Shown: piece after piece, positions 1 to 60,472 of the stretch
How the letters are laid out: each line of letters opens with the position of its first letter
Numbering within the stretch: position 1 is the stretch's first letter
Assembly: GCA_021775555.1 (NCBI GenBank)
Contig: JAJFHP010000069.1
Span: forward strand, 1-60,472
Source of the DNA: Hyphomicrobiales bacterium
GTDB lineage: Bacteria; Pseudomonadota; Alphaproteobacteria; Rhizobiales; Methyloligellaceae
DNA length: 60,472 nt
Direction: 5' to 3'
Translations under genes and position numbers: made by a program
Notes under the pieces: model-generated
The model's database searches: none
What the model saw: only the letters and a program-made list of their open reading frames with translations
What the model was told of the DNA's origin: nothing

Positions 1-495
1 GAGGACGATGAGAGCGAGGAATCCGAGGCCCTTAATCGCCAAATCCTGGAGTTGGCGCTGTCGCTGGCCCACAGCGAAAAAAGCGAGTTACACGTGTGTC
101 ACGCCTGGTATCCGCCCTATGAAAACATGATGAAAAACAGAACCGGAATGGAAGATGAGGAGGTGGAGGCCTACGTTGAAGAGGTGCATGCTCATCATCA
201 ACAATGGTTGAACCGGTTGATGGGTTTGGCGAAAAAATGGACCAGGGAAGAGATCTACGATTCCGTCCAACCAAATACGCATCTCTCCAAGGGCGATGCT
301 CGCAACGTCATTCCTGAACTTGCCCGGGAGCTTCATGCTGATCTCGTTGTGATGGGTACGGTGGCGCGGACAGGAATTTCAGGACTACTTATCGGAAACA
401 CGGCCGAAAGCATTCTTGATCAACTCGACTGTTCAGTGCTGGCCGTAAAACCGCAAGGATTCATCAGCCCGGTTGCGCTGGAACGCGTGAGTTGA
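1..495 (+). CDS. Universal stress protein (UspE-like), 5'-truncated by window edge
   Basis: The reading frame is open from base 1, so the true start lies outside the window. The visible 164 residues are a Usp domain. Near the C-terminus is a run reading GDARNVIPELA, then ADLVVMGTVARTG, then GLLIGNTAESIL and CSVLAVKP, which is the ATP-binding G-2X-G-9X-G-type signature and the closing strand of the fold. The long central helix (EEVEAYVEEVHAHH) and the ending KPxGFxSPV resemble UspE, a tandem Usp protein, so an N-terminal Usp domain probably lies upstream. Expected role is cytoplasmic stress resistance. No partner gene is visible. The family call is firm; the UspE subtype is inferred. Confidence 0.85.
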   Translation, partial: EDDESEESEALNRQILELALSLAHSEKSELHVCHAWYPPYENMMKNRTGMEDEEVEAYVEEVHAHHQQWLNRLMGLAKKWTREEIYDSVQPNTHLSKGDARNVIPELARELHADLVVMGTVARTGISGLLIGNTAESILDQLDCSVLAVKPQGFISPVALERVS

Positions 496-537
496 GCTTA
501 AAACAAACTGTACTGGCCTATCCAATATGTCCGCTAG

Positions 538-675
538 TGGGTCATTAGCAGACGTAAAAACCACTCAGCCTGGAATGTCGACCAGGTGCGAGAAAAGCTT
601 GGTCCATTGGTCGTAGAGACAGCGCGTCATATTTCCCGGGCACTGGGCTTCTCAGCGAGTTATCACGAATCCTGA
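538..675 (+). pseudogene. Remnant of an IclR-family regulator (C-terminal end)
   Basis: A 45-codon open stretch bounded by stops at 535 and 673 has no start codon. It translates to an ending with REKLGPLVVETARHISRALG, which closely resembles the last helix of IclR-type effector domains (typically LGPLVxEAAxxISRALG). Nothing of the DNA-binding domain remains upstream. I read it as the eroded tail of a regulator gene. Because it is short, the assignment rests on one helix pattern. Confidence 0.45.
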
Positions 676-779
676 CCCCATCAGTTTCAGCCAGGCATGA
701 AGAACAGGAGAGCCGAATGGCAGATCGAAGACCTGCACGAAGAAATGACAGAATGGCGACAGTGATCAGGCGGATTTGA

Positions 780-962
780 TTGCACGCCGGTATGGGCTCA
801 GAGGATTTCGCCTACATGCTTCAGCAAAAGCCCGGGTCTTATGTTCTATTGGGTGCTGGCAACTGCCGGGAGAGCCTGCACAACCCCAATTATAATTTCA
901 ATAATGAAGTCTTGCCGCTGGGGGCGAGCTACCGGGCGGAGTTAGTTAAGGATATGCTTCAA
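780..962 (+). pseudogene. Remnant of an M20 amidohydrolase (hippurate hydrolase-like C-terminus)
   Basis: The frame opens directly after a TGA at 777. It reads GMGSEDFAYMLQ, then PGSYVLLGAG, then LHNPNYNFNNEVLPLGASY. This matches the C-terminal catalytic lobe of M20D amidohydrolases, where GxEDFAYM carries a metal-binding Glu and LHxPxYxFND the final metal His region. Homology appears to stop near 962, after which the frame runs on as unrelated residues to 1043. Only about 60 of some 390 family residues are present, so this is a dead fragment. It sits beside the IclR remnant, a pairing common in intact amidohydrolase loci. Confidence 0.7.
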
Positions 963-1120
963 TTTAGGACGTTTTTTGTCCTGATTTTTAGCACTAGGGT
1001 GTCCGTTATTTGGGGTAAAGCGGATATACTCTGTAGCGGCTGAATCTGGTCGCAGAACGTAGATCACTACACAAAGTAATTTCAAACCGGTTTCTCTGAT
1101 CTATAACGCGATCAACCTGG

Positions 1121-1981
1121 ATGTTTGAAGTGGGCTCACAGCAGGACAAACATTCACATCAAGGTGCTGAACAGCCGATACCTGTGTTGAGGCAGCTGTT
1201 GCGCATTCTGTCGCCGCGAAGATCAGATGGGCAGCCGGGCTACCCATTCCCGTCCTGGAAGCGCAATCCCGCTTCGATGCTGCGTGACAAGGGCCTTGTC
1301 GCATTCCTGCGCCGTATCAGGTTGATGAACATGCTGCGGCTGCATTATGCGCTTTGGGACAGCCGGTTCGAGCCTCTTGAAACGGTTCCAACAAGCGGAT
1401 TACTGCACAAGGAGGACCTGTCGCCTGATGATGCCTCTAACTTGGGGCAGGCGAGCGAATATGCACCTTCACCGCGCCTGGTCGTGCAGTGGCTTGTTGA
1501 TGGACTCAATGTAGATTTGTCCCGATTTACCTTTATGGATTTTGGATCGGGGAGGGGCCGTGTGTTGCTGGCGGCTGCCGAAAGGCCGTTAAAGGCCGTG
1601 CGCGGAATTGAATTTTCAGGGCAATTGAATCAGGAAGCTGTACTCAATATTTCAAACTACCCGGTTGATCGGCTGGTGTGCGCCGATGTGCAATCTGTCT
1701 GTGAGGATGCGCTGGATTACCCTCTGCCGGAAGGAGATTGTATTCTCTATTTTTACAATCCGTTCGGGGCGGATCTCATGGATAAAGTGGTCCGCCGGGC
1801 CGTGGATACAGCCCAGGCGCGTCACACCCGCATCATCGTGATCTACTATAATCCTGTACATCACAATGCGTTATCAGGCGAGACCAGGCTCAAGCCCAGG
1901 CGGCTATCATTAATATCGCGGCTTAAACTGGGTCTTTTCAGCCCTTATCCAATCCGGGTTTACGAGATGGTTCGCGGCTGA
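1121..1981 (+). CDS. Class I SAM-dependent methyltransferase-like protein
   Basis: The protein has 286 residues. About 100 N-terminal residues of unclear fold precede a Rossmann-type methyltransferase core. Motif I is FMDFGSGRGRVLL (about residue 137), followed by an acidic strand-2 end (VRGIEFS) and a motif-IV-like LYFYNPFG, whose NPF resembles the NPPY/NPF of several methyltransferases. The substrate is not predictable. The ATG at 1121 has no strong ribosome site; an ATG further inside (MLRDKG) is a possible alternative. It is first in the accessory block and is followed 94 bases later by the DUF3095 gene on the same strand. Confidence 0.7.
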   Translation: MFEVGSQQDKHSHQGAEQPIPVLRQLLRILSPRRSDGQPGYPFPSWKRNPASMLRDKGLVAFLRRIRLMNMLRLHYALWDSRFEPLETVPTSGLLHKEDLSPDDASNLGQASEYAPSPRLVVQWLVDGLNVDLSRFTFMDFGSGRGRVLLAAAERPLKAVRGIEFSGQLNQEAVLNISNYPVDRLVCADVQSVCEDALDYPLPEGDCILYFYNPFGADLMDKVVRRAVDTAQARHTRIIVIYYNPVHHNALSGETRLKPRRLSLISRLKLGLFSPYPIRVYEMVRG

Positions 1982-2075
1982 TGGATTTCTGGGCTGCCGT
2001 CACTTGCAATCCTGATATGAACATAATGATCCTTCAGACATATCAAGGAGCTTTCCTTTCTGAGTAAATCTTGAG

Positions 2076-3278
2076 ATGCCTGAAATTTCGGACGACTTCT
2101 TCAAGAATCTGTCAGCATTTACCGAGTTTTCCAGCGTAACCGATCTCTCACTTTACCGCCTGCTACCTGATGATTGGTTGATTGTTCTGGCCGACATCAC
2201 CTCTTCCACCAAGGCAATTGAAGAAGGGCGATACAAGGACGTCAACATGATGGGGGCTGCTTGCATCACTGCCGTCATCCGAGCCTTGCCGTATAACAAA
2301 ATCCCTTATGTATTTGGCGGCGATGGAGCGACCCTTGCCATTCCCGGCTCTGCCAGGGATATCGTCGCACGAACACTCGGAGCTACGCGCAGACTTGCCA
2401 AAACGCAATTCAATCTGGATTTGCGCGTAGGCTTGGTGCCGATCAGCGACGTTCGCGATGCAGGCGCGGATGTTCTGGTGGCAAAATTTCAACTCAGCCG
2501 CGGAAATTATATTGCCATGCTGACGGGCGGCGGTGTCCAGCTGGTGGACACGATGATCAAGTCGGCAGAAGGACGTAAAAAGTATCAAATCCCGGTTCCC
2601 GAGGATGATGTAGCGCCGGACATGGAGGGGCTGTCATGCAGGTGGGAACCTTTGAAATCATGCCGTGGCACGATGTTGAGTATGCTGGTCTATGCCACAG
2701 GCAAGACGAATTCCGAAAATATCGCGATTTATCGTGAGGTGATTGACGGTGTGGCCCGGATATTCAAATCGGATCCAACAGTTGCCAGCCCGGTCAGCAC
2801 CGGGAACATGATTTTCAAATGGCCGCCTCCAGGGATTCAAAATGAAATCAAGCTGTTTGCTGATTCATCAAATCGCCGCCGCAAATGGTTCCGGATGTAT
2901 TTTACCAGCCTGGTGCAGTTCATTCTGGAAAAGTTTGATCTGTCCGCCGGAGGGTATGATGCGCCGGTCTACCGGGCAGAACTGCGCGCCAATTCCGATT
3001 TCAGACGCTTCGACGATATGTTGCGCATGATCCTCGATTGCTCGACCGGGAATGCCAAGGCTATCGAGGCGCACTTTCAGGACCTGCGCGCCCGAGACAA
3101 GATTGCTTATGGGCTTCATTACTCCAATCAGGCCTTGATGACTTGCCTGGTATTTTCCTTGGAGCAGGGAGAGCACGTACATTTCGTCGACGGCTCGGAT
3201 GGCGGCTTTACCATGGCGGCTGTTCAGCTCAAGGCGCAACTGCAAGCCGCATCCAAAAAAGCTGGCGCAGAAAACTGA
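2076..3278 (+). CDS. DUF3095 family protein, possible nucleotide-cyclase-like enzyme
   Basis: At 400 residues this is typical for DUF3095. The N-terminal half reads WLIVLADITSSTKAIEEGRY and then VFGGDGATLAIP, followed by RVGLVP. This spacing mimics class III cyclases and GGDEF proteins, in which one Asp after a hydrophobic strand and a second in a GD turn hold the two metals. Both acidic positions are kept here. The C-terminal half (about residues 220-400) is specific to the family and has no motif I recognise. The gene ends 7 bases from the end of a convergent, authentic adenylate cyclase gene, which makes a nucleotide-signalling role plausible. Family call firm; enzymatic activity is inference. 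Confidence 0.8.
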   Translation: MPEISDDFFKNLSAFTEFSSVTDLSLYRLLPDDWLIVLADITSSTKAIEEGRYKDVNMMGAACITAVIRALPYNKIPYVFGGDGATLAIPGSARDIVARTLGATRRLAKTQFNLDLRVGLVPISDVRDAGADVLVAKFQLSRGNYIAMLTGGGVQLVDTMIKSAEGRKKYQIPVPEDDVAPDMEGLSCRWEPLKSCRGTMLSMLVYATGKTNSENIAIYREVIDGVARIFKSDPTVASPVSTGNMIFKWPPPGIQNEIKLFADSSNRRRKWFRMYFTSLVQFILEKFDLSAGGYDAPVYRAELRANSDFRRFDDMLRMILDCSTGNAKAIEAHFQDLRARDKIAYGLHYSNQALMTCLVFSLEQGEHVHFVDGSDGGFTMAAVQLKAQLQAASKKAGAEN

Positions 3279-3285
3279 ATGTGAC

Positions 3286-4605
3286 CTAACCAGCCACGGT
3301 ATAGATTTTAGTTGGCGCTTCACGTCCACGTACGGTCACTTCGCCGGCCTGCTTAAAATCAAATTCAGATCCGCATAACTGTACCGTCTCTTCACCCGCC
3401 AGGATGTAGGAGCCATATTGCTTGTTCAACGGCTCCAACCGGGCTGCAACATTCACCTGGTCGCCATGAACGGTAAAACTCAACCGTTCCTTTGATCCAA
3501 TAGCGCCGACGATAATCTCACCACTATTGACGCCGCATCGTGTCGGTAGTGTTGCGCCATGACAAAAGACGTGAGCCTGGGTGAGTTCACGAATTCCCAG
3601 GGCCGTCTTCATGGCATTGACGGCATGATTGTCGTCACGCGTCACCGCGTTGAAGGTAATCAGCATCGCGTCGCCCTGAAACTGGGTGATGACGCCGCCA
3701 AACTGGTCGATGATTTTGCTGGTCGCCTCGAAATATTGGTTCAACATCTTAGCCAGTTGCTGTGGTGTCAGTTTTTCAGAAACGGTCGAAAACCCCTCCA
3801 TATCTGTGAACAGCACCGTGGCGGTGCGCGATTCCCCATCGCCTGGCTGGACGGCTCTGTCAGATGACGTAATCCGGTCCGCGACCTCGCGGGAGACGAA
3901 GCGGGAGAGATCACTGGCCGCAGTTGCATCGCGCACGGCGCTGTTCAGGATGCGCCGCGCCCGGACTATGGCGACGAACAGAACCATTGTGACCGCGGCG
4001 ATGGATATGATCTTGTCGACCTCCGCCCCGATCAGCACGGCATTGGAAGTGAGATAATCCACATAGTTGCGTGTAATCATCGGGTTGTCAGGATCTGCAA
4101 ACAGGACATACCCGACCATGGAGGCCCATCCGATGATGGCCGTCACACCAGCCCAAAGGATATAGCGGGGCTCGAAACGTAATGTGCGAAGGGCAATAAA
4201 AATAAACACATACATCACCGTTGGCGCCTTCAGATAGAATGATGCCGGCTGTTCATACTGGATGTGGAAACTCCAGATCAGAAACATCAAGAGCCCCATG
4301 TCCATGATCACCGAAGAGATAAGGAGCCATCCGGGTAAATAGTTTTTGTAAGCTGCAACGAGCCGGATAACGGTGAAAACAAAATAGAGTGAGATCGCCC
4401 ATGGCACGGGCTGGAACATGGCCTGCGAGCCGGTTTTGGGAGACAGCGAATAAAGGGCGAAAAATGTTGCCACCAATACGAATTGCACCCAGCCAATCAG
4501 GATTTCACTTTCCTGCTGCTGAAGCGCAATATTTTCCTGAACGCGCCGGGGCAAATGGCCCGTCGTCCGTGCACCGAAAATAAAAGCCCTCAATCCTGCC
4601 AGCAT
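3286..4605 (-). CDS. Membrane-bound class III adenylate/guanylate cyclase
   Basis: The protein has 439 residues. The N-terminal half holds about six membrane segments (for example LIGWVQFVLVATFFALYSL, VPWAISLYFVFTVIRLVAAY, ISIAAVTMVLFVAIV). A linker leads to a C-terminal class III catalytic domain from about residue 260. The first metal Asp is in VLFTDMEGFS and the second in QFQGDAMLITF. The transition-state Asn/Arg pair is in GDQVNVAARLE, preceded by the usual SFTVHGD. All catalytic positions I can recognise are intact, so it should make a cyclic nucleotide at the inner membrane face. A candidate, though doubtful, receiver lies nearby: the protein encoded at 6524-9622 ends in a cyclic-nucleotide-binding domain. 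Confidence 0.92.
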   Translation of the reverse strand: MLAGLRAFIFGARTTGHLPRRVQENIALQQQESEILIGWVQFVLVATFFALYSLSPKTGSQAMFQPVPWAISLYFVFTVIRLVAAYKNYLPGWLLISSVIMDMGLLMFLIWSFHIQYEQPASFYLKAPTVMYVFIFIALRTLRFEPRYILWAGVTAIIGWASMVGYVLFADPDNPMITRNYVDYLTSNAVLIGAEVDKIISIAAVTMVLFVAIVRARRILNSAVRDATAASDLSRFVSREVADRITSSDRAVQPGDGESRTATVLFTDMEGFSTVSEKLTPQQLAKMLNQYFEATSKIIDQFGGVITQFQGDAMLITFNAVTRDDNHAVNAMKTALGIRELTQAHVFCHGATLPTRCGVNSGEIIVGAIGSKERLSFTVHGDQVNVAARLEPLNKQYGSYILAGEETVQLCGSEFDFKQAGEVTVRGREAPTKIYTVAG

Positions 4606-4665
4606 TTTATCATCTCCAAACCAGGTGCCAGGGGTGGATTGTTCTTGCGTGCTTGGTGATGCTTT

Positions 4666-5298
4666 TCACGGTGCACCCGTAGCGCTGCCGTTCCCGGATT
4701 TAGTCAGAGCGAAGGAGAAATGGCCGCTCGGTTCCAGCGTGAGAAATGCGTATTCCCATCCCTCCTGAACACAAAACTCATTGCACGCCTCGATCACGCC
4801 ATATGGCACTGCCCGAACCGGATTCCCGCTGGTAAAATCGTGACCCGCGATAATACCGTTCGGCTTCACTTTTTGTGCCGAAAGCCGCAACTCGTCCCGC
4901 GTTGTCGCGTAGGAGTGATCGGTATCAATATAAACCCAGTCAAAATAATCGGGAGGAAACTCGCCAAGCTTTTCGGTCGAAAGTCCCTGGTTCACCTCGA
5001 TTGCGCCGCTGGCTATTTCATCGCTGAAACGATCTCGAATTTGCTCGAGGCCCAGCTGGTAACGCTCTGAAGCCCAGGCGTCCACTAGGTACAGTTTTTC
5101 CGGTCTGCTTCGATTAAGAATTTGTGTTGTGAAATCTCCGAAGGCCACACCGATCTCCGCAACCACGCCGCCGCTTGGGAGACGGTCGAGCAAATGCATA
5201 CGCGTGGGCAGCACGCGGCAGTTTTGCGTGTGCACCTCGTCGAGCCTGACGGAAGGCGTCATTTCCTTCAGCGCCCGGCGCTCTTGCATTGATGACAT
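4666..5298 (-). CDS. Class I SAM-dependent methyltransferase (Methyltransf_24 type)
   Basis: The protein has 210 residues. Motif I is VVAEIGVAFGDFTTQIL (about residue 45), followed by LYLVDAW, the acidic end of strand 2. Then come FDWVYIDTDHSY and GIIAGHDF, a pattern characteristic of the small methyltransferases related to cephalosporin hydroxylase and macrocin O-methyltransferase. In these, the Asp/His residues can bind a metal. Substrate unknown. It starts with ATG at 5298 (MSSMQERR) and lies 60 bases upstream of the adenylate cyclase on the same strand, so the two may be cotranscribed. Confidence 0.85.
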   Translation of the reverse strand: MSSMQERRALKEMTPSVRLDEVHTQNCRVLPTRMHLLDRLPSGGVVAEIGVAFGDFTTQILNRSRPEKLYLVDAWASERYQLGLEQIRDRFSDEIASGAIEVNQGLSTEKLGEFPPDYFDWVYIDTDHSYATTRDELRLSAQKVKPNGIIAGHDFTSGNPVRAVPYGVIEACNEFCVQEGWEYAFLTLEPSGHFSFALTKSGNGSATGAP

Positions 5299-5510
5299 CG
5301 GTTCTCGCCTAACTCTCTCCGAAGGTGGACAATCGACTGGCGCTGGTCAGGGTATAACTCAATATAGGTGGCTGCGAAGCGATTGCAGCATTCCTCATGC
5401 CGATTGGCACAGCTGCATCCAAATAGCCGGAATGCGCGTTGGCTACCATGACAATGTTCTCGACACTGCCAGGCGCCGCAATCGATCCCAACGGGGCGTG
5501 ACCGAAGTTC

Positions 5511-6443
5511 ATGAGAATGGTAATGTGCGCGTTACCATCATTATCAAGATTGACATCAAGCGAGACGCAATTGGAACAGGCACTTGAAACTTGCAGTCTA
5601 CGCCCCCTGGCCCCCAGAGTGGGTATGGAAGTGACCAGTGTCGATCTGTCAAATTTATCCACCGAGGACAGCTATTTTATACTCGACGCCTTTCATAACC
5701 ATTCCGCATTGCTGTTCCGTGATCAGAAGCTCAGCAATGATGACTTTGTCTCGTTCAGCCGAATTTTTGGCGAACTGGACAGGGCGGCGGAGGCGCAACT
5801 GCACAAAGCCGTTCCCGGAATGCCGGAAATTTTCGTAGTGTCCAATATCAGGGATACGGACGGAACGGCCATTGGTAGTCTCGGCGCAGGCGAGGCCGTG
5901 TGGCATTCCGACAATTCAGACCGCGAGAACCCGCCTGACGCTATTCTGCTCTACGCGATGGAAGTTCCGCCCACAGGTGGCGATACATCGGTCTCCGGTA
6001 TGTTTGCTGCACTGGAAGACATGCCCGCTGATTTGCGCCGCAAAATCGAGGGCCGATCCATCAAGCATGATGGCACCTATAATGCGGGCGGTTACGTACG
6101 CAAGGGCGTGGAGGCCAATGACGATCCGCTTACCAGTGTGGGCCGGCTTCACCCGGCAATTTGTCTCCATCCGGCGTCGGGCAAGCCGGTGCTCTACCTG
6201 GGGCGACGCCGCAATGCCTATGTGGACGGATTGAGCCTTGAGGACTCCGAGGCACTTCTCGATGAGTTGTGGGAACACGCCACGAACAGCAAATATACTT
6301 ATGTGCATAAATGGCGCGTTGGTGATCTGCTGATGTGGGACAATCGTTCGACCCTTCACCGGCGTAAAGAATTCAATCCCGAGCACCGCCGGTTGATGCA
6401 CCGCACGCTCATACATGGCAAGACCGCACCTTGTTCGGCTTAG
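5511..6443 (+). CDS. TauD/TfdA-family Fe(II)/2-oxoglutarate dioxygenase
   Basis: The protein has 310 residues. The facial triad is visible: His and Asp in AVWHSDNSD and the distal His in LMHRTLIHG. The Arg that holds 2-oxoglutarate is in the same C-terminal strand region. The N-terminus has the family opening LRPLAPRVGMEVTSVDLS and HSALLFRDQ. Family members hydroxylate small acids such as taurine or 2,4-D; the substrate here cannot be told. The chosen ATG at 5511 gives about 30 residues before the fold begins, and a TTG at 5571 is a possible later start. The 212 bases before the gene contain nothing I can identify. Confidence 0.88.
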   Translation: MRMVMCALPSLSRLTSSETQLEQALETCSLRPLAPRVGMEVTSVDLSNLSTEDSYFILDAFHNHSALLFRDQKLSNDDFVSFSRIFGELDRAAEAQLHKAVPGMPEIFVVSNIRDTDGTAIGSLGAGEAVWHSDNSDRENPPDAILLYAMEVPPTGGDTSVSGMFAALEDMPADLRRKIEGRSIKHDGTYNAGGYVRKGVEANDDPLTSVGRLHPAICLHPASGKPVLYLGRRRNAYVDGLSLEDSEALLDELWEHATNSKYTYVHKWRVGDLLMWDNRSTLHRRKEFNPEHRRLMHRTLIHGKTAPCSA

Positions 6444-6523
6444 TGGATCAACCTTCTATTTGATCCAGCCCCCCGAATAATTGATGATTACGTTTCGGCT
6501 TCACTCACCAAAGAGCAGTGACC

Positions 6524-9500
6524 ATGGAAAACAGCATTTTTCAATTCATCTGGCGCCATAGCAAAAGGCAGCAGATCACGATCATGCTGATGACGTTGGC
6601 GTCTCTTCCGTTCCTGTACCTTGTCCTCGATCTGCCAAAATACATCATCAATGATGCGATCGACGGAAAGACTTTTCCAAAGGAATTATACGGATTTGAA
6701 TTTACCCAGGTTGAATATCTGCTTTTGCTGTGTACCGGTTTGCTGGCGCTGCTCATCATCAACGCGTACTTCTCCATGAGGATCAACACGTATAAAGGCG
6801 TATCCTCGGAACGGCTTGTCCGTCGCCTGAGATACCAGCTCTACGAGAATATCCTGCGCTTTCCACAAAAGCATTTCCAGAAAGTCACGCCCCCGGAACT
6901 CTCCGCGATGATAACTGCGGAAGTCGAGCCCATGGGCGACTTTATCAGCGATTCATTCTCAATGCCGATGGTCCAGGGCGGGACAATGCTGACCATTCTC
7001 TTTTTCATGATTTCCGAGGACCCAATCCTCGGACTGGTCGCAATATCCATGGTTCCGGTCCAGGCCTGGGTCATTCCGAAACTCCAGACCAAGGTCAATT
7101 TGCTCGGGCGGGAACGCGTTATCAGGGCGCGTAAACTTGCCGGTTGGGTCGGTGAGTCCGTGCTCGGCATTGGCGACATTCATACCAATGATACATCCAC
7201 CTACATGCAAGCGAGCATCTCGGAAAAGCTCGGTGGCATTTTTAATATCCGGTATCAGCTGTATCAAAAAAAGTTCTTCATGAAGGCGCTCAACGTCTTC
7301 CTGAGCCAGCTGACCCCATTATTCTTCTATTCGATCGGCGGCATTCTGGTCATTAACGGCAGTCTGTCGCTGGGCGCGCTGGTCGCAGTCCTGGCTGCCT
7401 ACAACCGGTTCACCACGCCGTGGAAGGAACTGCTGAAATATTATCAGCGTCTGAACGACGTGAAAATCAAGTATGAGCAGTTGGTCGAACAGTTTCAGCC
7501 CGACGAGATGCTGGACCTGAAGCAACTCAGTCATCGCCCTGAGACAATTGCACGCCTAAACGATGGCCTGACGCTCAGCAATGTACGCTTCATCGAAGAA
7601 GGAACGAAGGTGCTGGAGGATGTCACGGTTCAAATTGAGCCGGGTGACAATATTGCCATCGTCTCGGAACCGGCAACCCGCGACAAGTTCGCCCATTTGA
7701 TCGCCCGTCTCATTACTCCAACCAGTGGGAATATCTCGGTCGGAAAATCAAATCTTGCAGATCTTCCCGAAGCCGTAACGGGTGCCGCAATTGGTTATGC
7801 GGGACCTGAGTCCTATATTTTCTCTGGCACGATTGATGACAATATTCTTTATGGAACCAGGCACGTTCCCGTTGCAAACGGAGCCGGAATTGATGAGCAG
7901 AGCATAGAGTATGTGGAGGCACTGGCATCAGGCAACAGCTCGCACAGAATTGAGGCGGACTGGATCGACTTCAAGGCCCTTGGTTTAAGCGATGAGGTCG
8001 CGTTGAATGAATGGACGCTCAAGGTCATTCATACCGTTGAGCTTGATGACCTGCTGGCGGCGCGCTCTCTCAGCATGCGGCTGGACGCGGAAAAAAATCC
8101 TGACCTCGCCGGGAGCATGATGAAAGCGCGTCAGCTTATTGCGACCAGGCTTAGTGAAAATCCGGAAAATTCTGAACTGATTCGCCCGTACAAGTTCGAC
8201 CAATATAATGCCAACGCATCGGTCGCAGCCAATCTCGTATATGGAGTGCCGGTGAATGAAGAGTTCGAATTCAAAACCCTTGGCGGCAACCCATATGTTC
8301 GAGCTGTGCTGGATGAGTGTGACCTGACGGACCGGTTCGTGAAGATAGGTTACGAAGTGGCAGAGATGGTGATTGACCTGTTTGGTGATATGACCGCTGA
8401 CCAGCCCTTGTTCGAAAATTTCAGTTTTGTCGATGAGGAAACGCTGCAGGAGTTGAAAACCCTAACTGCAAATGTTGGTCCAGAAGAACTTGAGACTCTG
8501 AAAGAGGAGGACAAAACCCTTCTCGTATCACTCACCTTGCAGCTGATCGTTGACCGCCATCGCTTTGGTTTCATCGACGATGATATTCAGCACCTGATCC
8601 TGGGGGCACGTCGGATCTTTCGCGAGAAACTGCCCGAGGAGAAGCATGCCGAGATTGCTTTTTTTGATCAGGAAGAATTCAATTCGCAATTGAGCAACCG
8701 TAACAACCTGCTGGTGGGGACTATCAATCACACCATCAACAATGCGGAGGAAAGGCTCAACGAAATTACATTTGATGTCCTGAAGGAGATGGGCCTGGTC
8801 GATAAGATGATCCTTCACGCGACAGGTTTTGATGTTGGTGTGGGGGGCTCAAAATTATCTCACGCCGACAAACAGAAAGTTGCCCTTGCCCGAAGCATCA
8901 TCAAGAGACCGGATATTCTCGTAAACAATGATGCCCTGAGCTCCATGGACCGTGAGGCCCAGACGCGCATACGCCAAAATATTTTTGGTCTGCTCCCTGA
9001 GACCACCTTCATCTATTTTTTCAGCGAGATGCCGGAAGGGTCGGAGTTCAAACAAGTCCTTTCCATGCGCGATGGTCGCATCGTTGAGCGGTATATTGAT
9101 GATCGCAAGGAGGTAATGATGTCAGCTGCTGCCGAGTCGGAAGAAGTCGAGGTCGGAGGCGAGGAAGAAGGGGCTTCTTCCGTGATGGTGAATGTGGAAG
9201 CCGCGGCTCTGTCGCATATTCCGCTATTTTCCTCAATCAGCACCAATCACTTGAAACTGCTGGCTTTCAGCAGCAAGCGAATTAATTTTGAACCGGGTCA
9301 GAACCTGATCGACGAGGGTGAGCCAGGTGAATTTGCCTATGTGATCTTGGACGGTGAGGCCGATGTTATTGTCGGTTCCGGCAAAAAAGAAAAGGTCATT
9401 ACACAACGCGGGAAGAACGAACTTATTGGTGAACTTTCACTGCTCACTGAAGCGCTCACCACGGCAACGGTGCGTGCTGTAACCCCGTTGACGGCACTGC

Positions 9501-9622
9501 GAATCGAAAAGGAGGTGTTTCTGCAGTTGATGGAAGGTGATGGCCGGGTCGCTTCCCAGGTAGCAAGCTGGGTCAGCAACAAGCTTGTGTCGTCCATGCA
9601 GGATCAGAGCAAGACGAAGTGA
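6524..9622 (+). CDS. ABC-exporter-like protein with degenerate ATPase domain, large insertion and cNMP-binding fold
   Basis: ATG 6524 is preferred because an AAGAG site lies 8 bases upstream; GTG 6518 is the alternative. Residues 1-310 form an ABC type-1 exporter membrane domain. The ATPase fold that follows (LSNVRFIEEGTKVLEDV, TPTSGNISVGK, IFSGTIDDNILYG, VALARSIIKRPDIL) has lost its chemistry. The Walker A slot reads SEPATRDKF (about 7664-7690), there is no Q-loop Gln, the signature is LSHADKQ (about 8855), Walker B reads ILVNNDA, and the switch His is replaced (FFSEMPE). Roughly 330 acidic, helical residues (about 7870-8840) are inserted between the two halves. A C-terminal cyclic-nucleotide-binding domain (about 9210-9560) has GELSLLTEALTTATVRA, in which the phosphate-binding Arg of the usual PRxATV is Thr. 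The protein may be a regulatory or scaffolding membrane protein rather than a pump. Confidence 0.88.
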   Translation: MENSIFQFIWRHSKRQQITIMLMTLASLPFLYLVLDLPKYIINDAIDGKTFPKELYGFEFTQVEYLLLLCTGLLALLIINAYFSMRINTYKGVSSERLVRRLRYQLYENILRFPQKHFQKVTPPELSAMITAEVEPMGDFISDSFSMPMVQGGTMLTILFFMISEDPILGLVAISMVPVQAWVIPKLQTKVNLLGRERVIRARKLAGWVGESVLGIGDIHTNDTSTYMQASISEKLGGIFNIRYQLYQKKFFMKALNVFLSQLTPLFFYSIGGILVINGSLSLGALVAVLAAYNRFTTPWKELLKYYQRLNDVKIKYEQLVEQFQPDEMLDLKQLSHRPETIARLNDGLTLSNVRFIEEGTKVLEDVTVQIEPGDNIAIVSEPATRDKFAHLIARLITPTSGNISVGKSNLADLPEAVTGAAIGYAGPESYIFSGTIDDNILYGTRHVPVANGAGIDEQSIEYVEALASGNSSHRIEADWIDFKALGLSDEVALNEWTLKVIHTVELDDLLAARSLSMRLDAEKNPDLAGSMMKARQLIATRLSENPENSELIRPYKFDQYNANASVAANLVYGVPVNEEFEFKTLGGNPYVRAVLDECDLTDRFVKIGYEVAEMVIDLFGDMTADQPLFENFSFVDEETLQELKTLTANVGPEELETLKEEDKTLLVSLTLQLIVDRHRFGFIDDDIQHLILGARRIFREKLPEEKHAEIAFFDQEEFNSQLSNRNNLLVGTINHTINNAEERLNEITFDVLKEMGLVDKMILHATGFDVGVGGSKLSHADKQKVALARSIIKRPDILVNNDALSSMDREAQTRIRQNIFGLLPETTFIYFFSEMPEGSEFKQVLSMRDGRIVERYIDDRKEVMMSAAAESEEVEVGGEEEGASSVMVNVEAAALSHIPLFSSISTNHLKLLAFSSKRINFEPGQNLIDEGEPGEFAYVILDGEADVIVGSGKKEKVITQRGKNELIGELSLLTEALTTATVRAVTPLTALRIEKEVFLQLMEGDGRVASQVASWVSNKLVSSMQDQSKTK

Positions 9623-9632
9623 GCGCGCTCCC

Positions 9633-10283
9633 ATGTCTAACCAAGTAGCGATGTATCTGGATATCCTGAAAGGATTGGCAGTCCATTTTGACAGCCGGCT
9701 TATCACCGATATCCGGGAAACTTCCTTGCAGTACCCTGATATCAGGTTGGGTCACGCCCTCAACCATAACCAGTCAGTATCCAAGAAATGGCTGATCGAT
9801 TCACTTTTTGAGTCAACTGGCGGAAAGCTTGGACGTGTTTGCATTCTCGGCGGCTGGTATGGCGTGCTCGGCTTCAAGCTGCTGCATGATCCGCGTTTCG
9901 ACATCGAGCATGTCACGAGCGTAGATATCGATATAACCTGCAAGGAGGTCGCGCTCAGTCTGAACAGGACCCATGTAGACGCGAGTAATTTTTCGTTCAT
10001 TGCGGCTGACATGTACGAGATGGAATTCGTTCGAGACGAATACGACCTCATCGTGAACACCAGTTGCGAACATCTGGAAACGATCGGTAAATGGTTTGAG
10101 AGAATTCCCACAGGGACACTGCTTACGCTGCAATCAAATAATTATTTCGGGATTGATGGGCATGTGAATTGCGTTGAGACACTGGATCAGTTCAAGCAAC
10201 AGGTTCCCCTTGAAGATGTGTTGTTTGAGGGTGAATTGGAGTTGAAGAAATATACCCGTTTCATGCTTATAGGACGGCGCTGA
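9633..10283 (+). CDS. Putative SAM-dependent methyltransferase
   Basis: The protein has 216 residues. The start ATG at 9633 (MSNQVAMYL) lies 10 bases after the end of the ABC-like gene, so the two are probably one operon. The core reads GRVCILGGWYGVLGFKLL (a motif-I-like glycine turn), then VTSVDID (strand-2 acid), SFIAADMYEM, and YDLIVNTSCEHL, a motif-IV equivalent. The open frame could start upstream at 9585, but that would overlap the preceding gene by 38 bases. Substrate unknown. Its tight linkage to the dead ABC/cNMP protein suggests a shared pathway. Confidence 0.7.
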   Translation: MSNQVAMYLDILKGLAVHFDSRLITDIRETSLQYPDIRLGHALNHNQSVSKKWLIDSLFESTGGKLGRVCILGGWYGVLGFKLLHDPRFDIEHVTSVDIDITCKEVALSLNRTHVDASNFSFIAADMYEMEFVRDEYDLIVNTSCEHLETIGKWFERIPTGTLLTLQSNNYFGIDGHVNCVETLDQFKQQVPLEDVLFEGELELKKYTRFMLIGRR

Positions 10284-10286
10284 CGT

Positions 10287-11441
10287 TCATCCTCCAAGCC
10301 ATTGAGATACCAGCGACGCACTCTTCTCAGCACCTCGAAGATCAATGTCCGGCAGACCTGGAGGTGGTGCCTTTAACGCGGCATCAATTGCCAGGGCCAA
10401 CGATTGTGGACTTAATTCCTCATCTTCAACCAGTTCTATCAAACCCATCGTCTTGAGGCGCCGGGCGCGAAACAATTGTTCGGTTTCTCCACGGGCGGAA
10501 TAGGGCACGACAACTGATCGGCAACCAGATCGAAGCAGATCAACAACCGTGTTGTACCCGGCCTGTGACACGGATACGGCGCATGCAGCAAGGAGGGACG
10601 CAAAGTCTCCCCGGTTTGGCTCCAGCGTGACACCGGCAACTAGGCGAGAAGCCAGTTTTTCGAACTCATCAGATGGAAGGTTTGGCCCGGCCAGCAACCG
10701 CCAGGGCCGGTTTTTTGCGTTCGACAAATCTCGCGCCTCGATGGCGACGCCAAGAAGTCTTTCACTTTGAGTGCCTCCGCCGCCGGCCGAGACAAGGACC
10801 TCGCCGTCTGAAGACCTATCAACAACCCCAGCAACATCAGGTGGTTTGGAAACCAGGCCCGTGTAATGAATCTTGTCTGCAAAATTTTCCGCACCGGGAA
10901 ATGTTTCTTCTAATATGACGAATTCCGGATCGCCATGAACCAGGACATGATCGAAATACTGGCTGACATATTCGATCGTCTCACGGACACGGTCCGGTTT
11001 GTTGCTTCGTTGCAGGATGTCCCGGACCGAACTGATTATGACCGGTTTCGGGGATGCGGATTGAGCTTGTTGGAGAAGCGGGAGCAATTCGAAACTCATT
11101 TGCCTGCGCCCGAATGGAAAGGCTTCGATGATAATGGCGGCGGGTTGGAGCCGGGCAAGCAGGGCCAGGAGTTCATCACGGCGCTGGTCCATAAAGGGGC
11201 TGTCTAATGGCAGTGCGTTCTCATCAATCAGATCGCTAAAATCACCATCACGACATTTAATGGGCGTTAGCTGGTGGAAATTGACACCTGCCACGTCAAG
11301 GCCGGGAACGGGCATTCCGCCCGATACCAGATCAACCGCCAGTCCGACGTTTGCCATCGCCCGGGCAATGTGAAGGGCCCGGTAAAGATGCCCGACGCCC
11401 TGAAGATACTGAACGTAGAATAAAATCCGGGATTCAGTCAT
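10287..11441 (-). CDS. GT28/MurG-like glycosyltransferase
   Basis: The protein has 384 residues. The N-terminal Rossmann fold opens with ILFYVQYLQGVGHLYRALHIARA, where the G-GH turn binds the acceptor side in MurG-like enzymes. The C-terminal fold has VLVSAGGGGTQSERLL and VSQAGYNTVVDLLRSG, the nucleotide-sugar-binding region of GT-B family 28. Donor and acceptor are unknown. It overlaps the histidine phosphatase gene by four bases (ATGA), so translation is coupled. It is the last gene of a four-gene minus-strand set (14530 to 10287) that also includes a GT4 enzyme and a second GT28-like protein. Confidence 0.82.
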   Translation of the reverse strand: MTESRILFYVQYLQGVGHLYRALHIARAMANVGLAVDLVSGGMPVPGLDVAGVNFHQLTPIKCRDGDFSDLIDENALPLDSPFMDQRRDELLALLARLQPAAIIIEAFPFGRRQMSFELLPLLQQAQSASPKPVIISSVRDILQRSNKPDRVRETIEYVSQYFDHVLVHGDPEFVILEETFPGAENFADKIHYTGLVSKPPDVAGVVDRSSDGEVLVSAGGGGTQSERLLGVAIEARDLSNAKNRPWRLLAGPNLPSDEFEKLASRLVAGVTLEPNRGDFASLLAACAVSVSQAGYNTVVDLLRSGCRSVVVPYSARGETEQLFRARRLKTMGLIELVEDEELSPQSLALAIDAALKAPPPGLPDIDLRGAEKSASLVSQWLGG

Positions 11442-12028
11442 TTCGGAGCAATGCTGATATTGATGCGTTCCACGCTCACATGTCCCTTTTCAGCGACGTT
11501 AAAGCTATGCATGGCGCCTCTTTGAAACTTTTCCGGTGGTGCTTCAACCATGCTCCAGCCGGTAGCCAATGAATAGAGGGCACGGATCACACCATGATGA
11601 GCCACAGCAAGAGTTGGCCGGCCATGCCTGGCAATCTCCATGAGCCAAGGCTTTAAACGGTCCTGTACCTCTCGTGGCTTCTCACCGCCATCGGGTCGAA
11701 AATCGAGGCCGAGAGCCTCGTTCTCGGCCATCTCGCGTCCCAAATCCCTGCGCAGGTCCTGGAGCCGGCTGCCTTCCCATTTACCGTAATCCATCTCCAT
11801 GAGCCTGGGCTCGACTTGCAGGCTAACAGCACCAAGCAGTTCCGCTGTCTCCCTGGCCCGGATGAGAGGACTGCACACCCATTGATACTGGTTGAACGGG
11901 GAGGGGACCTGCCAGTTTGACACGAGTTTGCGACCGTCCTCGCTGAGGGGAATATCCTGGTGACCCTGGAGGCGCTTTTCTTCATTCCACGCGGTTGGAC
12001 CGTGGCGGATCATGACCAAAGGCGTCAC
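11438..12028 (-). CDS. Histidine phosphatase family protein (phosphoglycerate mutase-like)
   Basis: The protein has 196 residues. It begins MTPLVMIRHGPTAWNEEKRL; the RHG carries the phosphorylated His, and the residues after it are the usual T-x-W-N. Other family landmarks are LSEDGRKL, CSPLIRARETAELLG, a catalytic-acid region EMDYGKWEG, and a late His in AVAHHGVIRALYSL. The start is GTG at 12028; ATG 12013 is possible but would trim the first strand. In this setting, between glycosyltransferase genes, it more likely dephosphorylates a sugar or nucleotide intermediate than acts in glycolysis. That is inference from context. Confidence 0.88.
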   Translation of the reverse strand: MTPLVMIRHGPTAWNEEKRLQGHQDIPLSEDGRKLVSNWQVPSPFNQYQWVCSPLIRARETAELLGAVSLQVEPRLMEMDYGKWEGSRLQDLRRDLGREMAENEALGLDFRPDGGEKPREVQDRLKPWLMEIARHGRPTLAVAHHGVIRALYSLATGWSMVEAPPEKFQRGAMHSFNVAEKGHVSVERINISIAPK

Positions 12029-12051
12029 GCTACATCGCTCCTTCGCCGTCG

Positions 12052-13305
12052 TCAGGCGCGTATTCGGTTTCGGGTCTTGGCAAGACCGAATTTTACCGCC
12101 AGCTGATCCACGCCTTGTACATGCGAAAATTTCTCGCGGACGCGGCCGAGCCCGGCCTCACCCAATCTTGCGCGCAAGGCCGGATCAGAAATGACCCGTT
12201 CGAGAGCCGAGGAGAGGGCGTGTTCATCGTCAGGCGGCACCAGTACCCCGGTGACGCCATCCTCGATCAATTCCGGTATCGCCGAAAGTCTGGTGGAAAC
12301 ACACGCCAGTCCCTGGCTTTGCGCTTCCATCATCACGTTGGGCAATCCATCCATATCGCCATCATGGGCAACGCAATTGGCGAGAGCAAACATGTCGGCG
12401 GCGCGGTAACTCTCAATCACCTTGTCCTGTGGCTGGGCGCCCATCCATGTAATGCGGTCATCAATGTGAAGCTTTTCAGCCTGGCATTTGAGAGCAGGGA
12501 GCAGCGCGCCATCACCAATGTGGACGAAGCGCCAATGAAGCTGTTTGGGCAAGCGTGCAAGGGCGTCAAGCAGACATCCATAACCTTTTTTCTCGACTGC
12601 ACGGCCTACCGATATAATGCTTACCAAGCTATCCTTGCTGCCGCCATCTGGCGCAGCTTCTCTACGGTTGGGGCGAGGAAAACGGTCAAAATCCAGACCG
12701 TGATAGACCAGTTCCACGCGTTGCGGATCACGGGCAAGGTTGGCCAGATGTTTTTGCCCGATGTCCGTACAGGTCACGAGCCACTCAAGATCGTCCAGTT
12801 TCTCTTTCTTGTCCCAGTCGGGCGCGGTCCAGATATCGCGCGCATGTGCCGAACAACTCCAGGGCAGACCCAGCACCATGGCAGCATAACGGGTGACAGA
12901 AGCAGGCGTATGTATGTAATGGGCGTGGAGGCTTGAGAGCTGAGTGGGGGCCTCATGGGCCAGCACAAGCGACTGGGTGAAACTGCGGGCACGGGCAAGG
13001 GATAAATCGCGCCGCAAATCCCTGAACCACTGATTTCGGGCAGAGCGGTAATTGGGCTGCCTGCGCCCCCACCACCATGCTTTGAGAACTCTCACAGGTT
13101 CGCTTGCTGGAAACTCGGGCAGGTACAAGACCCTGGCCTCGATCTCTTCATGGATAAGATGGCGTCTGCTGTCTGTTGGCTGGCGCAGGGAGACGATCAG
13201 AATATCCAGACCGCGTTGTTCAAGGGCAAGGATTTCCTGGGCAATAAAGGTTTCCGACAATCGCGGATAACCCTTGAGAACGAATGCGACCGCTGATTGC
13301 ACCAC
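12052..13305 (-). CDS. GT4 family glycosyltransferase
   Basis: I place the start at GTG 13305 (417 residues), 7 bases after the stop of the upstream gene. The longest open frame reaches 13401 but would overlap that gene by 89 bases. The protein opens AFVLKGYPRLSETFIAQEI, a hallmark of exopolysaccharide GT4 enzymes. It continues with LHAHYIHTPASVTRYAA, then SVGRAVEKKGYGCLLDAL and GLPNVMMEAQSQGLACVST, the E-x7-E-type donor site. It probably transfers a hexose to a surface glycan or glycolipid. The histidine phosphatase gene follows after 23 bases. Confidence 0.88.
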   Translation of the reverse strand: MVQSAVAFVLKGYPRLSETFIAQEILALEQRGLDILIVSLRQPTDSRRHLIHEEIEARVLYLPEFPASEPVRVLKAWWWGRRQPNYRSARNQWFRDLRRDLSLARARSFTQSLVLAHEAPTQLSSLHAHYIHTPASVTRYAAMVLGLPWSCSAHARDIWTAPDWDKKEKLDDLEWLVTCTDIGQKHLANLARDPQRVELVYHGLDFDRFPRPNRREAAPDGGSKDSLVSIISVGRAVEKKGYGCLLDALARLPKQLHWRFVHIGDGALLPALKCQAEKLHIDDRITWMGAQPQDKVIESYRAADMFALANCVAHDGDMDGLPNVMMEAQSQGLACVSTRLSAIPELIEDGVTGVLVPPDDEHALSSALERVISDPALRARLGEAGLGRVREKFSHVQGVDQLAVKFGLAKTRNRIRA

Positions 13306-13312
13306 GGTCTCG

Positions 13313-14530
13313 TTACATGTCAGCAAGTTGCAGTTCTTCCGCGTCGATTCCGTTGCCGAGAATCCTGCGCGACATCTCGCCAATGGAGTCCAGACCTCCA
13401 AGCATGCCGGGCCTGAGTGCTGCTGAAGGTTTTGCCTGGTTAGGAAGGTTTTTCAACGCCTCGGACATTACGCTCGTTTCAAGGCCGTCATCGGGAATCA
13501 GCACTTTCAATAGACCCATATCCTGGGCCCTGAGCGCACGGATCATTTGTTCCTTTCGCGGTTCAACACGAGGAACAACCAGTGCAGGTTTGTCGTAGGA
13601 CAATATTTCGCAGAACGTATTGTATCCCGCCATCGAAACGACGCAGGCGGACCTTGCCATCAATACCTCCAATCTGGAGTCGAAGGTGATGACGTTTACC
13701 CGGTCAAGGTTCTTGCAACGGTCGATGAATTCGTCGCGCTCCTCATGCGGCATGAATGGTCCAAGGACGATCAGGGCGGAAAGCGGAAGCCGGTCATCGC
13801 TTTCATAGGCGCGAAGCACCCAGTCTATCATTGCCACACCGTCCCCGCCGCCACCCGTGGTGACCAGCATGTACGGTTCCTGGACATCCAGTGATTTGGG
13901 TAACTCGGTTTCCTTAGGCAGCTGACGTGGCAGATACCCCGTATAGAGCATTTTGTCCCGGATGGCGGGAGAGAGATTCATGCTGTCCAGTGGATCGACA
14001 AAATCCTCGCGGCCATAGACCCAGATTTCGTCGTACAGATTTTCCATCGCCTCAATGGCGTGACCATTACTCCACTCTCTTTTCAGGAGCATCGGTTCAT
14101 CCATGACATCACGCAATCCCAGAACCAGCCGCGTGTCTGTGGATTTCAGCATTTCCAGGGTCTGGGTCATTTCACCCTTAAGGCCGAGCGGTTCCTTGTC
14201 GACCAGCAGCAAGTCAGGGGCGAATGTCCTGGCCGTATGGCGGATGATGGATTCACGAATGGAGAGGGTATCCTTGAGGTCGATATGCAGACCCAGGGAC
14301 GTGTAGTCACCATTGTATAATTTGATGACGCCTGGAATACGGATGAAATCCACGCGAGCGCGAAAATCAAAATTCCCGATAATCGGGGACCCGGACAGGA
14401 TCAGTACCGTTAGCCCCTTGAAGCGCTCAACAAGCGAATGCGCAATCGTTCTGCAACGGCGCAGATGCCCCAGACCGAAAGTGTCATGGCTGTAAATGAG
14501 TATACGCTTGGACCTTAAAGCCTCTACCAT
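13313..14530 (-). CDS. GT28/MurG-like glycosyltransferase
   Basis: The protein has 405 residues and starts at ATG 14530. The N-terminal domain opens ILIYSHDTFGLGHLRRCRTIA with the family GLGH turn. The C-terminal domain has YMLVTTGGGGDGVAMIDW and VSMAGYNTFCEILSY, followed by PALVVPRVEPRKEQM, a typical nucleotide-sugar pocket. It is a clear relative of the gene at 10287-11441 (shared AGYNT and GGGG motifs), so the operon holds two paralogous enzymes that may add successive sugars. It is first in the minus-strand operon; the upstream region carries a 12-base inverted repeat. Confidence 0.83.
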   Translation of the reverse strand: MVEALRSKRILIYSHDTFGLGHLRRCRTIAHSLVERFKGLTVLILSGSPIIGNFDFRARVDFIRIPGVIKLYNGDYTSLGLHIDLKDTLSIRESIIRHTARTFAPDLLLVDKEPLGLKGEMTQTLEMLKSTDTRLVLGLRDVMDEPMLLKREWSNGHAIEAMENLYDEIWVYGREDFVDPLDSMNLSPAIRDKMLYTGYLPRQLPKETELPKSLDVQEPYMLVTTGGGGDGVAMIDWVLRAYESDDRLPLSALIVLGPFMPHEERDEFIDRCKNLDRVNVITFDSRLEVLMARSACVVSMAGYNTFCEILSYDKPALVVPRVEPRKEQMIRALRAQDMGLLKVLIPDDGLETSVMSEALKNLPNQAKPSAALRPGMLGGLDSIGEMSRRILGNGIDAEELQLADM

Positions 14531-14586
14531 AATCAGGTCCTACTGAAAGCGGTCAGCCACTCGCCGACCCACAAAACAACCCGCAT

Positions 14587-14636
14587 TGAGCGTTAAGGTA
14601 GTTGGTAGTTTCGCCCAATACAATCCTTAACGCTCA
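14587..14636. repeat. 12-base perfect inverted repeat in divergent promoter region
   Basis: The arms TGAGCGTTAAGG (14587-14598) and CCTTAACGCTCA (14625-14636) are exact reverse complements separated by 26 bases. The repeat sits 56 bases upstream of the glycosyltransferase operon start and 141 bases before the divergent acetyltransferase gene. There is no T-run, so it is not an intrinsic terminator. It could be a two-half-site operator or a leader hairpin. The gap 14531-14777 holds no gene. Confidence 0.7.
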
Positions 14637-14777
14637 TCCGGCCATGTTAGATGCAATCGACCCTTGTTCGGTATTTTATTGATATTCGCTCGTGGTTTAC
14701 AGTCTTCGCTTTATCTCCTGCATGCGTTAACCATATTTTCCTGAATATCATCGAAATTCCTTGATTGGAGACCGGAA

Positions 14778-15218
14778 ATGGATGTGGCGCGGATTTCGTT
14801 CGACGATCTGAAATCCTACTGGATCGTGGTTGACCATTTCAAAGATCCGAACAAGAAAATCCGCGAGGTCGTTCGCAAGCTCGGACCATATCAATCCGGG
14901 ATGATTGATCCTCGCCGGATTTCATATGGACTTTTTGACAAGGGGGAGCTGATCGGCGCGACCCACCTTGTGCAATGGAGCGATGATCTAGTGCGGTACC
15001 GGACACTTAATGTACGAAAATCCCACCGGGGCAGGGATCTGGGATTTTTTCTTTTAAAGTCCGCAATCAATATGGATTGGCACTCATCTGATCACGATCT
15101 TTTTGGCTGGATCAGGCGGGAACACCAGCCCTGGGCAATGATTCACGGATTCAAACCGCTTGATGGGTCCTGGCATGACGACCATGTTGCCATGACCAAG
15201 CCGCTGTCTGAATTTTAG
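14778..15218 (+). CDS. GNAT-family N-acetyltransferase
   Basis: The protein has 146 residues, starting at ATG 14778 with GGAG ten bases upstream. A four-strand core (SYGLFDKGELIGATHLVQW, then RYRTLNVRKSHRGRDLGFFLL) contains the acetyl-CoA pyrophosphate loop in the form RGRDLG, close to the canonical R/QxxGxG/A. The ending GWIRREHQPWAMIHGFKPL matches the closing helix and strand of the fold. Substrate unknown. It is divergent from the glycosyltransferase operon and shares its control region; sugar N-acylation is a reasonable but unproven guess. Confidence 0.72.
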   Translation: MDVARISFDDLKSYWIVVDHFKDPNKKIREVVRKLGPYQSGMIDPRRISYGLFDKGELIGATHLVQWSDDLVRYRTLNVRKSHRGRDLGFFLLKSAINMDWHSSDHDLFGWIRREHQPWAMIHGFKPLDGSWHDDHVAMTKPLSEF

Positions 15219-15323
15219 GTGTGTTTCGTCGAGCATTTGAAGCAGCTGGTGAATTGTTCCTACCAGAGGCCCATGATAGGGTTTTGTTCGATTGAGTTTG
15301 CTTGAATTGAAGAGTGCCCTTCC

Positions 15324-17213
15324 TTGGATGACCTCATAAGGATCAACGACCTGAGGGTCGAATTTTCCCTGCTTGGCGGCACAATCGAGGCCGTGAAGGG
15401 CGTATCCATGCGAATCCGGCCGGGCTCCACCGTGGCGCTGGTCGGGGAATCAGGTTCCGGCAAATCCGTGATCGCCCAGTCAATCATGGGAATACTCCCG
15501 AAGGTAGGACGGATCACATCAGGTGAAATACTCTTCGCCGACCCGGATAAGAACAATGAGGTCATCGATATTGTCTCCCTCTCACCCGATGGCCAGCAAA
15601 TGCGCGACATTCGGGGGGGAAGCATCTCCATCATTTTTCAGGAACCCATGACCTCGCTCTCGCAGTTCCACACTGTGGGGGACCAGATCGGCGAGGCTTT
15701 GCACCTGCATCGTGACATCGGCTCCAAAGAAGGGCGCGAAGCGGTTGAAAAGATGCTGCGTCTGGTCGGTTTTCCCGATCCTTCCGCCGCCATTGACACA
15801 TATGCGTTTGAGCTTTCGGGCGGCCTGCGCCAAAGGGCGATGATTGCGATGGCGCTTGTGTGCCGGCCGGCGCTGTTGATTGCCGATGAACCAACGACCG
15901 CGCTCGACGTTTCAATCCAGGCCACAATTTTGAAATTGATCAAGGAGTTACAGGCTGAGCTGGGCATGGCAGTTTTAATGATCACCCATGACCTGGGTGT
16001 CGTCGCCAATGTTGCTGATGAAGTTGTCGTTCTCTATCACGGCAAGGTCATGGAAAGCGGCTGCGTTGGCGATATCTTCGGCAAGCCTGGCCATAAATAT
16101 CTTCAGGCCCTGATTAAAGCGGTGCCGCATTTTGATATGAAAGCTGGCGAACGCCTGACGCCTGTTCATGAAATTGACTATGAGTCCGGGCCTTTGATGA
16201 GCGCCAAGGAACCGTGGCCCAGTGACCTCGATAAGGAAGCCACGCTGCTGAGCGTGAACGGGCTTACGAAACACTACACCACCCGAAAGCAGTCCTGGTT
16301 CGGCTCACGCGAAGCTACGAGGATCACGGCGGTTGACGGCGTAAATTTCGATATCAAGCGTGGCGAGTGTCTTGGTCTGGTTGGTGAAAGCGGGTGCGGT
16401 AAGTCGAGTGTCAGCAAGCTTATTATGCGTGCCATCTCGTCCGATGCCGGGACTGTCACGTTCAACGACCGCGGCAATATTGTGGATCTTCTTTCGGTTG
16501 AAGACGAAGAGATGATGCCGCTGCGCCGCAAGATCCAGATGATCTTCCAGGACCCGGTTGGCTCGCTGAATCCGCGTATGACGGTATTTGATATTATCCG
16601 TGAGCCGCTGGTGATCCACGAAATCGGCAGTGCGCGCGAGCAGGCTGATATGGTGCGCGAACTGGTGCGCCTGGTTGGCCTCGACCCGCGCTTCCTCAAT
16701 CGTTACCCGCACAGTTTTTCCGGTGGTCAGCGCCAGCGCATTGGACTTGCAAGGGCGCTGGCTCTGAAGCCCGATTTGCTGATCTGCGATGAGCCGGTTT
16801 CTGCTCTCGATGTGTCAATCCAGGCCCAGGTCCTTAACCTTTTCAAGGACCTGCAAAAAGACCTGAACCTGACCTATCTCTTCATTTCGCATAACCTTGC
16901 GGTTGTCGATTATATCGCCGACCGCATCGCCGTGATGTGCCGGGGCCGTATCGTCGAGATCGCGCCACGCGAGCTCCTGTTCCGCAACCCGGTTCATCAT
17001 TATACGCGTCGGCTGATGGCGGCTGTTCCCTATCCTGACCTTGATCGAAAACTCGATTTCTCGAGCTTTGAAAAATTGGGGAGCAATGAGCCTGCGAGTT
17101 GGCCCAAACCCTTTGCAATCAGACCTGATCTTCCCTCTGCAATGTTTGATCTTGGGGGCGAACATTACGTCCTTGCAGCAGAAGGAACATCGCCACGGGA
17201 GCTCGGATCATGA
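15324..17213 (+). CDS. yejF: Oligopeptide ABC importer ATPase with two fused nucleotide-binding domains (YejF-like)
   Basis: The protein has 629 residues and two complete ATPase halves. Half 1: Walker A GESGSGKS (about residue 39), signature LSGGLRQR, Walker B LLIADEPTTALD. Half 2: Walker A GESGCGKS (about 353), signature FSGGQRQR, Walker B LLICDEPVSALD. Each ends with the OppD/F-type tail near HxYTRRLMAAVPYPD. This is the fused arrangement seen in YejF/GsiA. The only plausible start is TTG 15324, because a stop lies at 15303. Its stop overlaps the binding-protein start (ATGA), so the four genes to 21321 form one operon for microcin-C-like or oligopeptide uptake. Confidence 0.92.
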   Translation: MDDLIRINDLRVEFSLLGGTIEAVKGVSMRIRPGSTVALVGESGSGKSVIAQSIMGILPKVGRITSGEILFADPDKNNEVIDIVSLSPDGQQMRDIRGGSISIIFQEPMTSLSQFHTVGDQIGEALHLHRDIGSKEGREAVEKMLRLVGFPDPSAAIDTYAFELSGGLRQRAMIAMALVCRPALLIADEPTTALDVSIQATILKLIKELQAELGMAVLMITHDLGVVANVADEVVVLYHGKVMESGCVGDIFGKPGHKYLQALIKAVPHFDMKAGERLTPVHEIDYESGPLMSAKEPWPSDLDKEATLLSVNGLTKHYTTRKQSWFGSREATRITAVDGVNFDIKRGECLGLVGESGCGKSSVSKLIMRAISSDAGTVTFNDRGNIVDLLSVEDEEMMPLRRKIQMIFQDPVGSLNPRMTVFDIIREPLVIHEIGSAREQADMVRELVRLVGLDPRFLNRYPHSFSGGQRQRIGLARALALKPDLLICDEPVSALDVSIQAQVLNLFKDLQKDLNLTYLFISHNLAVVDYIADRIAVMCRGRIVEIAPRELLFRNPVHHYTRRLMAAVPYPDLDRKLDFSSFEKLGSNEPASWPKPFAIRPDLPSAMFDLGGEHYVLAAEGTSPRELGS

Positions 17214-19108
17214 GGGCAGGGTGTCTCGCATGGCTGCTCGGCCTTGTTCTGTTCGCATGCCCCGCTTTGGCAGTGGAATTTATCGAGGTTCCAAGCCTGG
17301 TCAAACAGGTCGAAGGCGGTGAATTGCCACCGATTGGGAAGCGCGTCCCACAGGAGCCCGCCATTATCGATCTCGACGCGGCGGGAAAAGTGCCGGGCAA
17401 CTACGGTGGCGTATTGCGATTGCTGATGGGCAAGCAGAAGGATACGCGCATGATGAGCGTGTATGGTTATGCCCGGCTCATCGCGCTTGATGACAGGTTG
17501 CGTTTCAGCCCCGATATCCTGAAAAGTTATGAAGTGAATGAAGGCCGTGAATTCACATTTCATCTGCGCGAGGGGCACAGATGGTCCGATGGTCACCCCT
17601 TCACCGCCGAGGATTTTCGCTATTTCTGGGAAGACATCGCGACAAACAAGAAAATGTCACCACGGGGATTGCCAAAGGCACTGCTCGTTGAGAAGAGACC
17701 GCCAAGTTTTGAGGTGATAGATGAGACCACGGTGCGTTACACGTGGCACAAGCCGAACAGGCAGTTCATCCCGTGGATCGCCGGGCCGCGCCCGCTGCAG
17801 CTCTATCGCCCGGCTCATTATCACAAGCAGTTCCACATCGATCATGGCGACAGGCAGGAGATTGAGACGCTCATCAAGGCAGAACGCAAGCGCGACTGGA
17901 TTGATCTCCATGCAAGCCGCGACCGTTGGTACCGCATGGACAATATCGACCAACCAACGCTGCAGCCATGGATGAATACAACCAAACCGCCAGCTGTCCG
18001 CTTCGTGTTCTTGCGCAATCCGTTCTATCACCGGATCGACACCAGGGGACATCAGCTGCCCTATATTGACCGGGTGCTCATGTCGCTTGGCGAGACCAAG
18101 GTGATCCCGGCCAAATCAGGGTCCGGTGAAACTGATTTGCAAGCCCGTTATCTACGTCTCAACCACTATACGTTCCTGAAAGAAGGTGAGTCGCGCTACA
18201 ACTATTCCGTAAAATTGTGGAAGCGGGCACAGGGTGCCCATATCGCTCTATATCCCAATCTGAATGCTGCCGATGCGCAGTGGCGCAAACTTCTACGAGA
18301 CCCACGTTTCCGCCGTGCACTGTCGCTGGCCATCAACCGGCATGAAATCAACCAGGTGGTCTATTACGGGCTTGCGAGTGAAGGGAACAACACGGTTCTG
18401 CCAGCCAGCCCTCTCTATAGCCCCCGACTGCAAAAAGCCTGGTGTGAATTTGATCTCAAGCAGGCCAATGAACTTCTGGACGCCATTGGGCTGACCAAAC
18501 GAAACGCGGAGGGACTCCGGTTGATGCCAGATGGCCAGCCGATGATTATTCCCGTGGATACCGCGGGCGAGAGCACCGAGCAGGTTGATGTCCTTGAGCT
18601 GATACATGACAGCTGGCTCAAGGCTGGCATCAAGCTCTTCACCAGGCCTTCACAACGCGAGGTTTTCCGCAGGCGCATCGTTGCAGGACAGACGATTATG
18701 TCGGTCTGGTCAGGAATCTCGAACGGAATTGCAACAGCTTCAATGAACCCGGAGGAATTGGCGCCATCAAATAAATATCAGCTGCAGTGGCCGCAATGGG
18801 GCTTGTGGAGCCAGACAAGTGGCAAAAGTGGTGAGGCGCCAGCACTTCCGGAAGTCCGCCGCCTGGGGGAACTTCACAGCGCCTGGTTGCAGGCCGTCAG
18901 CACCGAAGAGCAGGAAAATATATGGCGAGAGATGCTGGACATTCACGCGGACCAGATATTTTCCATCGGCATCGTCAACAGCACCTTGCAACCGGTTCTG
19001 GTGAGTAACCGGTTGCGCAATGTGCCGTCGAATGCGTTTTATAACTGGAAGCCCGGCGCTTATTTTGGCGTCTACAAGCCAGATACCTTCTGGTACACAC
19101 CCCGATGA
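17210..19108 (+). CDS. yejA: Family 5 extracellular solute-binding protein (YejA-like)
   Basis: The protein has 632 residues with a clear Sec signal peptide (about residues 1-21: LAWLLGLVLFACPALA then V). The SBP_bac_5 signatures follow: FHLREGHRWSDGHPFTAEDF, PHRRALSLAINR-like text (RFRRALSLAINRHEINQ) and late strands ending NVPSNAFYNWKPG. It has no lipobox Cys at the cleavage site, so it should be free in the periplasm. The mature length is long for the family, as in YejA. It overlaps the ATPase gene by four bases and precedes both permeases. Peptide substrate inferred from the operon. Confidence 0.9.
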   Translation: MRAGCLAWLLGLVLFACPALAVEFIEVPSLVKQVEGGELPPIGKRVPQEPAIIDLDAAGKVPGNYGGVLRLLMGKQKDTRMMSVYGYARLIALDDRLRFSPDILKSYEVNEGREFTFHLREGHRWSDGHPFTAEDFRYFWEDIATNKKMSPRGLPKALLVEKRPPSFEVIDETTVRYTWHKPNRQFIPWIAGPRPLQLYRPAHYHKQFHIDHGDRQEIETLIKAERKRDWIDLHASRDRWYRMDNIDQPTLQPWMNTTKPPAVRFVFLRNPFYHRIDTRGHQLPYIDRVLMSLGETKVIPAKSGSGETDLQARYLRLNHYTFLKEGESRYNYSVKLWKRAQGAHIALYPNLNAADAQWRKLLRDPRFRRALSLAINRHEINQVVYYGLASEGNNTVLPASPLYSPRLQKAWCEFDLKQANELLDAIGLTKRNAEGLRLMPDGQPMIIPVDTAGESTEQVDVLELIHDSWLKAGIKLFTRPSQREVFRRRIVAGQTIMSVWSGISNGIATASMNPEELAPSNKYQLQWPQWGLWSQTSGKSGEAPALPEVRRLGELHSAWLQAVSTEEQENIWREMLDIHADQIFSIGIVNSTLQPVLVSNRLRNVPSNAFYNWKPGAYFGVYKPDTFWYTPR

Positions 19109-19150
19109 TCCGCGCTTGGCCAAAACACGATCCTGAGAGAGCAGGCGGGC

Positions 19151-20149
19151 ATGGTTAGCTATATCTTCCGGCGTCTGCTGATCATGGTCCCGACTCTACT
19201 CGCGATCTCCATGATTGTATTCATCATCATCGAATTGCCGCCGGGTGATTATCTCGAAAGCTATGTCGCGGAACTGCAAGCCCAGGGCGAGAATGTCGAT
19301 CCCCAGCATATTGAGTTCCTGCGAGAAAATTACGGGTTTGGAGACCCGCCGGTGCAGCGCTATCTGAGCTGGATTGGCGGGATGCTGCAAGGAGATTTTG
19401 GTTACTCGTTCGAGTACAGGCTGCCGGTTACCGATGTTGTGGGAGATCGCCTTTTCCTGACCATCCTGGTGTCGATGGCCACGATCCTGTTCACCTGGAT
19501 GATTGCCTTTCCGATTGGCATCTATTCTGCAACCCACCAGTATAGCTGGGGCGACTATGGCCTGACATTCATTGGACTTCTCGGGCTGGCGACGCCCAAT
19601 TTTCTGCTCGCACTGATCCTTCTGTATTTCGCCAATGTTTACTTCGGCACGTCCATAGGCGGGCTAATGGACGCGGAGTTCATCGGCAAGCCCTGGAGCT
19701 TGGCCAAAGCGATTTCGGTGCTGGAGCATCTCTGGATTCCCGTTGTCGTCATTGGCACCTCGGGAACGGCGGGCATGATCCGACGCCTGCGCGCCAATTT
19801 ACTTGATGAGCTGCAAAAGCAATATGTCACCACAGCCAAGGCCAAGGGATTGGCACCCTTCAAGGCGCTGGTCAAATATCCGTTGCGTGCAGCTCTCAAT
19901 TTTTTCATTTCCGATATCGGCAACCTGCTGCCAAGTATTATCTCGGGCGCAGAACTGGTTGCAGTGGTCATGTCCCTGCCGACGACGGGACCGATACTGA
20001 TATCGGCCCTGCAAAGCCAGGACATGTATCTCGCGGGATCCTTTTTGATGTTCCTTGCCACATTGACCGTGGTCGGGGTTCTGATTTCCGATTTGCTTCT
20101 GGCCTGGCTTGATCCGCGCATCCGTCTCATGGGAGCAAACACGAAATGA
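19151..20149 (+). CDS. yejB: Oligopeptide ABC importer permease (YejB/OppB-like)
   Basis: The protein has 332 residues. The N-terminus MVSYIFRRLLIMVPTLLAISMIVFIIIELPPGDY is the OppB/DppB-type opening (shown here as one continuous feature: Arg-rich start, first membrane helix, then PPGDY). About six membrane segments follow. The cytoplasmic EAA-type loop is seen near YVTTAKAKGLAPFKALVKY, which docks on the ATPase. A 42-base gap separates it from the binding-protein gene, and it overlaps the next permease by four bases. Confidence 0.92.
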   Translation: MVSYIFRRLLIMVPTLLAISMIVFIIIELPPGDYLESYVAELQAQGENVDPQHIEFLRENYGFGDPPVQRYLSWIGGMLQGDFGYSFEYRLPVTDVVGDRLFLTILVSMATILFTWMIAFPIGIYSATHQYSWGDYGLTFIGLLGLATPNFLLALILLYFANVYFGTSIGGLMDAEFIGKPWSLAKAISVLEHLWIPVVVIGTSGTAGMIRRLRANLLDELQKQYVTTAKAKGLAPFKALVKYPLRAALNFFISDIGNLLPSIISGAELVAVVMSLPTTGPILISALQSQDMYLAGSFLMFLATLTVVGVLISDLLLAWLDPRIRLMGANTK

Positions 20150-21321
20150 GTGATGCTTCCCGTAAAGGCGCGGAGCTTGAACATTTTGTCTCCAGCGAGC
20201 CATTTGATCCACAGCTGATCGACCACGCCGTCTCGCCAGAGCAGCAGAAATATTATCTCGCCTCGCAATGGCAACTGATGTGGTGGAAATTCACTCGCCA
20301 TAGGCTTGCGGTGGTCTCTGGCGTGTTCCTGCTGGTGACATATTTTTCCATCCTGATATCGGAATTTCTCGCGCCCTATGCTCTTCACACCCGCAATGTG
20401 GATTTCATTTTCTCACCGCCTCAGAGTGTTCATGTGATCCATGAGGGCTCGTTCGTCGGACCGTTTGTTTACGGAACCAAATATCGGCTCAATATGGATA
20501 ACCTTCAGCGGGTCTATACCGAGGACAAGAGCAAGATCTACCGCCTGCGCTTTTTCTGCAGCGGTGATGAGTATGATTTTTGGGGCATTGGAAACAGCAA
20601 CAAACACCTTGTCTGTGTCGAGAAAGGCGGAACGATGTTTTTGCTTGGCACTGACCGGCTGGGCCGGGACGTCCTCTCGCGCATTATCTATGGTGCCCGT
20701 ATTTCTCTGACCATCGGGCTGATTGGGGTCACGCTGAGCTTTTCACTGGCGCTGTTGATCGGTGGTCTTGCGGGCTATTATGGCGGACTGGTCGATCTCA
20801 TCACCCAGCGGGTGATTGAGGTGATTCAGTCATTTCCCCAGATTCCATTATGGATGGCGCTCTCGGCGGTGCTGCCGGTGTCCTGGAGTCCGTTGCTGAT
20901 CTACTTTGCGATAACGGTCATCCTGGCGATGCTGGACTGGACCGGGCTGGCGCGCGCTGTGCGCTCGAAACTACTGTCGCTGCGCGAGGAGGAATACTGC
21001 CTGGCTGCTCAGCTTATGGGCGCCAGACCGAAGCGAATAATTGCCCGTCATTTGCTTCCCGGCTTTATGAGCCATCTCATCGCCTCAGCCACATTGTCGA
21101 TCCCCACGATCATTCTCGGCGAGACAGCGCTTTCTTTCCTTGGCCTGGGCTTGCGTCCGCCAATTACAAGTTGGGGCGTTTTGCTGAACGAGGCCCAGAA
21201 TATCTCCGTAATCGCGCTTTATCCCTGGTTGATAATGCCGGTTGTCCCGGTGGTGCTCGTTATTATCGCCTTTAACTTTCTTGGTGATGGGCTTCGTGAC
21301 GCGGCTGATCCCTACAAGTGA
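20146..21321 (+). CDS. yejE: Oligopeptide ABC importer permease (YejE/OppC-like)
   Basis: The protein has 391 residues, with a start overlapping yejB (ATGA). An N-terminal membrane segment (LAVVSGVFLLVTYFSILI) is followed by a periplasmic stretch of about 120 residues, as in YejE and longer than in OppC. Then comes the family motif FLLGTDRLGRDVLSRIIYGAR, five or so membrane helices, and an EAA loop (YCLAAQLMGARPKRIIARH). The ending NFLGDGLRDAADPYK is diagnostic for OppC-type permeases. It completes the importer, with no peptidase or regulator attached. Confidence 0.92.
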   Translation: MSDASRKGAELEHFVSSEPFDPQLIDHAVSPEQQKYYLASQWQLMWWKFTRHRLAVVSGVFLLVTYFSILISEFLAPYALHTRNVDFIFSPPQSVHVIHEGSFVGPFVYGTKYRLNMDNLQRVYTEDKSKIYRLRFFCSGDEYDFWGIGNSNKHLVCVEKGGTMFLLGTDRLGRDVLSRIIYGARISLTIGLIGVTLSFSLALLIGGLAGYYGGLVDLITQRVIEVIQSFPQIPLWMALSAVLPVSWSPLLIYFAITVILAMLDWTGLARAVRSKLLSLREEEYCLAAQLMGARPKRIIARHLLPGFMSHLIASATLSIPTIILGETALSFLGLGLRPPITSWGVLLNEAQNISVIALYPWLIMPVVPVVLVIIAFNFLGDGLRDAADPYK

Positions 21322-21471
21322 GAACGGGACTCGATCTTCGGATCACTTCGCTTCGGTGTCATTAGAGAAGTTGTGATCAGATGGCATAGCAAACACTTAA
21401 TTCAGTAGGTCCGGGGGCATTCTCCATACCCCCTCAAGAATGAACGACAAGGACACTTTTCAGGGGACATC

Positions 21472-21927
21472 ATGAGCAAAGTTACTTTCAGGACGGCCCG
21501 TCGAGGTGATCTGGCCGAGATCATTGCACTGATGGCTGATGATAAATTGGGGAAGAATCGTGAATCTGCGGAAGGAAACCTGCAAGCCTATGAGCAGGCT
21601 TTTGCTGAAATAGACCATGAGCCGAACAATATGGTCATCGTGGCTGAGGAGGGCGGGATCGTTGTTGGAACTCTTCAACTCACATTCATCGCCAATCTCA
21701 CTTTTGAAGGCGCGCGGCGTGCGCTCATTGAGGCGGTACGTGTGGCCGACAGCCACCAGGGGCAGGGGCTGGGCAAAAGGCTGATGAGTTATGCGATTGA
21801 CCTTGCCCGCGAGCATGGTTGCAAGATCGTTCAACTCACTAGCAACAAAGAGCGTCCCGACGCCATCCGGTTTTATGAGCAGGTCGGTTTTCAACCCACC
21901 CATGTAGGGTTCAAGCTCTATCTCTAA
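21472..21927 (+). CDS. GNAT-family N-acetyltransferase
   Basis: The protein has 151 residues. It opens with FRTARRGDLAEIIALMADD, typical of GNAT strand 1 and helix 1. It continues IVVGTLQLTFI, then EAVRVADSHQGQGLGKRLMSYAI, where QGQGLG is the acetyl-CoA pyrophosphate loop. It ends IVQLTSNKERPDAIRFYEQVGF, the standard C-terminal helix. Substrate unknown. A strong stem-loop lies 30 bases after the stop codon. Confidence 0.88.
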   Translation: MSKVTFRTARRGDLAEIIALMADDKLGKNRESAEGNLQAYEQAFAEIDHEPNNMVIVAEEGGIVVGTLQLTFIANLTFEGARRALIEAVRVADSHQGQGLGKRLMSYAIDLAREHGCKIVQLTSNKERPDAIRFYEQVGFQPTHVGFKLYL

Positions 21928-21956
21928 TCGAGAACAGTATCCTGCCAATGGAAGTG

Positions 21957-21984
21957 TGGTCCGGTGCTGGGGGGCACCGGACCA
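21957..21984. repeat. 11-bp stem-loop between convergent genes
   Basis: The arms TGGTCCGGTGC (21957-21967) and GCACCGGACCA (21974-21984) pair perfectly around a six-base loop TGGGGG. It lies between the ends of the acetyltransferase (21927) and the minus-strand aminotransferase (22106). Neither strand has a following T-run, so it is not a textbook intrinsic terminator. It may be a 3'-end stabiliser or processing hairpin for either transcript. Confidence 0.6.
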
Positions 21985-22105
21985 ACTGTTGCAGTCGTAA
22001 CGTATCAGGGGGGTCATGTATCGCGGTTTGCTGAAGCATTCCGCTGAGTCTTATTTATACGCTTATATGGTTAACGAATAGTTGCGGGTTGTGCCGGTTG
22101 GTTCG

Positions 22106-22954
22106 TTACGCGTTCTTGGCTTCTTCCAGATACATCCCACGCAGCTTGCGTGTTACGGGGCCAGGTTGTCCGCCGCCGATCATTTCACCATCAATCTCGA
22201 CGATGGGCATGACGAATGTTGATGCGCTCGTCAGGAAGGCTTCCGATGCAGACTTGGCCTCTTCGACCGTGAAGGGACGTTCTTCCACCGTGATCTCTCC
22301 GGTTTCTGCAAGCTTGAGGATTGTGCGCCGGGTGATGCCTGCCAGGATCGAATTTGACAGAGGCCGGGTAATCAGTCGGTTTTCATCCAGTACAATGAAG
22401 GCGGTGTTCGAGGTGCCCTCGGTCACATACCCGTCTTCGACCATCCATGCATCACCAACACCAGCTTCTTTCGCCGCCTGCTTGCCCATGGCCTGGGCAA
22501 GCATGCCGGTGGTTTTGATATCGCGACGCTTCCAGCGGATATCGGGAATGGTGATAATGCTGATGCCTGTTTTTGCCGCTGGCGGGTCGACCAGGTCTTT
22601 AACTTGTGTGAAAGCAATCAGGGTCTGTGCTGCGTCTTCGGGGTAGGAAAAATCCCGTTCTGCAACGCCGCGGGTGATTTGCATATAGATCAGCCCTTGC
22701 GAAATGTTATTGCGCTCAACCAGCTGCTCATGCATCTCCCTGAGGTCCGCGTCCGTGATCGGCTGCGCCATGTCGAGTTCTCTCAGCGAGCGATGCAGGC
22801 GCTCCATATGCGGCTCATAGTCCACCAGCTTGCCATCGATAACGGCGGTCACTTCATAGATGCCGTCAGCAAATAGGAAGGCGCGGTCGAAGATGGAAAT
22901 CTTCGCCTCCTCCTCGGGCACGTAATTGCCGTTCACATAGACGATGCGTGACAT
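22106..22954 (-). CDS. dat: D-amino-acid transaminase / class IV aminotransferase
   Basis: The protein has 282 residues. The start is ATG 22954 (MSRIVYVNGNYVPEEEA); a longer open frame to 23005 would run into bioB. Class IV PLP-fold landmarks are FDRAFLFADGIYEV, the PLP Lys in RRDIKTTGMLAQ, and the cofactor clamp VTEGTSNTAFIV. A late LTSASTFVMPIVEIDG is typical of D-alanine aminotransferases rather than branched-chain enzymes. It would interconvert D-alanine and D-glutamate for cell-wall supply. It lies 4 bases after bioB and is probably cotranscribed with it. The D-amino-acid subtype is likely but not certain against aminodeoxychorismate lyase. Confidence 0.87.
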   Translation of the reverse strand: MSRIVYVNGNYVPEEEAKISIFDRAFLFADGIYEVTAVIDGKLVDYEPHMERLHRSLRELDMAQPITDADLREMHEQLVERNNISQGLIYMQITRGVAERDFSYPEDAAQTLIAFTQVKDLVDPPAAKTGISIITIPDIRWKRRDIKTTGMLAQAMGKQAAKEAGVGDAWMVEDGYVTEGTSNTAFIVLDENRLITRPLSNSILAGITRRTILKLAETGEITVEERPFTVEEAKSASEAFLTSASTFVMPIVEIDGEMIGGGQPGPVTRKLRGMYLEEAKNA

Positions 22955-22958
22955 GGGA

Positions 22959-23981
22959 TTATCCTTCGCTTGCACCTGATGACAGAACCTGAAGGCCCGC
23001 CTCACGGATCAAGGCAATGTCCTGCTCTGTGTCCGGGTTGGAAGTGGTCAGCAGTTTCTCGCCATAGAATATCGAATTGGCGCCAGCCAGCAGACACAGG
23101 ATCTGCGTTTCCTTCGACATGGCCTGGCGGCCGGCTGAAAGCCGCACCCGTGATTTTGGCATGACGATGCGCGCCGTGGCGATCATGCGCACCATTTCCA
23201 TCGGCTCAACGGGAGTTTGATTTTCAAGTGGTGTGCCGGGAACGGGCACCAATGAATTGATCGGTACGCTCTCGGGGTGCGGGTCCATGTTGGACAGCAC
23301 CTGCAACATGCTGGCGCGGTCGCGCTCGCTCTCGCCCATTCCGATTATGCCGCCACTACACACGGTGATGCCGGCTTCACGGACGTGGGCAATCGTGTCT
23401 ATGCGATCCTGGTAGGTGCGCGTTGAAATGATCTCGTTGTAAAATTCAGGCGAGGTATCGAGATTGTGATTGTAGGCTGTCAATCCGGCCCCGGCCAGCC
23501 GGTTGGCCTGGGTTTGATTGAGCATTCCAAGCGTGACGCAGGCTTCCATACCCATCTCACGCACGCCCGAAACCATTTCGATTACCTGGTCGAATTCAGC
23601 CCCGTCGCGCACCTCTCGCCAGGCCGCCCCCATGCAAAACCGCGTCGCACCGGCATCCTTTGCCGTCTTTGCAGATGCCAATACGGTGTCCACGTCCATC
23701 AGCCGTTCTTTTTCAAGGCCTGTGTCCTTGGCGTAGTGGGCGGATTGGGGACAATATTTACAATCCTCGGGACAGGAGCCGGTTTTGATCGACAGCAGGC
23801 TTGCAAGCTGAACCGTGCCTTCCTCGTGCCATTGACGATGCACGCTTTGCGCTGTGTGGACCAGCTCAAGGAGGGGGCTTTGCAGGATCGAAAGAATGTC
23901 ATCCACACTCCAGTCGTGGCGCGGTTCAGCCAATACTGCGCTTACTTTTTGTTCGGGGAAATTTTGACCGTTTGTGGGCAT
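22959..23981 (-). CDS. bioB: Biotin synthase
   Basis: The protein has 340 residues. It is a radical SAM enzyme with the cluster motif CPEDCKYC (about residue 71), preceded by LLSIKTGS and followed by PQSAHY. Further diagnostic stretches are [45 protein letters not shown] and [10 protein letters not shown], whose Arg binds the second cluster. It inserts sulfur into dethiobiotin. It is transcribed away from bioF with only 63 bases between the start codons, so one compact region must drive both. I found no TTATnnATAA-type BioR box in that gap. Confidence 0.97.
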
Positions 23982-24044
23982 GTGCGTTGTCTTGCTGCCA
24001 TCCTTGCGATTGCCGCTTTCCCGGCGCTCCGGTAATACAAGAAC

Positions 24045-25229
24045 ATGAATGAAAACGAAAGCCGCTATTGCGCATGGCTTGAGGCGCGTGAATATTCCGG
24101 TCTGTTGCGAGAGCTGACACCGGCACTGCCGGATACGCCCGGTTGCGTAAACTATGGCGGGACGTCATACGTCAATTTTTCCGGAAATGATTATCTCGGT
24201 CTTGCACACCACCCCGAGCTTATTGAGCGGTCTGGGGCATGGGCTGAGCGTTATGGTGCGGGCGCGGGCGCTTCGAGGCTGGTAACCGGTAATCTGGATT
24301 TGTTCGAGGGGATCGAGCAAAAGGTCGCGTCCCTCAAAGGTCATGGGTCAGCCCTTGTCATGGCATCGGGTTTCCAAACCAATGCAGCAGTGCTTCAGGC
24401 GGTTCTGGACAAGAAAGTTCTTGGTGCAGAACCACTCGTTTTCTCGGACCGGTTGAATCACGCCAGCATGCATTTTGGCTGCCAGGCGGCGGGCGTGCGC
24501 CAGCATCGCTACCGCCATTGCGATATGGATCATTTGGAAACTTTGCTGGCAAAACACGAGCAGGATAACAAGCCGAAATTCATCCTCACCGAAAGTGTGT
24601 TTTCCATGGATGGAGATATCGCCCCGATGATAGAGGTCGCCAAACTGGCCAGAACTCATGGCGTGACACTGATCTGCGATGATGCCCATGCCACTGGTGT
24701 GCTGGGCGAGGGGGGCAAGGGCTTGAGCGAGGGGGCGGATATTGTCATCGGTACCTTCTCGAAGGCGCTAGGCAGCTATGGTGCCTATGTGGCGTGCTCA
24801 AATCTCATGCGGGATTATCTGGTCAACCGCTGCAGCGGGCTGATTTATTCGACCGCCCTGCCACCGCAAATCCTGGGCGCCATCGATGCAAGCCTGGATT
24901 TACTTCCCCGTCTGGACGCCGAACGTGCCCATGTGGCGAAGCTCGCGGCCCATTTTCGCAAAGAGGCGCACGCACTCGGGTTCGATACCGGGGCGTCGGC
25001 TACGCAAATTGTCCCAGTGATAGTGGGAGAAACCGATGCCGCGCTTGCTTTGAGTGTAAAGCTTAAGCGTGCAGGTTTCTGGGCAACGGCAATCCGGCCG
25101 CCGACCGTTCCTGATGGTACGGCAAGATTACGGCTTGCTTTCTCCGCTGCGCACACTATCAGGCAGGTAGATGACCTTCTCGAGTTCCTTTCGCAAACAG
25201 CAGCACAAGAACGCGTGAATATCGCATGA
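24045..25229 (+). CDS. bioF: 8-amino-7-oxononanoate synthase
   Basis: The protein has 394 residues. It is an alpha-oxoamine synthase with [58 protein letters not shown] and the PLP Lys in [13 protein letters not shown]. It condenses pimeloyl thioester with alanine in biotin synthesis. It is first in a plus-strand set with the BioH/G-like hydrolase (ATGA overlap) and bioC, and is divergent from bioB. Confidence 0.96.
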
Positions 25230-25858
25230 AGCTGGTTTTGGTACATGGCTGGGGATTTCATTCCGGTGTCTGGGACAAACTCGTGCCCCATCTCGACAGC
25301 CATGAAATCCATTGCATCGATTTAGGTTTTGTTCGCGGCGGCCCCAGGGCCTCCAATGACATGCCAACCGACTCGCTGTGCATCGGCCATTCCTTCGGCG
25401 TCATGTGGTTGCTCAAGCATGGGCCCAGGCCCATACGCGGGCTGGTGAGCATTGCCGGCTTTGATTGCCTCCACAAGCATGTGCCTGCCAATGTGCTGGA
25501 GGCCATGCGCGAAGGGATGCGCACAGACCCGGAAGCGCAAATGAACAGTTTTGCGGAAAATGGCGGTTTTGCAGGACTTCAGCCAGAAGGAGAACTTGAC
25601 AAGGGTGGCTTGCGAGGCGGGCTGGACTGGATTGCCACGTGGGACGAAGGTGAGGCGTTGAAAACCCTCGGCGCTCCGGTTCTGGCACTTGCCGCCAGGA
25701 ATGACAGGGTTGTCCGCAAGGAAGCGAGCGAAGCCATATGGGGCAATGGCATTTCGGAGTTGCATTGGCATGAAGACGCCGACCATATCCTGCCACTCAC
25801 TGCGCCCGAATGGTGCGCGGACCATATCAATAAATTTGCCGATGACCTTGAGTCCTAA
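25226..25858 (+). CDS. Alpha/beta hydrolase, likely pimeloyl-ACP methyl ester esterase (BioH/BioG-like)
   Basis: The protein has 210 residues. LVLVHGWGFHSGVWDKL carries the oxyanion hole, the nucleophile is in IGHSFGVMWLL, the acid is in ALAARNDRVV, and the His is in EDADHILPL. At this length it lacks part of the lid seen in E. coli BioH and is closer in size to BioG-type proteins. Its position between bioF and bioC, overlapping both, indicates that it removes the methyl group that BioC adds. Which named esterase family it belongs to cannot be settled by eye. Confidence 0.85.
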   Translation: MKLVLVHGWGFHSGVWDKLVPHLDSHEIHCIDLGFVRGGPRASNDMPTDSLCIGHSFGVMWLLKHGPRPIRGLVSIAGFDCLHKHVPANVLEAMREGMRTDPEAQMNSFAENGGFAGLQPEGELDKGGLRGGLDWIATWDEGEALKTLGAPVLALAARNDRVVRKEASEAIWGNGISELHWHEDADHILPLTAPEWCADHINKFADDLES

Positions 25859-26573
25859 CCAGATTGTCGCCCGGGCGTTTGCTGCGCATGCCGGGGACTA
25901 TGAACGTCATGCGTCCTTGCAGGCGGAGATCGCGGCACGGCTTGCGGTCCTGCTACCCCCGCTCAACCAGCCCGACATACTTGAAATCGGGTGTGGAACC
26001 GGTTTTCTTACCCGCCACCTGCTCGATCAATACAGCCATGGTGATTTTCTCATAACCGACCTGGCGAACGAAATGGTGGATCAGTGCCGTGCGCGCTATC
26101 AAAGCACCAATGGCCGGGCGATCCGTTTCGCCGTGATGGATGGCGAGGTGCCAGAATGTGAGGCGGGGTTCGACCTCATTGCCATGTCGATGACCCTGCA
26201 ATGGTTCAGTGATCCAGTTGGGGGCATTGATCGCCTGAAAGCCCTGCTGAAGCCTGGCGGGCAATTGCTCTATGCGACGCTCGCGCCGAACAACTGTCCG
26301 GAGTGGCGCAGCGCTCAGGATCTATGCGGCTTGCGCAACGGGATGATTCCCATGCCTGAAATGCCGGGCGTGGTTGAGCGGGAATCGCGCGAGGTCAATT
26401 ATGGCAGCGCTATAGCCTTCCTGAGAGCGCTTAGGTCCATCGGGGCAAACACGCCGAGGCCCGGATATGCCCCCCTGCCACCGGGCAGTTTGCGTGCCGC
26501 CTTGCGGCGTCTTGACCAGGACCATGGGGCGCGGGTGACGTGGCGGATCGTCTATGGTTTGATTTCCGCCTAA
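25842..26573 (+). CDS. bioC: Malonyl-ACP O-methyltransferase
   Basis: The protein has 243 residues. I start it at ATG 25842 (MTLSPNQIVARAFAAHAGDYERHA), which gives the standard BioC opening and a 17-base overlap with the hydrolase; the longer frame to 25689 is out-of-frame read-through of that gene. Motif I is DILEIGCGTGFLTRHLL, followed by FDLIAMSMTLQWFSDP, whose LQWF is characteristic of BioC, and KPGGQLLYATL. It primes pimelate synthesis by methylating malonyl-ACP. Confidence 0.93.
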   Translation: MTLSPNQIVARAFAAHAGDYERHASLQAEIAARLAVLLPPLNQPDILEIGCGTGFLTRHLLDQYSHGDFLITDLANEMVDQCRARYQSTNGRAIRFAVMDGEVPECEAGFDLIAMSMTLQWFSDPVGGIDRLKALLKPGGQLLYATLAPNNCPEWRSAQDLCGLRNGMIPMPEMPGVVERESREVNYGSAIAFLRALRSIGANTPRPGYAPLPPGSLRAALRRLDQDHGARVTWRIVYGLISA

Positions 26574-26678
26574 TTGAACATTTGCCCTTGAAATCAGTCC
26601 TCTCGAGACCCTTATTGAAGATGGAGCCACACTCAATCCAGTCATTGCAAAATGGGGTCCAGACCGTGTAACACGCTT

Positions 26679-26821
26679 ATGCATTACTGCTGCTGACCGC
26701 AGTGTCTGCCATTTCGACCAGTGCTGCTTATGCGTGCCATCATGACATCGAGTGCCCGATCGAATGGGTCTGGTCGGATGCTGAAGGCACATGTGTCGAG
26801 GACCCAAAGGGTATATCCTGA
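26679..26821 (+). CDS. Small exported Cys-containing peptide, start uncertain (possible frameshift)
   Basis: The frame ending with TGA at 26819-26821 reads LLLLTAVSAISTSAAYA followed by CHHDIECPIEWVWSDAEGTC: a signal-peptide-like core and then a short domain with three Cys. That frame has no ATG. An ATG at 26679 lies just before it but is one base out of register (ATG, then CA, then TTA CTG CTG CTG). A single-base deletion, a non-ATG start (CTG 26687) or a sequence error would each explain this. The stop overlaps the next start as TGATG, which suggests a real coupled gene. Function unknown. Confidence 0.45.
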
Positions 26822-27249
26822 TGCTGATCAGTCGCAGAAAGTTTACTCAGGGCGCGGCGGCGCTTTCGAGCGCAGCCGCCATGCCGCCGATACCTCTTTC
26901 CATGCAAAGCGGAGGCGAGGACGCTTACTCTGCCATTGTCAGCGAATTGGCCCGTGTCGAAGAAGCAGCCCATGCCGTGGGAAGCAGCCTGCCCGGCGGT
27001 GGGGCCGTGAGCGCCACAGGACGTCAGCTTGAGTCCTTTCTTGGCCACATGGATATGCAGGTGAAGCCGTATGAGAGCGCCACCCAGGTTTATCGCGAGA
27101 TGCGCGGGTATTTGCGTGAGCAGGCAAAGAGGGCCACGCAGCAGATCCAGGACGAAGTTAAGCGGACCGCTGAGGATGCCGTTTCACGCGATGATGTTGA
27201 ATCTCGAACCAAAGATATCTCTGACACCAAGCTCGACAGCCAGGACTGA
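26821..27249 (+). CDS. Hypothetical protein with twin-arginine signal
   Basis: The protein has 142 residues when started at ATG 26821, inside the TGATG of the preceding small frame. The N-terminus MLISRRKFTQGAAALSSAAA is a Tat-type signal (S-R-R-K-F then a weakly hydrophobic stretch). The rest is charged and helical, with no cofactor motif: EESA-rich segments, then YREMRGYLREQAKRATQQIQ, then a hydrophilic tail. Tat export usually means folding or cofactor loading in the cytoplasm, but nothing here shows which. I do not recognise the family. Confidence 0.65.
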   Translation: MLISRRKFTQGAAALSSAAAMPPIPLSMQSGGEDAYSAIVSELARVEEAAHAVGSSLPGGGAVSATGRQLESFLGHMDMQVKPYESATQVYREMRGYLREQAKRATQQIQDEVKRTAEDAVSRDDVESRTKDISDTKLDSQD

Positions 27250-27269
27250 ACCGCCAAGTTCTAGAGGCT

Positions 27270-27764
27270 TTACCAGTACATCCAGGCTTTTTTTACGTCC
27301 TTGGTGTTTGGTTTGCGCAATGAGCCCAGGGTGTTGATGCTGATTGTTCCGGTTTCTCGTCCGGGGCCGGGTGGAAAATAGATGCCGTCATGGGGCATGA
27401 AATAGGTTTCGATGAGATCGAATTTCTTCTGATCGAGCTTGGTGCGCTCACGCATGCGCAATGAATAGATGAAAATCATAGCCGGGAATGCGCCGGCCAT
27501 GACCAGAATCACCAAGTCGTCCAGTTGGCCGTGGCCTCCGCTATATAGCCTGTAGCCGCCCAGGGCCATATAGGTGGCAACAAGGGCGAGGATACCTGCA
27601 ATCGTGAATGCAATGACATATTGTCGGTCAGATTTGCCGATGCGCTGAGCTGCATGTTCCAATTCATCGATGCGTGCCGCCGCCGCCCGCGCATTGGCTG
27701 CCGCTTCCGTTGGCAGGCTTGAAAGAAAAGTCTCCAAATCCATGGTCTGACGCTGCATCGGCAT
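27270..27764 (-). CDS. Hypothetical membrane protein, two transmembrane segments
   Basis: The protein has 164 residues. An Ala-rich amphipathic N-terminus (ETFLSSLPTEAAANARAAAA) is followed by two membrane helices, VIAFTIAGILALVATYMAL and DDLVILVMAGAFPAMIFIYSL, then a positively charged cytoplasmic-looking tail. No family recognised. The ATG at 27743 (MDLETF) may be the true start instead of 27764. It ends 20 bases from the convergent Tat-signal gene. Confidence 0.6.
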   Translation of the reverse strand: MPMQRQTMDLETFLSSLPTEAAANARAAAARIDELEHAAQRIGKSDRQYVIAFTIAGILALVATYMALGGYRLYSGGHGQLDDLVILVMAGAFPAMIFIYSLRMRERTKLDQKKFDLIETYFMPHDGIYFPPGPGRETGTISINTLGSLRKPNTKDVKKAWMYW

Positions 27765-27854
27765 TTATCCCGCCACTGGGTGTAAACAATCTGGTGATCT
27801 TAATTCAAGCCCTGGTCATGGGAAAGGCATGGCCGCGTGATGGAGATGAGGCCA

Positions 27855-27876
27855 ATGGTTAGCTTGCATTAACCAT
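27855..27876. promoter_or_regulatory. Palindromic TTAACCAT site upstream of the FliK-like gene (CtrA-like candidate)
   Basis: ATGGTTA (27855-27861) and TAACCAT (27870-27876) form a perfect 7-base inverted repeat with an 8-base spacer. The right half extends to TTAACCATA. TTAACC half-sites are associated with CtrA control of flagellar and cell-cycle genes in alphaproteobacteria. The centre lies about 75 bases upstream of the FliK-like start. Assignment to CtrA is inference. Confidence 0.35.
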
Positions 27877-27940
27877 AATCCGCCACCATTGCCCTTGGGA
27901 CCCAAGGGCGTCCCGTCCAGATGTTCGAGGCAAATGGCAC

Positions 27941-29569
27941 GTGGCGATTTCTCTACCAACCACTGCGGCACAACCGCTTCCGCAAACAGCGGCACAGCTT
28001 GAAGCCCTGGCTTCGCGCGCCGGACAGGTTGTCGAGGCGCGCGTAGTCGGTACAGGGGCGGGCGGCACCACGCAACTTTCCATTGGTAGCCAGCTTGTAG
28101 ATGCCGCGCTGCCGATTCGCCTGCAACCCGATGCGCTCATCCAATTGCTCGTGCAGGGGGCGGCACCCAATACACGGCTCACCGTGTTGCCCCAGACAGC
28201 GCAAGCATCTGCTGGCGCACAGGCCCAGCCACAAAATGTCAAAACTGCTGTTCAGTCAGCGGCAGTGTCTGGACCAGCGAAAGGTCCATCCAGCACGCCC
28301 GCTCATAATCAGCAGCAAACACAAGCCGGTGCCATTCCCCAGGGTACAGTTCAAACGAGTGTACCGAATGCCCGTCCAGCTCTCGTTCCTGTACCGGGTT
28401 CAAATGCGCTGCCGCAGACAACTGTGCCCCAATCTCAAGCAGGAACTTCAGCTCCACAACTGGTCCCTGTTTCAACTCAGGCAGGACAGGCTGCCCAGCT
28501 TGAGGCCGGGACCGTCTTTCGCTTACAGCTTCAGGGCGTCGGTGTGTCTTCACGTCCGGTACTTGTGCCCGTTGCCAGCCCTAAATCCGCCAGCGCGTCC
28601 GCGCCCGCGTCGGCTCAAAATACCGCACCTGTCGCCAATCCTCTGCAGCAAGCCGTGACACAAACCGCTCAGCAAGCAGTTACGCGCCAGGACAGCATTG
28701 CTACCTTGCTTGCAAGCCTTGCCGGACTTGGCGCAAAACTGGCCAACCTCCCGAAGCCTGTCGCGCAGGGGGGGGCCAAGTTATTGTCAGGTCGGCTTAA
28801 TCTGGATGCCAGGCCACTTGATGGTGCAGGTCTCAAGCAGGCGCTGGCCCGCTCGGGCGTTTTGTTTGAAAACACATTGCAAAAGAGCAGCATGCTGCCT
28901 TTGCCCCAGGGTGATCTGAAAGGCGCTTTGCTTGGGCTTCGCAACGAATTACGGCTCTGGCTTGGTGGTGAGGCCCAAACGAAATCTCCAGGCCAGCAAC
29001 CACCACCACCGCCCACGCCGGGAGCACTGCCGCGTGCGGGAAAACCCGCCGTCCTTCCAATGCCCGCGATGTTATCAAATGCGGAAACAGGGGCGAGACT
29101 CCTTGGGCAAGCCGAAGCGGCGCTGGCGCGTATTCAACTCATGCAACTCTCCTCCCTGCCCGATGTCTCCATGCGGGCGGGGCAGGGTCCAGCGGGATCC
29201 GCGCAGGAATTGAACATGGAGCTTCCCATGCTTTTCGGCGGTGAAACGAGCGTCGGCCAGTTCCAGATTTACAAGGATGGCCGCAAAGGGCGGGGCGGTG
29301 CGGGCGAGCAGGGGTGGAAGATGCATTTTTCCATCAATTTCAGCCAGACCGGCGAGGTCGGCGCCACTGTCTCGCTGCATGGTGGCAAGACAGCCGTCAT
29401 GTTGTGGGCGGAGCGTGAAGAAACTGCCGAAGTCCTGAAGGAATGCCAAGGTGAGCTTGAAGAAGGGCTGGCCGCGCGCGGCCTTGAGCCGGGTACCATC
29501 CGTTGCCGGCACGGCATCCCGCCTCAGGCGCGAAAACCGGTAGGCGTGTATATGGACGATTGCTCATGA
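27941..29569 (+). CDS. FliK-like flagellar hook-length control protein
   Basis: The protein has 542 residues and starts with GTG at 27941, since nearby ATGs are out of frame. Residues about 1-85 are a small structured N-domain. About 85-240 is a low-complexity Ala/Gln/Pro/Ser linker, as expected of a molecular ruler. The C-terminus has LPMLFGGETSVGQFQIYKD, WKMHFSINFSQTGEVGATVSLH and EEGLAARGL, matching the FliK C-terminal domain (FLK_C) that switches FlhB specificity. No other flagellar structural genes lie nearby apart from the FlhB-like partner that overlaps its stop codon. Confidence 0.75.
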   Translation: MAISLPTTAAQPLPQTAAQLEALASRAGQVVEARVVGTGAGGTTQLSIGSQLVDAALPIRLQPDALIQLLVQGAAPNTRLTVLPQTAQASAGAQAQPQNVKTAVQSAAVSGPAKGPSSTPAHNQQQTQAGAIPQGTVQTSVPNARPALVPVPGSNALPQTTVPQSQAGTSAPQLVPVSTQAGQAAQLEAGTVFRLQLQGVGVSSRPVLVPVASPKSASASAPASAQNTAPVANPLQQAVTQTAQQAVTRQDSIATLLASLAGLGAKLANLPKPVAQGGAKLLSGRLNLDARPLDGAGLKQALARSGVLFENTLQKSSMLPLPQGDLKGALLGLRNELRLWLGGEAQTKSPGQQPPPPPTPGALPRAGKPAVLPMPAMLSNAETGARLLGQAEAALARIQLMQLSSLPDVSMRAGQGPAGSAQELNMELPMLFGGETSVGQFQIYKDGRKGRGGAGEQGWKMHFSINFSQTGEVGATVSLHGGKTAVMLWAEREETAEVLKECQGELEEGLAARGLEPGTIRCRHGIPPQARKPVGVYMDDCS

Positions 29570-29847
29570 GCACTGAACCTGAAACAGACGAACACGCCCT
29601 GGCTGTTGCGCTAGAATACGAGATCGGTACGCGCGAAGCGCCACGCGTCACAGCAAAGGGTTATGGCGTCATTGCCGAACAGATTATTGCCGTGGCGGAA
29701 GAGCATGGCGTGGTCATCGAGGCCAACCCGCATTTGGCCGAAGTGCTGAGCGGGGTAGAGCTTGATGAAAGTATCCCGATAGAACTCTATGAAGCTGTAG
29801 CTGAAGTCATAGGCTTCGTGTTGCGCGCGAGTGGAAAAATCAACTAA
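29566..29847 (+). CDS. FlhB C-terminal-domain homologue without membrane part
   Basis: The protein has 93 residues and starts at the ATG overlapping the FliK-like stop (ATGA); the longer frame is discarded. It aligns to the cytoplasmic FlhB domain just after the NPTH autocleavage site: ALAVALEYEIGTREAPRVTAKG, then IAEQIIAVAEEHGVVIEANPHLAEVL, then ESIPIELYEAVAEVIGFVL. It lacks the four membrane helices and the NPTH loop. Such short FlhB-like proteins occur next to FliK-like genes, as with YlqH/YlqG in Bacillus, and probably interact with that partner. Confidence 0.82.
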   Translation: MSTEPETDEHALAVALEYEIGTREAPRVTAKGYGVIAEQIIAVAEEHGVVIEANPHLAEVLSGVELDESIPIELYEAVAEVIGFVLRASGKIN

Positions 29848-31163
29848 AGCCGGTCCAGTCCCTCAAACAGGCCGTCATAGGCCCGGGTCAGTTCATCATC
29901 GGTGATGCAGTAAGGCGGCATCAGGTAAACGCTTGGTCCCAGCGGACGGATGTTGAGACCGTTCTTCAGGTACCAGTCACGCAAACGCTCTCCATCCTGT
30001 GTTTTGTAATGCCCCTTTGACCCTGCAAGCTCAAATGCCAGCATTGCACCCATTGCACGCGGATGTTCTGCCTTGGGATGTTTCTGCAGGCGTGCCAGTT
30101 GAGCCCGGTTACGCGCCTCGATATGAGCCACTCTTTCGAGGGTCTCTTCCTCCTCGAAGAGTTCAAGAGATTTGAGGGCCACTGCGCAGGCGAGAGGATT
30201 GGCGGTAAAAGTGTGCCCGTGGGCGAGGGCAGTGTCGAATGACTCGCTTAGAAAAGCATCGAATATCTCATCACGTACCACGGTGACAGCCATCGGCAAC
30301 ACACCGGCAGTTAATCCTTTCGAGAGACAGATAATATCTGGGATAAAACCAACCTGTTCGCAGGCAAACAAAGTTCCTGTTCGCCCGAATCCGGTCGCCA
30401 CTTCGTCATAAATGACGAGCAAGCCCGCTTCTCGTGCCATTTGACTCACGCGGCGCACAAATTCAGGTCGGGCAAAGCGGCATCCACTTGCCCCCTGCAT
30501 GAGAGGCTCAAGGATAATTGCGGCTCCCTTTTCGCTTTTCTGATTCAGCAGGCTTGAAAAAGCTTTCAATGCCTCGTCTTCCCGTGATGCAATGCTGTTG
30601 TCGCCTTCCCAGGTGTGCGCGTATGGAATTGGGTGCACGCTGCACATCAACTCCTGAAACAATGTAAAAAAGTCGGAGCCACGCCCAAGCGACATGGCGC
30701 CTAATGTATCACCGTGATAGCCGCCCTCGAAGGCAAAGAATTCTTTGCGTGCAGTGTTTCCCTCGTTGCGGTGATACTGGTAGGCGAGTTTCAGGGCTAC
30801 TTCGACTGCGCTTGAGCCATTGTCGGAAAAAAACACCCGGTTGAGATCACCGGGCAGCACGTCCGTCAGCGCCTTCGATAAGTTTGCTGCCGGGGGATGG
30901 GTGAAGCCGGCGAACATGACGTGTTCAAGCGACTCAGCCTGTTGTGAAAGTGTCTTGATGAGAGCCGGGTGTGCGTGTCCGTGAATACAGGTCCACCAGG
31001 ATGAAATGAGATCAAGGATCTCATTGCCGCTTTCGTCGAACAGGGATGCGCCCTTTGCACGGGTAATGACGAGCGGATCACGCTCACTCGCATGCTGGGT
31101 ATATGGGTGCCAGATATGGCGCTTGTCGATGTCGAGAATGCTGCTCAACGGTGAACCTTTCAC
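29844..31163 (-). CDS. bioA: Adenosylmethionine-8-amino-7-oxononanoate aminotransferase
   Basis: The protein has 439 residues. The class III PLP fold shows RHIWHPYTQHA at the start (HPYTQ is diagnostic for BioA), SWWTCIHGHAHP, the PLP Lys in CLSKGLTAGVLPM, and VIYDEVATGFGRTGTLFA. It makes 7,8-diaminopelargonate using SAM as amino donor. It follows bioD with a four-base overlap, and its end overlaps the convergent FlhB-like gene by four bases. Confidence 0.96.
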   Translation of the reverse strand: MKGSPLSSILDIDKRHIWHPYTQHASERDPLVITRAKGASLFDESGNEILDLISSWWTCIHGHAHPALIKTLSQQAESLEHVMFAGFTHPPAANLSKALTDVLPGDLNRVFFSDNGSSAVEVALKLAYQYHRNEGNTARKEFFAFEGGYHGDTLGAMSLGRGSDFFTLFQELMCSVHPIPYAHTWEGDNSIASREDEALKAFSSLLNQKSEKGAAIILEPLMQGASGCRFARPEFVRRVSQMAREAGLLVIYDEVATGFGRTGTLFACEQVGFIPDIICLSKGLTAGVLPMAVTVVRDEIFDAFLSESFDTALAHGHTFTANPLACAVALKSLELFEEEETLERVAHIEARNRAQLARLQKHPKAEHPRAMGAMLAFELAGSKGHYKTQDGERLRDWYLKNGLNIRPLGPSVYLMPPYCITDDELTRAYDGLFEGLDRL

Positions 31164-31771
31164 AGAGACAGTAGATCACGTTCAGGCGGTATGGCTTTCA
31201 AAGCTTCCCCCGTCACCATGTCAAGATGTGGGATATGGCCGATCACGCGCGTCTTGCCATAGTCCTCTATGGCGGCACGATTATGCGGCGCGCCCTGACC
31301 GGTCAGGATGACACCTGCAACGGGTATGTCGCGCGCGCGCAGGGCTTCCAGCGAGAGCAGGGAATGGTTGATTGTCCCAAGCGCCGTGCGGCAGACAAGG
31401 ATAGCGGGAAACCCCAATTTCTGAATGAGGTCAATAACTAAACTGGTCTCATTCAAGGGCACCATAAGACCTCCCGCTCCCTCGACGATGAGGGGATCCC
31501 GGTCATCGGGGGGCTTGAATTTTTCCATGTCGATCTGCACCCCCGCGCGCTTTGCAGCCTCATGGGGCGAGAGCGGGTCAGGCAGGGAATAGGTCGTTGG
31601 AACAAAACGCTCATCACCAGCCCCCGTCAGCGCACGGATCACAGTCTCGTCAGTCTCATCCAGTCCTGCCTGCACCGGCTTCCAGTAGCGCGCGGGCGAG
31701 TGCAGCATGACCCAAGCACAGGCGATGGTCTTGCCAACATCGGTATCAGTTCCTGTCAGAAAATAGCGCAT
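31160..31771 (-). CDS. bioD: Dethiobiotin synthetase
   Basis: The protein has 203 residues. The P-loop is TGTDTDVGKTIACAW at the N-terminus, the second nucleotide/substrate segment is LIVEGAGGLMVPLNE, and GVILTGQG lies late in the protein. It closes the ureido ring of biotin with CO2 and ATP. It heads a bioD-bioA pair 5.2 kb from bioC, so the pathway is complete from bioC to bioB in this window but split over three transcription units. Confidence 0.95.
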   Translation of the reverse strand: MRYFLTGTDTDVGKTIACAWVMLHSPARYWKPVQAGLDETDETVIRALTGAGDERFVPTTYSLPDPLSPHEAAKRAGVQIDMEKFKPPDDRDPLIVEGAGGLMVPLNETSLVIDLIQKLGFPAILVCRTALGTINHSLLSLEALRARDIPVAGVILTGQGAPHNRAAIEDYGKTRVIGHIPHLDMVTGEALKAIPPERDLLSL

Positions 31772-31969
31772 GGCTGCGACTCATAGGCCATTGGCGGGCA
31801 AGAGCAAGGGGGCTCTGCGACATCGTTTTTTGCACAGGGTTGGTGGCGAGACATTACATCCCCTTGACCTGCGGGGTTGGTACGGTTTTGTTTGCGCGCA
31901 AACGAGGGGCAAGTGAGTCCCTTCAATTCCCCAGTGCCAAGTCATGTATTCAAGGATGAAAAGCCGATA

Positions 31970-32929
31970 ATGGCGCAAACTAAACAAGCCCAGCCAGACC
32001 TCGTATATGCACTGCGCCGGGTGACAGAGAGCGCTGCCTGTGCGGCGTTCGACTGGATTGGCCGGGGCAAATCCAATGAGGGCGACGAGGCGGCTGTCGA
32101 TGCCATGCGCTCTGCCCTTGAAGAGATGGATATCGATGGAACCGTCGTCATTGGCGAAGGTGAAAAAGACGAAGCGCCCCAGCTCTATAATGGGGAACGC
32201 GTTGGCAGGCCTGACGCGGATTTCAAGGCAGATATCGCTGTCGACCCGGTTGAAGGAACCAGCTATCTGGCAAAGGGTCTGACAAATGCGCTTGCGGTGA
32301 TCGCGGTCGCACCAGCAGGAAGCCTAATGAGCCCGGGGCCGGCCTTTTACATGGAAAAGCTTGCCGTGCCGCCGAAGGCAAAGGGCAAGATAGACCCCAG
32401 TTGGCCGACACAGAAAAGACTACAGGAACTGGCGAAGGTGCTGGGCAAGGAAATTTCCGAGCTGACTGTGTTCGTGCTGGAAAAGCCGCGCCACCGCCAG
32501 CTCGTTGATGATATTTACGAGGCTGGTGCGCGGGTTGCGCTCTACCCGGCTGGAGACGTGGCAGGCGCACTTCTCGCTGCAATGCCGGACTCTGGCATAG
32601 ATGCGCTGATGGGTACGGGCGGGACGCCGGAAGGCATCATGTCTGCCTGCGCCATCCGTGGGCTGGGCGGGGAATTCATCGGCCGGCTGGACCCGCAATT
32701 ACAAACTGAGAAGCAGGCGGTTGAAGCTGCCGGGCTTGATACCCGGCGCTGGCACCAGCTTGAAGAACTGACCTCCTCGCAGGATGTATTCTTTTGTGCG
32801 ACGGGTATTACGACCGGTCTCATGCTGGACGGTGTCGAGCGGGTCGATGGCCAAACCAAAGTACAGACATTGATGATCACCGGAAGCACCGGAGAGAGGC
32901 AGATTCTTACAAGCTATCTGCCTGTTTGA
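31970..32929 (+). CDS. glpX: Class II fructose-1,6-bisphosphatase
   Basis: The protein has 319 residues with start ATG 31970 (MAQTKQAQPDLVYALRRVTE); the longer open frame is untypical. Class II FBPase landmarks are ACAAFDWIGRGKSNEGDEAA, TVVIGEGEKDEAPQLYNGE, the metal-binding DPVEGTSYLAKG, and DALMGTGGTPEGIMSA. In proteobacterial Calvin loci this enzyme often also dephosphorylates sedoheptulose bisphosphate. It stands 45 bases before phosphoribulokinase, starting a plus-strand run through transketolase and pgk. Confidence 0.96.
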   Translation: MAQTKQAQPDLVYALRRVTESAACAAFDWIGRGKSNEGDEAAVDAMRSALEEMDIDGTVVIGEGEKDEAPQLYNGERVGRPDADFKADIAVDPVEGTSYLAKGLTNALAVIAVAPAGSLMSPGPAFYMEKLAVPPKAKGKIDPSWPTQKRLQELAKVLGKEISELTVFVLEKPRHRQLVDDIYEAGARVALYPAGDVAGALLAAMPDSGIDALMGTGGTPEGIMSACAIRGLGGEFIGRLDPQLQTEKQAVEAAGLDTRRWHQLEELTSSQDVFFCATGITTGLMLDGVERVDGQTKVQTLMITGSTGERQILTSYLPV

Positions 32930-32974
32930 ACCTCAGGCCGCATTTTCCCGCGGTTGGAAAGACAAAGAAGAGAC

Positions 32975-33904
32975 ATGCCGAAGACACTCAACCGCCCGAT
33001 CATTCTCGGTATTGTCGGCGACTCGGCGACCGGTAAGACGACGCTGTCTACAGGGGTCGCGAAAATCCTCTCCGAGGAGCGCTGCACCACGATCTGCACC
33101 GATGACTATCACCGCTACAGCCGTTCCGAGCGGCATGAGATGGGCATCTCCGCCCTTGACCCCCGTGCCAGCTATGTCGAGATTCTTGAGCAGCACTTGC
33201 AATTGCTTCGCCGTGGCGAACCTGTTCTCAAGCCGATTTATGACCATAAAACCGGGACGCTCTTGCCCTCAGAGCAGGTTTCACCGAAAGACTTCGTGAT
33301 CGTTGAAGGGCTACTTGGTTACACCACGCGCGCAATGCGCAACTGCTATGACGTGAAGATATATCTTGAGCCGGAAGAAGACTTGCGGATCAAATGGAAA
33401 ATTCACCGCGACACCACCAGGCGTGGCTACACTAGGGAAGAAGTTCTGGACTCGCTTGAGCTTCGCACTGAAGACAGTCCAACCTATATCCATCCCCAGC
33501 GCACCTTCGCAGACATTGTGATCCGGTTCCAGAAACCACATGGGGCAAACGGCTCCGACGCCCATCTAGATGTGAAGCATATTTTGCGGCCAACCCTTCC
33601 TCATCCTGATTTCTCGCCGCTATTTGACGGGGGTGGGGGGAGCGGTTTGCATCTGGAAATGGCACGCGACAGTGATGGCAAGCCGGTGGATATGCTCCAG
33701 ATCGAGGGCAACATCACCGATAAAAGAGCAGAGCGTATTGAAGATCTGCTCTGGACTCTGTTGCCCGAAGCTGGCCATTTGCGCGATCAGGTGGGCCGGT
33801 ATGATGCGGCCGCTGGTGAGAGTGTCTCTCATCCGCTGGCGCTGACGCAGCTCATTGTGGCATTCCACATGGTCAAGGCGGCCATGGGAATCCATGCGAT
33901 TTAA
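32975..33904 (+). CDS. prkB: Phosphoribulokinase
   Basis: The protein has 309 residues with start ATG 32975 (MPKTLNRPIILGIVGDSATG), preceded by an AAGAG site. The P-loop is GDSATGKTT, followed by CTDDYHRYSRSERHEMGISALDP with the substrate residues, LKPIYDHKTGT, and the base region FVIVEGLLGY. It makes ribulose-1,5-bisphosphate, a reaction with no use outside the Calvin cycle or closely related variants, so its presence argues for RuBisCO elsewhere in the genome. Some uridine-kinase-like proteins share the P-loop, but the DDYHRYSR motif fits phosphoribulokinase. Confidence 0.94.
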   Translation: MPKTLNRPIILGIVGDSATGKTTLSTGVAKILSEERCTTICTDDYHRYSRSERHEMGISALDPRASYVEILEQHLQLLRRGEPVLKPIYDHKTGTLLPSEQVSPKDFVIVEGLLGYTTRAMRNCYDVKIYLEPEEDLRIKWKIHRDTTRRGYTREEVLDSLELRTEDSPTYIHPQRTFADIVIRFQKPHGANGSDAHLDVKHILRPTLPHPDFSPLFDGGGGSGLHLEMARDSDGKPVDMLQIEGNITDKRAERIEDLLWTLLPEAGHLRDQVGRYDAAAGESVSHPLALTQLIVAFHMVKAAMGIHAI

Positions 33905-33943
33905 GTTATTAAAGCGATTTATCTGACCGACGAAAAAACAAAC

Positions 33944-33950
33944 AGGAGGA
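33944..33950 (+). promoter_or_regulatory. Strong ribosome-binding site for transketolase
   Basis: AGGAGGA lies five bases before the ATG at 33955. A second ATG at 33951 is too close and out of frame, so this site fixes the transketolase start. Confidence 0.8.
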
Positions 33951-33954
33951 ATGA

Positions 33955-35967
33955 ATGGGGGAAGCTTTGGCGAAGGACACCGCCGCAGACAATGTGGCGC
34001 AGCGCGACCTTTCCAATGCAATCCGTGCCTTGTCGATGGATGCGGTACAGCAGGCCAATTCTGGTCATCCTGGCATGCCCATGGGCATGGCCGATGTGGC
34101 CAGTGTCCTGTTCACGAAATTTCTGAAATTTGATGCCTCCGCTCCGGACTGGCCGGACCGTGACCGGTTCGTGCTCTCTGCGGGCCACGGCTCGATGCTG
34201 CTCTATTCACTGCTCTACCTGACCGGCTATCCGGGTATGGATATCGAGCAGATCAAGAATTTCCGCCAGCTTGGCTCCAAAACTGCCGGCCATCCTGAAT
34301 ATGGCCATGCTGCGGGTATTGAAACCACCACGGGGCCGCTTGGCCAGGGGCTCGGCAATGCAGTGGGCATGGCCATGGCCGAACGGTTGCTAAACGCCAG
34401 ACATGGCGATGATATAGTTGATCACTTCACTTATGTCATTGCCGGGGACGGCTGCCTGATGGAGGGCATCAGCCAGGAGGCCATATCGCTGGCCGGGCAT
34501 CTGCAACTTTCCAAACTGATCGTGCTGTTCGACGACAACGCAATCTCGATTGACGGCGCGACTGATCTGACCGTTTCCGACGATCAGTTGCAACGGTTTG
34601 AAGCTTCCGGCTGGGAAACATGTTCGGTCGATGGCCATGACGCGGATGCGGTGGCGGTGGCTATAGAGGCCGCACAGGGCTCAGGCAAGCCATCGCTCAT
34701 CGCTTGTAAAACGATCATCGGTTATGGCGCGCCCAACAAGGAGGGTACCGCCTCAACCCACGGCGCGCCGCTCGGTGATGATGAAATTGCAGCCACGCGC
34801 GAAAAGATCGGTTGGCCGCATGGTCCCTTTGAGATTCCCGGGGAAATTCTGAGCAGCTGGCGTGCGGCAGGCAATCGCGGCGCACCCCAACGCGAGGCTT
34901 GGGAAACGCGCGCGGAGAGCCTGGGTGCGCAGGAAATGGCCCGGCTTTCGGACCCAGTTGATTCTGATGTTGTGAAAGCAATCCGGGAAGCGATTGCAGC
35001 GGTGAAAGCAGACTTCTCATCCCAGGCACCGAAGCTTGCGACGCGTGTATCCTCACAACAGATACTGGAAAGGCTGGTGCCTGTAGTGCCGGGGATCACT
35101 GGCGGGTCGGCTGATCTCACCGGATCTGTCGGGACGCTGACAAGCCACCATAGCGACATGAAACCGAACGACTATTCCGGTTCCTATATTCGCTATGGCG
35201 TGCGGGAGCATGGCATGGCGGCGGCCATGAACGGCATGGCGCTGCATGGCGGAATAGTGCCCTATGGCGCGACCTTCCTCGTCTTCACTGACTATTGCCG
35301 CCCCTCAATCCGCCTGTCGGCGTTGATGGAGCAGCGGGTGATTTACGTCATGACCCACGATTCTATTGGGCTTGGCGAAGACGGCCCGACGCATCAGCCG
35401 GTCGAACACCTAGCCAGTCTGAGGGCCATGCCCAATCTCAACGTCTTCCGTCCTGCTGATGCGGTGGAGTGCGCCGAATGCTGGGACATCGCCCTGACGT
35501 CCCCGGGTACGCCTTCAATCCTTGTGCTGACACGACAGGGACTTCCGACGATGCGAACAGACCATGAGACAGACAATCTCTGCGCCAGGGGTGCCTACGT
35601 GATACGCGAGGCCGATGGGGAACGCGACGTAACATTGCTCGCCACCGGCTCGGAACTCGAACTCGCGAGCAATGCGGCAGAGACACTTGGCAAGGAAGGC
35701 ATCAAGGCCGCCATTGTATCCATGCCGTGCTGGGAATTGTTTGAATCCCAGGATGAGGGCTATCGTTCGCAGGTTCTGGGTAGCGCCCCCCGCGTCGGTG
35801 TTGAAGCTGCTTGCGGTTTCGGCTGGGACAAATGGACTGGCTCGGATGGCGCCTTCATCGGCATGTCGAGCTTTGGTGCATCGGCGCCAGCTGCTCAGCT
35901 CTATGAGCATTTCGGCATAACGGCGGAGGCGATTGCTGCTGCTGCAAAGCGTGTCTCCGGCAAGTAG
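33955..35967 (+). CDS. tkt: Transketolase
   Basis: The protein has 670 residues. The ThDP-binding region is [13 protein letters not shown] with a following DDNAISIDG metal site. The early [16 protein letters not shown] and the pyrimidine-domain [19 protein letters not shown] are standard. It transfers two-carbon units in the pentose phosphate and Calvin cycles. It follows phosphoribulokinase after 50 bases. GAPDH, which often sits between tkt and pgk in alphaproteobacteria, is missing here. Confidence 0.97.
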
Positions 35968-35986
35968 CGTATCGGAGCGCAAGCTT

Positions 35987-37192
35987 ATGGGCCAACACAC
36001 GTTTCGCTCTATCGAGCAGGCCGAGGTTGAAGGCAAGCGTGTCCTCGTGCGCGTGGATTTGAATGTCCCCATGCGTGATGGCGTCATCACGGACACAAAC
36101 CGTATTGACCGTGTGCTGCCGACCATCCGGTCACTTGCGGCAGCGGGAGCAAAAGTCATTATCCTCTCCCATTTCGGGCGGCCAAAGGGAAAGCGCATGC
36201 CCGAAATGTCGCTTCGTCCCGTGGCCGGGAAAATGGATGAGTTGCTGAAAAGTACGTCCGTGACATTTGTAGATGAATGTGTTGGGCCTGAGGTTGAAAT
36301 GGCAGTCAATTCGCTTGAGAACGGGCAAGTGCTTTTTCTGGAAAATCTGCGGTTCCACCCCGAAGAAGAGGCCGACGATCCGGAGTTTGCCAAACGCCTT
36401 GCGCGTCTTGGCGATATTTACGTGAACGATGCCTTTTCTTCCTCCCACAGGGCGAACGCGTCGATACACGCAATTACATCGGAATTGCCGTCCTATGCGG
36501 GATTTCTCGTCGCCGCGGAAATTGCTGCGCTGTCAAAGGCGCTTGAGCTTCCCGAGCGTCCGGTGGCGGCAGTTGTCGGTGGCGCGAAAGTCTCCACCAA
36601 GATTTCCGTCCTCAATAATTTGGCAAAGAAATTCGATTTTCTAATAATTGGCGGAGGCATGGCCAATACCTTTCTCCATGCCCAGGGCATCGATGTGGGG
36701 AAATCGCTGTGCGAGGCGGACCTGGCCAATACTGCGTTGGAGATCACGAGAACTGCCAAGGAAGCGGGATGTGAAATACTACTTCCCGTCGACGCTGTGG
36801 TTGCGAAGGAATTCAGGGCAGGTGCACAAAGCGAGGTGTGCGCGCTCGACGCCGTGCCGGGCAATAGCATGATCCTCGATGTGGGTCCGGCAACTGTGAA
36901 GGCGCTCAACGCAAAGATCGCCACATGCAGAACTTTGCTGTGGAACGGACCGATGGGGGCGTTTGAAATCGAACCCTTCGGAGAAGGCACTTTTGCGCTG
37001 GCGCGTGAGGCAGCACGGCTCACAAAGGCGGGATCGCTCGTAACGGTTGCCGGCGGCGGTGATACGGTTGCCGCCCTCAACGCCGCGGGTGTTGGAAAGG
37101 ACTTCACCTATGTCTCAACGGCAGGAGGCGCTTTTCTTGAATGGCTGGAGGGCAAGGATTTGCCGGGGGTCGTGGCATTGCGTGTCACGTGA
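35987..37192 (+). CDS. pgk: Phosphoglycerate kinase
   Basis: The protein has 401 residues with start ATG 35987 (MGQHTFRSIEQAEVEGKRVL), 19 bases after the transketolase stop. Family residues: VRVDLNVPM, LSHFGRPKG, LLENLRFHPEEE, YVNDAFSSSHRANAS, VVGGAKVSTKI, WNGPMGAFE and the hinge GGGDTVAAL. It converts 3-phosphoglycerate and ATP to 1,3-bisphosphoglycerate in the fixation direction, and is shared with glycolysis. Confidence 0.97.
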   Translation: MGQHTFRSIEQAEVEGKRVLVRVDLNVPMRDGVITDTNRIDRVLPTIRSLAAAGAKVIILSHFGRPKGKRMPEMSLRPVAGKMDELLKSTSVTFVDECVGPEVEMAVNSLENGQVLFLENLRFHPEEEADDPEFAKRLARLGDIYVNDAFSSSHRANASIHAITSELPSYAGFLVAAEIAALSKALELPERPVAAVVGGAKVSTKISVLNNLAKKFDFLIIGGGMANTFLHAQGIDVGKSLCEADLANTALEITRTAKEAGCEILLPVDAVVAKEFRAGAQSEVCALDAVPGNSMILDVGPATVKALNAKIATCRTLLWNGPMGAFEIEPFGEGTFALAREAARLTKAGSLVTVAGGGDTVAALNAAGVGKDFTYVSTAGGAFLEWLEGKDLPGVVALRVT

Positions 37193-37301
37193 GACGCTTG
37201 GTTCACATGGAGAATTCCTGAACCAATTGGACCTGTTTGCGTAGACAGTTTTGCTCTTAGAGTGTGGAGTCAATCAGGCACACCTCGAAGAGGACCCATC
37301 A

Positions 37302-37610
37302 ATGCTACAGCTCAGGCCGAACTGCGAATATTGCGATAAGGACCTGCCCCCCGGTGCAGCGGATGCCTGCATCTGCAGCTACGAGTGCACCTTCTGCGCC
37401 GATTGCGTGGAGAAGATTCTTTTTAATGTCTGCCCGAACTGCGGCGGCGGATTTGTCCCCCGGCCCATCCGGCCCGTGACGGAGTGTCGCGAGGGCGTTT
37501 GTCTTGGCAAACATCGGGCTTCAGACAAACCTGTTCATCTGAAATACGAGCGTGCGGATGTTGCTGAATTTGTGGAGCTTGTACGCAATATCGCTCCTGG
37601 AGATCGCTGA
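37302..37610 (+). CDS. DUF1272 family small zinc-ribbon-like protein
   Basis: The protein has 102 residues with start ATG 37302 (MLQLRPNCEYCDKDLPP). Four Cys pairs are visible: CEYC, ACICSYECTFC, CADC and CPNCGGG, enough for two zinc sites, followed by FVPRPIRP. This matches the short DUF1272 proteins of unknown function. The C-terminal 35 residues are hydrophilic with no motif. It lies 109 bases after pgk and converges with the dehydrogenase gene that follows. Confidence 0.83.
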   Translation: MLQLRPNCEYCDKDLPPGAADACICSYECTFCADCVEKILFNVCPNCGGGFVPRPIRPVTECREGVCLGKHRASDKPVHLKYERADVAEFVELVRNIAPGDR

Positions 37611-37615
37611 GTGAC

Positions 37616-38560
37616 TTAGACCGGCGTCAACAATGACTTGCCAGCAAAATGCGCAGCCAGGTTATCCACCACGAGCTGCGACATGGCACCGCGTGTTTCA
37701 ACCGTGGCGCTTGCGCAATGAGGTTGCAGAACAACATTGTCGAGGGTGAAAAAGCTCTCATCGATTTTCGGCTCGTTGAAGAACACGTCAAGGGCGGCGC
37801 CCGCGATTTTTTGTTGCTGCAGGAACTCGAGCAGGACCGGTTCATCGACAACCGATCCGCGCGAGATATTGACCAGATACCCGTCCGGCCCAAGGGCTTC
37901 CAGAACCTCCCGTGAGACAAGGTTGCGTGTTTTATCACCGCCTGGACAAGCGAGCATCAGCACGTCGCAATCCCTGGCAAGCGCGACCGGGTCGTCATAA
38001 TAGGGGGCAGAGACATCCATCTGCTTGCGGCGGCCGTGGTAGGAAACCGTCATCTCGAAAGCTTCCGCGCGCACCGCTATGGCCTTGCCGATGCGCCCAT
38101 ACCCAATAATGCCCATTTTCTTGGCCGTTACCGTCGTTGTTAGCTCCATCTGACCTTCATCCCGCCACCGGCCCTCGCGCACATAGCGTTCGCCACGCGA
38201 AAGGCCGCGCAATGTGTCGAAGGTGAGTGCCATGGCAAGGTCAGCCACGTCACTGGTCAGTACGTCCGGCGTATTGGTGACAGAGACGTTTTGCGCCTGG
38301 CAACTTTCAACGTCGATGGCGTCATACCCCACACTGCCCACTCCGACGATCTCCAGATTGGGCATTTTCTCCAGCATCTCCCTGGTGAAGTCCCTGAAAC
38401 CCATCGTGACCACGGCGCGGATTTGTGATCCCACGTCATCAAGCATGGCGTCACGGTCATCCGCCTCGTCATAGCGGTGCAGCGTGTAGGTTTCTTCAAG
38501 AATTTTCATCTGCGCGGGCCGGGTGGGCACGACTACAAGGACATCGGGTTTCGTTGCCAT
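37616..38560 (-). CDS. D-isomer-specific 2-hydroxyacid dehydrogenase (hydroxypyruvate/glyoxylate reductase-like)
   Basis: The protein has 314 residues. The NAD(P) fold is GIIGYGRIGKAIAVRAEAF, followed by the catalytic Arg region VNISRGSVVDE, the Glu in DVFFNEPKID and the His in LQPHCASATVETR. In place of the usual HxxSAT, HCASAT keeps the His. Hydroxypyruvate or glyoxylate reduction fits the neighbouring phosphoglycolate phosphatase (photorespiratory salvage), but the substrate is inference. Confidence 0.9.
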   Translation of the reverse strand: MATKPDVLVVVPTRPAQMKILEETYTLHRYDEADDRDAMLDDVGSQIRAVVTMGFRDFTREMLEKMPNLEIVGVGSVGYDAIDVESCQAQNVSVTNTPDVLTSDVADLAMALTFDTLRGLSRGERYVREGRWRDEGQMELTTTVTAKKMGIIGYGRIGKAIAVRAEAFEMTVSYHGRRKQMDVSAPYYDDPVALARDCDVLMLACPGGDKTRNLVSREVLEALGPDGYLVNISRGSVVDEPVLLEFLQQQKIAGAALDVFFNEPKIDESFFTLDNVVLQPHCASATVETRGAMSQLVVDNLAAHFAGKSLLTPV

Positions 38561-38773
38561 TTTCTAGAATTCCATATTTTGTCTGTATGAATGCAGGGCT
38601 GTAATCGGGTTCGCCATAAAGCACAGACCGGACATGTAAGTATATTGTTTCTGTTGCAGTATAAAAAATATTTCTGGGGATGGATCCCGCGTCCTAACCA
38701 TTTATCCTCAAGGCTGCTTGTAACCGGCCTCGCAGCGCAGTAGGAGAGAGGCGATTTGTCACGGAGGACATCC

Positions 38774-39439
38774 ATGTCCGGAAATATCCTGATCGCGCCA
38801 TCTATTCTTTCAGCCGATTTCGCCAGGCTTGGCGAGGAAGTGCGCGCCATCGACGGTGCCGGATGCGACTGGGTGCATGTGGATGTGATGGATGGTCATT
38901 TTGTTCCGAACATCACTTTTGGACCCTGTGTGGTGGAGGCCATTCGCCCGCACACCAAAAAGGTGATTGATGTGCACCTGATGATTGACCCGGCAGCCCC
39001 CTATCTCGAAGCCTTCGCCAATGCAGGATCGGACATCATCACGGTGCATGCGGAAGCAGACAAACATCTCGACCGCTCATTACAGGTGATCAGGGGTCTG
39101 GGTAAAAAGTGCGGTGTATCCCTTAATCCCGCGACGAATGAGAGCGTCATCGAACATGTGCTCGACAAGCTTGACCTCATTCTGGTCATGACGGTCAATC
39201 CTGGGTTTGGCGGGCAGAAATTTATTGAAGCACAGTGTGAAAAAATTGCGCGGCTAAAAGCCATGATCGGTGACCGTCCTATCGACCTGGAGGTCGATGG
39301 TGGCGTAAACAGGGAAACAGCAACGCTCGTGGCCAAGGCGGGCGCCAACGTGCTTGTTGCTGGGTCGGCTGTTTTTGGCGAGGGCGACTACGGCGCCAAT
39401 ATTTCGGCCATACGCGACAAGGCGATGGCGGCCCGATAG
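38774..39439 (+). CDS. rpe: Ribulose-phosphate 3-epimerase
   Basis: The protein has 221 residues with start ATG 38774 ([16 protein letters not shown]), placed by a CGGAGGA site just upstream. The TIM-barrel signatures are [38 protein letters not shown] and [11 protein letters not shown], which hold the metal ligands and phosphate loop. It interconverts xylulose- and ribulose-5-phosphate. It is divergent from the dehydrogenase with a 213-base gap, and 19 bases upstream of gph. Confidence 0.96.
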
Positions 39440-39458
39440 CAAATTCCATGTGCATCCT

Positions 39459-40145
39459 ATGACCTGGCCAAAGGCCATTCTTTTCGATCTGGACGGCACG
39501 CTCGCCGATAGTGCGCCGGATATTGCCGTTGCGCTCAATCTTCTCCTGCGCGAGCAGAGCCTGGAAGAGTTCTCTCTGGAAGCCGTGACCAGCATGGTAG
39601 GCGGCGGCGTGCCGCTTCTGATCGAGCGGGCGCTCACAGCACTAGGGCAAAAACCCGGGGCAGACCGTACAGGCTCGCTCGCAAAACGTTTTCTTGAAAT
39701 CTACACGCCCAGCGCGGCCCAGAAGACAGAGCTGTTTCCCGGTGTCAGGGAGGTGCTTGAGAATTATCACGGTGAGGGTGTGCAGATGGGTGTGTGCACC
39801 AACAAGCCCGAGGGGGTTTCAAACATGATCCTTGAGGCACTGGATGTGGCGCATCTGTTCGGCGTTGTTATTGGCGGAGACACATTGCCGGTAAAAAAAC
39901 CGGATCCCGCTCCGCTACTGGCAGCAATTGAATCACTGGAATGCGATTTAACTCATGGCCTGATGGTGGGAGACAGTGGTGTTGATGCACTTGCTGCAAG
40001 GGCTGCAGGCCTCCCCGTCATCCTTGTGACATTCGGTTACACCCAGACACCTGTGCAAGAGTTGGACAATGACGGCCTTGTCGACTCTTTCTCTGCACTG
40101 CCCGGCGTGATCAAGTCTTTGAGAAATACGCGGATGCGGTCTTGA
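39459..40145 (+). CDS. gph: Phosphoglycolate phosphatase (HAD family)
   Basis: The protein has 228 residues with start ATG 39459 (MTWPKAILFDLDGTLADSAP). HAD motifs: FDLDGTLADSAPDI with the nucleophile Asp, CTNKPEG with the Thr, PVKKPDPAP with the Lys, and MVGDSGVDALAARAAG with the closing acids. It removes 2-phosphoglycolate, the oxygenase by-product of RuBisCO. The pairing with rpe fits either the Calvin cycle or general housekeeping, since rpe-gph pairs occur widely. Confidence 0.92.
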   Translation: MTWPKAILFDLDGTLADSAPDIAVALNLLLREQSLEEFSLEAVTSMVGGGVPLLIERALTALGQKPGADRTGSLAKRFLEIYTPSAAQKTELFPGVREVLENYHGEGVQMGVCTNKPEGVSNMILEALDVAHLFGVVIGGDTLPVKKPDPAPLLAAIESLECDLTHGLMVGDSGVDALAARAAGLPVILVTFGYTQTPVQELDNDGLVDSFSALPGVIKSLRNTRMRS

Positions 40146-40199
40146 TCTCGCCTTCTCTTTCCTGTTTTTAGGGTTCGGACACTTTCAGGCGGGGGAGCG

Positions 40200-40787
40200 A
40201 TGAAAACGGTTATCCGGACAATTTGTGCATGCGCGGCTGCCAGTGCTCTGTTGCTGGGAGCGAGCTCTGACGGATTTGCCGAGCATGAGAAGAAGAAGAA
40301 AGTGCGCAAGGTCCGCACATCTTCTGCGTGTAGTGCCGGGGCGAGTTCCTCGCTTGCGCGATACAAGATTGAAAAAGGTGAGGTGCTCCCTGCTTCAATT
40401 CCAAAGGCCCTTACAAAAAAGCCTGGTAATGCGGAACGCGGACTGGAGACGGCGGTCAATCCCGGCAAGGGCAATTGCCTGGCATGCCATCACATCGCCA
40501 AGGTGCTGGCTAAGGCCGACAAGAGTGATGAGAAAAGTTTAAAGCTCTATGGCAATCATGGCGAGGTCGGCGCGCCGCTTAACGGCGTTGGCGCGCGCTA
40601 CTCGAAAGCGGAATTGCGGATGATTGTGGTAGATCCGAAAAAGGCCTTTCCAGATGTGACTACGGTCATGCCGGCCTATCACGCCCGGACTGCGAGCAAG
40701 GATGTGAAGCGGGCATGTCGCGGACGAGTGATGCTCTCGGCGCAAAGCGTGGAAGACATTGTGTCATTCCTGGAGGAGTTGAAATGA
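40200..40787 (+). CDS. soxX: SoxX, monohaem cytochrome c of thiosulfate oxidation
   Basis: The protein has 195 residues. The signal peptide (TICACAAASALLLGASSDGFA) is followed by a Lys-rich stretch. The haem site is GNCLACHHI. The region GEVGAPLNGVGARYSKAELRM and VVDPKKAFPDVTTVMPAYH is characteristic of SoxX, with the distal Met in VMPAYH. SoxX pairs with SoxA to couple thiosulfate to a carrier protein in the periplasm. GGGGGAG precedes ATG 40200. The stop overlaps the soxA start. Confidence 0.9.
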   Translation: MKTVIRTICACAAASALLLGASSDGFAEHEKKKKVRKVRTSSACSAGASSSLARYKIEKGEVLPASIPKALTKKPGNAERGLETAVNPGKGNCLACHHIAKVLAKADKSDEKSLKLYGNHGEVGAPLNGVGARYSKAELRMIVVDPKKAFPDVTTVMPAYHARTASKDVKRACRGRVMLSAQSVEDIVSFLEELK

Positions 40788-41602
40788 GGCGGCACCTTTC
40801 AGGAATTCTACTGATAGCAACTCTCTGGCCCGTGCAGGCCATGGCGGCTGGCGATGGAAAAACAGAAGCGGTAAAGCCCGCTTCAGGTAACCATCCCCTG
40901 AAAGAGCTTTGGTCCGGCACGCACTATTCTACACCTGAGGTTCGCAAATTGCAGTATAGCGATAGCGACAACCCGGCCATGAAACTCTTTGGCAAGGGCG
41001 AAGCGCTTTGGAAAAAGACCGAAGGGAAAGCTAAGAAATCCTGTTCGTCCTGTCATGGCGACGCGGCGAAATCAATGAAGGGGACAGCGACCCGGTTCCC
41101 GGCCTTTTTCAAGCTGACTAGCAGGCCCGTGAACATCGAGACCCGGATCAATCTGTGCCGGACAAAATTTATGCAGGCGCGGCCCCTGTCGCCCGAGTCC
41201 GAACCCTTGCTGGCACTCTCCATCTATGTGAAACGCCAATCAAAGGGCATGGCCATGAGTGTGACTGGCGATGGCCCGCTCAAATCTTTCCTACAAAAGG
41301 GCAAGGACTATTTCACCACCCGGCGCGGTCAACTCGATATGTCCTGCTCCGGGTGCCACGATAAATATGCTGGCCATCTCTACCGCGCAGTAAAAATGAG
41401 CCAGGGTCACGCCAATGGCTTTCCGGCCTATTCTCAGAGTAAGAAAAAAACCGGATCGCTGTTGCCTCAAGTCAACCAGTGTCTGGTGCGGGTGCGGGCG
41501 ACACCCCTCAAGGCCGGCTCTGAAAAATTGACCAATCTGGAACTTTACCTGGCCTGGCGGGCAAGCGGGCTTGAAGTCGAAACACCCGCAGTCCGTGAAT
41601 AG
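40784..41602 (+). CDS. soxA: SoxA, c-type cytochrome L-cysteine S-thiosulfotransferase subunit
   Basis: The protein has 272 residues with start ATG 40784 in an ATGA overlap with soxX. The signal peptide ends near VQAMAA. Two haem sites are visible: KSCSSCHGD and MSCSGCHDK, so it is the di-haem form. The active-site Cys that becomes the haem-2 ligand and sulfur acceptor is in VNQCLVRVRATP. The ending LELYLAWRASGLEVETPAVR is diagnostic. No soxYZ, soxB or soxCD lies within the window, so this is an isolated XA pair. Confidence 0.93.
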   Translation: MRRHLSGILLIATLWPVQAMAAGDGKTEAVKPASGNHPLKELWSGTHYSTPEVRKLQYSDSDNPAMKLFGKGEALWKKTEGKAKKSCSSCHGDAAKSMKGTATRFPAFFKLTSRPVNIETRINLCRTKFMQARPLSPESEPLLALSIYVKRQSKGMAMSVTGDGPLKSFLQKGKDYFTTRRGQLDMSCSGCHDKYAGHLYRAVKMSQGHANGFPAYSQSKKKTGSLLPQVNQCLVRVRATPLKAGSEKLTNLELYLAWRASGLEVETPAVRE

Positions 41603-41713
41603 GATCAAAAGCCGCATATGCCGCTGGCGCAATTGTGATTGCATCGTTTATTGATTGGCAGGCTCTGAGGGATCACTCTGCGGGTCATTAAAACCAGAGA
41701 GTCCGAACAGATC

Positions 41714-42448
41714 ATGGACATTACCTATATCGGTGCGCTGCTTGCAGGGCTGATAAGCTTTTTATCGCCTTGCGTGCTTCCTCTCGTGCCGCCTTACCTT
41801 TGTTTTCTGGGCGGCACGACATTTGAGCAATTAAGCGGAGAAGGCGACGCGGCGCAGGGTGTCAATCTGCGGGTGGTATTTGCCTCGGTCGCATTCGTGC
41901 TGGGGTTTACGACCGTGTTCGTGGCGCTCGGGGCAACGGCAACCTTTATCGGTCAACTGGTGGCGGAGAATCTTGACCTTCTGGCCAAGGTTGGCGGGGT
42001 CGCCATCATTATCGTCGGTTTGCATTTTCTGGGTATTATCAAAATTCCGATCCTCTATCGCGAAGTCCGCAGCCAATCCACCGTGGCGCCGGCCGGGATG
42101 GTCGGAGCTTATCTGGTTGGCATAGCCTTCGCTTTTGGCTGGACACCGTGCATCGGTCCGGTGCTGGCGGCAATCCTGGCCGTGGCAGCGGCGGAAGAGA
42201 GCGTCGCGGAAGGCATTCGCCTGCTCTTTATTTATTCTCTCGGACTGGGAATCCCGTTCGTCATGGCGGCGTTTGCATTTCGCCCTTTCATGGGATTCCT
42301 GCAGCGCTTTCGCAGGCATCTCGGCAAGGTCGAAAAAGTCATGGGTGGAATGCTGGTGGTCACCGGGGTCATGTTCCTGACCGGCACCATGACGGTCATC
42401 GCCCTGTGGATGCTTGAAGCCTTTCCCTCGCTTGCGTTGATTGGCTGA
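41714..42448 (+). CDS. ccdA: CcdA/SoxV-like thiol-disulfide transport membrane protein
   Basis: The protein has 244 residues with six or seven membrane segments. The two redox Cys are in FLSPCVLPLVPPYLCFLGG (helix 1) and FGWTPCIGPVLAAIL (helix 4), the CcdA pattern. It passes reducing equivalents from cytoplasmic thioredoxin to the periplasm, for cytochrome c haem attachment or, as SoxV, for SoxYZ/SoxA maturation. Lying 112 bases after soxA favours a SoxV-type role. Confidence 0.92.
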   Translation: MDITYIGALLAGLISFLSPCVLPLVPPYLCFLGGTTFEQLSGEGDAAQGVNLRVVFASVAFVLGFTTVFVALGATATFIGQLVAENLDLLAKVGGVAIIIVGLHFLGIIKIPILYREVRSQSTVAPAGMVGAYLVGIAFAFGWTPCIGPVLAAILAVAAAEESVAEGIRLLFIYSLGLGIPFVMAAFAFRPFMGFLQRFRRHLGKVEKVMGGMLVVTGVMFLTGTMTVIALWMLEAFPSLALIG

Positions 42449-42497
42449 TCACTAGTGCTTGCGGCGCACCCGCGACGCGGCGGATACTGTCTGCACC

Positions 42498-43304
42498 ATG
42501 ATTCCAATCACACTCACAATCGCTGGCTCTGACAGTTCGGGCGGCGCCGGCATCCAGGCAGATCTGAAAACCTTCTCCGCGCTGGGTGTCTATGGCGCCA
42601 GCGTCATCACGGCGTTGACGGCGCAGAATACACGCGGTGTCAGCGCTATCCACCCGGTGCCAGCAGACTTCATTGCCGCGCAACTGGACACGGTGTTCGA
42701 TGACCTTGATATCAAAGCCGTCAAGATCGGCATGGTGGGAAGTGCCGAAGCAGTTTCCGCCGTTTCCAGAATGTTACGCACACTTGAAGGCATTCCGATT
42801 GTGCTCGATCCGGTCATGGTGGCCACCAGCGGAGATCCGCTACTGGACTCTGACGCCGAACAGGCGTTGCGGGATGAGCTCATCCCTCTGGCTGACCTGA
42901 TTACGCCCAATCTCGAGGAGGCCGCCCGGCTGCTGGGAGAAAAAGCCAGGGCCACGGGAGAGGGGGAGATGCGTGAACATGCTGAGCGGCTGTTGGGCCT
43001 CGGCCCCCGCGCTGTGCTCGTCAAGGGCGGCCATGGCGAGAGTGAGGAGGCTGTCGATATATTATGGGATGGGGCGTCCGCAACACGCCTGGCCGTTCCG
43101 CGCATAAAGACGCGTAACACCCATGGGACAGGATGCACCCTGTCCTCGGCCATCGCTGCTGAACTCGCGAAGGGTGTAGCGCTTGGAGAGGCTTGCTCAC
43201 GTGCCAAACGCTATCTGACCGGGGCTCTTAAGGCGGCTGATAGTCTCGAGGTGGGGCAGGGGAATGGACCCGTGCATCACTTCTTTGAACTCTGGAAGAA
43301 ATAG
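42498..43304 (+). CDS. thiD: Hydroxymethylpyrimidine/phosphomethylpyrimidine kinase
   Basis: The protein has 268 residues with start ATG 42498 (MIPITLTIAGSDSSGGAGIQ). Ribokinase-like fold: the substrate loop GSDSSGGAGIQADLKT, ALTAQNTRGV, LDPVMVATSG, and the anion hole/base NTHGTGCTLSSAIA. It phosphorylates the pyrimidine precursor of thiamine twice. No other thiamine gene or TPP riboswitch is present. It converges with the FAH gene at a 6-base gap. Confidence 0.95.
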   Translation: MIPITLTIAGSDSSGGAGIQADLKTFSALGVYGASVITALTAQNTRGVSAIHPVPADFIAAQLDTVFDDLDIKAVKIGMVGSAEAVSAVSRMLRTLEGIPIVLDPVMVATSGDPLLDSDAEQALRDELIPLADLITPNLEEAARLLGEKARATGEGEMREHAERLLGLGPRAVLVKGGHGESEEAVDILWDGASATRLAVPRIKTRNTHGTGCTLSSAIAAELAKGVALGEACSRAKRYLTGALKAADSLEVGQGNGPVHHFFELWKK

Positions 43305-43310
43305 AATCCC

Positions 43311-44153
43311 TCAAGCAAAGACCACCTTCTGCCGTTGCTCACCTAACCCGTCCACCCCAAGGGTGATGATGTCACCATGTTTGAGCCATTGCTGAGGGTC
43401 CATACCCATGGCGACGCCCGGCGGCGTGCCGGTGGTGACAATATCTCCGGGATAGAGCGTCATGAATTTGCTGACATAGCTGAGAAGTTCCGACACCGGG
43501 AAGATCATAGTCTCCGAGCTGCCCGTCTGCCGGCGCTCCCCGTTGACATCCAGCCAGATGCCAAGCGTTTGCGGGTCGGGAACATCATCACGTGTGACGA
43601 GCCAAGGGCCAACCGGGCCCCATGTGTCATGGCTTTTCCCCTTCAGCCAGTCACCTGTGCTTTCAAACTGGTAAGCTCGCTCTGAAGCATCATTGCACAC
43701 CGCGTATCCGGCGATATGCGATAACGCATCCGTTTCGCTTACGTGACTTGCCTTTGTGCCGACAATGAAGGCCAATTCCGCCTCCCAATCAGCTTTAAAC
43801 GCACCTGGCGGAAACACGATATCGTCATTGGGTCCCGACAGCGATGAGACAGCCTTGGTGAACAGGATCGGCTCATCGGGGATCGGCAATCCCGCCTCTC
43901 TGGCGTGATCGGAAAAATTGAGGCCGATGCCGATGAACTTCTGTACACCAGAGACAGGAGGCCCAAGCCGGGGATTCCCCTCAACCACGGGAAGCGACGT
44001 CGCATCGAGTGCGGCAAGCTTCGCCAGCCCAGAATCGCTCAGCGCATCACCGGCGATATCGTCGATGATATCGGACAAGTCCCTGATCTCGCCGCCGGGT
44101 CCGACAAGCCCCGGTTTCTCTGAGCCGACAGCTCCAAAACGCAACAGTTTCAT
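43311..44153 (-). CDS. Fumarylacetoacetate hydrolase (FAH) family protein
   Basis: The protein has 280 residues. An N-terminal small domain (RFGAVGSEKPGLVG) is followed by the FAH core: FIGIGLNFSDHAREA, metal Glu/Asp residues in DWEAELAFIVG, NDASERAYQ and TWGPVGPWLVTRDDVPDP, ending DIVTTGTPPGVAMGM. Members are 2-hydroxyhepta-dienedioate isomerases, acylpyruvases or oxaloacetate tautomerases. The exact substrate cannot be deduced. It is divergent from the RND exporter. Confidence 0.93.
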   Translation of the reverse strand: MKLLRFGAVGSEKPGLVGPGGEIRDLSDIIDDIAGDALSDSGLAKLAALDATSLPVVEGNPRLGPPVSGVQKFIGIGLNFSDHAREAGLPIPDEPILFTKAVSSLSGPNDDIVFPPGAFKADWEAELAFIVGTKASHVSETDALSHIAGYAVCNDASERAYQFESTGDWLKGKSHDTWGPVGPWLVTRDDVPDPQTLGIWLDVNGERRQTGSSETMIFPVSELLSYVSKFMTLYPGDIVTTGTPPGVAMGMDPQQWLKHGDIITLGVDGLGEQRQKVVFA

Positions 44154-44289
44154 GCAGGTTCCCTTTTCATGAGTTTTTTTGCATGATGCGCGCCTGACAA
44201 ATAAGCCGCAACCGTATCATTTCGATTCGGCCGGTATAACACTCTTCACAATGCGGGCATCTGTTGCCGCGTCAGCAAATGAAACGCTC

Positions 44290-46590
44290 ATGAAATCATT
44301 AGGCTTCGGACTTGAACGAATGGGTCTCCCGGCTGTTCGGTGGCCGATCACCACTCTGCTTCTGCTGCTTGTGTTTTCTGCCATTTGCGCGCTGGGGCTG
44401 CCGCGCCTGAAAACCGATCATTCCCTGTCTGAGTTGTTTTCGTCCGACACCGTCGAGTTCGATCAATACAAGACCATGAGCGAGCGTTTCCCGACGAGCG
44501 AGTTCGACGTGCTCGTGGTCATCGAGTCGGAAAATCTCATGCAACCGGATACGCTGGAGCATATCCGTTCGCTGCATCTGGATTTGCAGCTTGCTGATGC
44601 TGTTGAAGGAATCATCTCGATTTTCTCCATGCGTCAGCCGCCAGATGAAAAAGGCTATCCGGCACCACTCCTGCCGACCAAGCTTCCAACGGGTGAGGAA
44701 TTTGAAGCGCTCGCCAAGCGGGTGGTGGACCATCCCCTGATCGGCGGGAAATTGCTGTCGCGGCCCGACGGCAAGAGCCAACTCACGCTCATCATTCTCT
44801 CGCTGAAGCAGGAAGTGGTGTGGAAGAAGGGACTGTCTAAATCAATCGGGGAGATCGAGGAGATTTCCAGGAGTGTGCTGGAGCCGGTTGGGCTCAGGGT
44901 TCAATTGGCTGGTGCGCCGGTGATGCAACTGGAAATCCGCGAGGCCATCAGCAAGGATAGGCTCACCTATAACGGCACCGGATTTTTGGTTGGCATGCTG
45001 ATCTGCTATGCCTTTTTCCGGCGGGTCAAGCTGGTGCTTATCACATCGCTCTGTCCTGCCTTCGCTGTTCTCTGGGCCATGGGCCTGCTCGGCTGGGCTG
45101 ACTTGCGGCTTAACACCTTCATCAATGTCATCCCGCCGCTGGTGATGGTGATCTCCTTCACGGACGCCATGCATATGGTCTTTTCAATCCGCCGCCGGCT
45201 TGCGTTGGGGGATGACCGTTTTGCCGCCATCCGGCATGCAATTCTCACTGTGGGCCCGGCCTGTGTGCTGACGTCCATCACCACCTCGATTGCCTTCATG
45301 TCCTTGACGCTAACCGATTCTGGCATGATCCGGACATTCGGGATAGCCGCGGCACTTGCGACCCTGCTTGCCTTCGTCACGGTGATCGTGCTGCTGCCAA
45401 TCCTGGTGGTGCTGCTGTTTCACAATGAAAAAGACTTCATGGAAACGGAACATGCCCGCCACAAGGCGATCCGCACTCTGGAAAATTTATGCACGAATTT
45501 CGCCCATTGGATCAGAACGCATTACCGCCTGATTGCGATTTGCGGGTTGTCACTGCTGGCGGTCTTCTCTGCGCTGCATTTCCAGCTTGAACCTCGCTAC
45601 CGGCTGAGCGACCAGGTGCCGGATAACAAGCAATCGATTGCCACATCCAAACGTCTTGATCTGAAACTCACCGGCGCACACCCGGTTCATATCATGATGG
45701 AATGGCCCAAATCTAAGGCCGTCACCGACCCGGATGTCATTGAGGCGCTGGCAGCGGCTCATACGCTGATCGAGAAGCAGTCCGGTGTCGGTAATGTGTG
45801 GTCGGTCGAGACCTTGCGCCGTTGGCTGATAACTGCAGGCGAGACACAACCCGGCGCGCTCGCCGATTATCTCAAGCGGTTGCCGGAACATCTGGTCCGA
45901 AGATTTGTCGCAAAGGACGCGCCCTCGGCGCTGGTGACCGGGCGTTTGCCAAATCTGGATGCGGAAGACACGGTGCCGGTATTGCGAAAACTAGATGCAA
46001 GCCTGGACCCATTGCGCACCAAATACCCCGAAGTCACTTTTACCGTTACCGGCCTGTCCGCGGTTTCGGCGCTGCGCAGTTCCGATATGATCCGTCAGCT
46101 GAACCGGGGGCTTATATACGCTATCATTGTGGTGATCGCGATGATTGGTATTGCCTTCCGTTCGTTCAAGATCATGTTGCTGTCGATCCTGCCAAATCTC
46201 TTTCCCATCGTGGCGGCGGGCTCTTTGCTGCTGATAACAGGGGGCGGGCTTGAATATGCCAGTGTTATCGCCCTGACCGTGGCATTCGGGATCGCAGTTG
46301 ATGATACCATCCATTTCCTCAGCCGGCTGCGACATGAGACCAACCGGACCAAGACACTTCAGGAGGGCGTGACCGAAACGATTTCCAGAATCGGCCCCGT
46401 GCTGGTTTTGACCACGTTGGTGCTGATTGCCGGCCTCTCGGCAACGGCTATATCCGATTTGCCGTCCATGCGGCTGTTCGGGACACTATTCATGACAACA
46501 CTCGGTGCGGCCCTGGTTGGCGATTTGTTGTTTCTGCCCGCGGTTATCCTGGCGGCTCGCAAATTAGGACTTGTCAAAACGGCTGATTGA
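44290..46590 (+). CDS. RND-superfamily (MMPL) exporter
   Basis: I prefer ATG 44290 (766 residues; MKSLGFGLERMGLP), which puts the first membrane helix (ITTLLLLLVFSAICALGL) near the start; in-frame starts at 44251 (ATG) and 44179 (TTG) are possible. There are two repeats, each with one periplasmic loop and about six helices. The relay-type Asp residues fall in VISFTDAMHMVFSIRRR and AFGIAVDDTIHFLSRLRHE, both typical of MMPL/HpnN-like proteins. Such single-gene exporters move lipids such as hopanoids; no hopanoid gene is nearby, so the cargo is unknown. Confidence 0.88.
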   Translation: MKSLGFGLERMGLPAVRWPITTLLLLLVFSAICALGLPRLKTDHSLSELFSSDTVEFDQYKTMSERFPTSEFDVLVVIESENLMQPDTLEHIRSLHLDLQLADAVEGIISIFSMRQPPDEKGYPAPLLPTKLPTGEEFEALAKRVVDHPLIGGKLLSRPDGKSQLTLIILSLKQEVVWKKGLSKSIGEIEEISRSVLEPVGLRVQLAGAPVMQLEIREAISKDRLTYNGTGFLVGMLICYAFFRRVKLVLITSLCPAFAVLWAMGLLGWADLRLNTFINVIPPLVMVISFTDAMHMVFSIRRRLALGDDRFAAIRHAILTVGPACVLTSITTSIAFMSLTLTDSGMIRTFGIAAALATLLAFVTVIVLLPILVVLLFHNEKDFMETEHARHKAIRTLENLCTNFAHWIRTHYRLIAICGLSLLAVFSALHFQLEPRYRLSDQVPDNKQSIATSKRLDLKLTGAHPVHIMMEWPKSKAVTDPDVIEALAAAHTLIEKQSGVGNVWSVETLRRWLITAGETQPGALADYLKRLPEHLVRRFVAKDAPSALVTGRLPNLDAEDTVPVLRKLDASLDPLRTKYPEVTFTVTGLSAVSALRSSDMIRQLNRGLIYAIIVVIAMIGIAFRSFKIMLLSILPNLFPIVAAGSLLLITGGGLEYASVIALTVAFGIAVDDTIHFLSRLRHETNRTKTLQEGVTETISRIGPVLVLTTLVLIAGLSATAISDLPSMRLFGTLFMTTLGAALVGDLLFLPAVILAARKLGLVKTAD

Positions 46591-46607
46591 GCCGTTCCAT
46601 AAAGACC

Positions 46608-47798
46608 ATGGTCAAACTCGCCCAAAATCTCTCACGCCTTGGTGATGAAAACGCCTTTGCCGTGCTTGCCCGTGCCGCAGAGCTGGTCGCAGAGGGACGC
46701 GATATCATCAATCTGGGGATCGGCCAGCCTGATTTCCCGACCCCGCCCCATATAGTCGAGGCGGCGATCAAGGCACTCAGGGACGGTCATCATGGCTATA
46801 CGCCAGCAACAGGTATTCCGCCCCTGAGAGAAGCCGTGGCTGCGGATATACATCGCCGGCTGGGTGTGGAGGTTGACCCCGGTCACATAGTGGTGATGCC
46901 GGGCGGCAAGCCGACCATGTTCTTCTCTATCCTGATGTTCGCGGAAAAAGGCGCGGAGATCATTTGTCCTGATCCGGGGTTTCCGATTTACCGCTCCGTT
47001 ATTGACTATTCCGATGCCACCGCTGTGCCGCTGCCAATCCGGGAGGAAAACGCGTTCGGGTTTTCCGCAGACGATTTGCTGGGACTGATTACACCAGCGA
47101 CACGGCTTATCATTCTCAACAGCCCGGCAAATCCGACAGGCGGTGTGACACCGGCGCAAGAAATAGACAAGCTGGTGAAGGGGCTCGAAGCATGGCCCGA
47201 TGTCGCTATCCTGTCAGACGAGATTTACGGACAGATGACCTATGACGGTCAGGAGCACAAGAGCCTGCTCACCTTTGAGCATTTACGCGACCGGGTCATT
47301 CTGCTCGATGGCTGGAGCAAGACCTATGCGATGACCGGCTGGCGGCTTGGTTATGGTGTCTGGCCCGAGGCGTGGCTCGACCATGTGCGCCGTCTCGCGG
47401 TGAATTGCCATTCCTGCGTCAATGCATCGGCGCAATTTGCTGGCATTGCCGCGCTGGAAGGCCCGCAGGACTGTGTGGGTGAAATGGTCTCGGCCTTCGA
47501 TGAGCGCCGCGCCTTTGTCGCGGAGCGTCTTAACAAGGTGGGGGGTATCCGCTGCGCGGTGCCCAAGGGCGCTTTCTACGCCTTCCCGAACATCACCGGA
47601 ACCGGATGGGATGAACGCTCGCTGGCCTCGGCCCTACTCGAGGAGGCGGGGGTCGCCGTCATAGCCGGAACGGACTTTGGCAACTACGGTGCGGGCTTTC
47701 TGCGCCTGTCCTGCGCCAACTCCCTGGACAATATCGCTGCAGCCATCGATCGGATGGAATCGTTTCTGGCCGAAAACGAACCCCGCCATAATGGCTAG
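46608..47798 (+). CDS. Class I/II PLP-dependent aminotransferase (aspartate aminotransferase-like)
   Basis: The protein has 396 residues with start ATG 46608 (MVKLAQNLSRLGDENAF), 17 bases after the exporter stop. PLP fold: INLGIGQPDFPTP, LNSPANPTGGVTP, ILSDEIYGQMTYD and the cofactor Lys in LDGWSKTYAMTGWRLGYG, ending with substrate Arg FLRLSCAN. The branch with GWRLGYG and the SKTYAMTG Lys contains aspartate, alanine and aromatic enzymes; the substrate is not defined. Confidence 0.92.
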   Translation: MVKLAQNLSRLGDENAFAVLARAAELVAEGRDIINLGIGQPDFPTPPHIVEAAIKALRDGHHGYTPATGIPPLREAVAADIHRRLGVEVDPGHIVVMPGGKPTMFFSILMFAEKGAEIICPDPGFPIYRSVIDYSDATAVPLPIREENAFGFSADDLLGLITPATRLIILNSPANPTGGVTPAQEIDKLVKGLEAWPDVAILSDEIYGQMTYDGQEHKSLLTFEHLRDRVILLDGWSKTYAMTGWRLGYGVWPEAWLDHVRRLAVNCHSCVNASAQFAGIAALEGPQDCVGEMVSAFDERRAFVAERLNKVGGIRCAVPKGAFYAFPNITGTGWDERSLASALLEEAGVAVIAGTDFGNYGAGFLRLSCANSLDNIAAAIDRMESFLAENEPRHNG

Positions 47799-47991
47799 CA
47801 TGCCGCACGGGACCTCCGTAACTTCAATAAATAGTTGCTGAACTGCCACAGCTGTTGGGAAAACGACACGCTTTGGACGCGCGCTTTTGATGCCAATTTT
47901 CCTCTGTTTTGGTGCCTGAACTCACTTGATAGTGGAAGGCTTGCTTTCGTTTATTGATTATAAGTTATTGAATTAATGAAGGAAATATACT

Positions 47992-48285
47992 TTGAATAGT
48001 GCCTTCCCGGTGGCGGGATGGGAGCTACATCAGGCCAATTTCAAGTCGGTGGGATGTCCCGGTGTGATCCGCCCGGTTGCGTTTCCAGTGTTGAATTGGC
48101 GCGTCACCTCTGGAATAAAGATGCCACGGTTTAACTGGCGCACAAGACATCCCGCCGCTCTTTACGGCGCAGCGTCACCGAAAGATTTTATTGGGGGGGC
48201 GAGCCAAACCCCGGCTTTATGAGACAGGGTCCAGGCTCGTTTTATGCAGGGAATCGGTCCGGTATCACCGGGCCGATTTCTTTTT
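47992..48285 (+). ncRNA. Candidate structured RNA in a gene-free stretch, ending in tandem terminator-like hairpins
   Basis: The gap 47799-48319 has no convincing gene. Within it, CGGTGGGATGTC (48047-48058) can pair at long range with GACATCCCGCCG (about 48147-48158) with one G-U. CGAGCC (48200-48205) with inner ACCC pairs with GGGT and GGCTCG (48234-48239), followed by TTTT. A second hairpin with T-run ends at 48285. A TATACT at 47986-47991 could be a -10 box. Both T-runs are on the plus strand although the next gene is minus, so some plus-strand transcript must end here. A TTG-initiated 76-codon frame (47992-48222) is the alternative. RNA class unknown. Confidence 0.4.
48252..48285 (+). terminator. 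Intrinsic terminator
   Basis: AATCGGTCCGG (48252-48262), loop TATCA, then CCGGGCCGATT (48268-48278) pair over 11 positions with one T-G, directly followed by TCTTTTT. It points in the plus direction and would end transcripts from the 46608-47798 gene or from the candidate RNA at 47992. Confidence 0.8.
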
Positions 48286-48319
48286 GTGCGGTCCGGAATT
48301 TATCCCACCCGTGACGCGA

Positions 48320-49099
48320 TTAAAACGCTCCGTCAAAATCTCCACCATCGATCAGAAGGTTTTGTCCCGTGATGTAGCTTGCATGGGTGCTGCACAGGAA
48401 CGCGCAGGCATTACCGAATTCATCGGGGTGACCGAAGCGTCCGCTGGGAATATTTGCCATGCGCTGCTCGACAATTTTCTCGATCGGAACGCCTTGTGCG
48501 TTCGCAGCACCCTGAAGGCCTGAGCGCAGCCGGTCTGTGTCGAAAGCTCCGGGTAGAATATTGTTGATAGTCACGTTATCAGCGGCCACTTGCCGTGCCA
48601 CTCCGGCCAGGAATGCGGTCAGCCCGGCGCGTGCCCCAGAAGAAAGGTCGAGGCCCGTGAGCGGGTGTTTCACTGAAGCCGAGGTGATATTAACGATGCG
48701 CCCGAACTTGCGTTTGACCATGGGGCCAATTACCGCCTGAACCAGTTCGATCGGCGTCACCATGTTCATGACAACGCCGTTCACCATCGCCTCGCGGTCA
48801 AGTTCGCTATAGTCCTTGCGCGGTGGCCCGCCATTATTATTGACCAGAATATCCGGCTGGGGTGCCGCCGCCAGCAGTGTTTGCTGGCCTTCAGATGTAG
48901 AGACATCCGCAGCGACGGGCGTGATGTCCACATCGGTGTCAGAAGCGATCTCTTTCACCGCCGCATCCAGCTTTGCCTCGTCTCGGCCATTGAGGACCAC
49001 ATTCACTCCGGCCTGTGCCAGAGCATGCGCGCAGGCTTTACCCAGGCCCCGGCTGGAGGCGCAGACGATTGCCGTGCGTCCGGCAATTCCTAAATCCAT
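48320..49099 (-). CDS. Short-chain dehydrogenase/reductase of a Tyr-less subfamily
   Basis: The protein has 259 residues with start ATG 49099 (MDLGIAGRTAIVCASSRG). The cofactor loop is CASSRGLGKACA, then NGRDEAKL, DILVNNNGGPP and GRIVNITSASVKHPL. The usual YxxxK is absent: the position reads LDLSSGARAGLTAF, so Tyr is Ser and Lys is Arg. This LS/NGAR version is a recognisable proteobacterial group usually labelled 3-oxoacyl-ACP reductase; its chemistry is unclear. The end INGGDFDGAF-like tail (LLIDGGDFDGAF) is standard. A minus-strand terminator and sRNA candidate lie just upstream. Confidence 0.88.
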   Translation of the reverse strand: MDLGIAGRTAIVCASSRGLGKACAHALAQAGVNVVLNGRDEAKLDAAVKEIASDTDVDITPVAADVSTSEGQQTLLAAAPQPDILVNNNGGPPRKDYSELDREAMVNGVVMNMVTPIELVQAVIGPMVKRKFGRIVNITSASVKHPLTGLDLSSGARAGLTAFLAGVARQVAADNVTINNILPGAFDTDRLRSGLQGAANAQGVPIEKIVEQRMANIPSGRFGHPDEFGNACAFLCSTHASYITGQNLLIDGGDFDGAF

Positions 49100-49163
49100 G
49101 GGGGTTTCTCCCTCGTTTTGAACTGTTCTTTGTGAGATACCTCTTGCCAGTCTACAACCAAAC

Positions 49164-49193
49164 AAAAAAAAGACCCGGATGAAACCGGGTCTT
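49164..49193 (-). terminator. Intrinsic terminator of the candidate sRNA
   Basis: On the minus strand, AAGACCCGG, a six-base loop TTTCAT, and CCGGGTCTT form a perfect 9-bp stem followed by a run of T (eight T from 49171 to 49164). The only place a minus-strand transcript could arise before it is the gap up to 49324, because the next gene is on the plus strand. Confidence 0.85.
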
Positions 49194-49252
49194 CTAGCTT
49201 ATCAAGCGCCTGTGTGGGGGGGAGCGCTTGGGGGGAACTCTTTGGTCCCCCT
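49164..49252 (-). ncRNA. Candidate trans-acting sRNA with C-rich loops, about 89 nt
   Basis: Reading the minus strand from about 49252, hairpin 1 is GGGGGA (49251-49246) with TCCCCC (49236-49231). Hairpin 2 is CAAGCGC (49230-49224) with GCGCTTG (49209-49203) around a 14-base loop that contains seven C in a row. Hairpin 3 is the terminator. No open reading frame fits. C-rich single-stranded loops can bind Shine-Dalgarno sequences, as in several alphaproteobacterial stress sRNAs. The predicted 5' end falls where the upstream promoter would start transcription. Identity and targets unknown. Confidence 0.68.
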
Positions 49253-49254
49253 TG

Positions 49255-49282
49255 ATTTGGGGTCGTCAAACATGATTTCAAG
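49255..49282 (-). promoter_or_regulatory. Heat-shock-sigma (RpoH)-like promoter of the candidate sRNA
   Basis: On the minus strand, CTTGAAA (49282-49276), 13 bases, then CCCCAAAT (49262-49255). This fits the known RpoH consensus CTTGAA, 13-17 bases, CCCCATnT, with one mismatch in the -10 element. The expected start 5-8 bases further on is 49250 +/- 3, exactly at the first base of hairpin 1. Confidence 0.6.
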
Positions 49283-49324
49283 TGTATTGGTGAATTTTTT
49301 TTAAAAAAATAGAACGGATAGTCC

Positions 49325-50308
49325 ATGGAACCGCAGAAACCTCCCACTTTTGATGATGTTGCCGCAGCTTCCGAGCGGCTTGCCGGCATGGCTGTCAGGA
49401 CGCCCCTGATTGAATCGGACGCGTTGAATGCGAGGGTTGGCGGCCGAGTTCTAATCAAACCTGAAAATCTGCAACGGATGGGCGCGTTTAAATTTCGCGG
49501 TGCTTATAACGCAATCTCCAGGCTTTCCGCTGACCAGTGGCCGGGTGGTGTGGCGGCCTGTTCGTCGGGAAACCACGCTGGCGGAGTGGCGGAAGCCGCG
49601 CGATTGTGTGGATTGGCCGCGACCATCGTCATGCCGGAGGATGCACCGCATATCAAGCTTGCACGTACACGTGGGGCAGGTGCTGAAATCATCACCTACG
49701 ATCGCCACAAGGATGATCGCGAACAGATTGCCGCTGATATTTCGAGCGAGCGCAGCGCCTGTTACATCTCGCCTTATGATCACCCGGACATAATAGCGGG
49801 CCAGGGGACATCTGGTCTTGAGCTGATGCGCCAGGCGGAAGAGCTTGGCGTGGTGCCCGATTGCCTGCTCGCACCATGCGGCGGGGGAGGGCTGATTGCC
49901 GGGCTGGCGCTTGCGGTAAAACATCTGAACCCGGACATCGAGGTTTATGCCGTTGAACCGGAAGACTTCGACGATCACGCCCGCTCGCTCTCATCAGGCG
50001 AGCGCGAGTGTAACGAGGTGCTTTCAGGTTCAATTTGCGATGCACTGCTGGCGCCCATGCCGGGGGAACTGACTTTTCAGGTCAACAGCCTGCTTTTGTC
50101 GGGCGCGTTGACGGTTAGCGACGATGAGGTGCGCGATGCCATTCGCTTTGCTTTCAACGATTTGAAGCTCGTGCTGGAACCGGGCGGCGCGGTGGCGCTC
50201 GCTGCGCTGTTGAGTGGCCGTCTTGAAGTGAGGGACCGGACTGTTGCACTCATGCTTACAGGGGGGAATATCGATGGTGATCAGTTCGCTGGGATTCTGG
50301 CGTCCTAA
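49325..50308 (+). CDS. Threonine/serine dehydratase or racemase (fold type II PLP)
   Basis: The protein has 327 residues. The PLP Lys is in MGAFKFRGAYNAI, the substrate loop is CSSGNHAGGVAEAA, and the phosphate-binding glycine run is APCGGGGLIAGLAL. LKLVLEPGGAVALAALLSG closes the fold. There is no C-terminal ACT regulatory domain, so this is the catabolic or racemase-like form, unlike biosynthetic IlvA with about 500 residues. It begins 226 bases from the SDR start, with the sRNA candidate between them on the opposite strand. Confidence 0.9.
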   Translation: MEPQKPPTFDDVAAASERLAGMAVRTPLIESDALNARVGGRVLIKPENLQRMGAFKFRGAYNAISRLSADQWPGGVAACSSGNHAGGVAEAARLCGLAATIVMPEDAPHIKLARTRGAGAEIITYDRHKDDREQIAADISSERSACYISPYDHPDIIAGQGTSGLELMRQAEELGVVPDCLLAPCGGGGLIAGLALAVKHLNPDIEVYAVEPEDFDDHARSLSSGERECNEVLSGSICDALLAPMPGELTFQVNSLLLSGALTVSDDEVRDAIRFAFNDLKLVLEPGGAVALAALLSGRLEVRDRTVALMLTGGNIDGDQFAGILAS

Positions 50309-50318
50309 GACTGCTGGT

Positions 50319-51284
50319 CTAATTGAACAAGGCCTGGTTTTTGGTTTCATCAAGCTCGTCTATCTCAAGGTCTGGAGGGGCTGAAAAATCTGTTGCCTCG
50401 ACCTCTGGTACCAGTGCTTGTGTTGCAGCCGGCGCGGTTTCAGCCGTTGTGGCCGGAGAGGTCTGGACTTGTGCCGTCTCTTCAACCGGAGCCTGGGGTG
50501 GGGCGGCAATGATCGGGTCAAACTGGTCCAGATCATCCTCGCTGGAAAGTTCACCTTCGATGAGTGTTGTATCCGCATCGGTTGAGTTGATCATCAGATC
50601 CACATCTGACTGATCCACTCCCTCTCCTTTGCGGGCGGGGCCGTTGAGCAGATGTGCATCGTTTCTCTCGTCTTCCGATGCCCGATCACGCACATCCACA
50701 TCCCCAAGACCCCAGATATCGATCATGGCGAGGACGCGGTTTTCAAGGAAGCTCAGGGTGTTGACGACCTTGCTCGTGCGCTGGCCGGTCAGATCCTGGA
50801 ACGAACAGGCAGTATAAATGTCTGTTGCACGTGCATCGAGACGGTCGCAAGCCTCATCTTCGGTACCTTTTTCCCGCAGAACCCAGGCGAGTTCCTGGAT
50901 GTCTTCTGCCGCTTCAAGTATGTCGGATGTCGCTTTTTCCGTTGCCTCGACGATTGCATCGAGTTCCTCGGTCGCAGTGGTGAACTGGCAATCCTCCACG
51001 TCTGCCGAACGCATGGCGGCGATTTCTGAGCGAGTTTGCGATATGGCTTCCGCCATCTCGATCAAATCCTTGCGGAGATGAGCGTTTTCCGCAGGTTTTT
51101 GCGGCAACAGGAGTGATGTCTCAAGCTTGGTTATTGCATCAAGCAACATGCGCGTGTCGGCATTGCGGTTGCGCTGGGTATATTCTGTAAGAAACCAGCG
51201 GCCACGGGTGCTCTGTAGTAAAGCTTCTTCAATCGCATCATAGTCCACGGTGCGAATCGGGGAAGGTGCCTTGGAATTGCTCAT
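50319..51284 (-). CDS. CheZ-like chemotaxis phosphatase family protein
   Basis: The protein has 321 residues. A long helical region (about 25-190) contains TACSFQDLTGQRTSKVVNTL, the alphaproteobacterial form of the CheZ FQDLTGQ motif, whose Gln activates water on CheY-phosphate. The last 120 residues are an acidic, Ala/Pro-rich tail (for example EGELSSEDDLDQFDP) that may tether or regulate. The N-terminus has RTVDYDAIEEALLQSTRGRWFL. No che operon is nearby. The family is convincing; activity on CheY is inference. Confidence 0.8.
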   Translation of the reverse strand: MSNSKAPSPIRTVDYDAIEEALLQSTRGRWFLTEYTQRNRNADTRMLLDAITKLETSLLLPQKPAENAHLRKDLIEMAEAISQTRSEIAAMRSADVEDCQFTTATEELDAIVEATEKATSDILEAAEDIQELAWVLREKGTEDEACDRLDARATDIYTACSFQDLTGQRTSKVVNTLSFLENRVLAMIDIWGLGDVDVRDRASEDERNDAHLLNGPARKGEGVDQSDVDLMINSTDADTTLIEGELSSEDDLDQFDPIIAAPPQAPVEETAQVQTSPATTAETAPAATQALVPEVEATDFSAPPDLEIDELDETKNQALFN

Positions 51285-51395
51285 AAAGTTGGTCCGGTGC
51301 GGTTGGTGCTTTTCACCACTGTAAAAACTGTATGCGATTCGGGGCCCTGTCGCCGATTATCGAGTGAAGATGTTAGGGAATCGTATAGGCGCGAA

Positions 51396-52616
51396 ATGAG
51401 CCAAATTTCGCTTAAATCGAAGCCGGGGAAAGGGGTTTTCGGATTTGCCTCGCGGTTATCGCTGTTTTATGGCGCCATTTTTCTGCTGATCGGGTTCCAT
51501 TTGCCCTATTTTCCGGTCTGGCTGAACTGGCGCGGGCTGTCCCCGGGTGAAATTGGCATCATCCTGTCCGCCCCTCTCGCAGTGCGGGTCTTCTTCACGC
51601 CGGTTATCTCCTTCTGTGCTGATCGTATCGGCAATCACCGCCTGATGCTGATTCTGCTCGCATGGGGGACATTGATCGGGCTGCTGAGTTTCACGCTAAC
51701 GCAAGGCTTCTGGGCCATCTTGAGCATCGCCATCCTCTCGGCCCTCTTCTGGACCAGCATCATGCCGGTCACCGAAGCGGTCGCCATGGATGGCGTGCGC
51801 AGTGCGGGGCATGATTATGGCCGCATCAGGTTGTGGGGGTCTCTGACCTTCATTGCCGCCAGTTTCAGCGGGGGTATTGCGCTTCAGGCATATGGGGCAC
51901 AATCGGTGCTGTGGTTGATGATAGCCTCCTCTGCATGTATCACAGTGGCGGCTCATCTGCTTCCTCGGCCAGTTGGTAAGGGCAGGCTCAAGGCAGCAAC
52001 CTCCATACCTCCAATCCGGGTCAAAAATGCGGTATCGCTGATCCGCTCGCCCCTTTTTCTGCTGTTTTTATTCGCCACCGGCCTGGTTCAGAGCGCGCAC
52101 GCGGTTTACTACGCTTTTGGAACGCTGCACTGGCAGTCATTGAACATTTCAGCTGGTGTGATTGGCTCATTGTGGGCTGTGGGGGTGATAGCAGAAATTC
52201 TGCTGTTCATATTTTCCAGCCGGGTGGTGAGGTCCTTTGGCACCGTAAACCTGATTTGCCTTGCGGCGCTTGCGGCAGTCATACGCTGGACGATCACGGC
52301 TTTTTCTCCGCCTTTGTGGATATTGTTTCCGGTTCAGGTGTTGCACGGGCTGACATTTGGCGCGGCGCATCTGGGTGCGGTTCATTTCATTTCCGACGCA
52401 ATTCCTGAAAAAGCTTCGGGTACAGCGCAGGGCCTTTATGCGGCCTGTTCCTCCGGCATTGCCATGGGGAGCGCACTTCTGGTGTCCGGGCCGTTATATG
52501 CAGCACTCGGTGGCTATGCCTATCTGGTCATGGCGGTGTTGGCCTTGGTTTCGCTTGCCGGGTCCGCAGTGCTTGCCCGCAAGTGGCGCGGTGAGAAATT
52601 GATTACATTGGATTAG
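51396..52616 (+). CDS. MFS transporter (MFS_1_like / PPP-type permease)
   Basis: The protein has 406 residues from ATG 51396 (MSQISLKSKPGKG); the open frame could reach 51297 but that adds a polar, non-conserved stretch. Twelve membrane segments are visible. Near the N-terminus are FYGAIFLLIGFHLPYFPVWL and RGLSPGEIGIILS, and GRIRLWGSLTFIAAS is in loop 4-5, characteristic of the phenylpropionate/HcaT-like group. The substrate is unknown. It is divergent from the CheZ-like gene. Confidence 0.88.
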   Translation: MSQISLKSKPGKGVFGFASRLSLFYGAIFLLIGFHLPYFPVWLNWRGLSPGEIGIILSAPLAVRVFFTPVISFCADRIGNHRLMLILLAWGTLIGLLSFTLTQGFWAILSIAILSALFWTSIMPVTEAVAMDGVRSAGHDYGRIRLWGSLTFIAASFSGGIALQAYGAQSVLWLMIASSACITVAAHLLPRPVGKGRLKAATSIPPIRVKNAVSLIRSPLFLLFLFATGLVQSAHAVYYAFGTLHWQSLNISAGVIGSLWAVGVIAEILLFIFSSRVVRSFGTVNLICLAALAAVIRWTITAFSPPLWILFPVQVLHGLTFGAAHLGAVHFISDAIPEKASGTAQGLYAACSSGIAMGSALLVSGPLYAALGGYAYLVMAVLALVSLAGSAVLARKWRGEKLITLD

Positions 52617-52710
52617 AGGCCCGCCTTCCATTTGATACGATTTTCGGGCAAAAACGGGTGACGTTGTCAAAGCGGTTCCATGATCGCGACACGATTGCAG
52701 GCGAGTTCGA

Positions 52711-53889
52711 ATGCTGAAACGAGATCAAGGCGTTATGCTTCCGACGCAGGTGACTGCGCCGGGCTACAAGGTTGAGTTGCGCGGCACCGCCTTTTGTCTT
52801 GTCGCAACCGGATCGTGGACCGTGCGCGAGGCGACGGCACTTGATTCAGGATTGAAACGTCTGCGTGTGCCCATTCCCCCGACGCCTGATTTTACCGGAC
52901 AGGTCGACATTTCCGGAATCGAGCAACTCGATACCGCTGGTGCGTGGTTGCTGCAGCGAACAGCGCGCATCTGGGAAGGCAAGGGGTTGCGCACCAATTT
53001 TGCCGGGGCCACGGAGAGCTTTGAAATTTTACTTGAGGAGGTGCGTCTGCGCGGCGAAGAGCAGCGCACCGAGATCGCCAAAAGTTCATTACTGTCCAGC
53101 CTGACCCAGGACTGGGCCAGGGCAATGACGTCCGTATCACGTGATGCCATTCTGATAACCGGGTTTCTTGGGCACCTGATGGCAACGCTCAGCCGCATGG
53201 TGGCACAGCCGTGGCGCTTCCGCGTGACATCCTTCATCCATCATCTGGACCATGCCGGCTTTCGCGCGGTGCCGATCATCGGACTAATATGCCTGCTTAT
53301 TGGCGCGGTGGTCATGCAGCAGGGGGTAATCCAGTTGCGCGCGTTTGGTGCGGAAACTTTCGCAGTCAACATGGTAGCCATTCTGTCCCTGCGAGAAGTC
53401 GGTGTTCTTCTGACCGCCATCATGGTGGCGGGCCGCTCCGGATCCGCGTTCACGGCGGAAATCGGCTCGATGAAAATGCGCGAGGAAATTGATGCCATGC
53501 GAACCCTTGGCATTGATCCCATGGAAACGCTTGTGGCGCCTCGCATTCTGGCACTCATCGTAGTGCTGCCATTGCTGACGTTTCTTGGCGACATGATGTG
53601 CCTGGTCGGTGGCGGGCTGATGGCCAAGGTCATGCTTGGAATCGACACTCCCGCGTATCTGGATGCGTTGCACAGTGCCACCGACACGCGCCATTTCGTG
53701 GCCGGTCTGATCAAGGCTCCCTTTGCCGCGCTGATCATTGGCCTCGTCGGTTGTCTTGAAGGCCTGAAAGTTTCCGGTAGCGCTGAGTCCCTTGGCATTC
53801 ATGTTACCAGTGCTGTGGTGAAGGCGATCTTCCTGGTGATTATCTTTGACGCCATGTTCGCCATGTTCCTGTCGGCAATAGGGGTTTGA
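52711..53889 (+). CDS. mlaE: MlaE-type lipid ABC permease with N-terminal STAS-like domain
   Basis: The protein has 392 residues. Residues about 15-120 form a STAS-like fold (GQVDISGIEQLDTAGAWLL, then GLRTNFAGATESFEILLE). The MlaE permease follows, with VPIIGLICLLIGAVVMQQG, LREVGVLLTAIMVAGRSGSA, the family signature MKMREEIDAMRTLGIDPME, and four or five helices. In E. coli the STAS part is the separate MlaB; here it is fused. The system keeps outer-membrane lipid asymmetry. It heads a four-gene operon. Confidence 0.95.
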   Translation: MLKRDQGVMLPTQVTAPGYKVELRGTAFCLVATGSWTVREATALDSGLKRLRVPIPPTPDFTGQVDISGIEQLDTAGAWLLQRTARIWEGKGLRTNFAGATESFEILLEEVRLRGEEQRTEIAKSSLLSSLTQDWARAMTSVSRDAILITGFLGHLMATLSRMVAQPWRFRVTSFIHHLDHAGFRAVPIIGLICLLIGAVVMQQGVIQLRAFGAETFAVNMVAILSLREVGVLLTAIMVAGRSGSAFTAEIGSMKMREEIDAMRTLGIDPMETLVAPRILALIVVLPLLTFLGDMMCLVGGGLMAKVMLGIDTPAYLDALHSATDTRHFVAGLIKAPFAALIIGLVGCLEGLKVSGSAESLGIHVTSAVVKAIFLVIIFDAMFAMFLSAIGV

Positions 53890-53891
53890 GA

Positions 53892-54680
53892 ATGGCAGGT
53901 ACTCTCAAGGTTGCCGAACAGATCCCCGCTATTATTTCGGTCAAGGGTCTGGCCAAGAAATTTGGTAGTCAGCAGATATGGGATGATCTGAATCTCGATG
54001 TTTACCGAGGTGAAGTCATCGGCGTAGTTGGCGGTTCGGGTCAGGGCAAGTCGGTTCTTCTGCGCGTCATTACAGGTCTCGTGTCTCCGGACAAGGGCAC
54101 AATCAGCGTATTCGGACGCAATGTGCGCGAACTTAACCGCGAGGAAAAAGTCGATATGGAGTCGCGCTGGGGTGTTCTGTTTCAGGATGGCGCGTTGTTT
54201 TCATCACTCACTGTTTTACAGAATATACAGGTGCCGATGCGAGAGCATCTAGATCTGACGCAATCCATCATGGATGATCTGGCCTATCTGAAGCTGGCGA
54301 TGGTTGGACTTCCTGCCGATGCCGCCCATAAATTTCCCTCCGAGCTGTCCGGCGGGATGCGCAAGCGTGCCGGTCTCGCACGCGCCTTGTCACTCGATCC
54401 GGAAATTGTATTTCTCGATGAGCCGACAGCGGGGCTTGATCCAATTGGCGCGTCGGCGTTCGATCAACTCATTAGAAAATTGCAACAGACGCTGGACCTG
54501 ACGGTTTATATGGTGACCCATGATCTCGACTCTATCTTTACCGTATGTGACAGGGTTGCTGTGCTTGCCGACAAGAAAATCGTTAGAACTGGAACACCGG
54601 AAGAATTACGTTCAAGGCCCCTGCATCCGTGGATCGAGGAATATTTCTGTGGTGAACGCGCCCGCGCGGCACTGGCCTGA
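53892..54680 (+). CDS. mlaF: MlaF-type ABC ATPase
   Basis: The protein has 262 residues with ATG 53892 preferred; TTG 53886 would overlap mlaE by four bases. Walker A is GGSGQGKSVLL, the Q-loop is GVLFQDGALFSSLTV, the signature LSGGMRKRAGLARAL, Walker B IVFLDEPTAGLDP and the His MVTHDLDS. The KRAGLARAL after the signature is typical of MlaF/Mkl. It energises lipid transport with MlaE and MlaD. Confidence 0.95.
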   Translation: MAGTLKVAEQIPAIISVKGLAKKFGSQQIWDDLNLDVYRGEVIGVVGGSGQGKSVLLRVITGLVSPDKGTISVFGRNVRELNREEKVDMESRWGVLFQDGALFSSLTVLQNIQVPMREHLDLTQSIMDDLAYLKLAMVGLPADAAHKFPSELSGGMRKRAGLARALSLDPEIVFLDEPTAGLDPIGASAFDQLIRKLQQTLDLTVYMVTHDLDSIFTVCDRVAVLADKKIVRTGTPEELRSRPLHPWIEEYFCGERARAALA

Positions 54681-54699
54681 GACTGGAGTTTGATAAGTT

Positions 54700-55647
54700 A
54701 TGGAAACCAAAGCCAACCATCTGGTGATCGGAGCATTTGTGCTGGCGGTGCTTGTCGCCGGATTCGGGTTTGTTTACTGGATGCAGAGCCTGGGCTCTGG
54801 CGGGGGTGCCAAACGCTACGCCATCGTGTTCGAGGGTGGGGTCAGCGGCATTTCTTCAGCCAGCAAGGTTCTTTTCAACGGCATCCGCGTGGGCCAGGTA
54901 CAAGGCCTCCAGCTCGATGAAAGTGATGCGCGGTTCGTACGGGTCATGGTCACCATTGCCGGGAATACTCCCGTGCGAACCAATTCACGCGCACGCATCG
55001 AGTCTCAGGGGCTGACAGGTGGTGCTGCAATTCAGCTTACGCCCGGCACGCCGGACACCCCGCTTCTGGTTGCCAAAACGGAAGATGAGATCCCGGTCAT
55101 CAAAGCTGACAGGGCCAGCACGCAGTCGCTGTTCGATGCCGCGCCCGAGGTGATGGGCAACGCCAATGCCCTGCTGGTGCGTATGAACGATATGCTGGCG
55201 GACAATCAGTCTTCAATCCGCAAAACCATCACCAATGTCGAATCGTTCACGACCATGCTTGATACACGAAAGGACGATATTGACGGCGTAATCCGAGATG
55301 CCAAGGCTTTGAGCGAACAAATCAAGCGAGTGGCGGACAAAATTGAGAAATCTGTAGATAATTTTTCAAAATATATGACTGACGATGGCCAATCCTTCCT
55401 GGCCCAGGCGCAGGAAGCAGCCAAAAGTTTTAAGGCATTGGCGGAAAAACTGGACAAATCCCTTGGTGACAGCGCCGATGGCATGACCCGTTTTGCAAAG
55501 GATGGCCTTAAGGAATTTGAGTTATTTATGAGGGATGGTAGGCGTGCAGCGCGTACTTTAGAGCGTGTTTTGGAGCAGGTTGAGCGAAATCCCCAAAGTT
55601 TTTTGTTTGGAGGATCGACCGTTCCAGAATACACTCCTGGTCAGTAG
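54700..55647 (+). CDS. mlaD: MlaD-like MCE domain protein
   Basis: The protein has 315 residues. A single N-terminal anchor (LVIGAFVLAVLVAGFGFVYWM) is followed by one MCE domain (about 40-115: YAIVFEGGVSGISSASKVLF, NGIRVGQV, then ARIESQGLTGGAAIQL). A long helical stretch (about 150-300) can form the hexameric needle that carries lipid across the periplasm. It is longer than E. coli MlaD (about 180 residues) and typical of alphaproteobacteria. It starts 19 bases after mlaF. Confidence 0.92.
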   Translation: METKANHLVIGAFVLAVLVAGFGFVYWMQSLGSGGGAKRYAIVFEGGVSGISSASKVLFNGIRVGQVQGLQLDESDARFVRVMVTIAGNTPVRTNSRARIESQGLTGGAAIQLTPGTPDTPLLVAKTEDEIPVIKADRASTQSLFDAAPEVMGNANALLVRMNDMLADNQSSIRKTITNVESFTTMLDTRKDDIDGVIRDAKALSEQIKRVADKIEKSVDNFSKYMTDDGQSFLAQAQEAAKSFKALAEKLDKSLGDSADGMTRFAKDGLKEFELFMRDGRRAARTLERVLEQVERNPQSFLFGGSTVPEYTPGQ

Positions 55648-55708
55648 GGGGCATCCGAATTAAGAAATTCGGGGCATTTTAGGATTTAAAAGGGGGACGC
55701 GTCGCGCA

Positions 55709-56314
55709 ATGCGGTCACGTGGACTCATAACGGCAACGACAATTGCGCTTTCCAGCGTCATGCTGGGAGGTTGTCTCGGCTCCAATGCCGTGCCACCCGC
55801 GACCTATGATCTGGTTGCCCCAAAGATCATGACCCTGACCGCTCCACGCCCTGCCAAGTTTCAACTGGTTATCAATGAACCCGGTGCAGTTCGTTCACTC
55901 GAGACGGATCGCATCATGGTCAAGAGTGGTCCTCAGGTTGCCTACTATAAAGGGGCGGCCTGGTCTGACCGGCTGCCGCGGCTGATGCAGGCTCGCATGG
56001 TGGAAGCTTTTCAGAATGCCGGCCTTGTCAGCGCTGTCGGTTCGCGCAGCGATCGTCTCGATGCCGATTATGAACTCTCAACCCAGGTTCAAGCCTTCCA
56101 GGTCAATGTCGACCAGGGGCAGAGCCAGGCACATGCAAGCCTTTATGTGAAGATTATCGATGGTGATAATGGTCGCATGGTTGCATCGCGCGGCTTTGAA
56201 GCCAGCGTAGGCACGAGCTCAAAGGATGTGGATGAGATGGTTGTCTCGCTCAATCAGGCCTTTGATAAAGTGCTGCGTGAAGTCGTGCCTTGGGTTGCAA
56301 AGCGTAAGCTGTAG
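55709..56314 (+). CDS. ABC-type transport auxiliary lipoprotein (PqiC/DUF330-like)
   Basis: The protein has 201 residues. The signal peptide ends in a lipobox LGGC (about residues 19-22), so it is a lipoprotein. The mature part, with ATYDLVAPK, INEPGAVRSLETDRIMV, YYKGAAWSDRLPRLMQARMV and NAGLVSAVG, fits the ABC_trans_aux family that accompanies MCE systems at the outer membrane. It is last in the Mla-type operon and replaces the MlaA/MlaC components, which are not seen here. Confidence 0.9.
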   Translation: MRSRGLITATTIALSSVMLGGCLGSNAVPPATYDLVAPKIMTLTAPRPAKFQLVINEPGAVRSLETDRIMVKSGPQVAYYKGAAWSDRLPRLMQARMVEAFQNAGLVSAVGSRSDRLDADYELSTQVQAFQVNVDQGQSQAHASLYVKIIDGDNGRMVASRGFEASVGTSSKDVDEMVVSLNQAFDKVLREVVPWVAKRKL

Positions 56315-56330
56315 GCTTTTTTATTTTTTT
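56306..56330 (+). terminator. Weak intrinsic terminator after the lipid transport operon
   Basis: AAGC, loop TGTAG and GCTT form a four-pair stem immediately followed by T-rich sequence (about 14 T in 16 bases). The stem is short, so efficiency is doubtful, but the position just after the last gene of the operon suits it. Confidence 0.4.
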
Positions 56331-56416
56331 TCAGACATTACGGGTGGGGTCCTGAACGCAATGGATTTGCGTGTGCGCAGCCATGCAATACCCTGATAAT
56401 GGTTGTGAATTGAGAT

Positions 56417-59400
56417 CTAGCGCAGCCGTCCGCTCGCGTGGGCCAGCATGAGGTAGACCCGGCCGGTTTCCGATGTCAGGTAGTTTTGTATGACCTGACT
56501 GTTTTGTCCCTTGCGTTCAGCGTCAGCCAGCAACCTCTCGAAATCACCGATATAGCGTTCCACTGTTGAGCGGAAGGCGGGGTCTCTCTGGTAGCGTCCG
56601 GTGATCTCATCAAAGGTGGCCTGCCCCTGGCTGTTATAGAGCTGCCGCGAGAAGATGCCCCTCTCGCCGTCACGGAAGCGTTGCCAGACATTGCCCGCAG
56701 TGTGCTGGTCAATGGCGCTGGCAATATCATTCAAGCGTAAATCACCACCAGATCCCGCAGGTGTATTGTATGTGGGCGGCGGTGCTGCGGGTGGGGCGGA
56801 TTGTCCACCATGATCGGGTCCCGAAGCGCGCGCAAGCAAATCGCCCACGGACCATCCATCATCCTGGGGAGTCGCCGGTGTGTTGCGCATGGTAACGCCG
56901 AGGCCCGTAGTAGACTGCTGTATCTGCTGTGGTGGCTGCTGTGGGCGTTGAGGCTGTGATCCAGCAGCGCTGCCAAGACGGTTAGCCAGATTTGCGGTAA
57001 CTGAAGCCATGTCGCCGGTTGGCTGGGGGGCGCCAAGTGCTGGTGGTGCATTGTATGCTGCAGGGGGCTGGTTCTGCCCCGGATAGGGGTTTGCGGCAGG
57101 CAGAGGTGTATGAACGGTTGCAGGCGGCGGGGCGATATTGCCAGCATTGTTTCCCGTGGAGAGCTCGGAGAGCATCCCTAGCGCATTGAGCTGATCGGAA
57201 ACTGCTTTGCGCACTGCTTCTTGGGAATGTCGCGTGGCTTCTGGCAGGTCCTGCATGCGCCGCTGCATTTCCTGGCGCGTTCCTTCGATCTCGTCGGCGG
57301 TGCTGTGTGCGGTCTGACGCAATTCACGGGTCGTCTCGCCAAAGCGCGAGGTCAGGGTGCCAAGCTGGTCGGCAACTTCACCGGTAATGGACTGGAATCC
57401 GCCGGTAAGCTCGGCAACGGCCTGCTCGGTATGCTGGCGAGCGTCAGATCTCAGCCGTTCGATTTCCGCAATAGTCATATTGCTATGCTGAGCTGTTTCC
57501 TGGGCCAGAGATGCTGTGACCTGCTTGGCGCGCTCCTCCACCTGCAGCAGCGAGCCTTCGATAATACCCGAGTAAGACCGCATCATCTTGTCCAGGGACT
57601 GAGCCTTGGTGCTTACCGTCTCAAGCAGGGTTGAAATCTCGGAATGACGTCGTTGAAGAATAGAATCGATCTGGGCATTGGAAGAATCCAGCGCCTGGGA
57701 TGCCGACATTATGGCCTGGCCCTGGGTTTCAAAGCGCTGGGTCAGCCCGAATACCTGATCAAGCAGTTTGTGTGAAACGCCTTTGAGCGCGTCGGCCTGT
57801 GAAGAAAGATTACTGCTCGCCTGACTGGATTGCTTGGCCATGTGCTCAGTTGTCTTCTTCACGGTGTCAGTGCCCTCGGCAAAAACCTGACTCATGGTCA
57901 TGGTGCTCTTGCTCAGGGTGCCCTCGATGGATTTGGCGTGGGTAGACAGGGTGCTCTCAATGGATTTGGCTTGCTGTTGTACCGTGGCATCCAGTGCTGA
58001 GATGCGCACTGCGAGTGTTTTCTTGAGTTCTTCGGTGTGCCCTCTCAAAGTGCCATCGAGATGTGCCGTGCGTTGCGCCAGGGCATTTTCCAGCGCGCTG
58101 AAATTCTGATTGGCGCCGGAAATGATGCTGCTGAGCCGTTTTTGTTCACCATCCAGCCTGTCCAGCAAACCAGGGATATCCTTCACCAGCTGGTTGCCAA
58201 CGGTGGTGAGTGAATTCAGCAGCTGATTGGATTTAACATCAATGACATTCGAAACCTTGGTGGTCGCTTCCTGCAGCGAGGCGGAGACATTGCTACCCGC
58301 GGTATCCAGTTTCTTGGTGACTTGATCGCCTTGTGCAGCAAGCTGCTGTGTGATCTGCGTGCCGCGCGCTGCCAGCTTGTTATCGACTGCGGTGCCGGCG
58401 GCGCTGACAGCTTCAGTAATCTTGCCGCCCCTGGCGCTCAGGGTGTTTGCAATTGTAGCTGTGGCGCTGGCGAGTGTTTTGGTTGCTTGGTCGCCGACAT
58501 CGGAGATGTCCTTGGTTACCTGTGCGCCTACACCGCGCAGGGTTTCGCTGACGCGTTCTGAGTTGTTTGCCAGCGCATCACGCTCACTTGCCAGTTCCTC
58601 GATCAGGCCCCGGATGCGCAATTCGTTCTCGGAGTATGAACGTTCCAGTGCCGCCACTTCATTATGGACCAGCGCTTCCAGCTCTCCGGCACGGCCGAGG
58701 GCGCGCGAAATGGCGTCATTCATGGCCGCAACCTGGCGGCGGATGGTCTGACCCAGCGAGGCAACTGATTGCGCGGCCATCTTGTCAGGTTCAGCAAGAC
58801 GCACAGCCACCTCGGTCATTGCCGAGGCCATGAGGCGCAATTCCTGCGCGCGCCAGATCAGCAGCGCCAGGAACCAGAACAGGGCCATTGGGACGAATAG
58901 CGTGGCGCCCAGGGTCAACGCGGCCGGATCGCGAAGCATGTCGCCGCTGCTCGACAGGGCGGCCAGCCGATCATTGAACAGGAACAGAGCCGCGCCCAGG
59001 CACAGGAAGGCCCAGACAACAGAAGCGCCAAATGCAACATAGAATGCCGTGCGCGACGGGCGCTGCTGGAGCGCATAGATCAGCCCGCCAATAGAGGGGA
59101 GGTCGTCATTCGCCGCGATTGCATCGCGCGCTGGCGCAGCCATTCGCCGGTCAGAGGGTTTTTCTGATTTTGGCGCCGCAGGATTGCCGCCGGTCGACTG
59201 GCGGCCATGGGACGAACTGGTGGGCGATGTGCTGCCCGGAAGAGTTTCAGCCGCTTTCGCGGGCGCAAGGGAGCCGGCAAGCTTTTCCGAAAGCTTCTCC
59301 GCGCGTTGTTCCGTTTTTTCCGTATCCTTGCCGGTCTGAGAATCCGCCGCGGAACTCTCTCGCGACTCTTCTGGCTTCTTGCTGTCAGCCGGATTTTTTG

Positions 59401-59422
59401 ATTGTTCCTGCGCCATACCCAT
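56417..59422 (-). CDS. Large coiled-coil membrane protein, growth-pole-ring (GPR)-like / apolipoprotein-like repeats
   Basis: The protein has 1001 residues (ATG 59422; ATG 59416 equally possible). An acidic Ser/Lys-rich disordered N-terminus (about 1-100) leads to two membrane helices (FYVAFGASVVWAFLCLGAAL, then LFVPMALFWFLALLIW). About 550 residues of heptad-rich, Thr/Gln/Ala helix follow, with recurrent phrases such as ARGTQITQQLAAQGDQV and SIESTLSTHAKSIEGTLS. Then come a Pro/Gln linker and a folded C-terminal domain (WQRFRDGERGIFSRQLY, ending YLMLAHASGRLR). This plan matches the very large pole-associated proteins of Hyphomicrobiales, but at half their usual length. Function inferred only. 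Confidence 0.75.
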   Translation of the reverse strand: MGMAQEQSKNPADSKKPEESRESSAADSQTGKDTEKTEQRAEKLSEKLAGSLAPAKAAETLPGSTSPTSSSHGRQSTGGNPAAPKSEKPSDRRMAAPARDAIAANDDLPSIGGLIYALQQRPSRTAFYVAFGASVVWAFLCLGAALFLFNDRLAALSSSGDMLRDPAALTLGATLFVPMALFWFLALLIWRAQELRLMASAMTEVAVRLAEPDKMAAQSVASLGQTIRRQVAAMNDAISRALGRAGELEALVHNEVAALERSYSENELRIRGLIEELASERDALANNSERVSETLRGVGAQVTKDISDVGDQATKTLASATATIANTLSARGGKITEAVSAAGTAVDNKLAARGTQITQQLAAQGDQVTKKLDTAGSNVSASLQEATTKVSNVIDVKSNQLLNSLTTVGNQLVKDIPGLLDRLDGEQKRLSSIISGANQNFSALENALAQRTAHLDGTLRGHTEELKKTLAVRISALDATVQQQAKSIESTLSTHAKSIEGTLSKSTMTMSQVFAEGTDTVKKTTEHMAKQSSQASSNLSSQADALKGVSHKLLDQVFGLTQRFETQGQAIMSASQALDSSNAQIDSILQRRHSEISTLLETVSTKAQSLDKMMRSYSGIIEGSLLQVEERAKQVTASLAQETAQHSNMTIAEIERLRSDARQHTEQAVAELTGGFQSITGEVADQLGTLTSRFGETTRELRQTAHSTADEIEGTRQEMQRRMQDLPEATRHSQEAVRKAVSDQLNALGMLSELSTGNNAGNIAPPPATVHTPLPAANPYPGQNQPPAAYNAPPALGAPQPTGDMASVTANLANRLGSAAGSQPQRPQQPPQQIQQSTTGLGVTMRNTPATPQDDGWSVGDLLARASGPDHGGQSAPPAAPPPTYNTPAGSGGDLRLNDIASAIDQHTAGNVWQRFRDGERGIFSRQLYNSQGQATFDEITGRYQRDPAFRSTVERYIGDFERLLADAERKGQNSQVIQNYLTSETGRVYLMLAHASGRLR

Positions 59423-59932
59423 ACATTTCCGGGTCTTTATCCGTCATGAGCGCCACCCGTTCGGTGCCTCGCGCGCTTCGTACCGGCAAACCCTAATTCC
59501 CGCATCTTGCGCAGATGTTACTCATACGCATTCCCCCAAATACGGGCGCCCAGTGCTCCCGCAGAAGAAACCTGAACGCATTCATATTCGGAATTTGTTC
59601 ACCATAACTAGTACGGATTTGAGGCCAAAGAAAGGACGATTTTAAAACATCCTTACCAGAGTTAAGATGAAGGGAATGTCTGTAATATGCTGATTTCATT
59701 CGTATAAATATACTGATTGTCATTTCAAAAATCGGAATTTTCAGCTTATTGGCGCATCTGATCCTCTCTGTGACAAAGCGCGCGCTTAACGGCTTCTTAT
59801 TTGCCTGCCCGTAGCCTTGAAAGGTTGCCGGCGAAATGTCGCAGGAGAGAGGACTTTTTGTCCACATTCCGGCCTCACTTCTGGTGTCTTGAGGCGCCCC
59901 GGCGCAAAGGGTCAAAAGGGGATTTGGTCATC
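59423..59932. other. 510-base gene-free, AT-rich divergent promoter region
   Basis: No coding frame with credible content is seen. The middle (about 59580-59760) is clearly richer in A and T than its surroundings. TTAA (59786-59789), seven bases, then TTAT (59797-59800) is one mismatch from the CtrA-type TTAA-N7-TTAA pattern and lies about 135 bases upstream of the HPt gene. It probably holds promoters for both the coiled-coil protein and the HPt protein. Confidence 0.5.
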
Positions 59933-60355
59933 ATGGCATTGGCAGTGGAAACCGCGGCAGGCGAGGGGCAGGGGCACAGTAGCGCCTCCAACTTTGACCG
60001 CCCGGTCGATCTGGTGCATCTGGCGCGCTATACGCTGGGCAACCGGTCGCTCGAACGTGAGGTTCTGGGGCTGTTTCATACCCAGTCCGAAATTTATCTT
60101 CAGCGCCTGAAAGAGGCGGATAAGGACAAGGATTGGGCGGACGCCGCGCACACCATCAAAGGGTCGGCGCGCGGAATCGGGGCATGGCAGATCGCAAAGA
60201 GCGCTGAAGCCGCCGAGTTGCTGAGCGGCAAGACGCGCAAGAGCGGCGCTCTCGAGGTGCTCAAGGAACTGGAACGTCTGATCGGCGAGGCCAACGGGTA
60301 TATTGAATCATTGCTCGCGGAAGCCGGTTCCGGCGACGCCAAGGCTGAAGTGTAA
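59933..60355 (+). CDS. HPt (histidine phosphotransfer) domain protein
   Basis: The protein has 140 residues with start ATG 59933 (MALAVETAAGEGQGH) after an AGGGGA site; the longer frame from 59801 begins in non-conserved sequence. The four-helix HPt bundle has the phosphorylated His in DAAHTIKGSARGIGAW, followed by SAEAAELLSG. It opens with VDLVHLARYTLGNRSLEREV. It would pass phosphate between response-regulator receivers. No kinase or regulator is adjacent, so its partners are unknown. The last 117 bases of the window show no further gene start I can support. Confidence 0.88.
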   Translation: MALAVETAAGEGQGHSSASNFDRPVDLVHLARYTLGNRSLEREVLGLFHTQSEIYLQRLKEADKDKDWADAAHTIKGSARGIGAWQIAKSAEAAELLSGKTRKSGALEVLKELERLIGEANGYIESLLAEAGSGDAKAEV

Positions 60356-60472
60356 ATCCTGAGCCGATTGCTCTGGCAAATTCGTGGCAATTGCCCTATA
60401 GGAAGCTCGTTTCGCTGGCAAAGCGGGACACGGCTGACGGCGCGCCTATTGGGTCACCGCATCCAGGTCCAC

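Follow-up and report, generated by a model that had tools for sequence, protein, structure and literature searches.

A family of exporter-derived ABC proteins from alphaproteobacteria with degenerate ATPase motifs, a probably triplicated helical subdomain and a linked cyclic-nucleotide-binding domain

There are well-known heterodimeric ABC exporters in which one site is degenerate: in TM287/288, TmrAB, IrtAB and CydDC one of the nucleotide-binding domains (NBDs) has lost its catalytic residues, and halves of this kind as a rule retain Walker A and ATP binding. Elsewhere the ABC fold serves not for pumping but as a channel or regulator, as in CFTR, which turned an ABC exporter into a channel, and in SUR; both bind ATP, have at least one working site, and are not known to possess a cyclic-nucleotide-binding (CNB) domain or a triplicated subdomain. 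To our knowledge, the targets of cyclic nucleotides in alphaproteobacteria are mostly unknown. In the accessible portions of the relevant papers, the Sinorhizobium meliloti MsbA2 operon (SMb21188-21191) combines an ABC exporter with glycosyltransferases (GTs) and is a proposed exporter of an unknown polysaccharide (PMC3687685), removal of MsbA2 being harmful only while the upstream GTs remain (PMC12239276); a further account of the operon also exists (PMC5596199). The part consulted of another report terms S. meliloti SMb20813 an msbA homologue (PMC10945364). Our searches of open-access PMC, mostly narrow multi-term queries that give weak evidence of absence, recovered no description of the protein family presented here.

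We analysed a 60,472-nucleotide contig of a Hyphomicrobiales bacterium (JAJFHP010000069.1), hereafter the window, which encodes a protein that we call the pseudo-ABC (Table 1). Its frame on the + strand runs from ATG 6524 to the stop at 9622 with 0 internal stops, bearing out the intact 1032-residue frame reported in a preliminary description of this DNA; a GTG at 6518 lies in frame upstream of that ATG. Pfam searches with this ORF recovered ABC_membrane (PF00664; residues 40-298, 6.8e-16), a match to ABC_tran restricted to residues 705-800 (29.1 bits against a cut-off of 25) and cNMP_binding (PF00027; residues 920-1004, 1.1e-17), the last identifying a CNB fold. The monomer structure prediction that the preliminary description had suggested as a check returned an ABC fold, with a mean pLDDT of 78.3 and NBD-core blocks mostly at 83-94, and in each of two PDB comparisons all 50 matches listed were ABC proteins, with TM287/288, TmrAB and IrtAB among the closest folds. 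The predicted NBD (residues 343-864) superposes on that of ComA at 2.4 A over 227 residues, a span that leaves out most of the insertion considered below. With a transmembrane domain recognized by both Pfam and structure, and the NBD fold of the model, the pseudo-ABC is by its predicted fold a type IV ABC exporter, confidently so in the NBD.

Table 1. Features of the pseudo-ABC gene and its surroundings, in window coordinates
Feature	Position	Strand	Evidence or remark
DUF3095 protein	2076..3278	+	PF11294 3.8e-118; R. phaseoli locus has one too
Class III nucleotide cyclase, Gln for presumed purine-selecting Lys	3286..4605	-	PF00211 9.2e-24
TauD-family dioxygenase, directly upstream of pseudo-ABC	5511..6443	+	
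Whole pseudo-ABC / CNB ORF	6524..9622	+	1032 aa
ABC exporter transmembrane domain, residues 1-330	6524..7513	+	Pfam PF00664; family's most conserved region
Degenerate Walker A, residues 381-388, Arg386 for Lys	7664..7687	+	Alignment with intact exporters
S1 repeat: native Q-loop strand and helical subdomain, residues 416-552	7769..8179	+	hhalign
S2 repeat: putative inserted copy, residues 545-712	8156..8659	+	
S3 repeat, leading to degenerate signature and Walker B, residues 704-812	8633..8959	+	Profile alignment; model secondary structure
Degenerate signature LSHAD, residues 778-782	8855..8869	+	Alignment
Degenerate Walker B Asn802-Asp803, D-loop Asp809 kept	8915..8950	+	Alignment
Ser834 at switch-His position	9023..9025	+	Alignment
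Cyclic-nucleotide-binding domain (CNB), residues 886-1024	9179..9595	+	Pfam PF00027; Glu970 kept, Thr979 for Arg
Putative methyltransferase, directly downstream	9585..10283	+	Weak PF13649 match below cut-off
GT28-like, histidine phosphatase, GT4, GT28-like run	10287..14530	-	
Co-occurring glycosyltransferase, last of GT run	13313-14530	-	
Opp-type importer: fused ATPases, SBP family 5, two permeases	15324..21321	+	Wider locus

Alignment of the window protein with five intact exporters, taken from its own genome and from relatives, reveals a Walker A of S-E-P-A-T-R-D, with Arg for Lys and Asp for Ser/Thr, which departs from GxxGxGK[ST]. The Q-loop Gln is replaced by Pro, LSGGQ by LSHAD, the Walker B Asp-Glu by Asn-Asp and the switch His by Ser. 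The preliminary description had every catalytic motif lost; this stands for the Lys, Ser/Thr, Gln, Glu and His, all replaced, and is slightly too strong as a whole because Ser779 of the signature and Asp809 of the D-loop are still present. Throughout the family, tabulated as 160 aligned rows with the window counted twice (W and L120), not one row has the Lys, Ser/Thr, Gln, Glu and His all intact, and in 108 none of these five scored residues is left; survivors number 30 for Glu, 22 for His and 11 for Gln. These counts support a non-ATPase state that is fixed and widespread in the family, as the preliminary description had supposed. The homologue search proposed there likewise found both the insertion and the motif loss conserved; homologues with intact Walker motifs, which it had named as contrary evidence, exist in part among some distant relatives, with none among the close ones. 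As some homologues retain parts of the ATPase, the family probably descended from an ATPase via stepwise loss. Some public records name these genes 'ABC transporter ATP-binding protein', a name that the sequence does not support.

An altered site could nonetheless bind ATP, and perhaps slowly hydrolyse it, through the substituted residues (Arg for Lys, Asp/Glu for Ser/Thr), which would make the protein an ATP sensor or a slow exporter. The Walker A Lys position, held by Arg in 104 of the 160 rows and by Lys in 30 (Arg 82, Ala 4 and Ser 2 in the 88-sequence set defined below), the D-loop Asp present in 148 rows, and the nearest-to-intact member, L124, which is without only the Gln and one signature Gly, are all in keeping with this proposal. 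We nevertheless regard it as improbable, given that the Walker A glycines, Q-loop Gln, LSGGQ, Walker B Glu and His are replaced together in the window and in most fused members. Since these motifs argue against a working exporter, we do not class the pseudo-ABC as an ATP-driven exporter.

Degenerate motifs might equally mark a functionless gene in decay, and the copy of S. meliloti 1021 is indeed split over two frames. This can be set aside almost completely: the window frame is open, 131 of 385 class genomes carry the family, its distribution matches that of a GT (see below), and the gene is under purifying selection, which contradicts decay. Against an 87%-identical relative, dN/dS is 0.055 in the transmembrane (TM) domain, 0.078 in the first half of the NBD, 0.116 in the insertion, 0.040 in the second half of the NBD and 0.133 in the CNB, compared with 0.295 in the linker; the values of 0.04-0.13 in folded domains uphold the earlier judgement that this is not decay. 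In four other pairs, several of which are saturated at synonymous sites, the highest computable values are 0.205 (folded domains) and 0.597 (linker). The distribution of constraint is itself unusual, with a mean pairwise identity in the family of 54-55% in the TM domain and 37% in the NBD; 14 canonical exporters show the reverse pattern (23% and 44%). TM identity exceeds NBD identity in 2747 of the 2928 sampled family pairs, the excess being absent in the 246 pairs with TM identity below 40% (23.5% against 25.7%). Thus, constraint in the family has moved to the membrane domain.

The lowered conservation of the NBD also speaks against the pseudo-ABC being the degenerate half of a heterodimer, with an intact half-transporter encoded elsewhere supplying the working ATP site. 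Such an arrangement would fit the presence of TM287/288, TmrAB and IrtAB among the closest folds to the model, and the window genome does contain other ABC proteins (17 matches including the pseudo-ABC, some of them two pieces of one gene). However, no canonical exporter gene was found in the fetched flanks of the 121 loci, using a filter that succeeded at 14 of 18 control loci, and the Walker A position that known degenerate halves normally keep is non-Lys in 130 of the 160 family rows, one of them a gap. The flank result counts against a heterodimer while leaving room for a distant partner gene, and overall we judge this explanation to be unlikely.

The NBD is split by a large insertion, as previously described, of ~290 rather than 330 residues: P428 to L778 spans 350 residues in the window, and the corresponding stretch in MsbA is ~60 residues. 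The preliminary description took it for a new acidic helical domain. Instead, profile comparisons with a 159-row alignment match the native segment S1 to S2 (hhalign E 7e-6) and to S3 (1e-6), against E-values of 0.026-0.87 for shuffled, reversed and unrelated control segments, and the insertion has a modest structural match to MsbA 425-499. Earlier matches with the 88-sequence alignment were weaker (E 0.0069 for S1-S2 and 0.0035 for S1-S3), the gain being partly due to segment ends that were reset between the runs. The profile and model evidence supports the view that the insertion consists of the ABC helical (Q-loop-to-signature) subdomain of the protein itself, repeated twice more in tandem, so that this subdomain would be triplicated. 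Insertion of a foreign domain was ruled out by the profile alignment against controls and by the MsbA match.

For the family as a whole, the best 80 loci of 317 confirmed relatives from a contig scan were combined with 13 genome-search loci and the window to give 88 non-redundant sequences, some cut by contig ends and some without a fused CNB; owing to a disrupted frame, L105 was excluded from their alignment. A profile restricted to the insertion matches 131 of the 385 genomes sampled from the class (Alphaproteobacteria) and 31 of 398 in a draw from the phylum, and relatives (E up to 1e-40) occur in 337 plasmid records, 224 of them from Rhizobium or Sinorhizobium. On S. meliloti pSymB the family member lies at 841.7-845.0 kb and msbA2, according to the portion of the source consulted, at ~938 kb, by which msbA2 was ruled out as its ortholog. 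The target gene was detected by profile in all of the 121 loci used for neighbourhood analysis; the neighbour plot of the broad sample draws no target gene in 4 of its 40 loci, owing to ORF choice. When the tree is rooted with five exporters, the 94 rows that have a fused CNB all fall within a single 96-member clade (support 0.953), which is completed by a contig-end fragment and the broken L105; on this tree the CNB fusion would be one single event.

Counting a CNB as linked when it is fused or when its gene follows in the same orientation at a distance of up to 1 kb (with overlaps of as much as 600 bases accepted), 117 of the 121 loci are CNB-linked, and 111 of these 117 keep the Arg. L188 has a CNB in an overlapping frame, additional to the 117, and no CNB, fused or downstream, was found in the 121-locus search for L194-L196, which come from the deepest clade. 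All 31 separate CNBs, one being the broken fused gene of L105, have both Glu and Arg; among the 86 fused ones, which include the window, 80 have the Arg and the remaining six comprise four with Thr, one with Ala and one with a gap where the contig ends. The window CNB has Glu970 and bears Thr979 in place of the Arg, so that its phosphate-binding cassette is without the Glu-Arg pair. The preliminary description was thus correct about the missing Arg, and its pseudo-cNMP state does not extend to the family: the loss is limited to the window and its close orthologs and falls on their branch in the tree.

A profile built from four class III cyclases finds such enzymes in the fetched flanks of 24 of the 121 loci, against an expectation of ~5-6 calculated from the PF00211 density in 20 genomes (241 matches over 86.3 Mb), for which both the profile and the genome set differed. 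The 24 loci include several distinct cyclases at various positions, though 12 represent one Rhodobacteraceae arrangement, which makes for fewer independent cases. Orthologs of the window cyclase (71-100% identity) are present in all six genomes with a close pseudo-ABC ortholog (G000, G001, G002, G004, G005 and G006), on the same contig in four. In all six, the site that we take to be purine-selecting reads TQF, as opposed to DKF in relatives, and the CNB Arg is Thr or Ala (unreadable in one fragment). Both DKF and the Arg are kept in four genomes outside this close group (G011, G012, G026 and G003); of these, G003 belongs to the same genus as the window and has a distant family member (34% identity) with an unaltered cyclase. 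In G007, also of this genus, there is no close pseudo-ABC, and the window cyclase was not found at 1e-40. The cyclase without its presumed purine-selecting Lys indicates a circuit altered in the close relatives, and the two changes invite the suggestion that cyclase and CNB were co-tuned there, which stays a suggestion as they share one branch and form a single event. A relationship of the neighbouring DUF3095 protein to class III cyclases (hhalign probability 9.5%, E 0.0034) is only suggestive.

Gene neighbourhoods connect the family to glycan metabolism. In the broad sample of 40 loci, relatives of the GT28-like and GT4 genes lie nearby in 26-27 and the histidine phosphatase in 18, as opposed to GTs in 1 of 75 loci of a mostly Rhodobacteraceae sample. 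An Opp-type ATPase occurs nearby in 21 of the 40, under a permissive cut-off, so that some of these could be other ABC ATPases. The TauD-family dioxygenase is found near the pseudo-ABC in the window and its close relatives (6/6) and at 0 of 115 other loci, and the putative methyltransferase cluster occurs in 8 loci. Across 385 genomes, the pseudo-ABC and the GT at 13313-14530 occur together in 124, the former alone in 7, the latter alone in 3 and neither in 251 (Fisher 7e-88, phylogeny ignored). Where both are present in genomes of at most 10 contigs (n=29), they lie within 15 kb in 14 and not in 15, and the shared profile is hence not mere linkage. Co-occurrence of DUF3095 with the ABC gene is far looser (20/25, p 1.5e-6). 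We also observed the pseudo-ABC, the Opp importer and GTs in varying order on plasmids of Azospirillum ramasamyi, Shinella sp. HZN7 and Rhizobium phaseoli N831, with all four kinds of importer gene near the pseudo-ABC on each. In R. phaseoli N831, a single 19-kb stretch opens with DUF3095 and a cyclase and also carries the Opp importer, three GTs, the pseudo-ABC and a CNB.

Taken together, these findings suggest a transporter turned switch or scaffold, and our best guess from sequence and model, like that of the preliminary description, is a sensor or scaffold role. The best explanation overall, which we hold to be about evenly balanced between right and wrong, is that of an exporter derivative that does not hydrolyse ATP and is coupled to cNMP, regulating or gating a glycoconjugate pathway. 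We posit that the family arose from type IV ABC exporters by abandoning ATP hydrolysis and keeping the membrane domain, whose dimer would recognize or handle the lipid-linked or surface glycan of the associated enzymes. The CNB might read a cyclic nucleotide made by class III cyclases, sometimes encoded nearby, and cNMP binding, relayed by the enlarged helical region, would determine which state the dimer adopts and so control glycan synthesis or passage, with the swollen NBD probably serving for allostery or docking and no longer as a motor. For the window and its close relatives, where both cyclase and CNB have changed, another ligand or a nucleotide-independent scaffold is suggested. By analogy with CFTR, the protein could alternatively be an ATP-independent channel, or a lipid or glycolipid scramblase, opened by the CNB. 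Such a gate accords with the strongest constraint lying on the membrane domain, with a CNB that is nearly always present and mostly intact in its ligand residues, and with the tie to the GT; but a pore or lipid movement is without support and the window CNB is without its Arg, and we consider this gate possible though doubtful. More speculative still is the full scenario of a cNMP-gated membrane gate or glycolipid scramblase working independently of ATP on the exporter scaffold, in which the motor was discarded, the tripled helical subdomain became an allosteric relay, the cNMP receptor was first separate and then fused once, and, in the window and its close relatives, cyclase and receptor shifted jointly to a different ligand.

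ABC exporters are the defining example of ATP-driven transport, and a family that has retained the membrane part but not the motor provides a clean way to learn what such a membrane domain can do without ATP. The family also ties cyclic-nucleotide signalling to a conserved set of glycan genes, and its graded series from nearly intact to fully degenerate ATPases, together with one CNB fusion, makes the evolution from pump to regulator traceable. Compared with the type IV exporters MsbA, Sav1866, PCAT1, ComA and TM287/288, the pseudo-ABC differs in its degenerate motifs, its probably triplicated helical subdomain, its inverted TM/NBD conservation and its attached or adjacent CNB. With the heterodimeric exporters TM287/288, TmrAB, IrtAB and CydDC it shares a catalytically degenerate NBD, yet it is mostly without the nucleotide-binding residues too, and no partner half-transporter occurs in the flanks of the 121 loci. 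The MsbA2 operon is the nearest studied exporter-glycosyltransferase case that we found, at a different locus, and unlike the pseudo-ABC loci its accounts, in the portions consulted, do not mention a CNB (PMC3687685, PMC12239276, PMC5596199). Perhaps the pseudo-ABC works in the manner of CFTR or SUR, with the nucleotide site itself largely lost. Finally, the separate partner gene of the family resembles the HTH-less CRP-like CNB proteins in coding for a bare CNB of ~150 aa with the cassette Glu and Arg, and is set apart from them in that the CNB belongs with a membrane protein of the ABC fold, either as the product of a partner gene or as a fused domain.

Comparison of motifs with those of relatives showed that in the class III cyclase of the window TQFQGD takes the place of DKFxGD, a replacement likewise found in the cyclase orthologs of the five other genomes with a close ortholog of the pseudo-ABC protein (the ABC-exporter-fold protein with degenerate ATPase motifs). 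In these TQFQGD versions the N..AAR motif is intact, and the metal-binding Asp is still present. As a second cyclase of the genome G001 (L231) reads NQFQGD at the same motif, the variant is not confined to the ortholog group of the window cyclase. A further gene, coding for a metallo-beta-lactamase-fold protein, lies in the flanks of 8 of the 121 pseudo-ABC loci (L179, L189, L190, L193, L197, L198, L215 and L216), and its product could be a phosphodiesterase of the proposed cyclic-nucleotide circuit.

The family copy of S. meliloti 1021 is split over two frames, while the copies of several other strains align without a break. The locus L099 comes from a record titled Nocardioides marinus, and its neighbouring genes cluster with those of Leisingera loci; the assembly is probably mislabelled or contaminated. 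The long ORF near the end of the window possibly codes for a long helical protein.

Coordinates of the features discussed
Feature	Location	Strand	Remark
DUF3095 protein	window 2076-3278	+	cyclase-like motifs
Class III cyclase	window 3286-4605	-	near pseudo-ABC
1001-aa ORF	window 56417-59422	-	apolipoprotein-like matches, sub-threshold
S. meliloti 1021 pSymB family copy	L217 15962-18713		

The DUF3095 protein displays DITSST and FGGDG, which resemble cyclase motifs and occur in the correct order, and a profile alignment against the class III cyclases yielded an E-value of 0.0034; this alignment is only suggestive of a relationship between the two.
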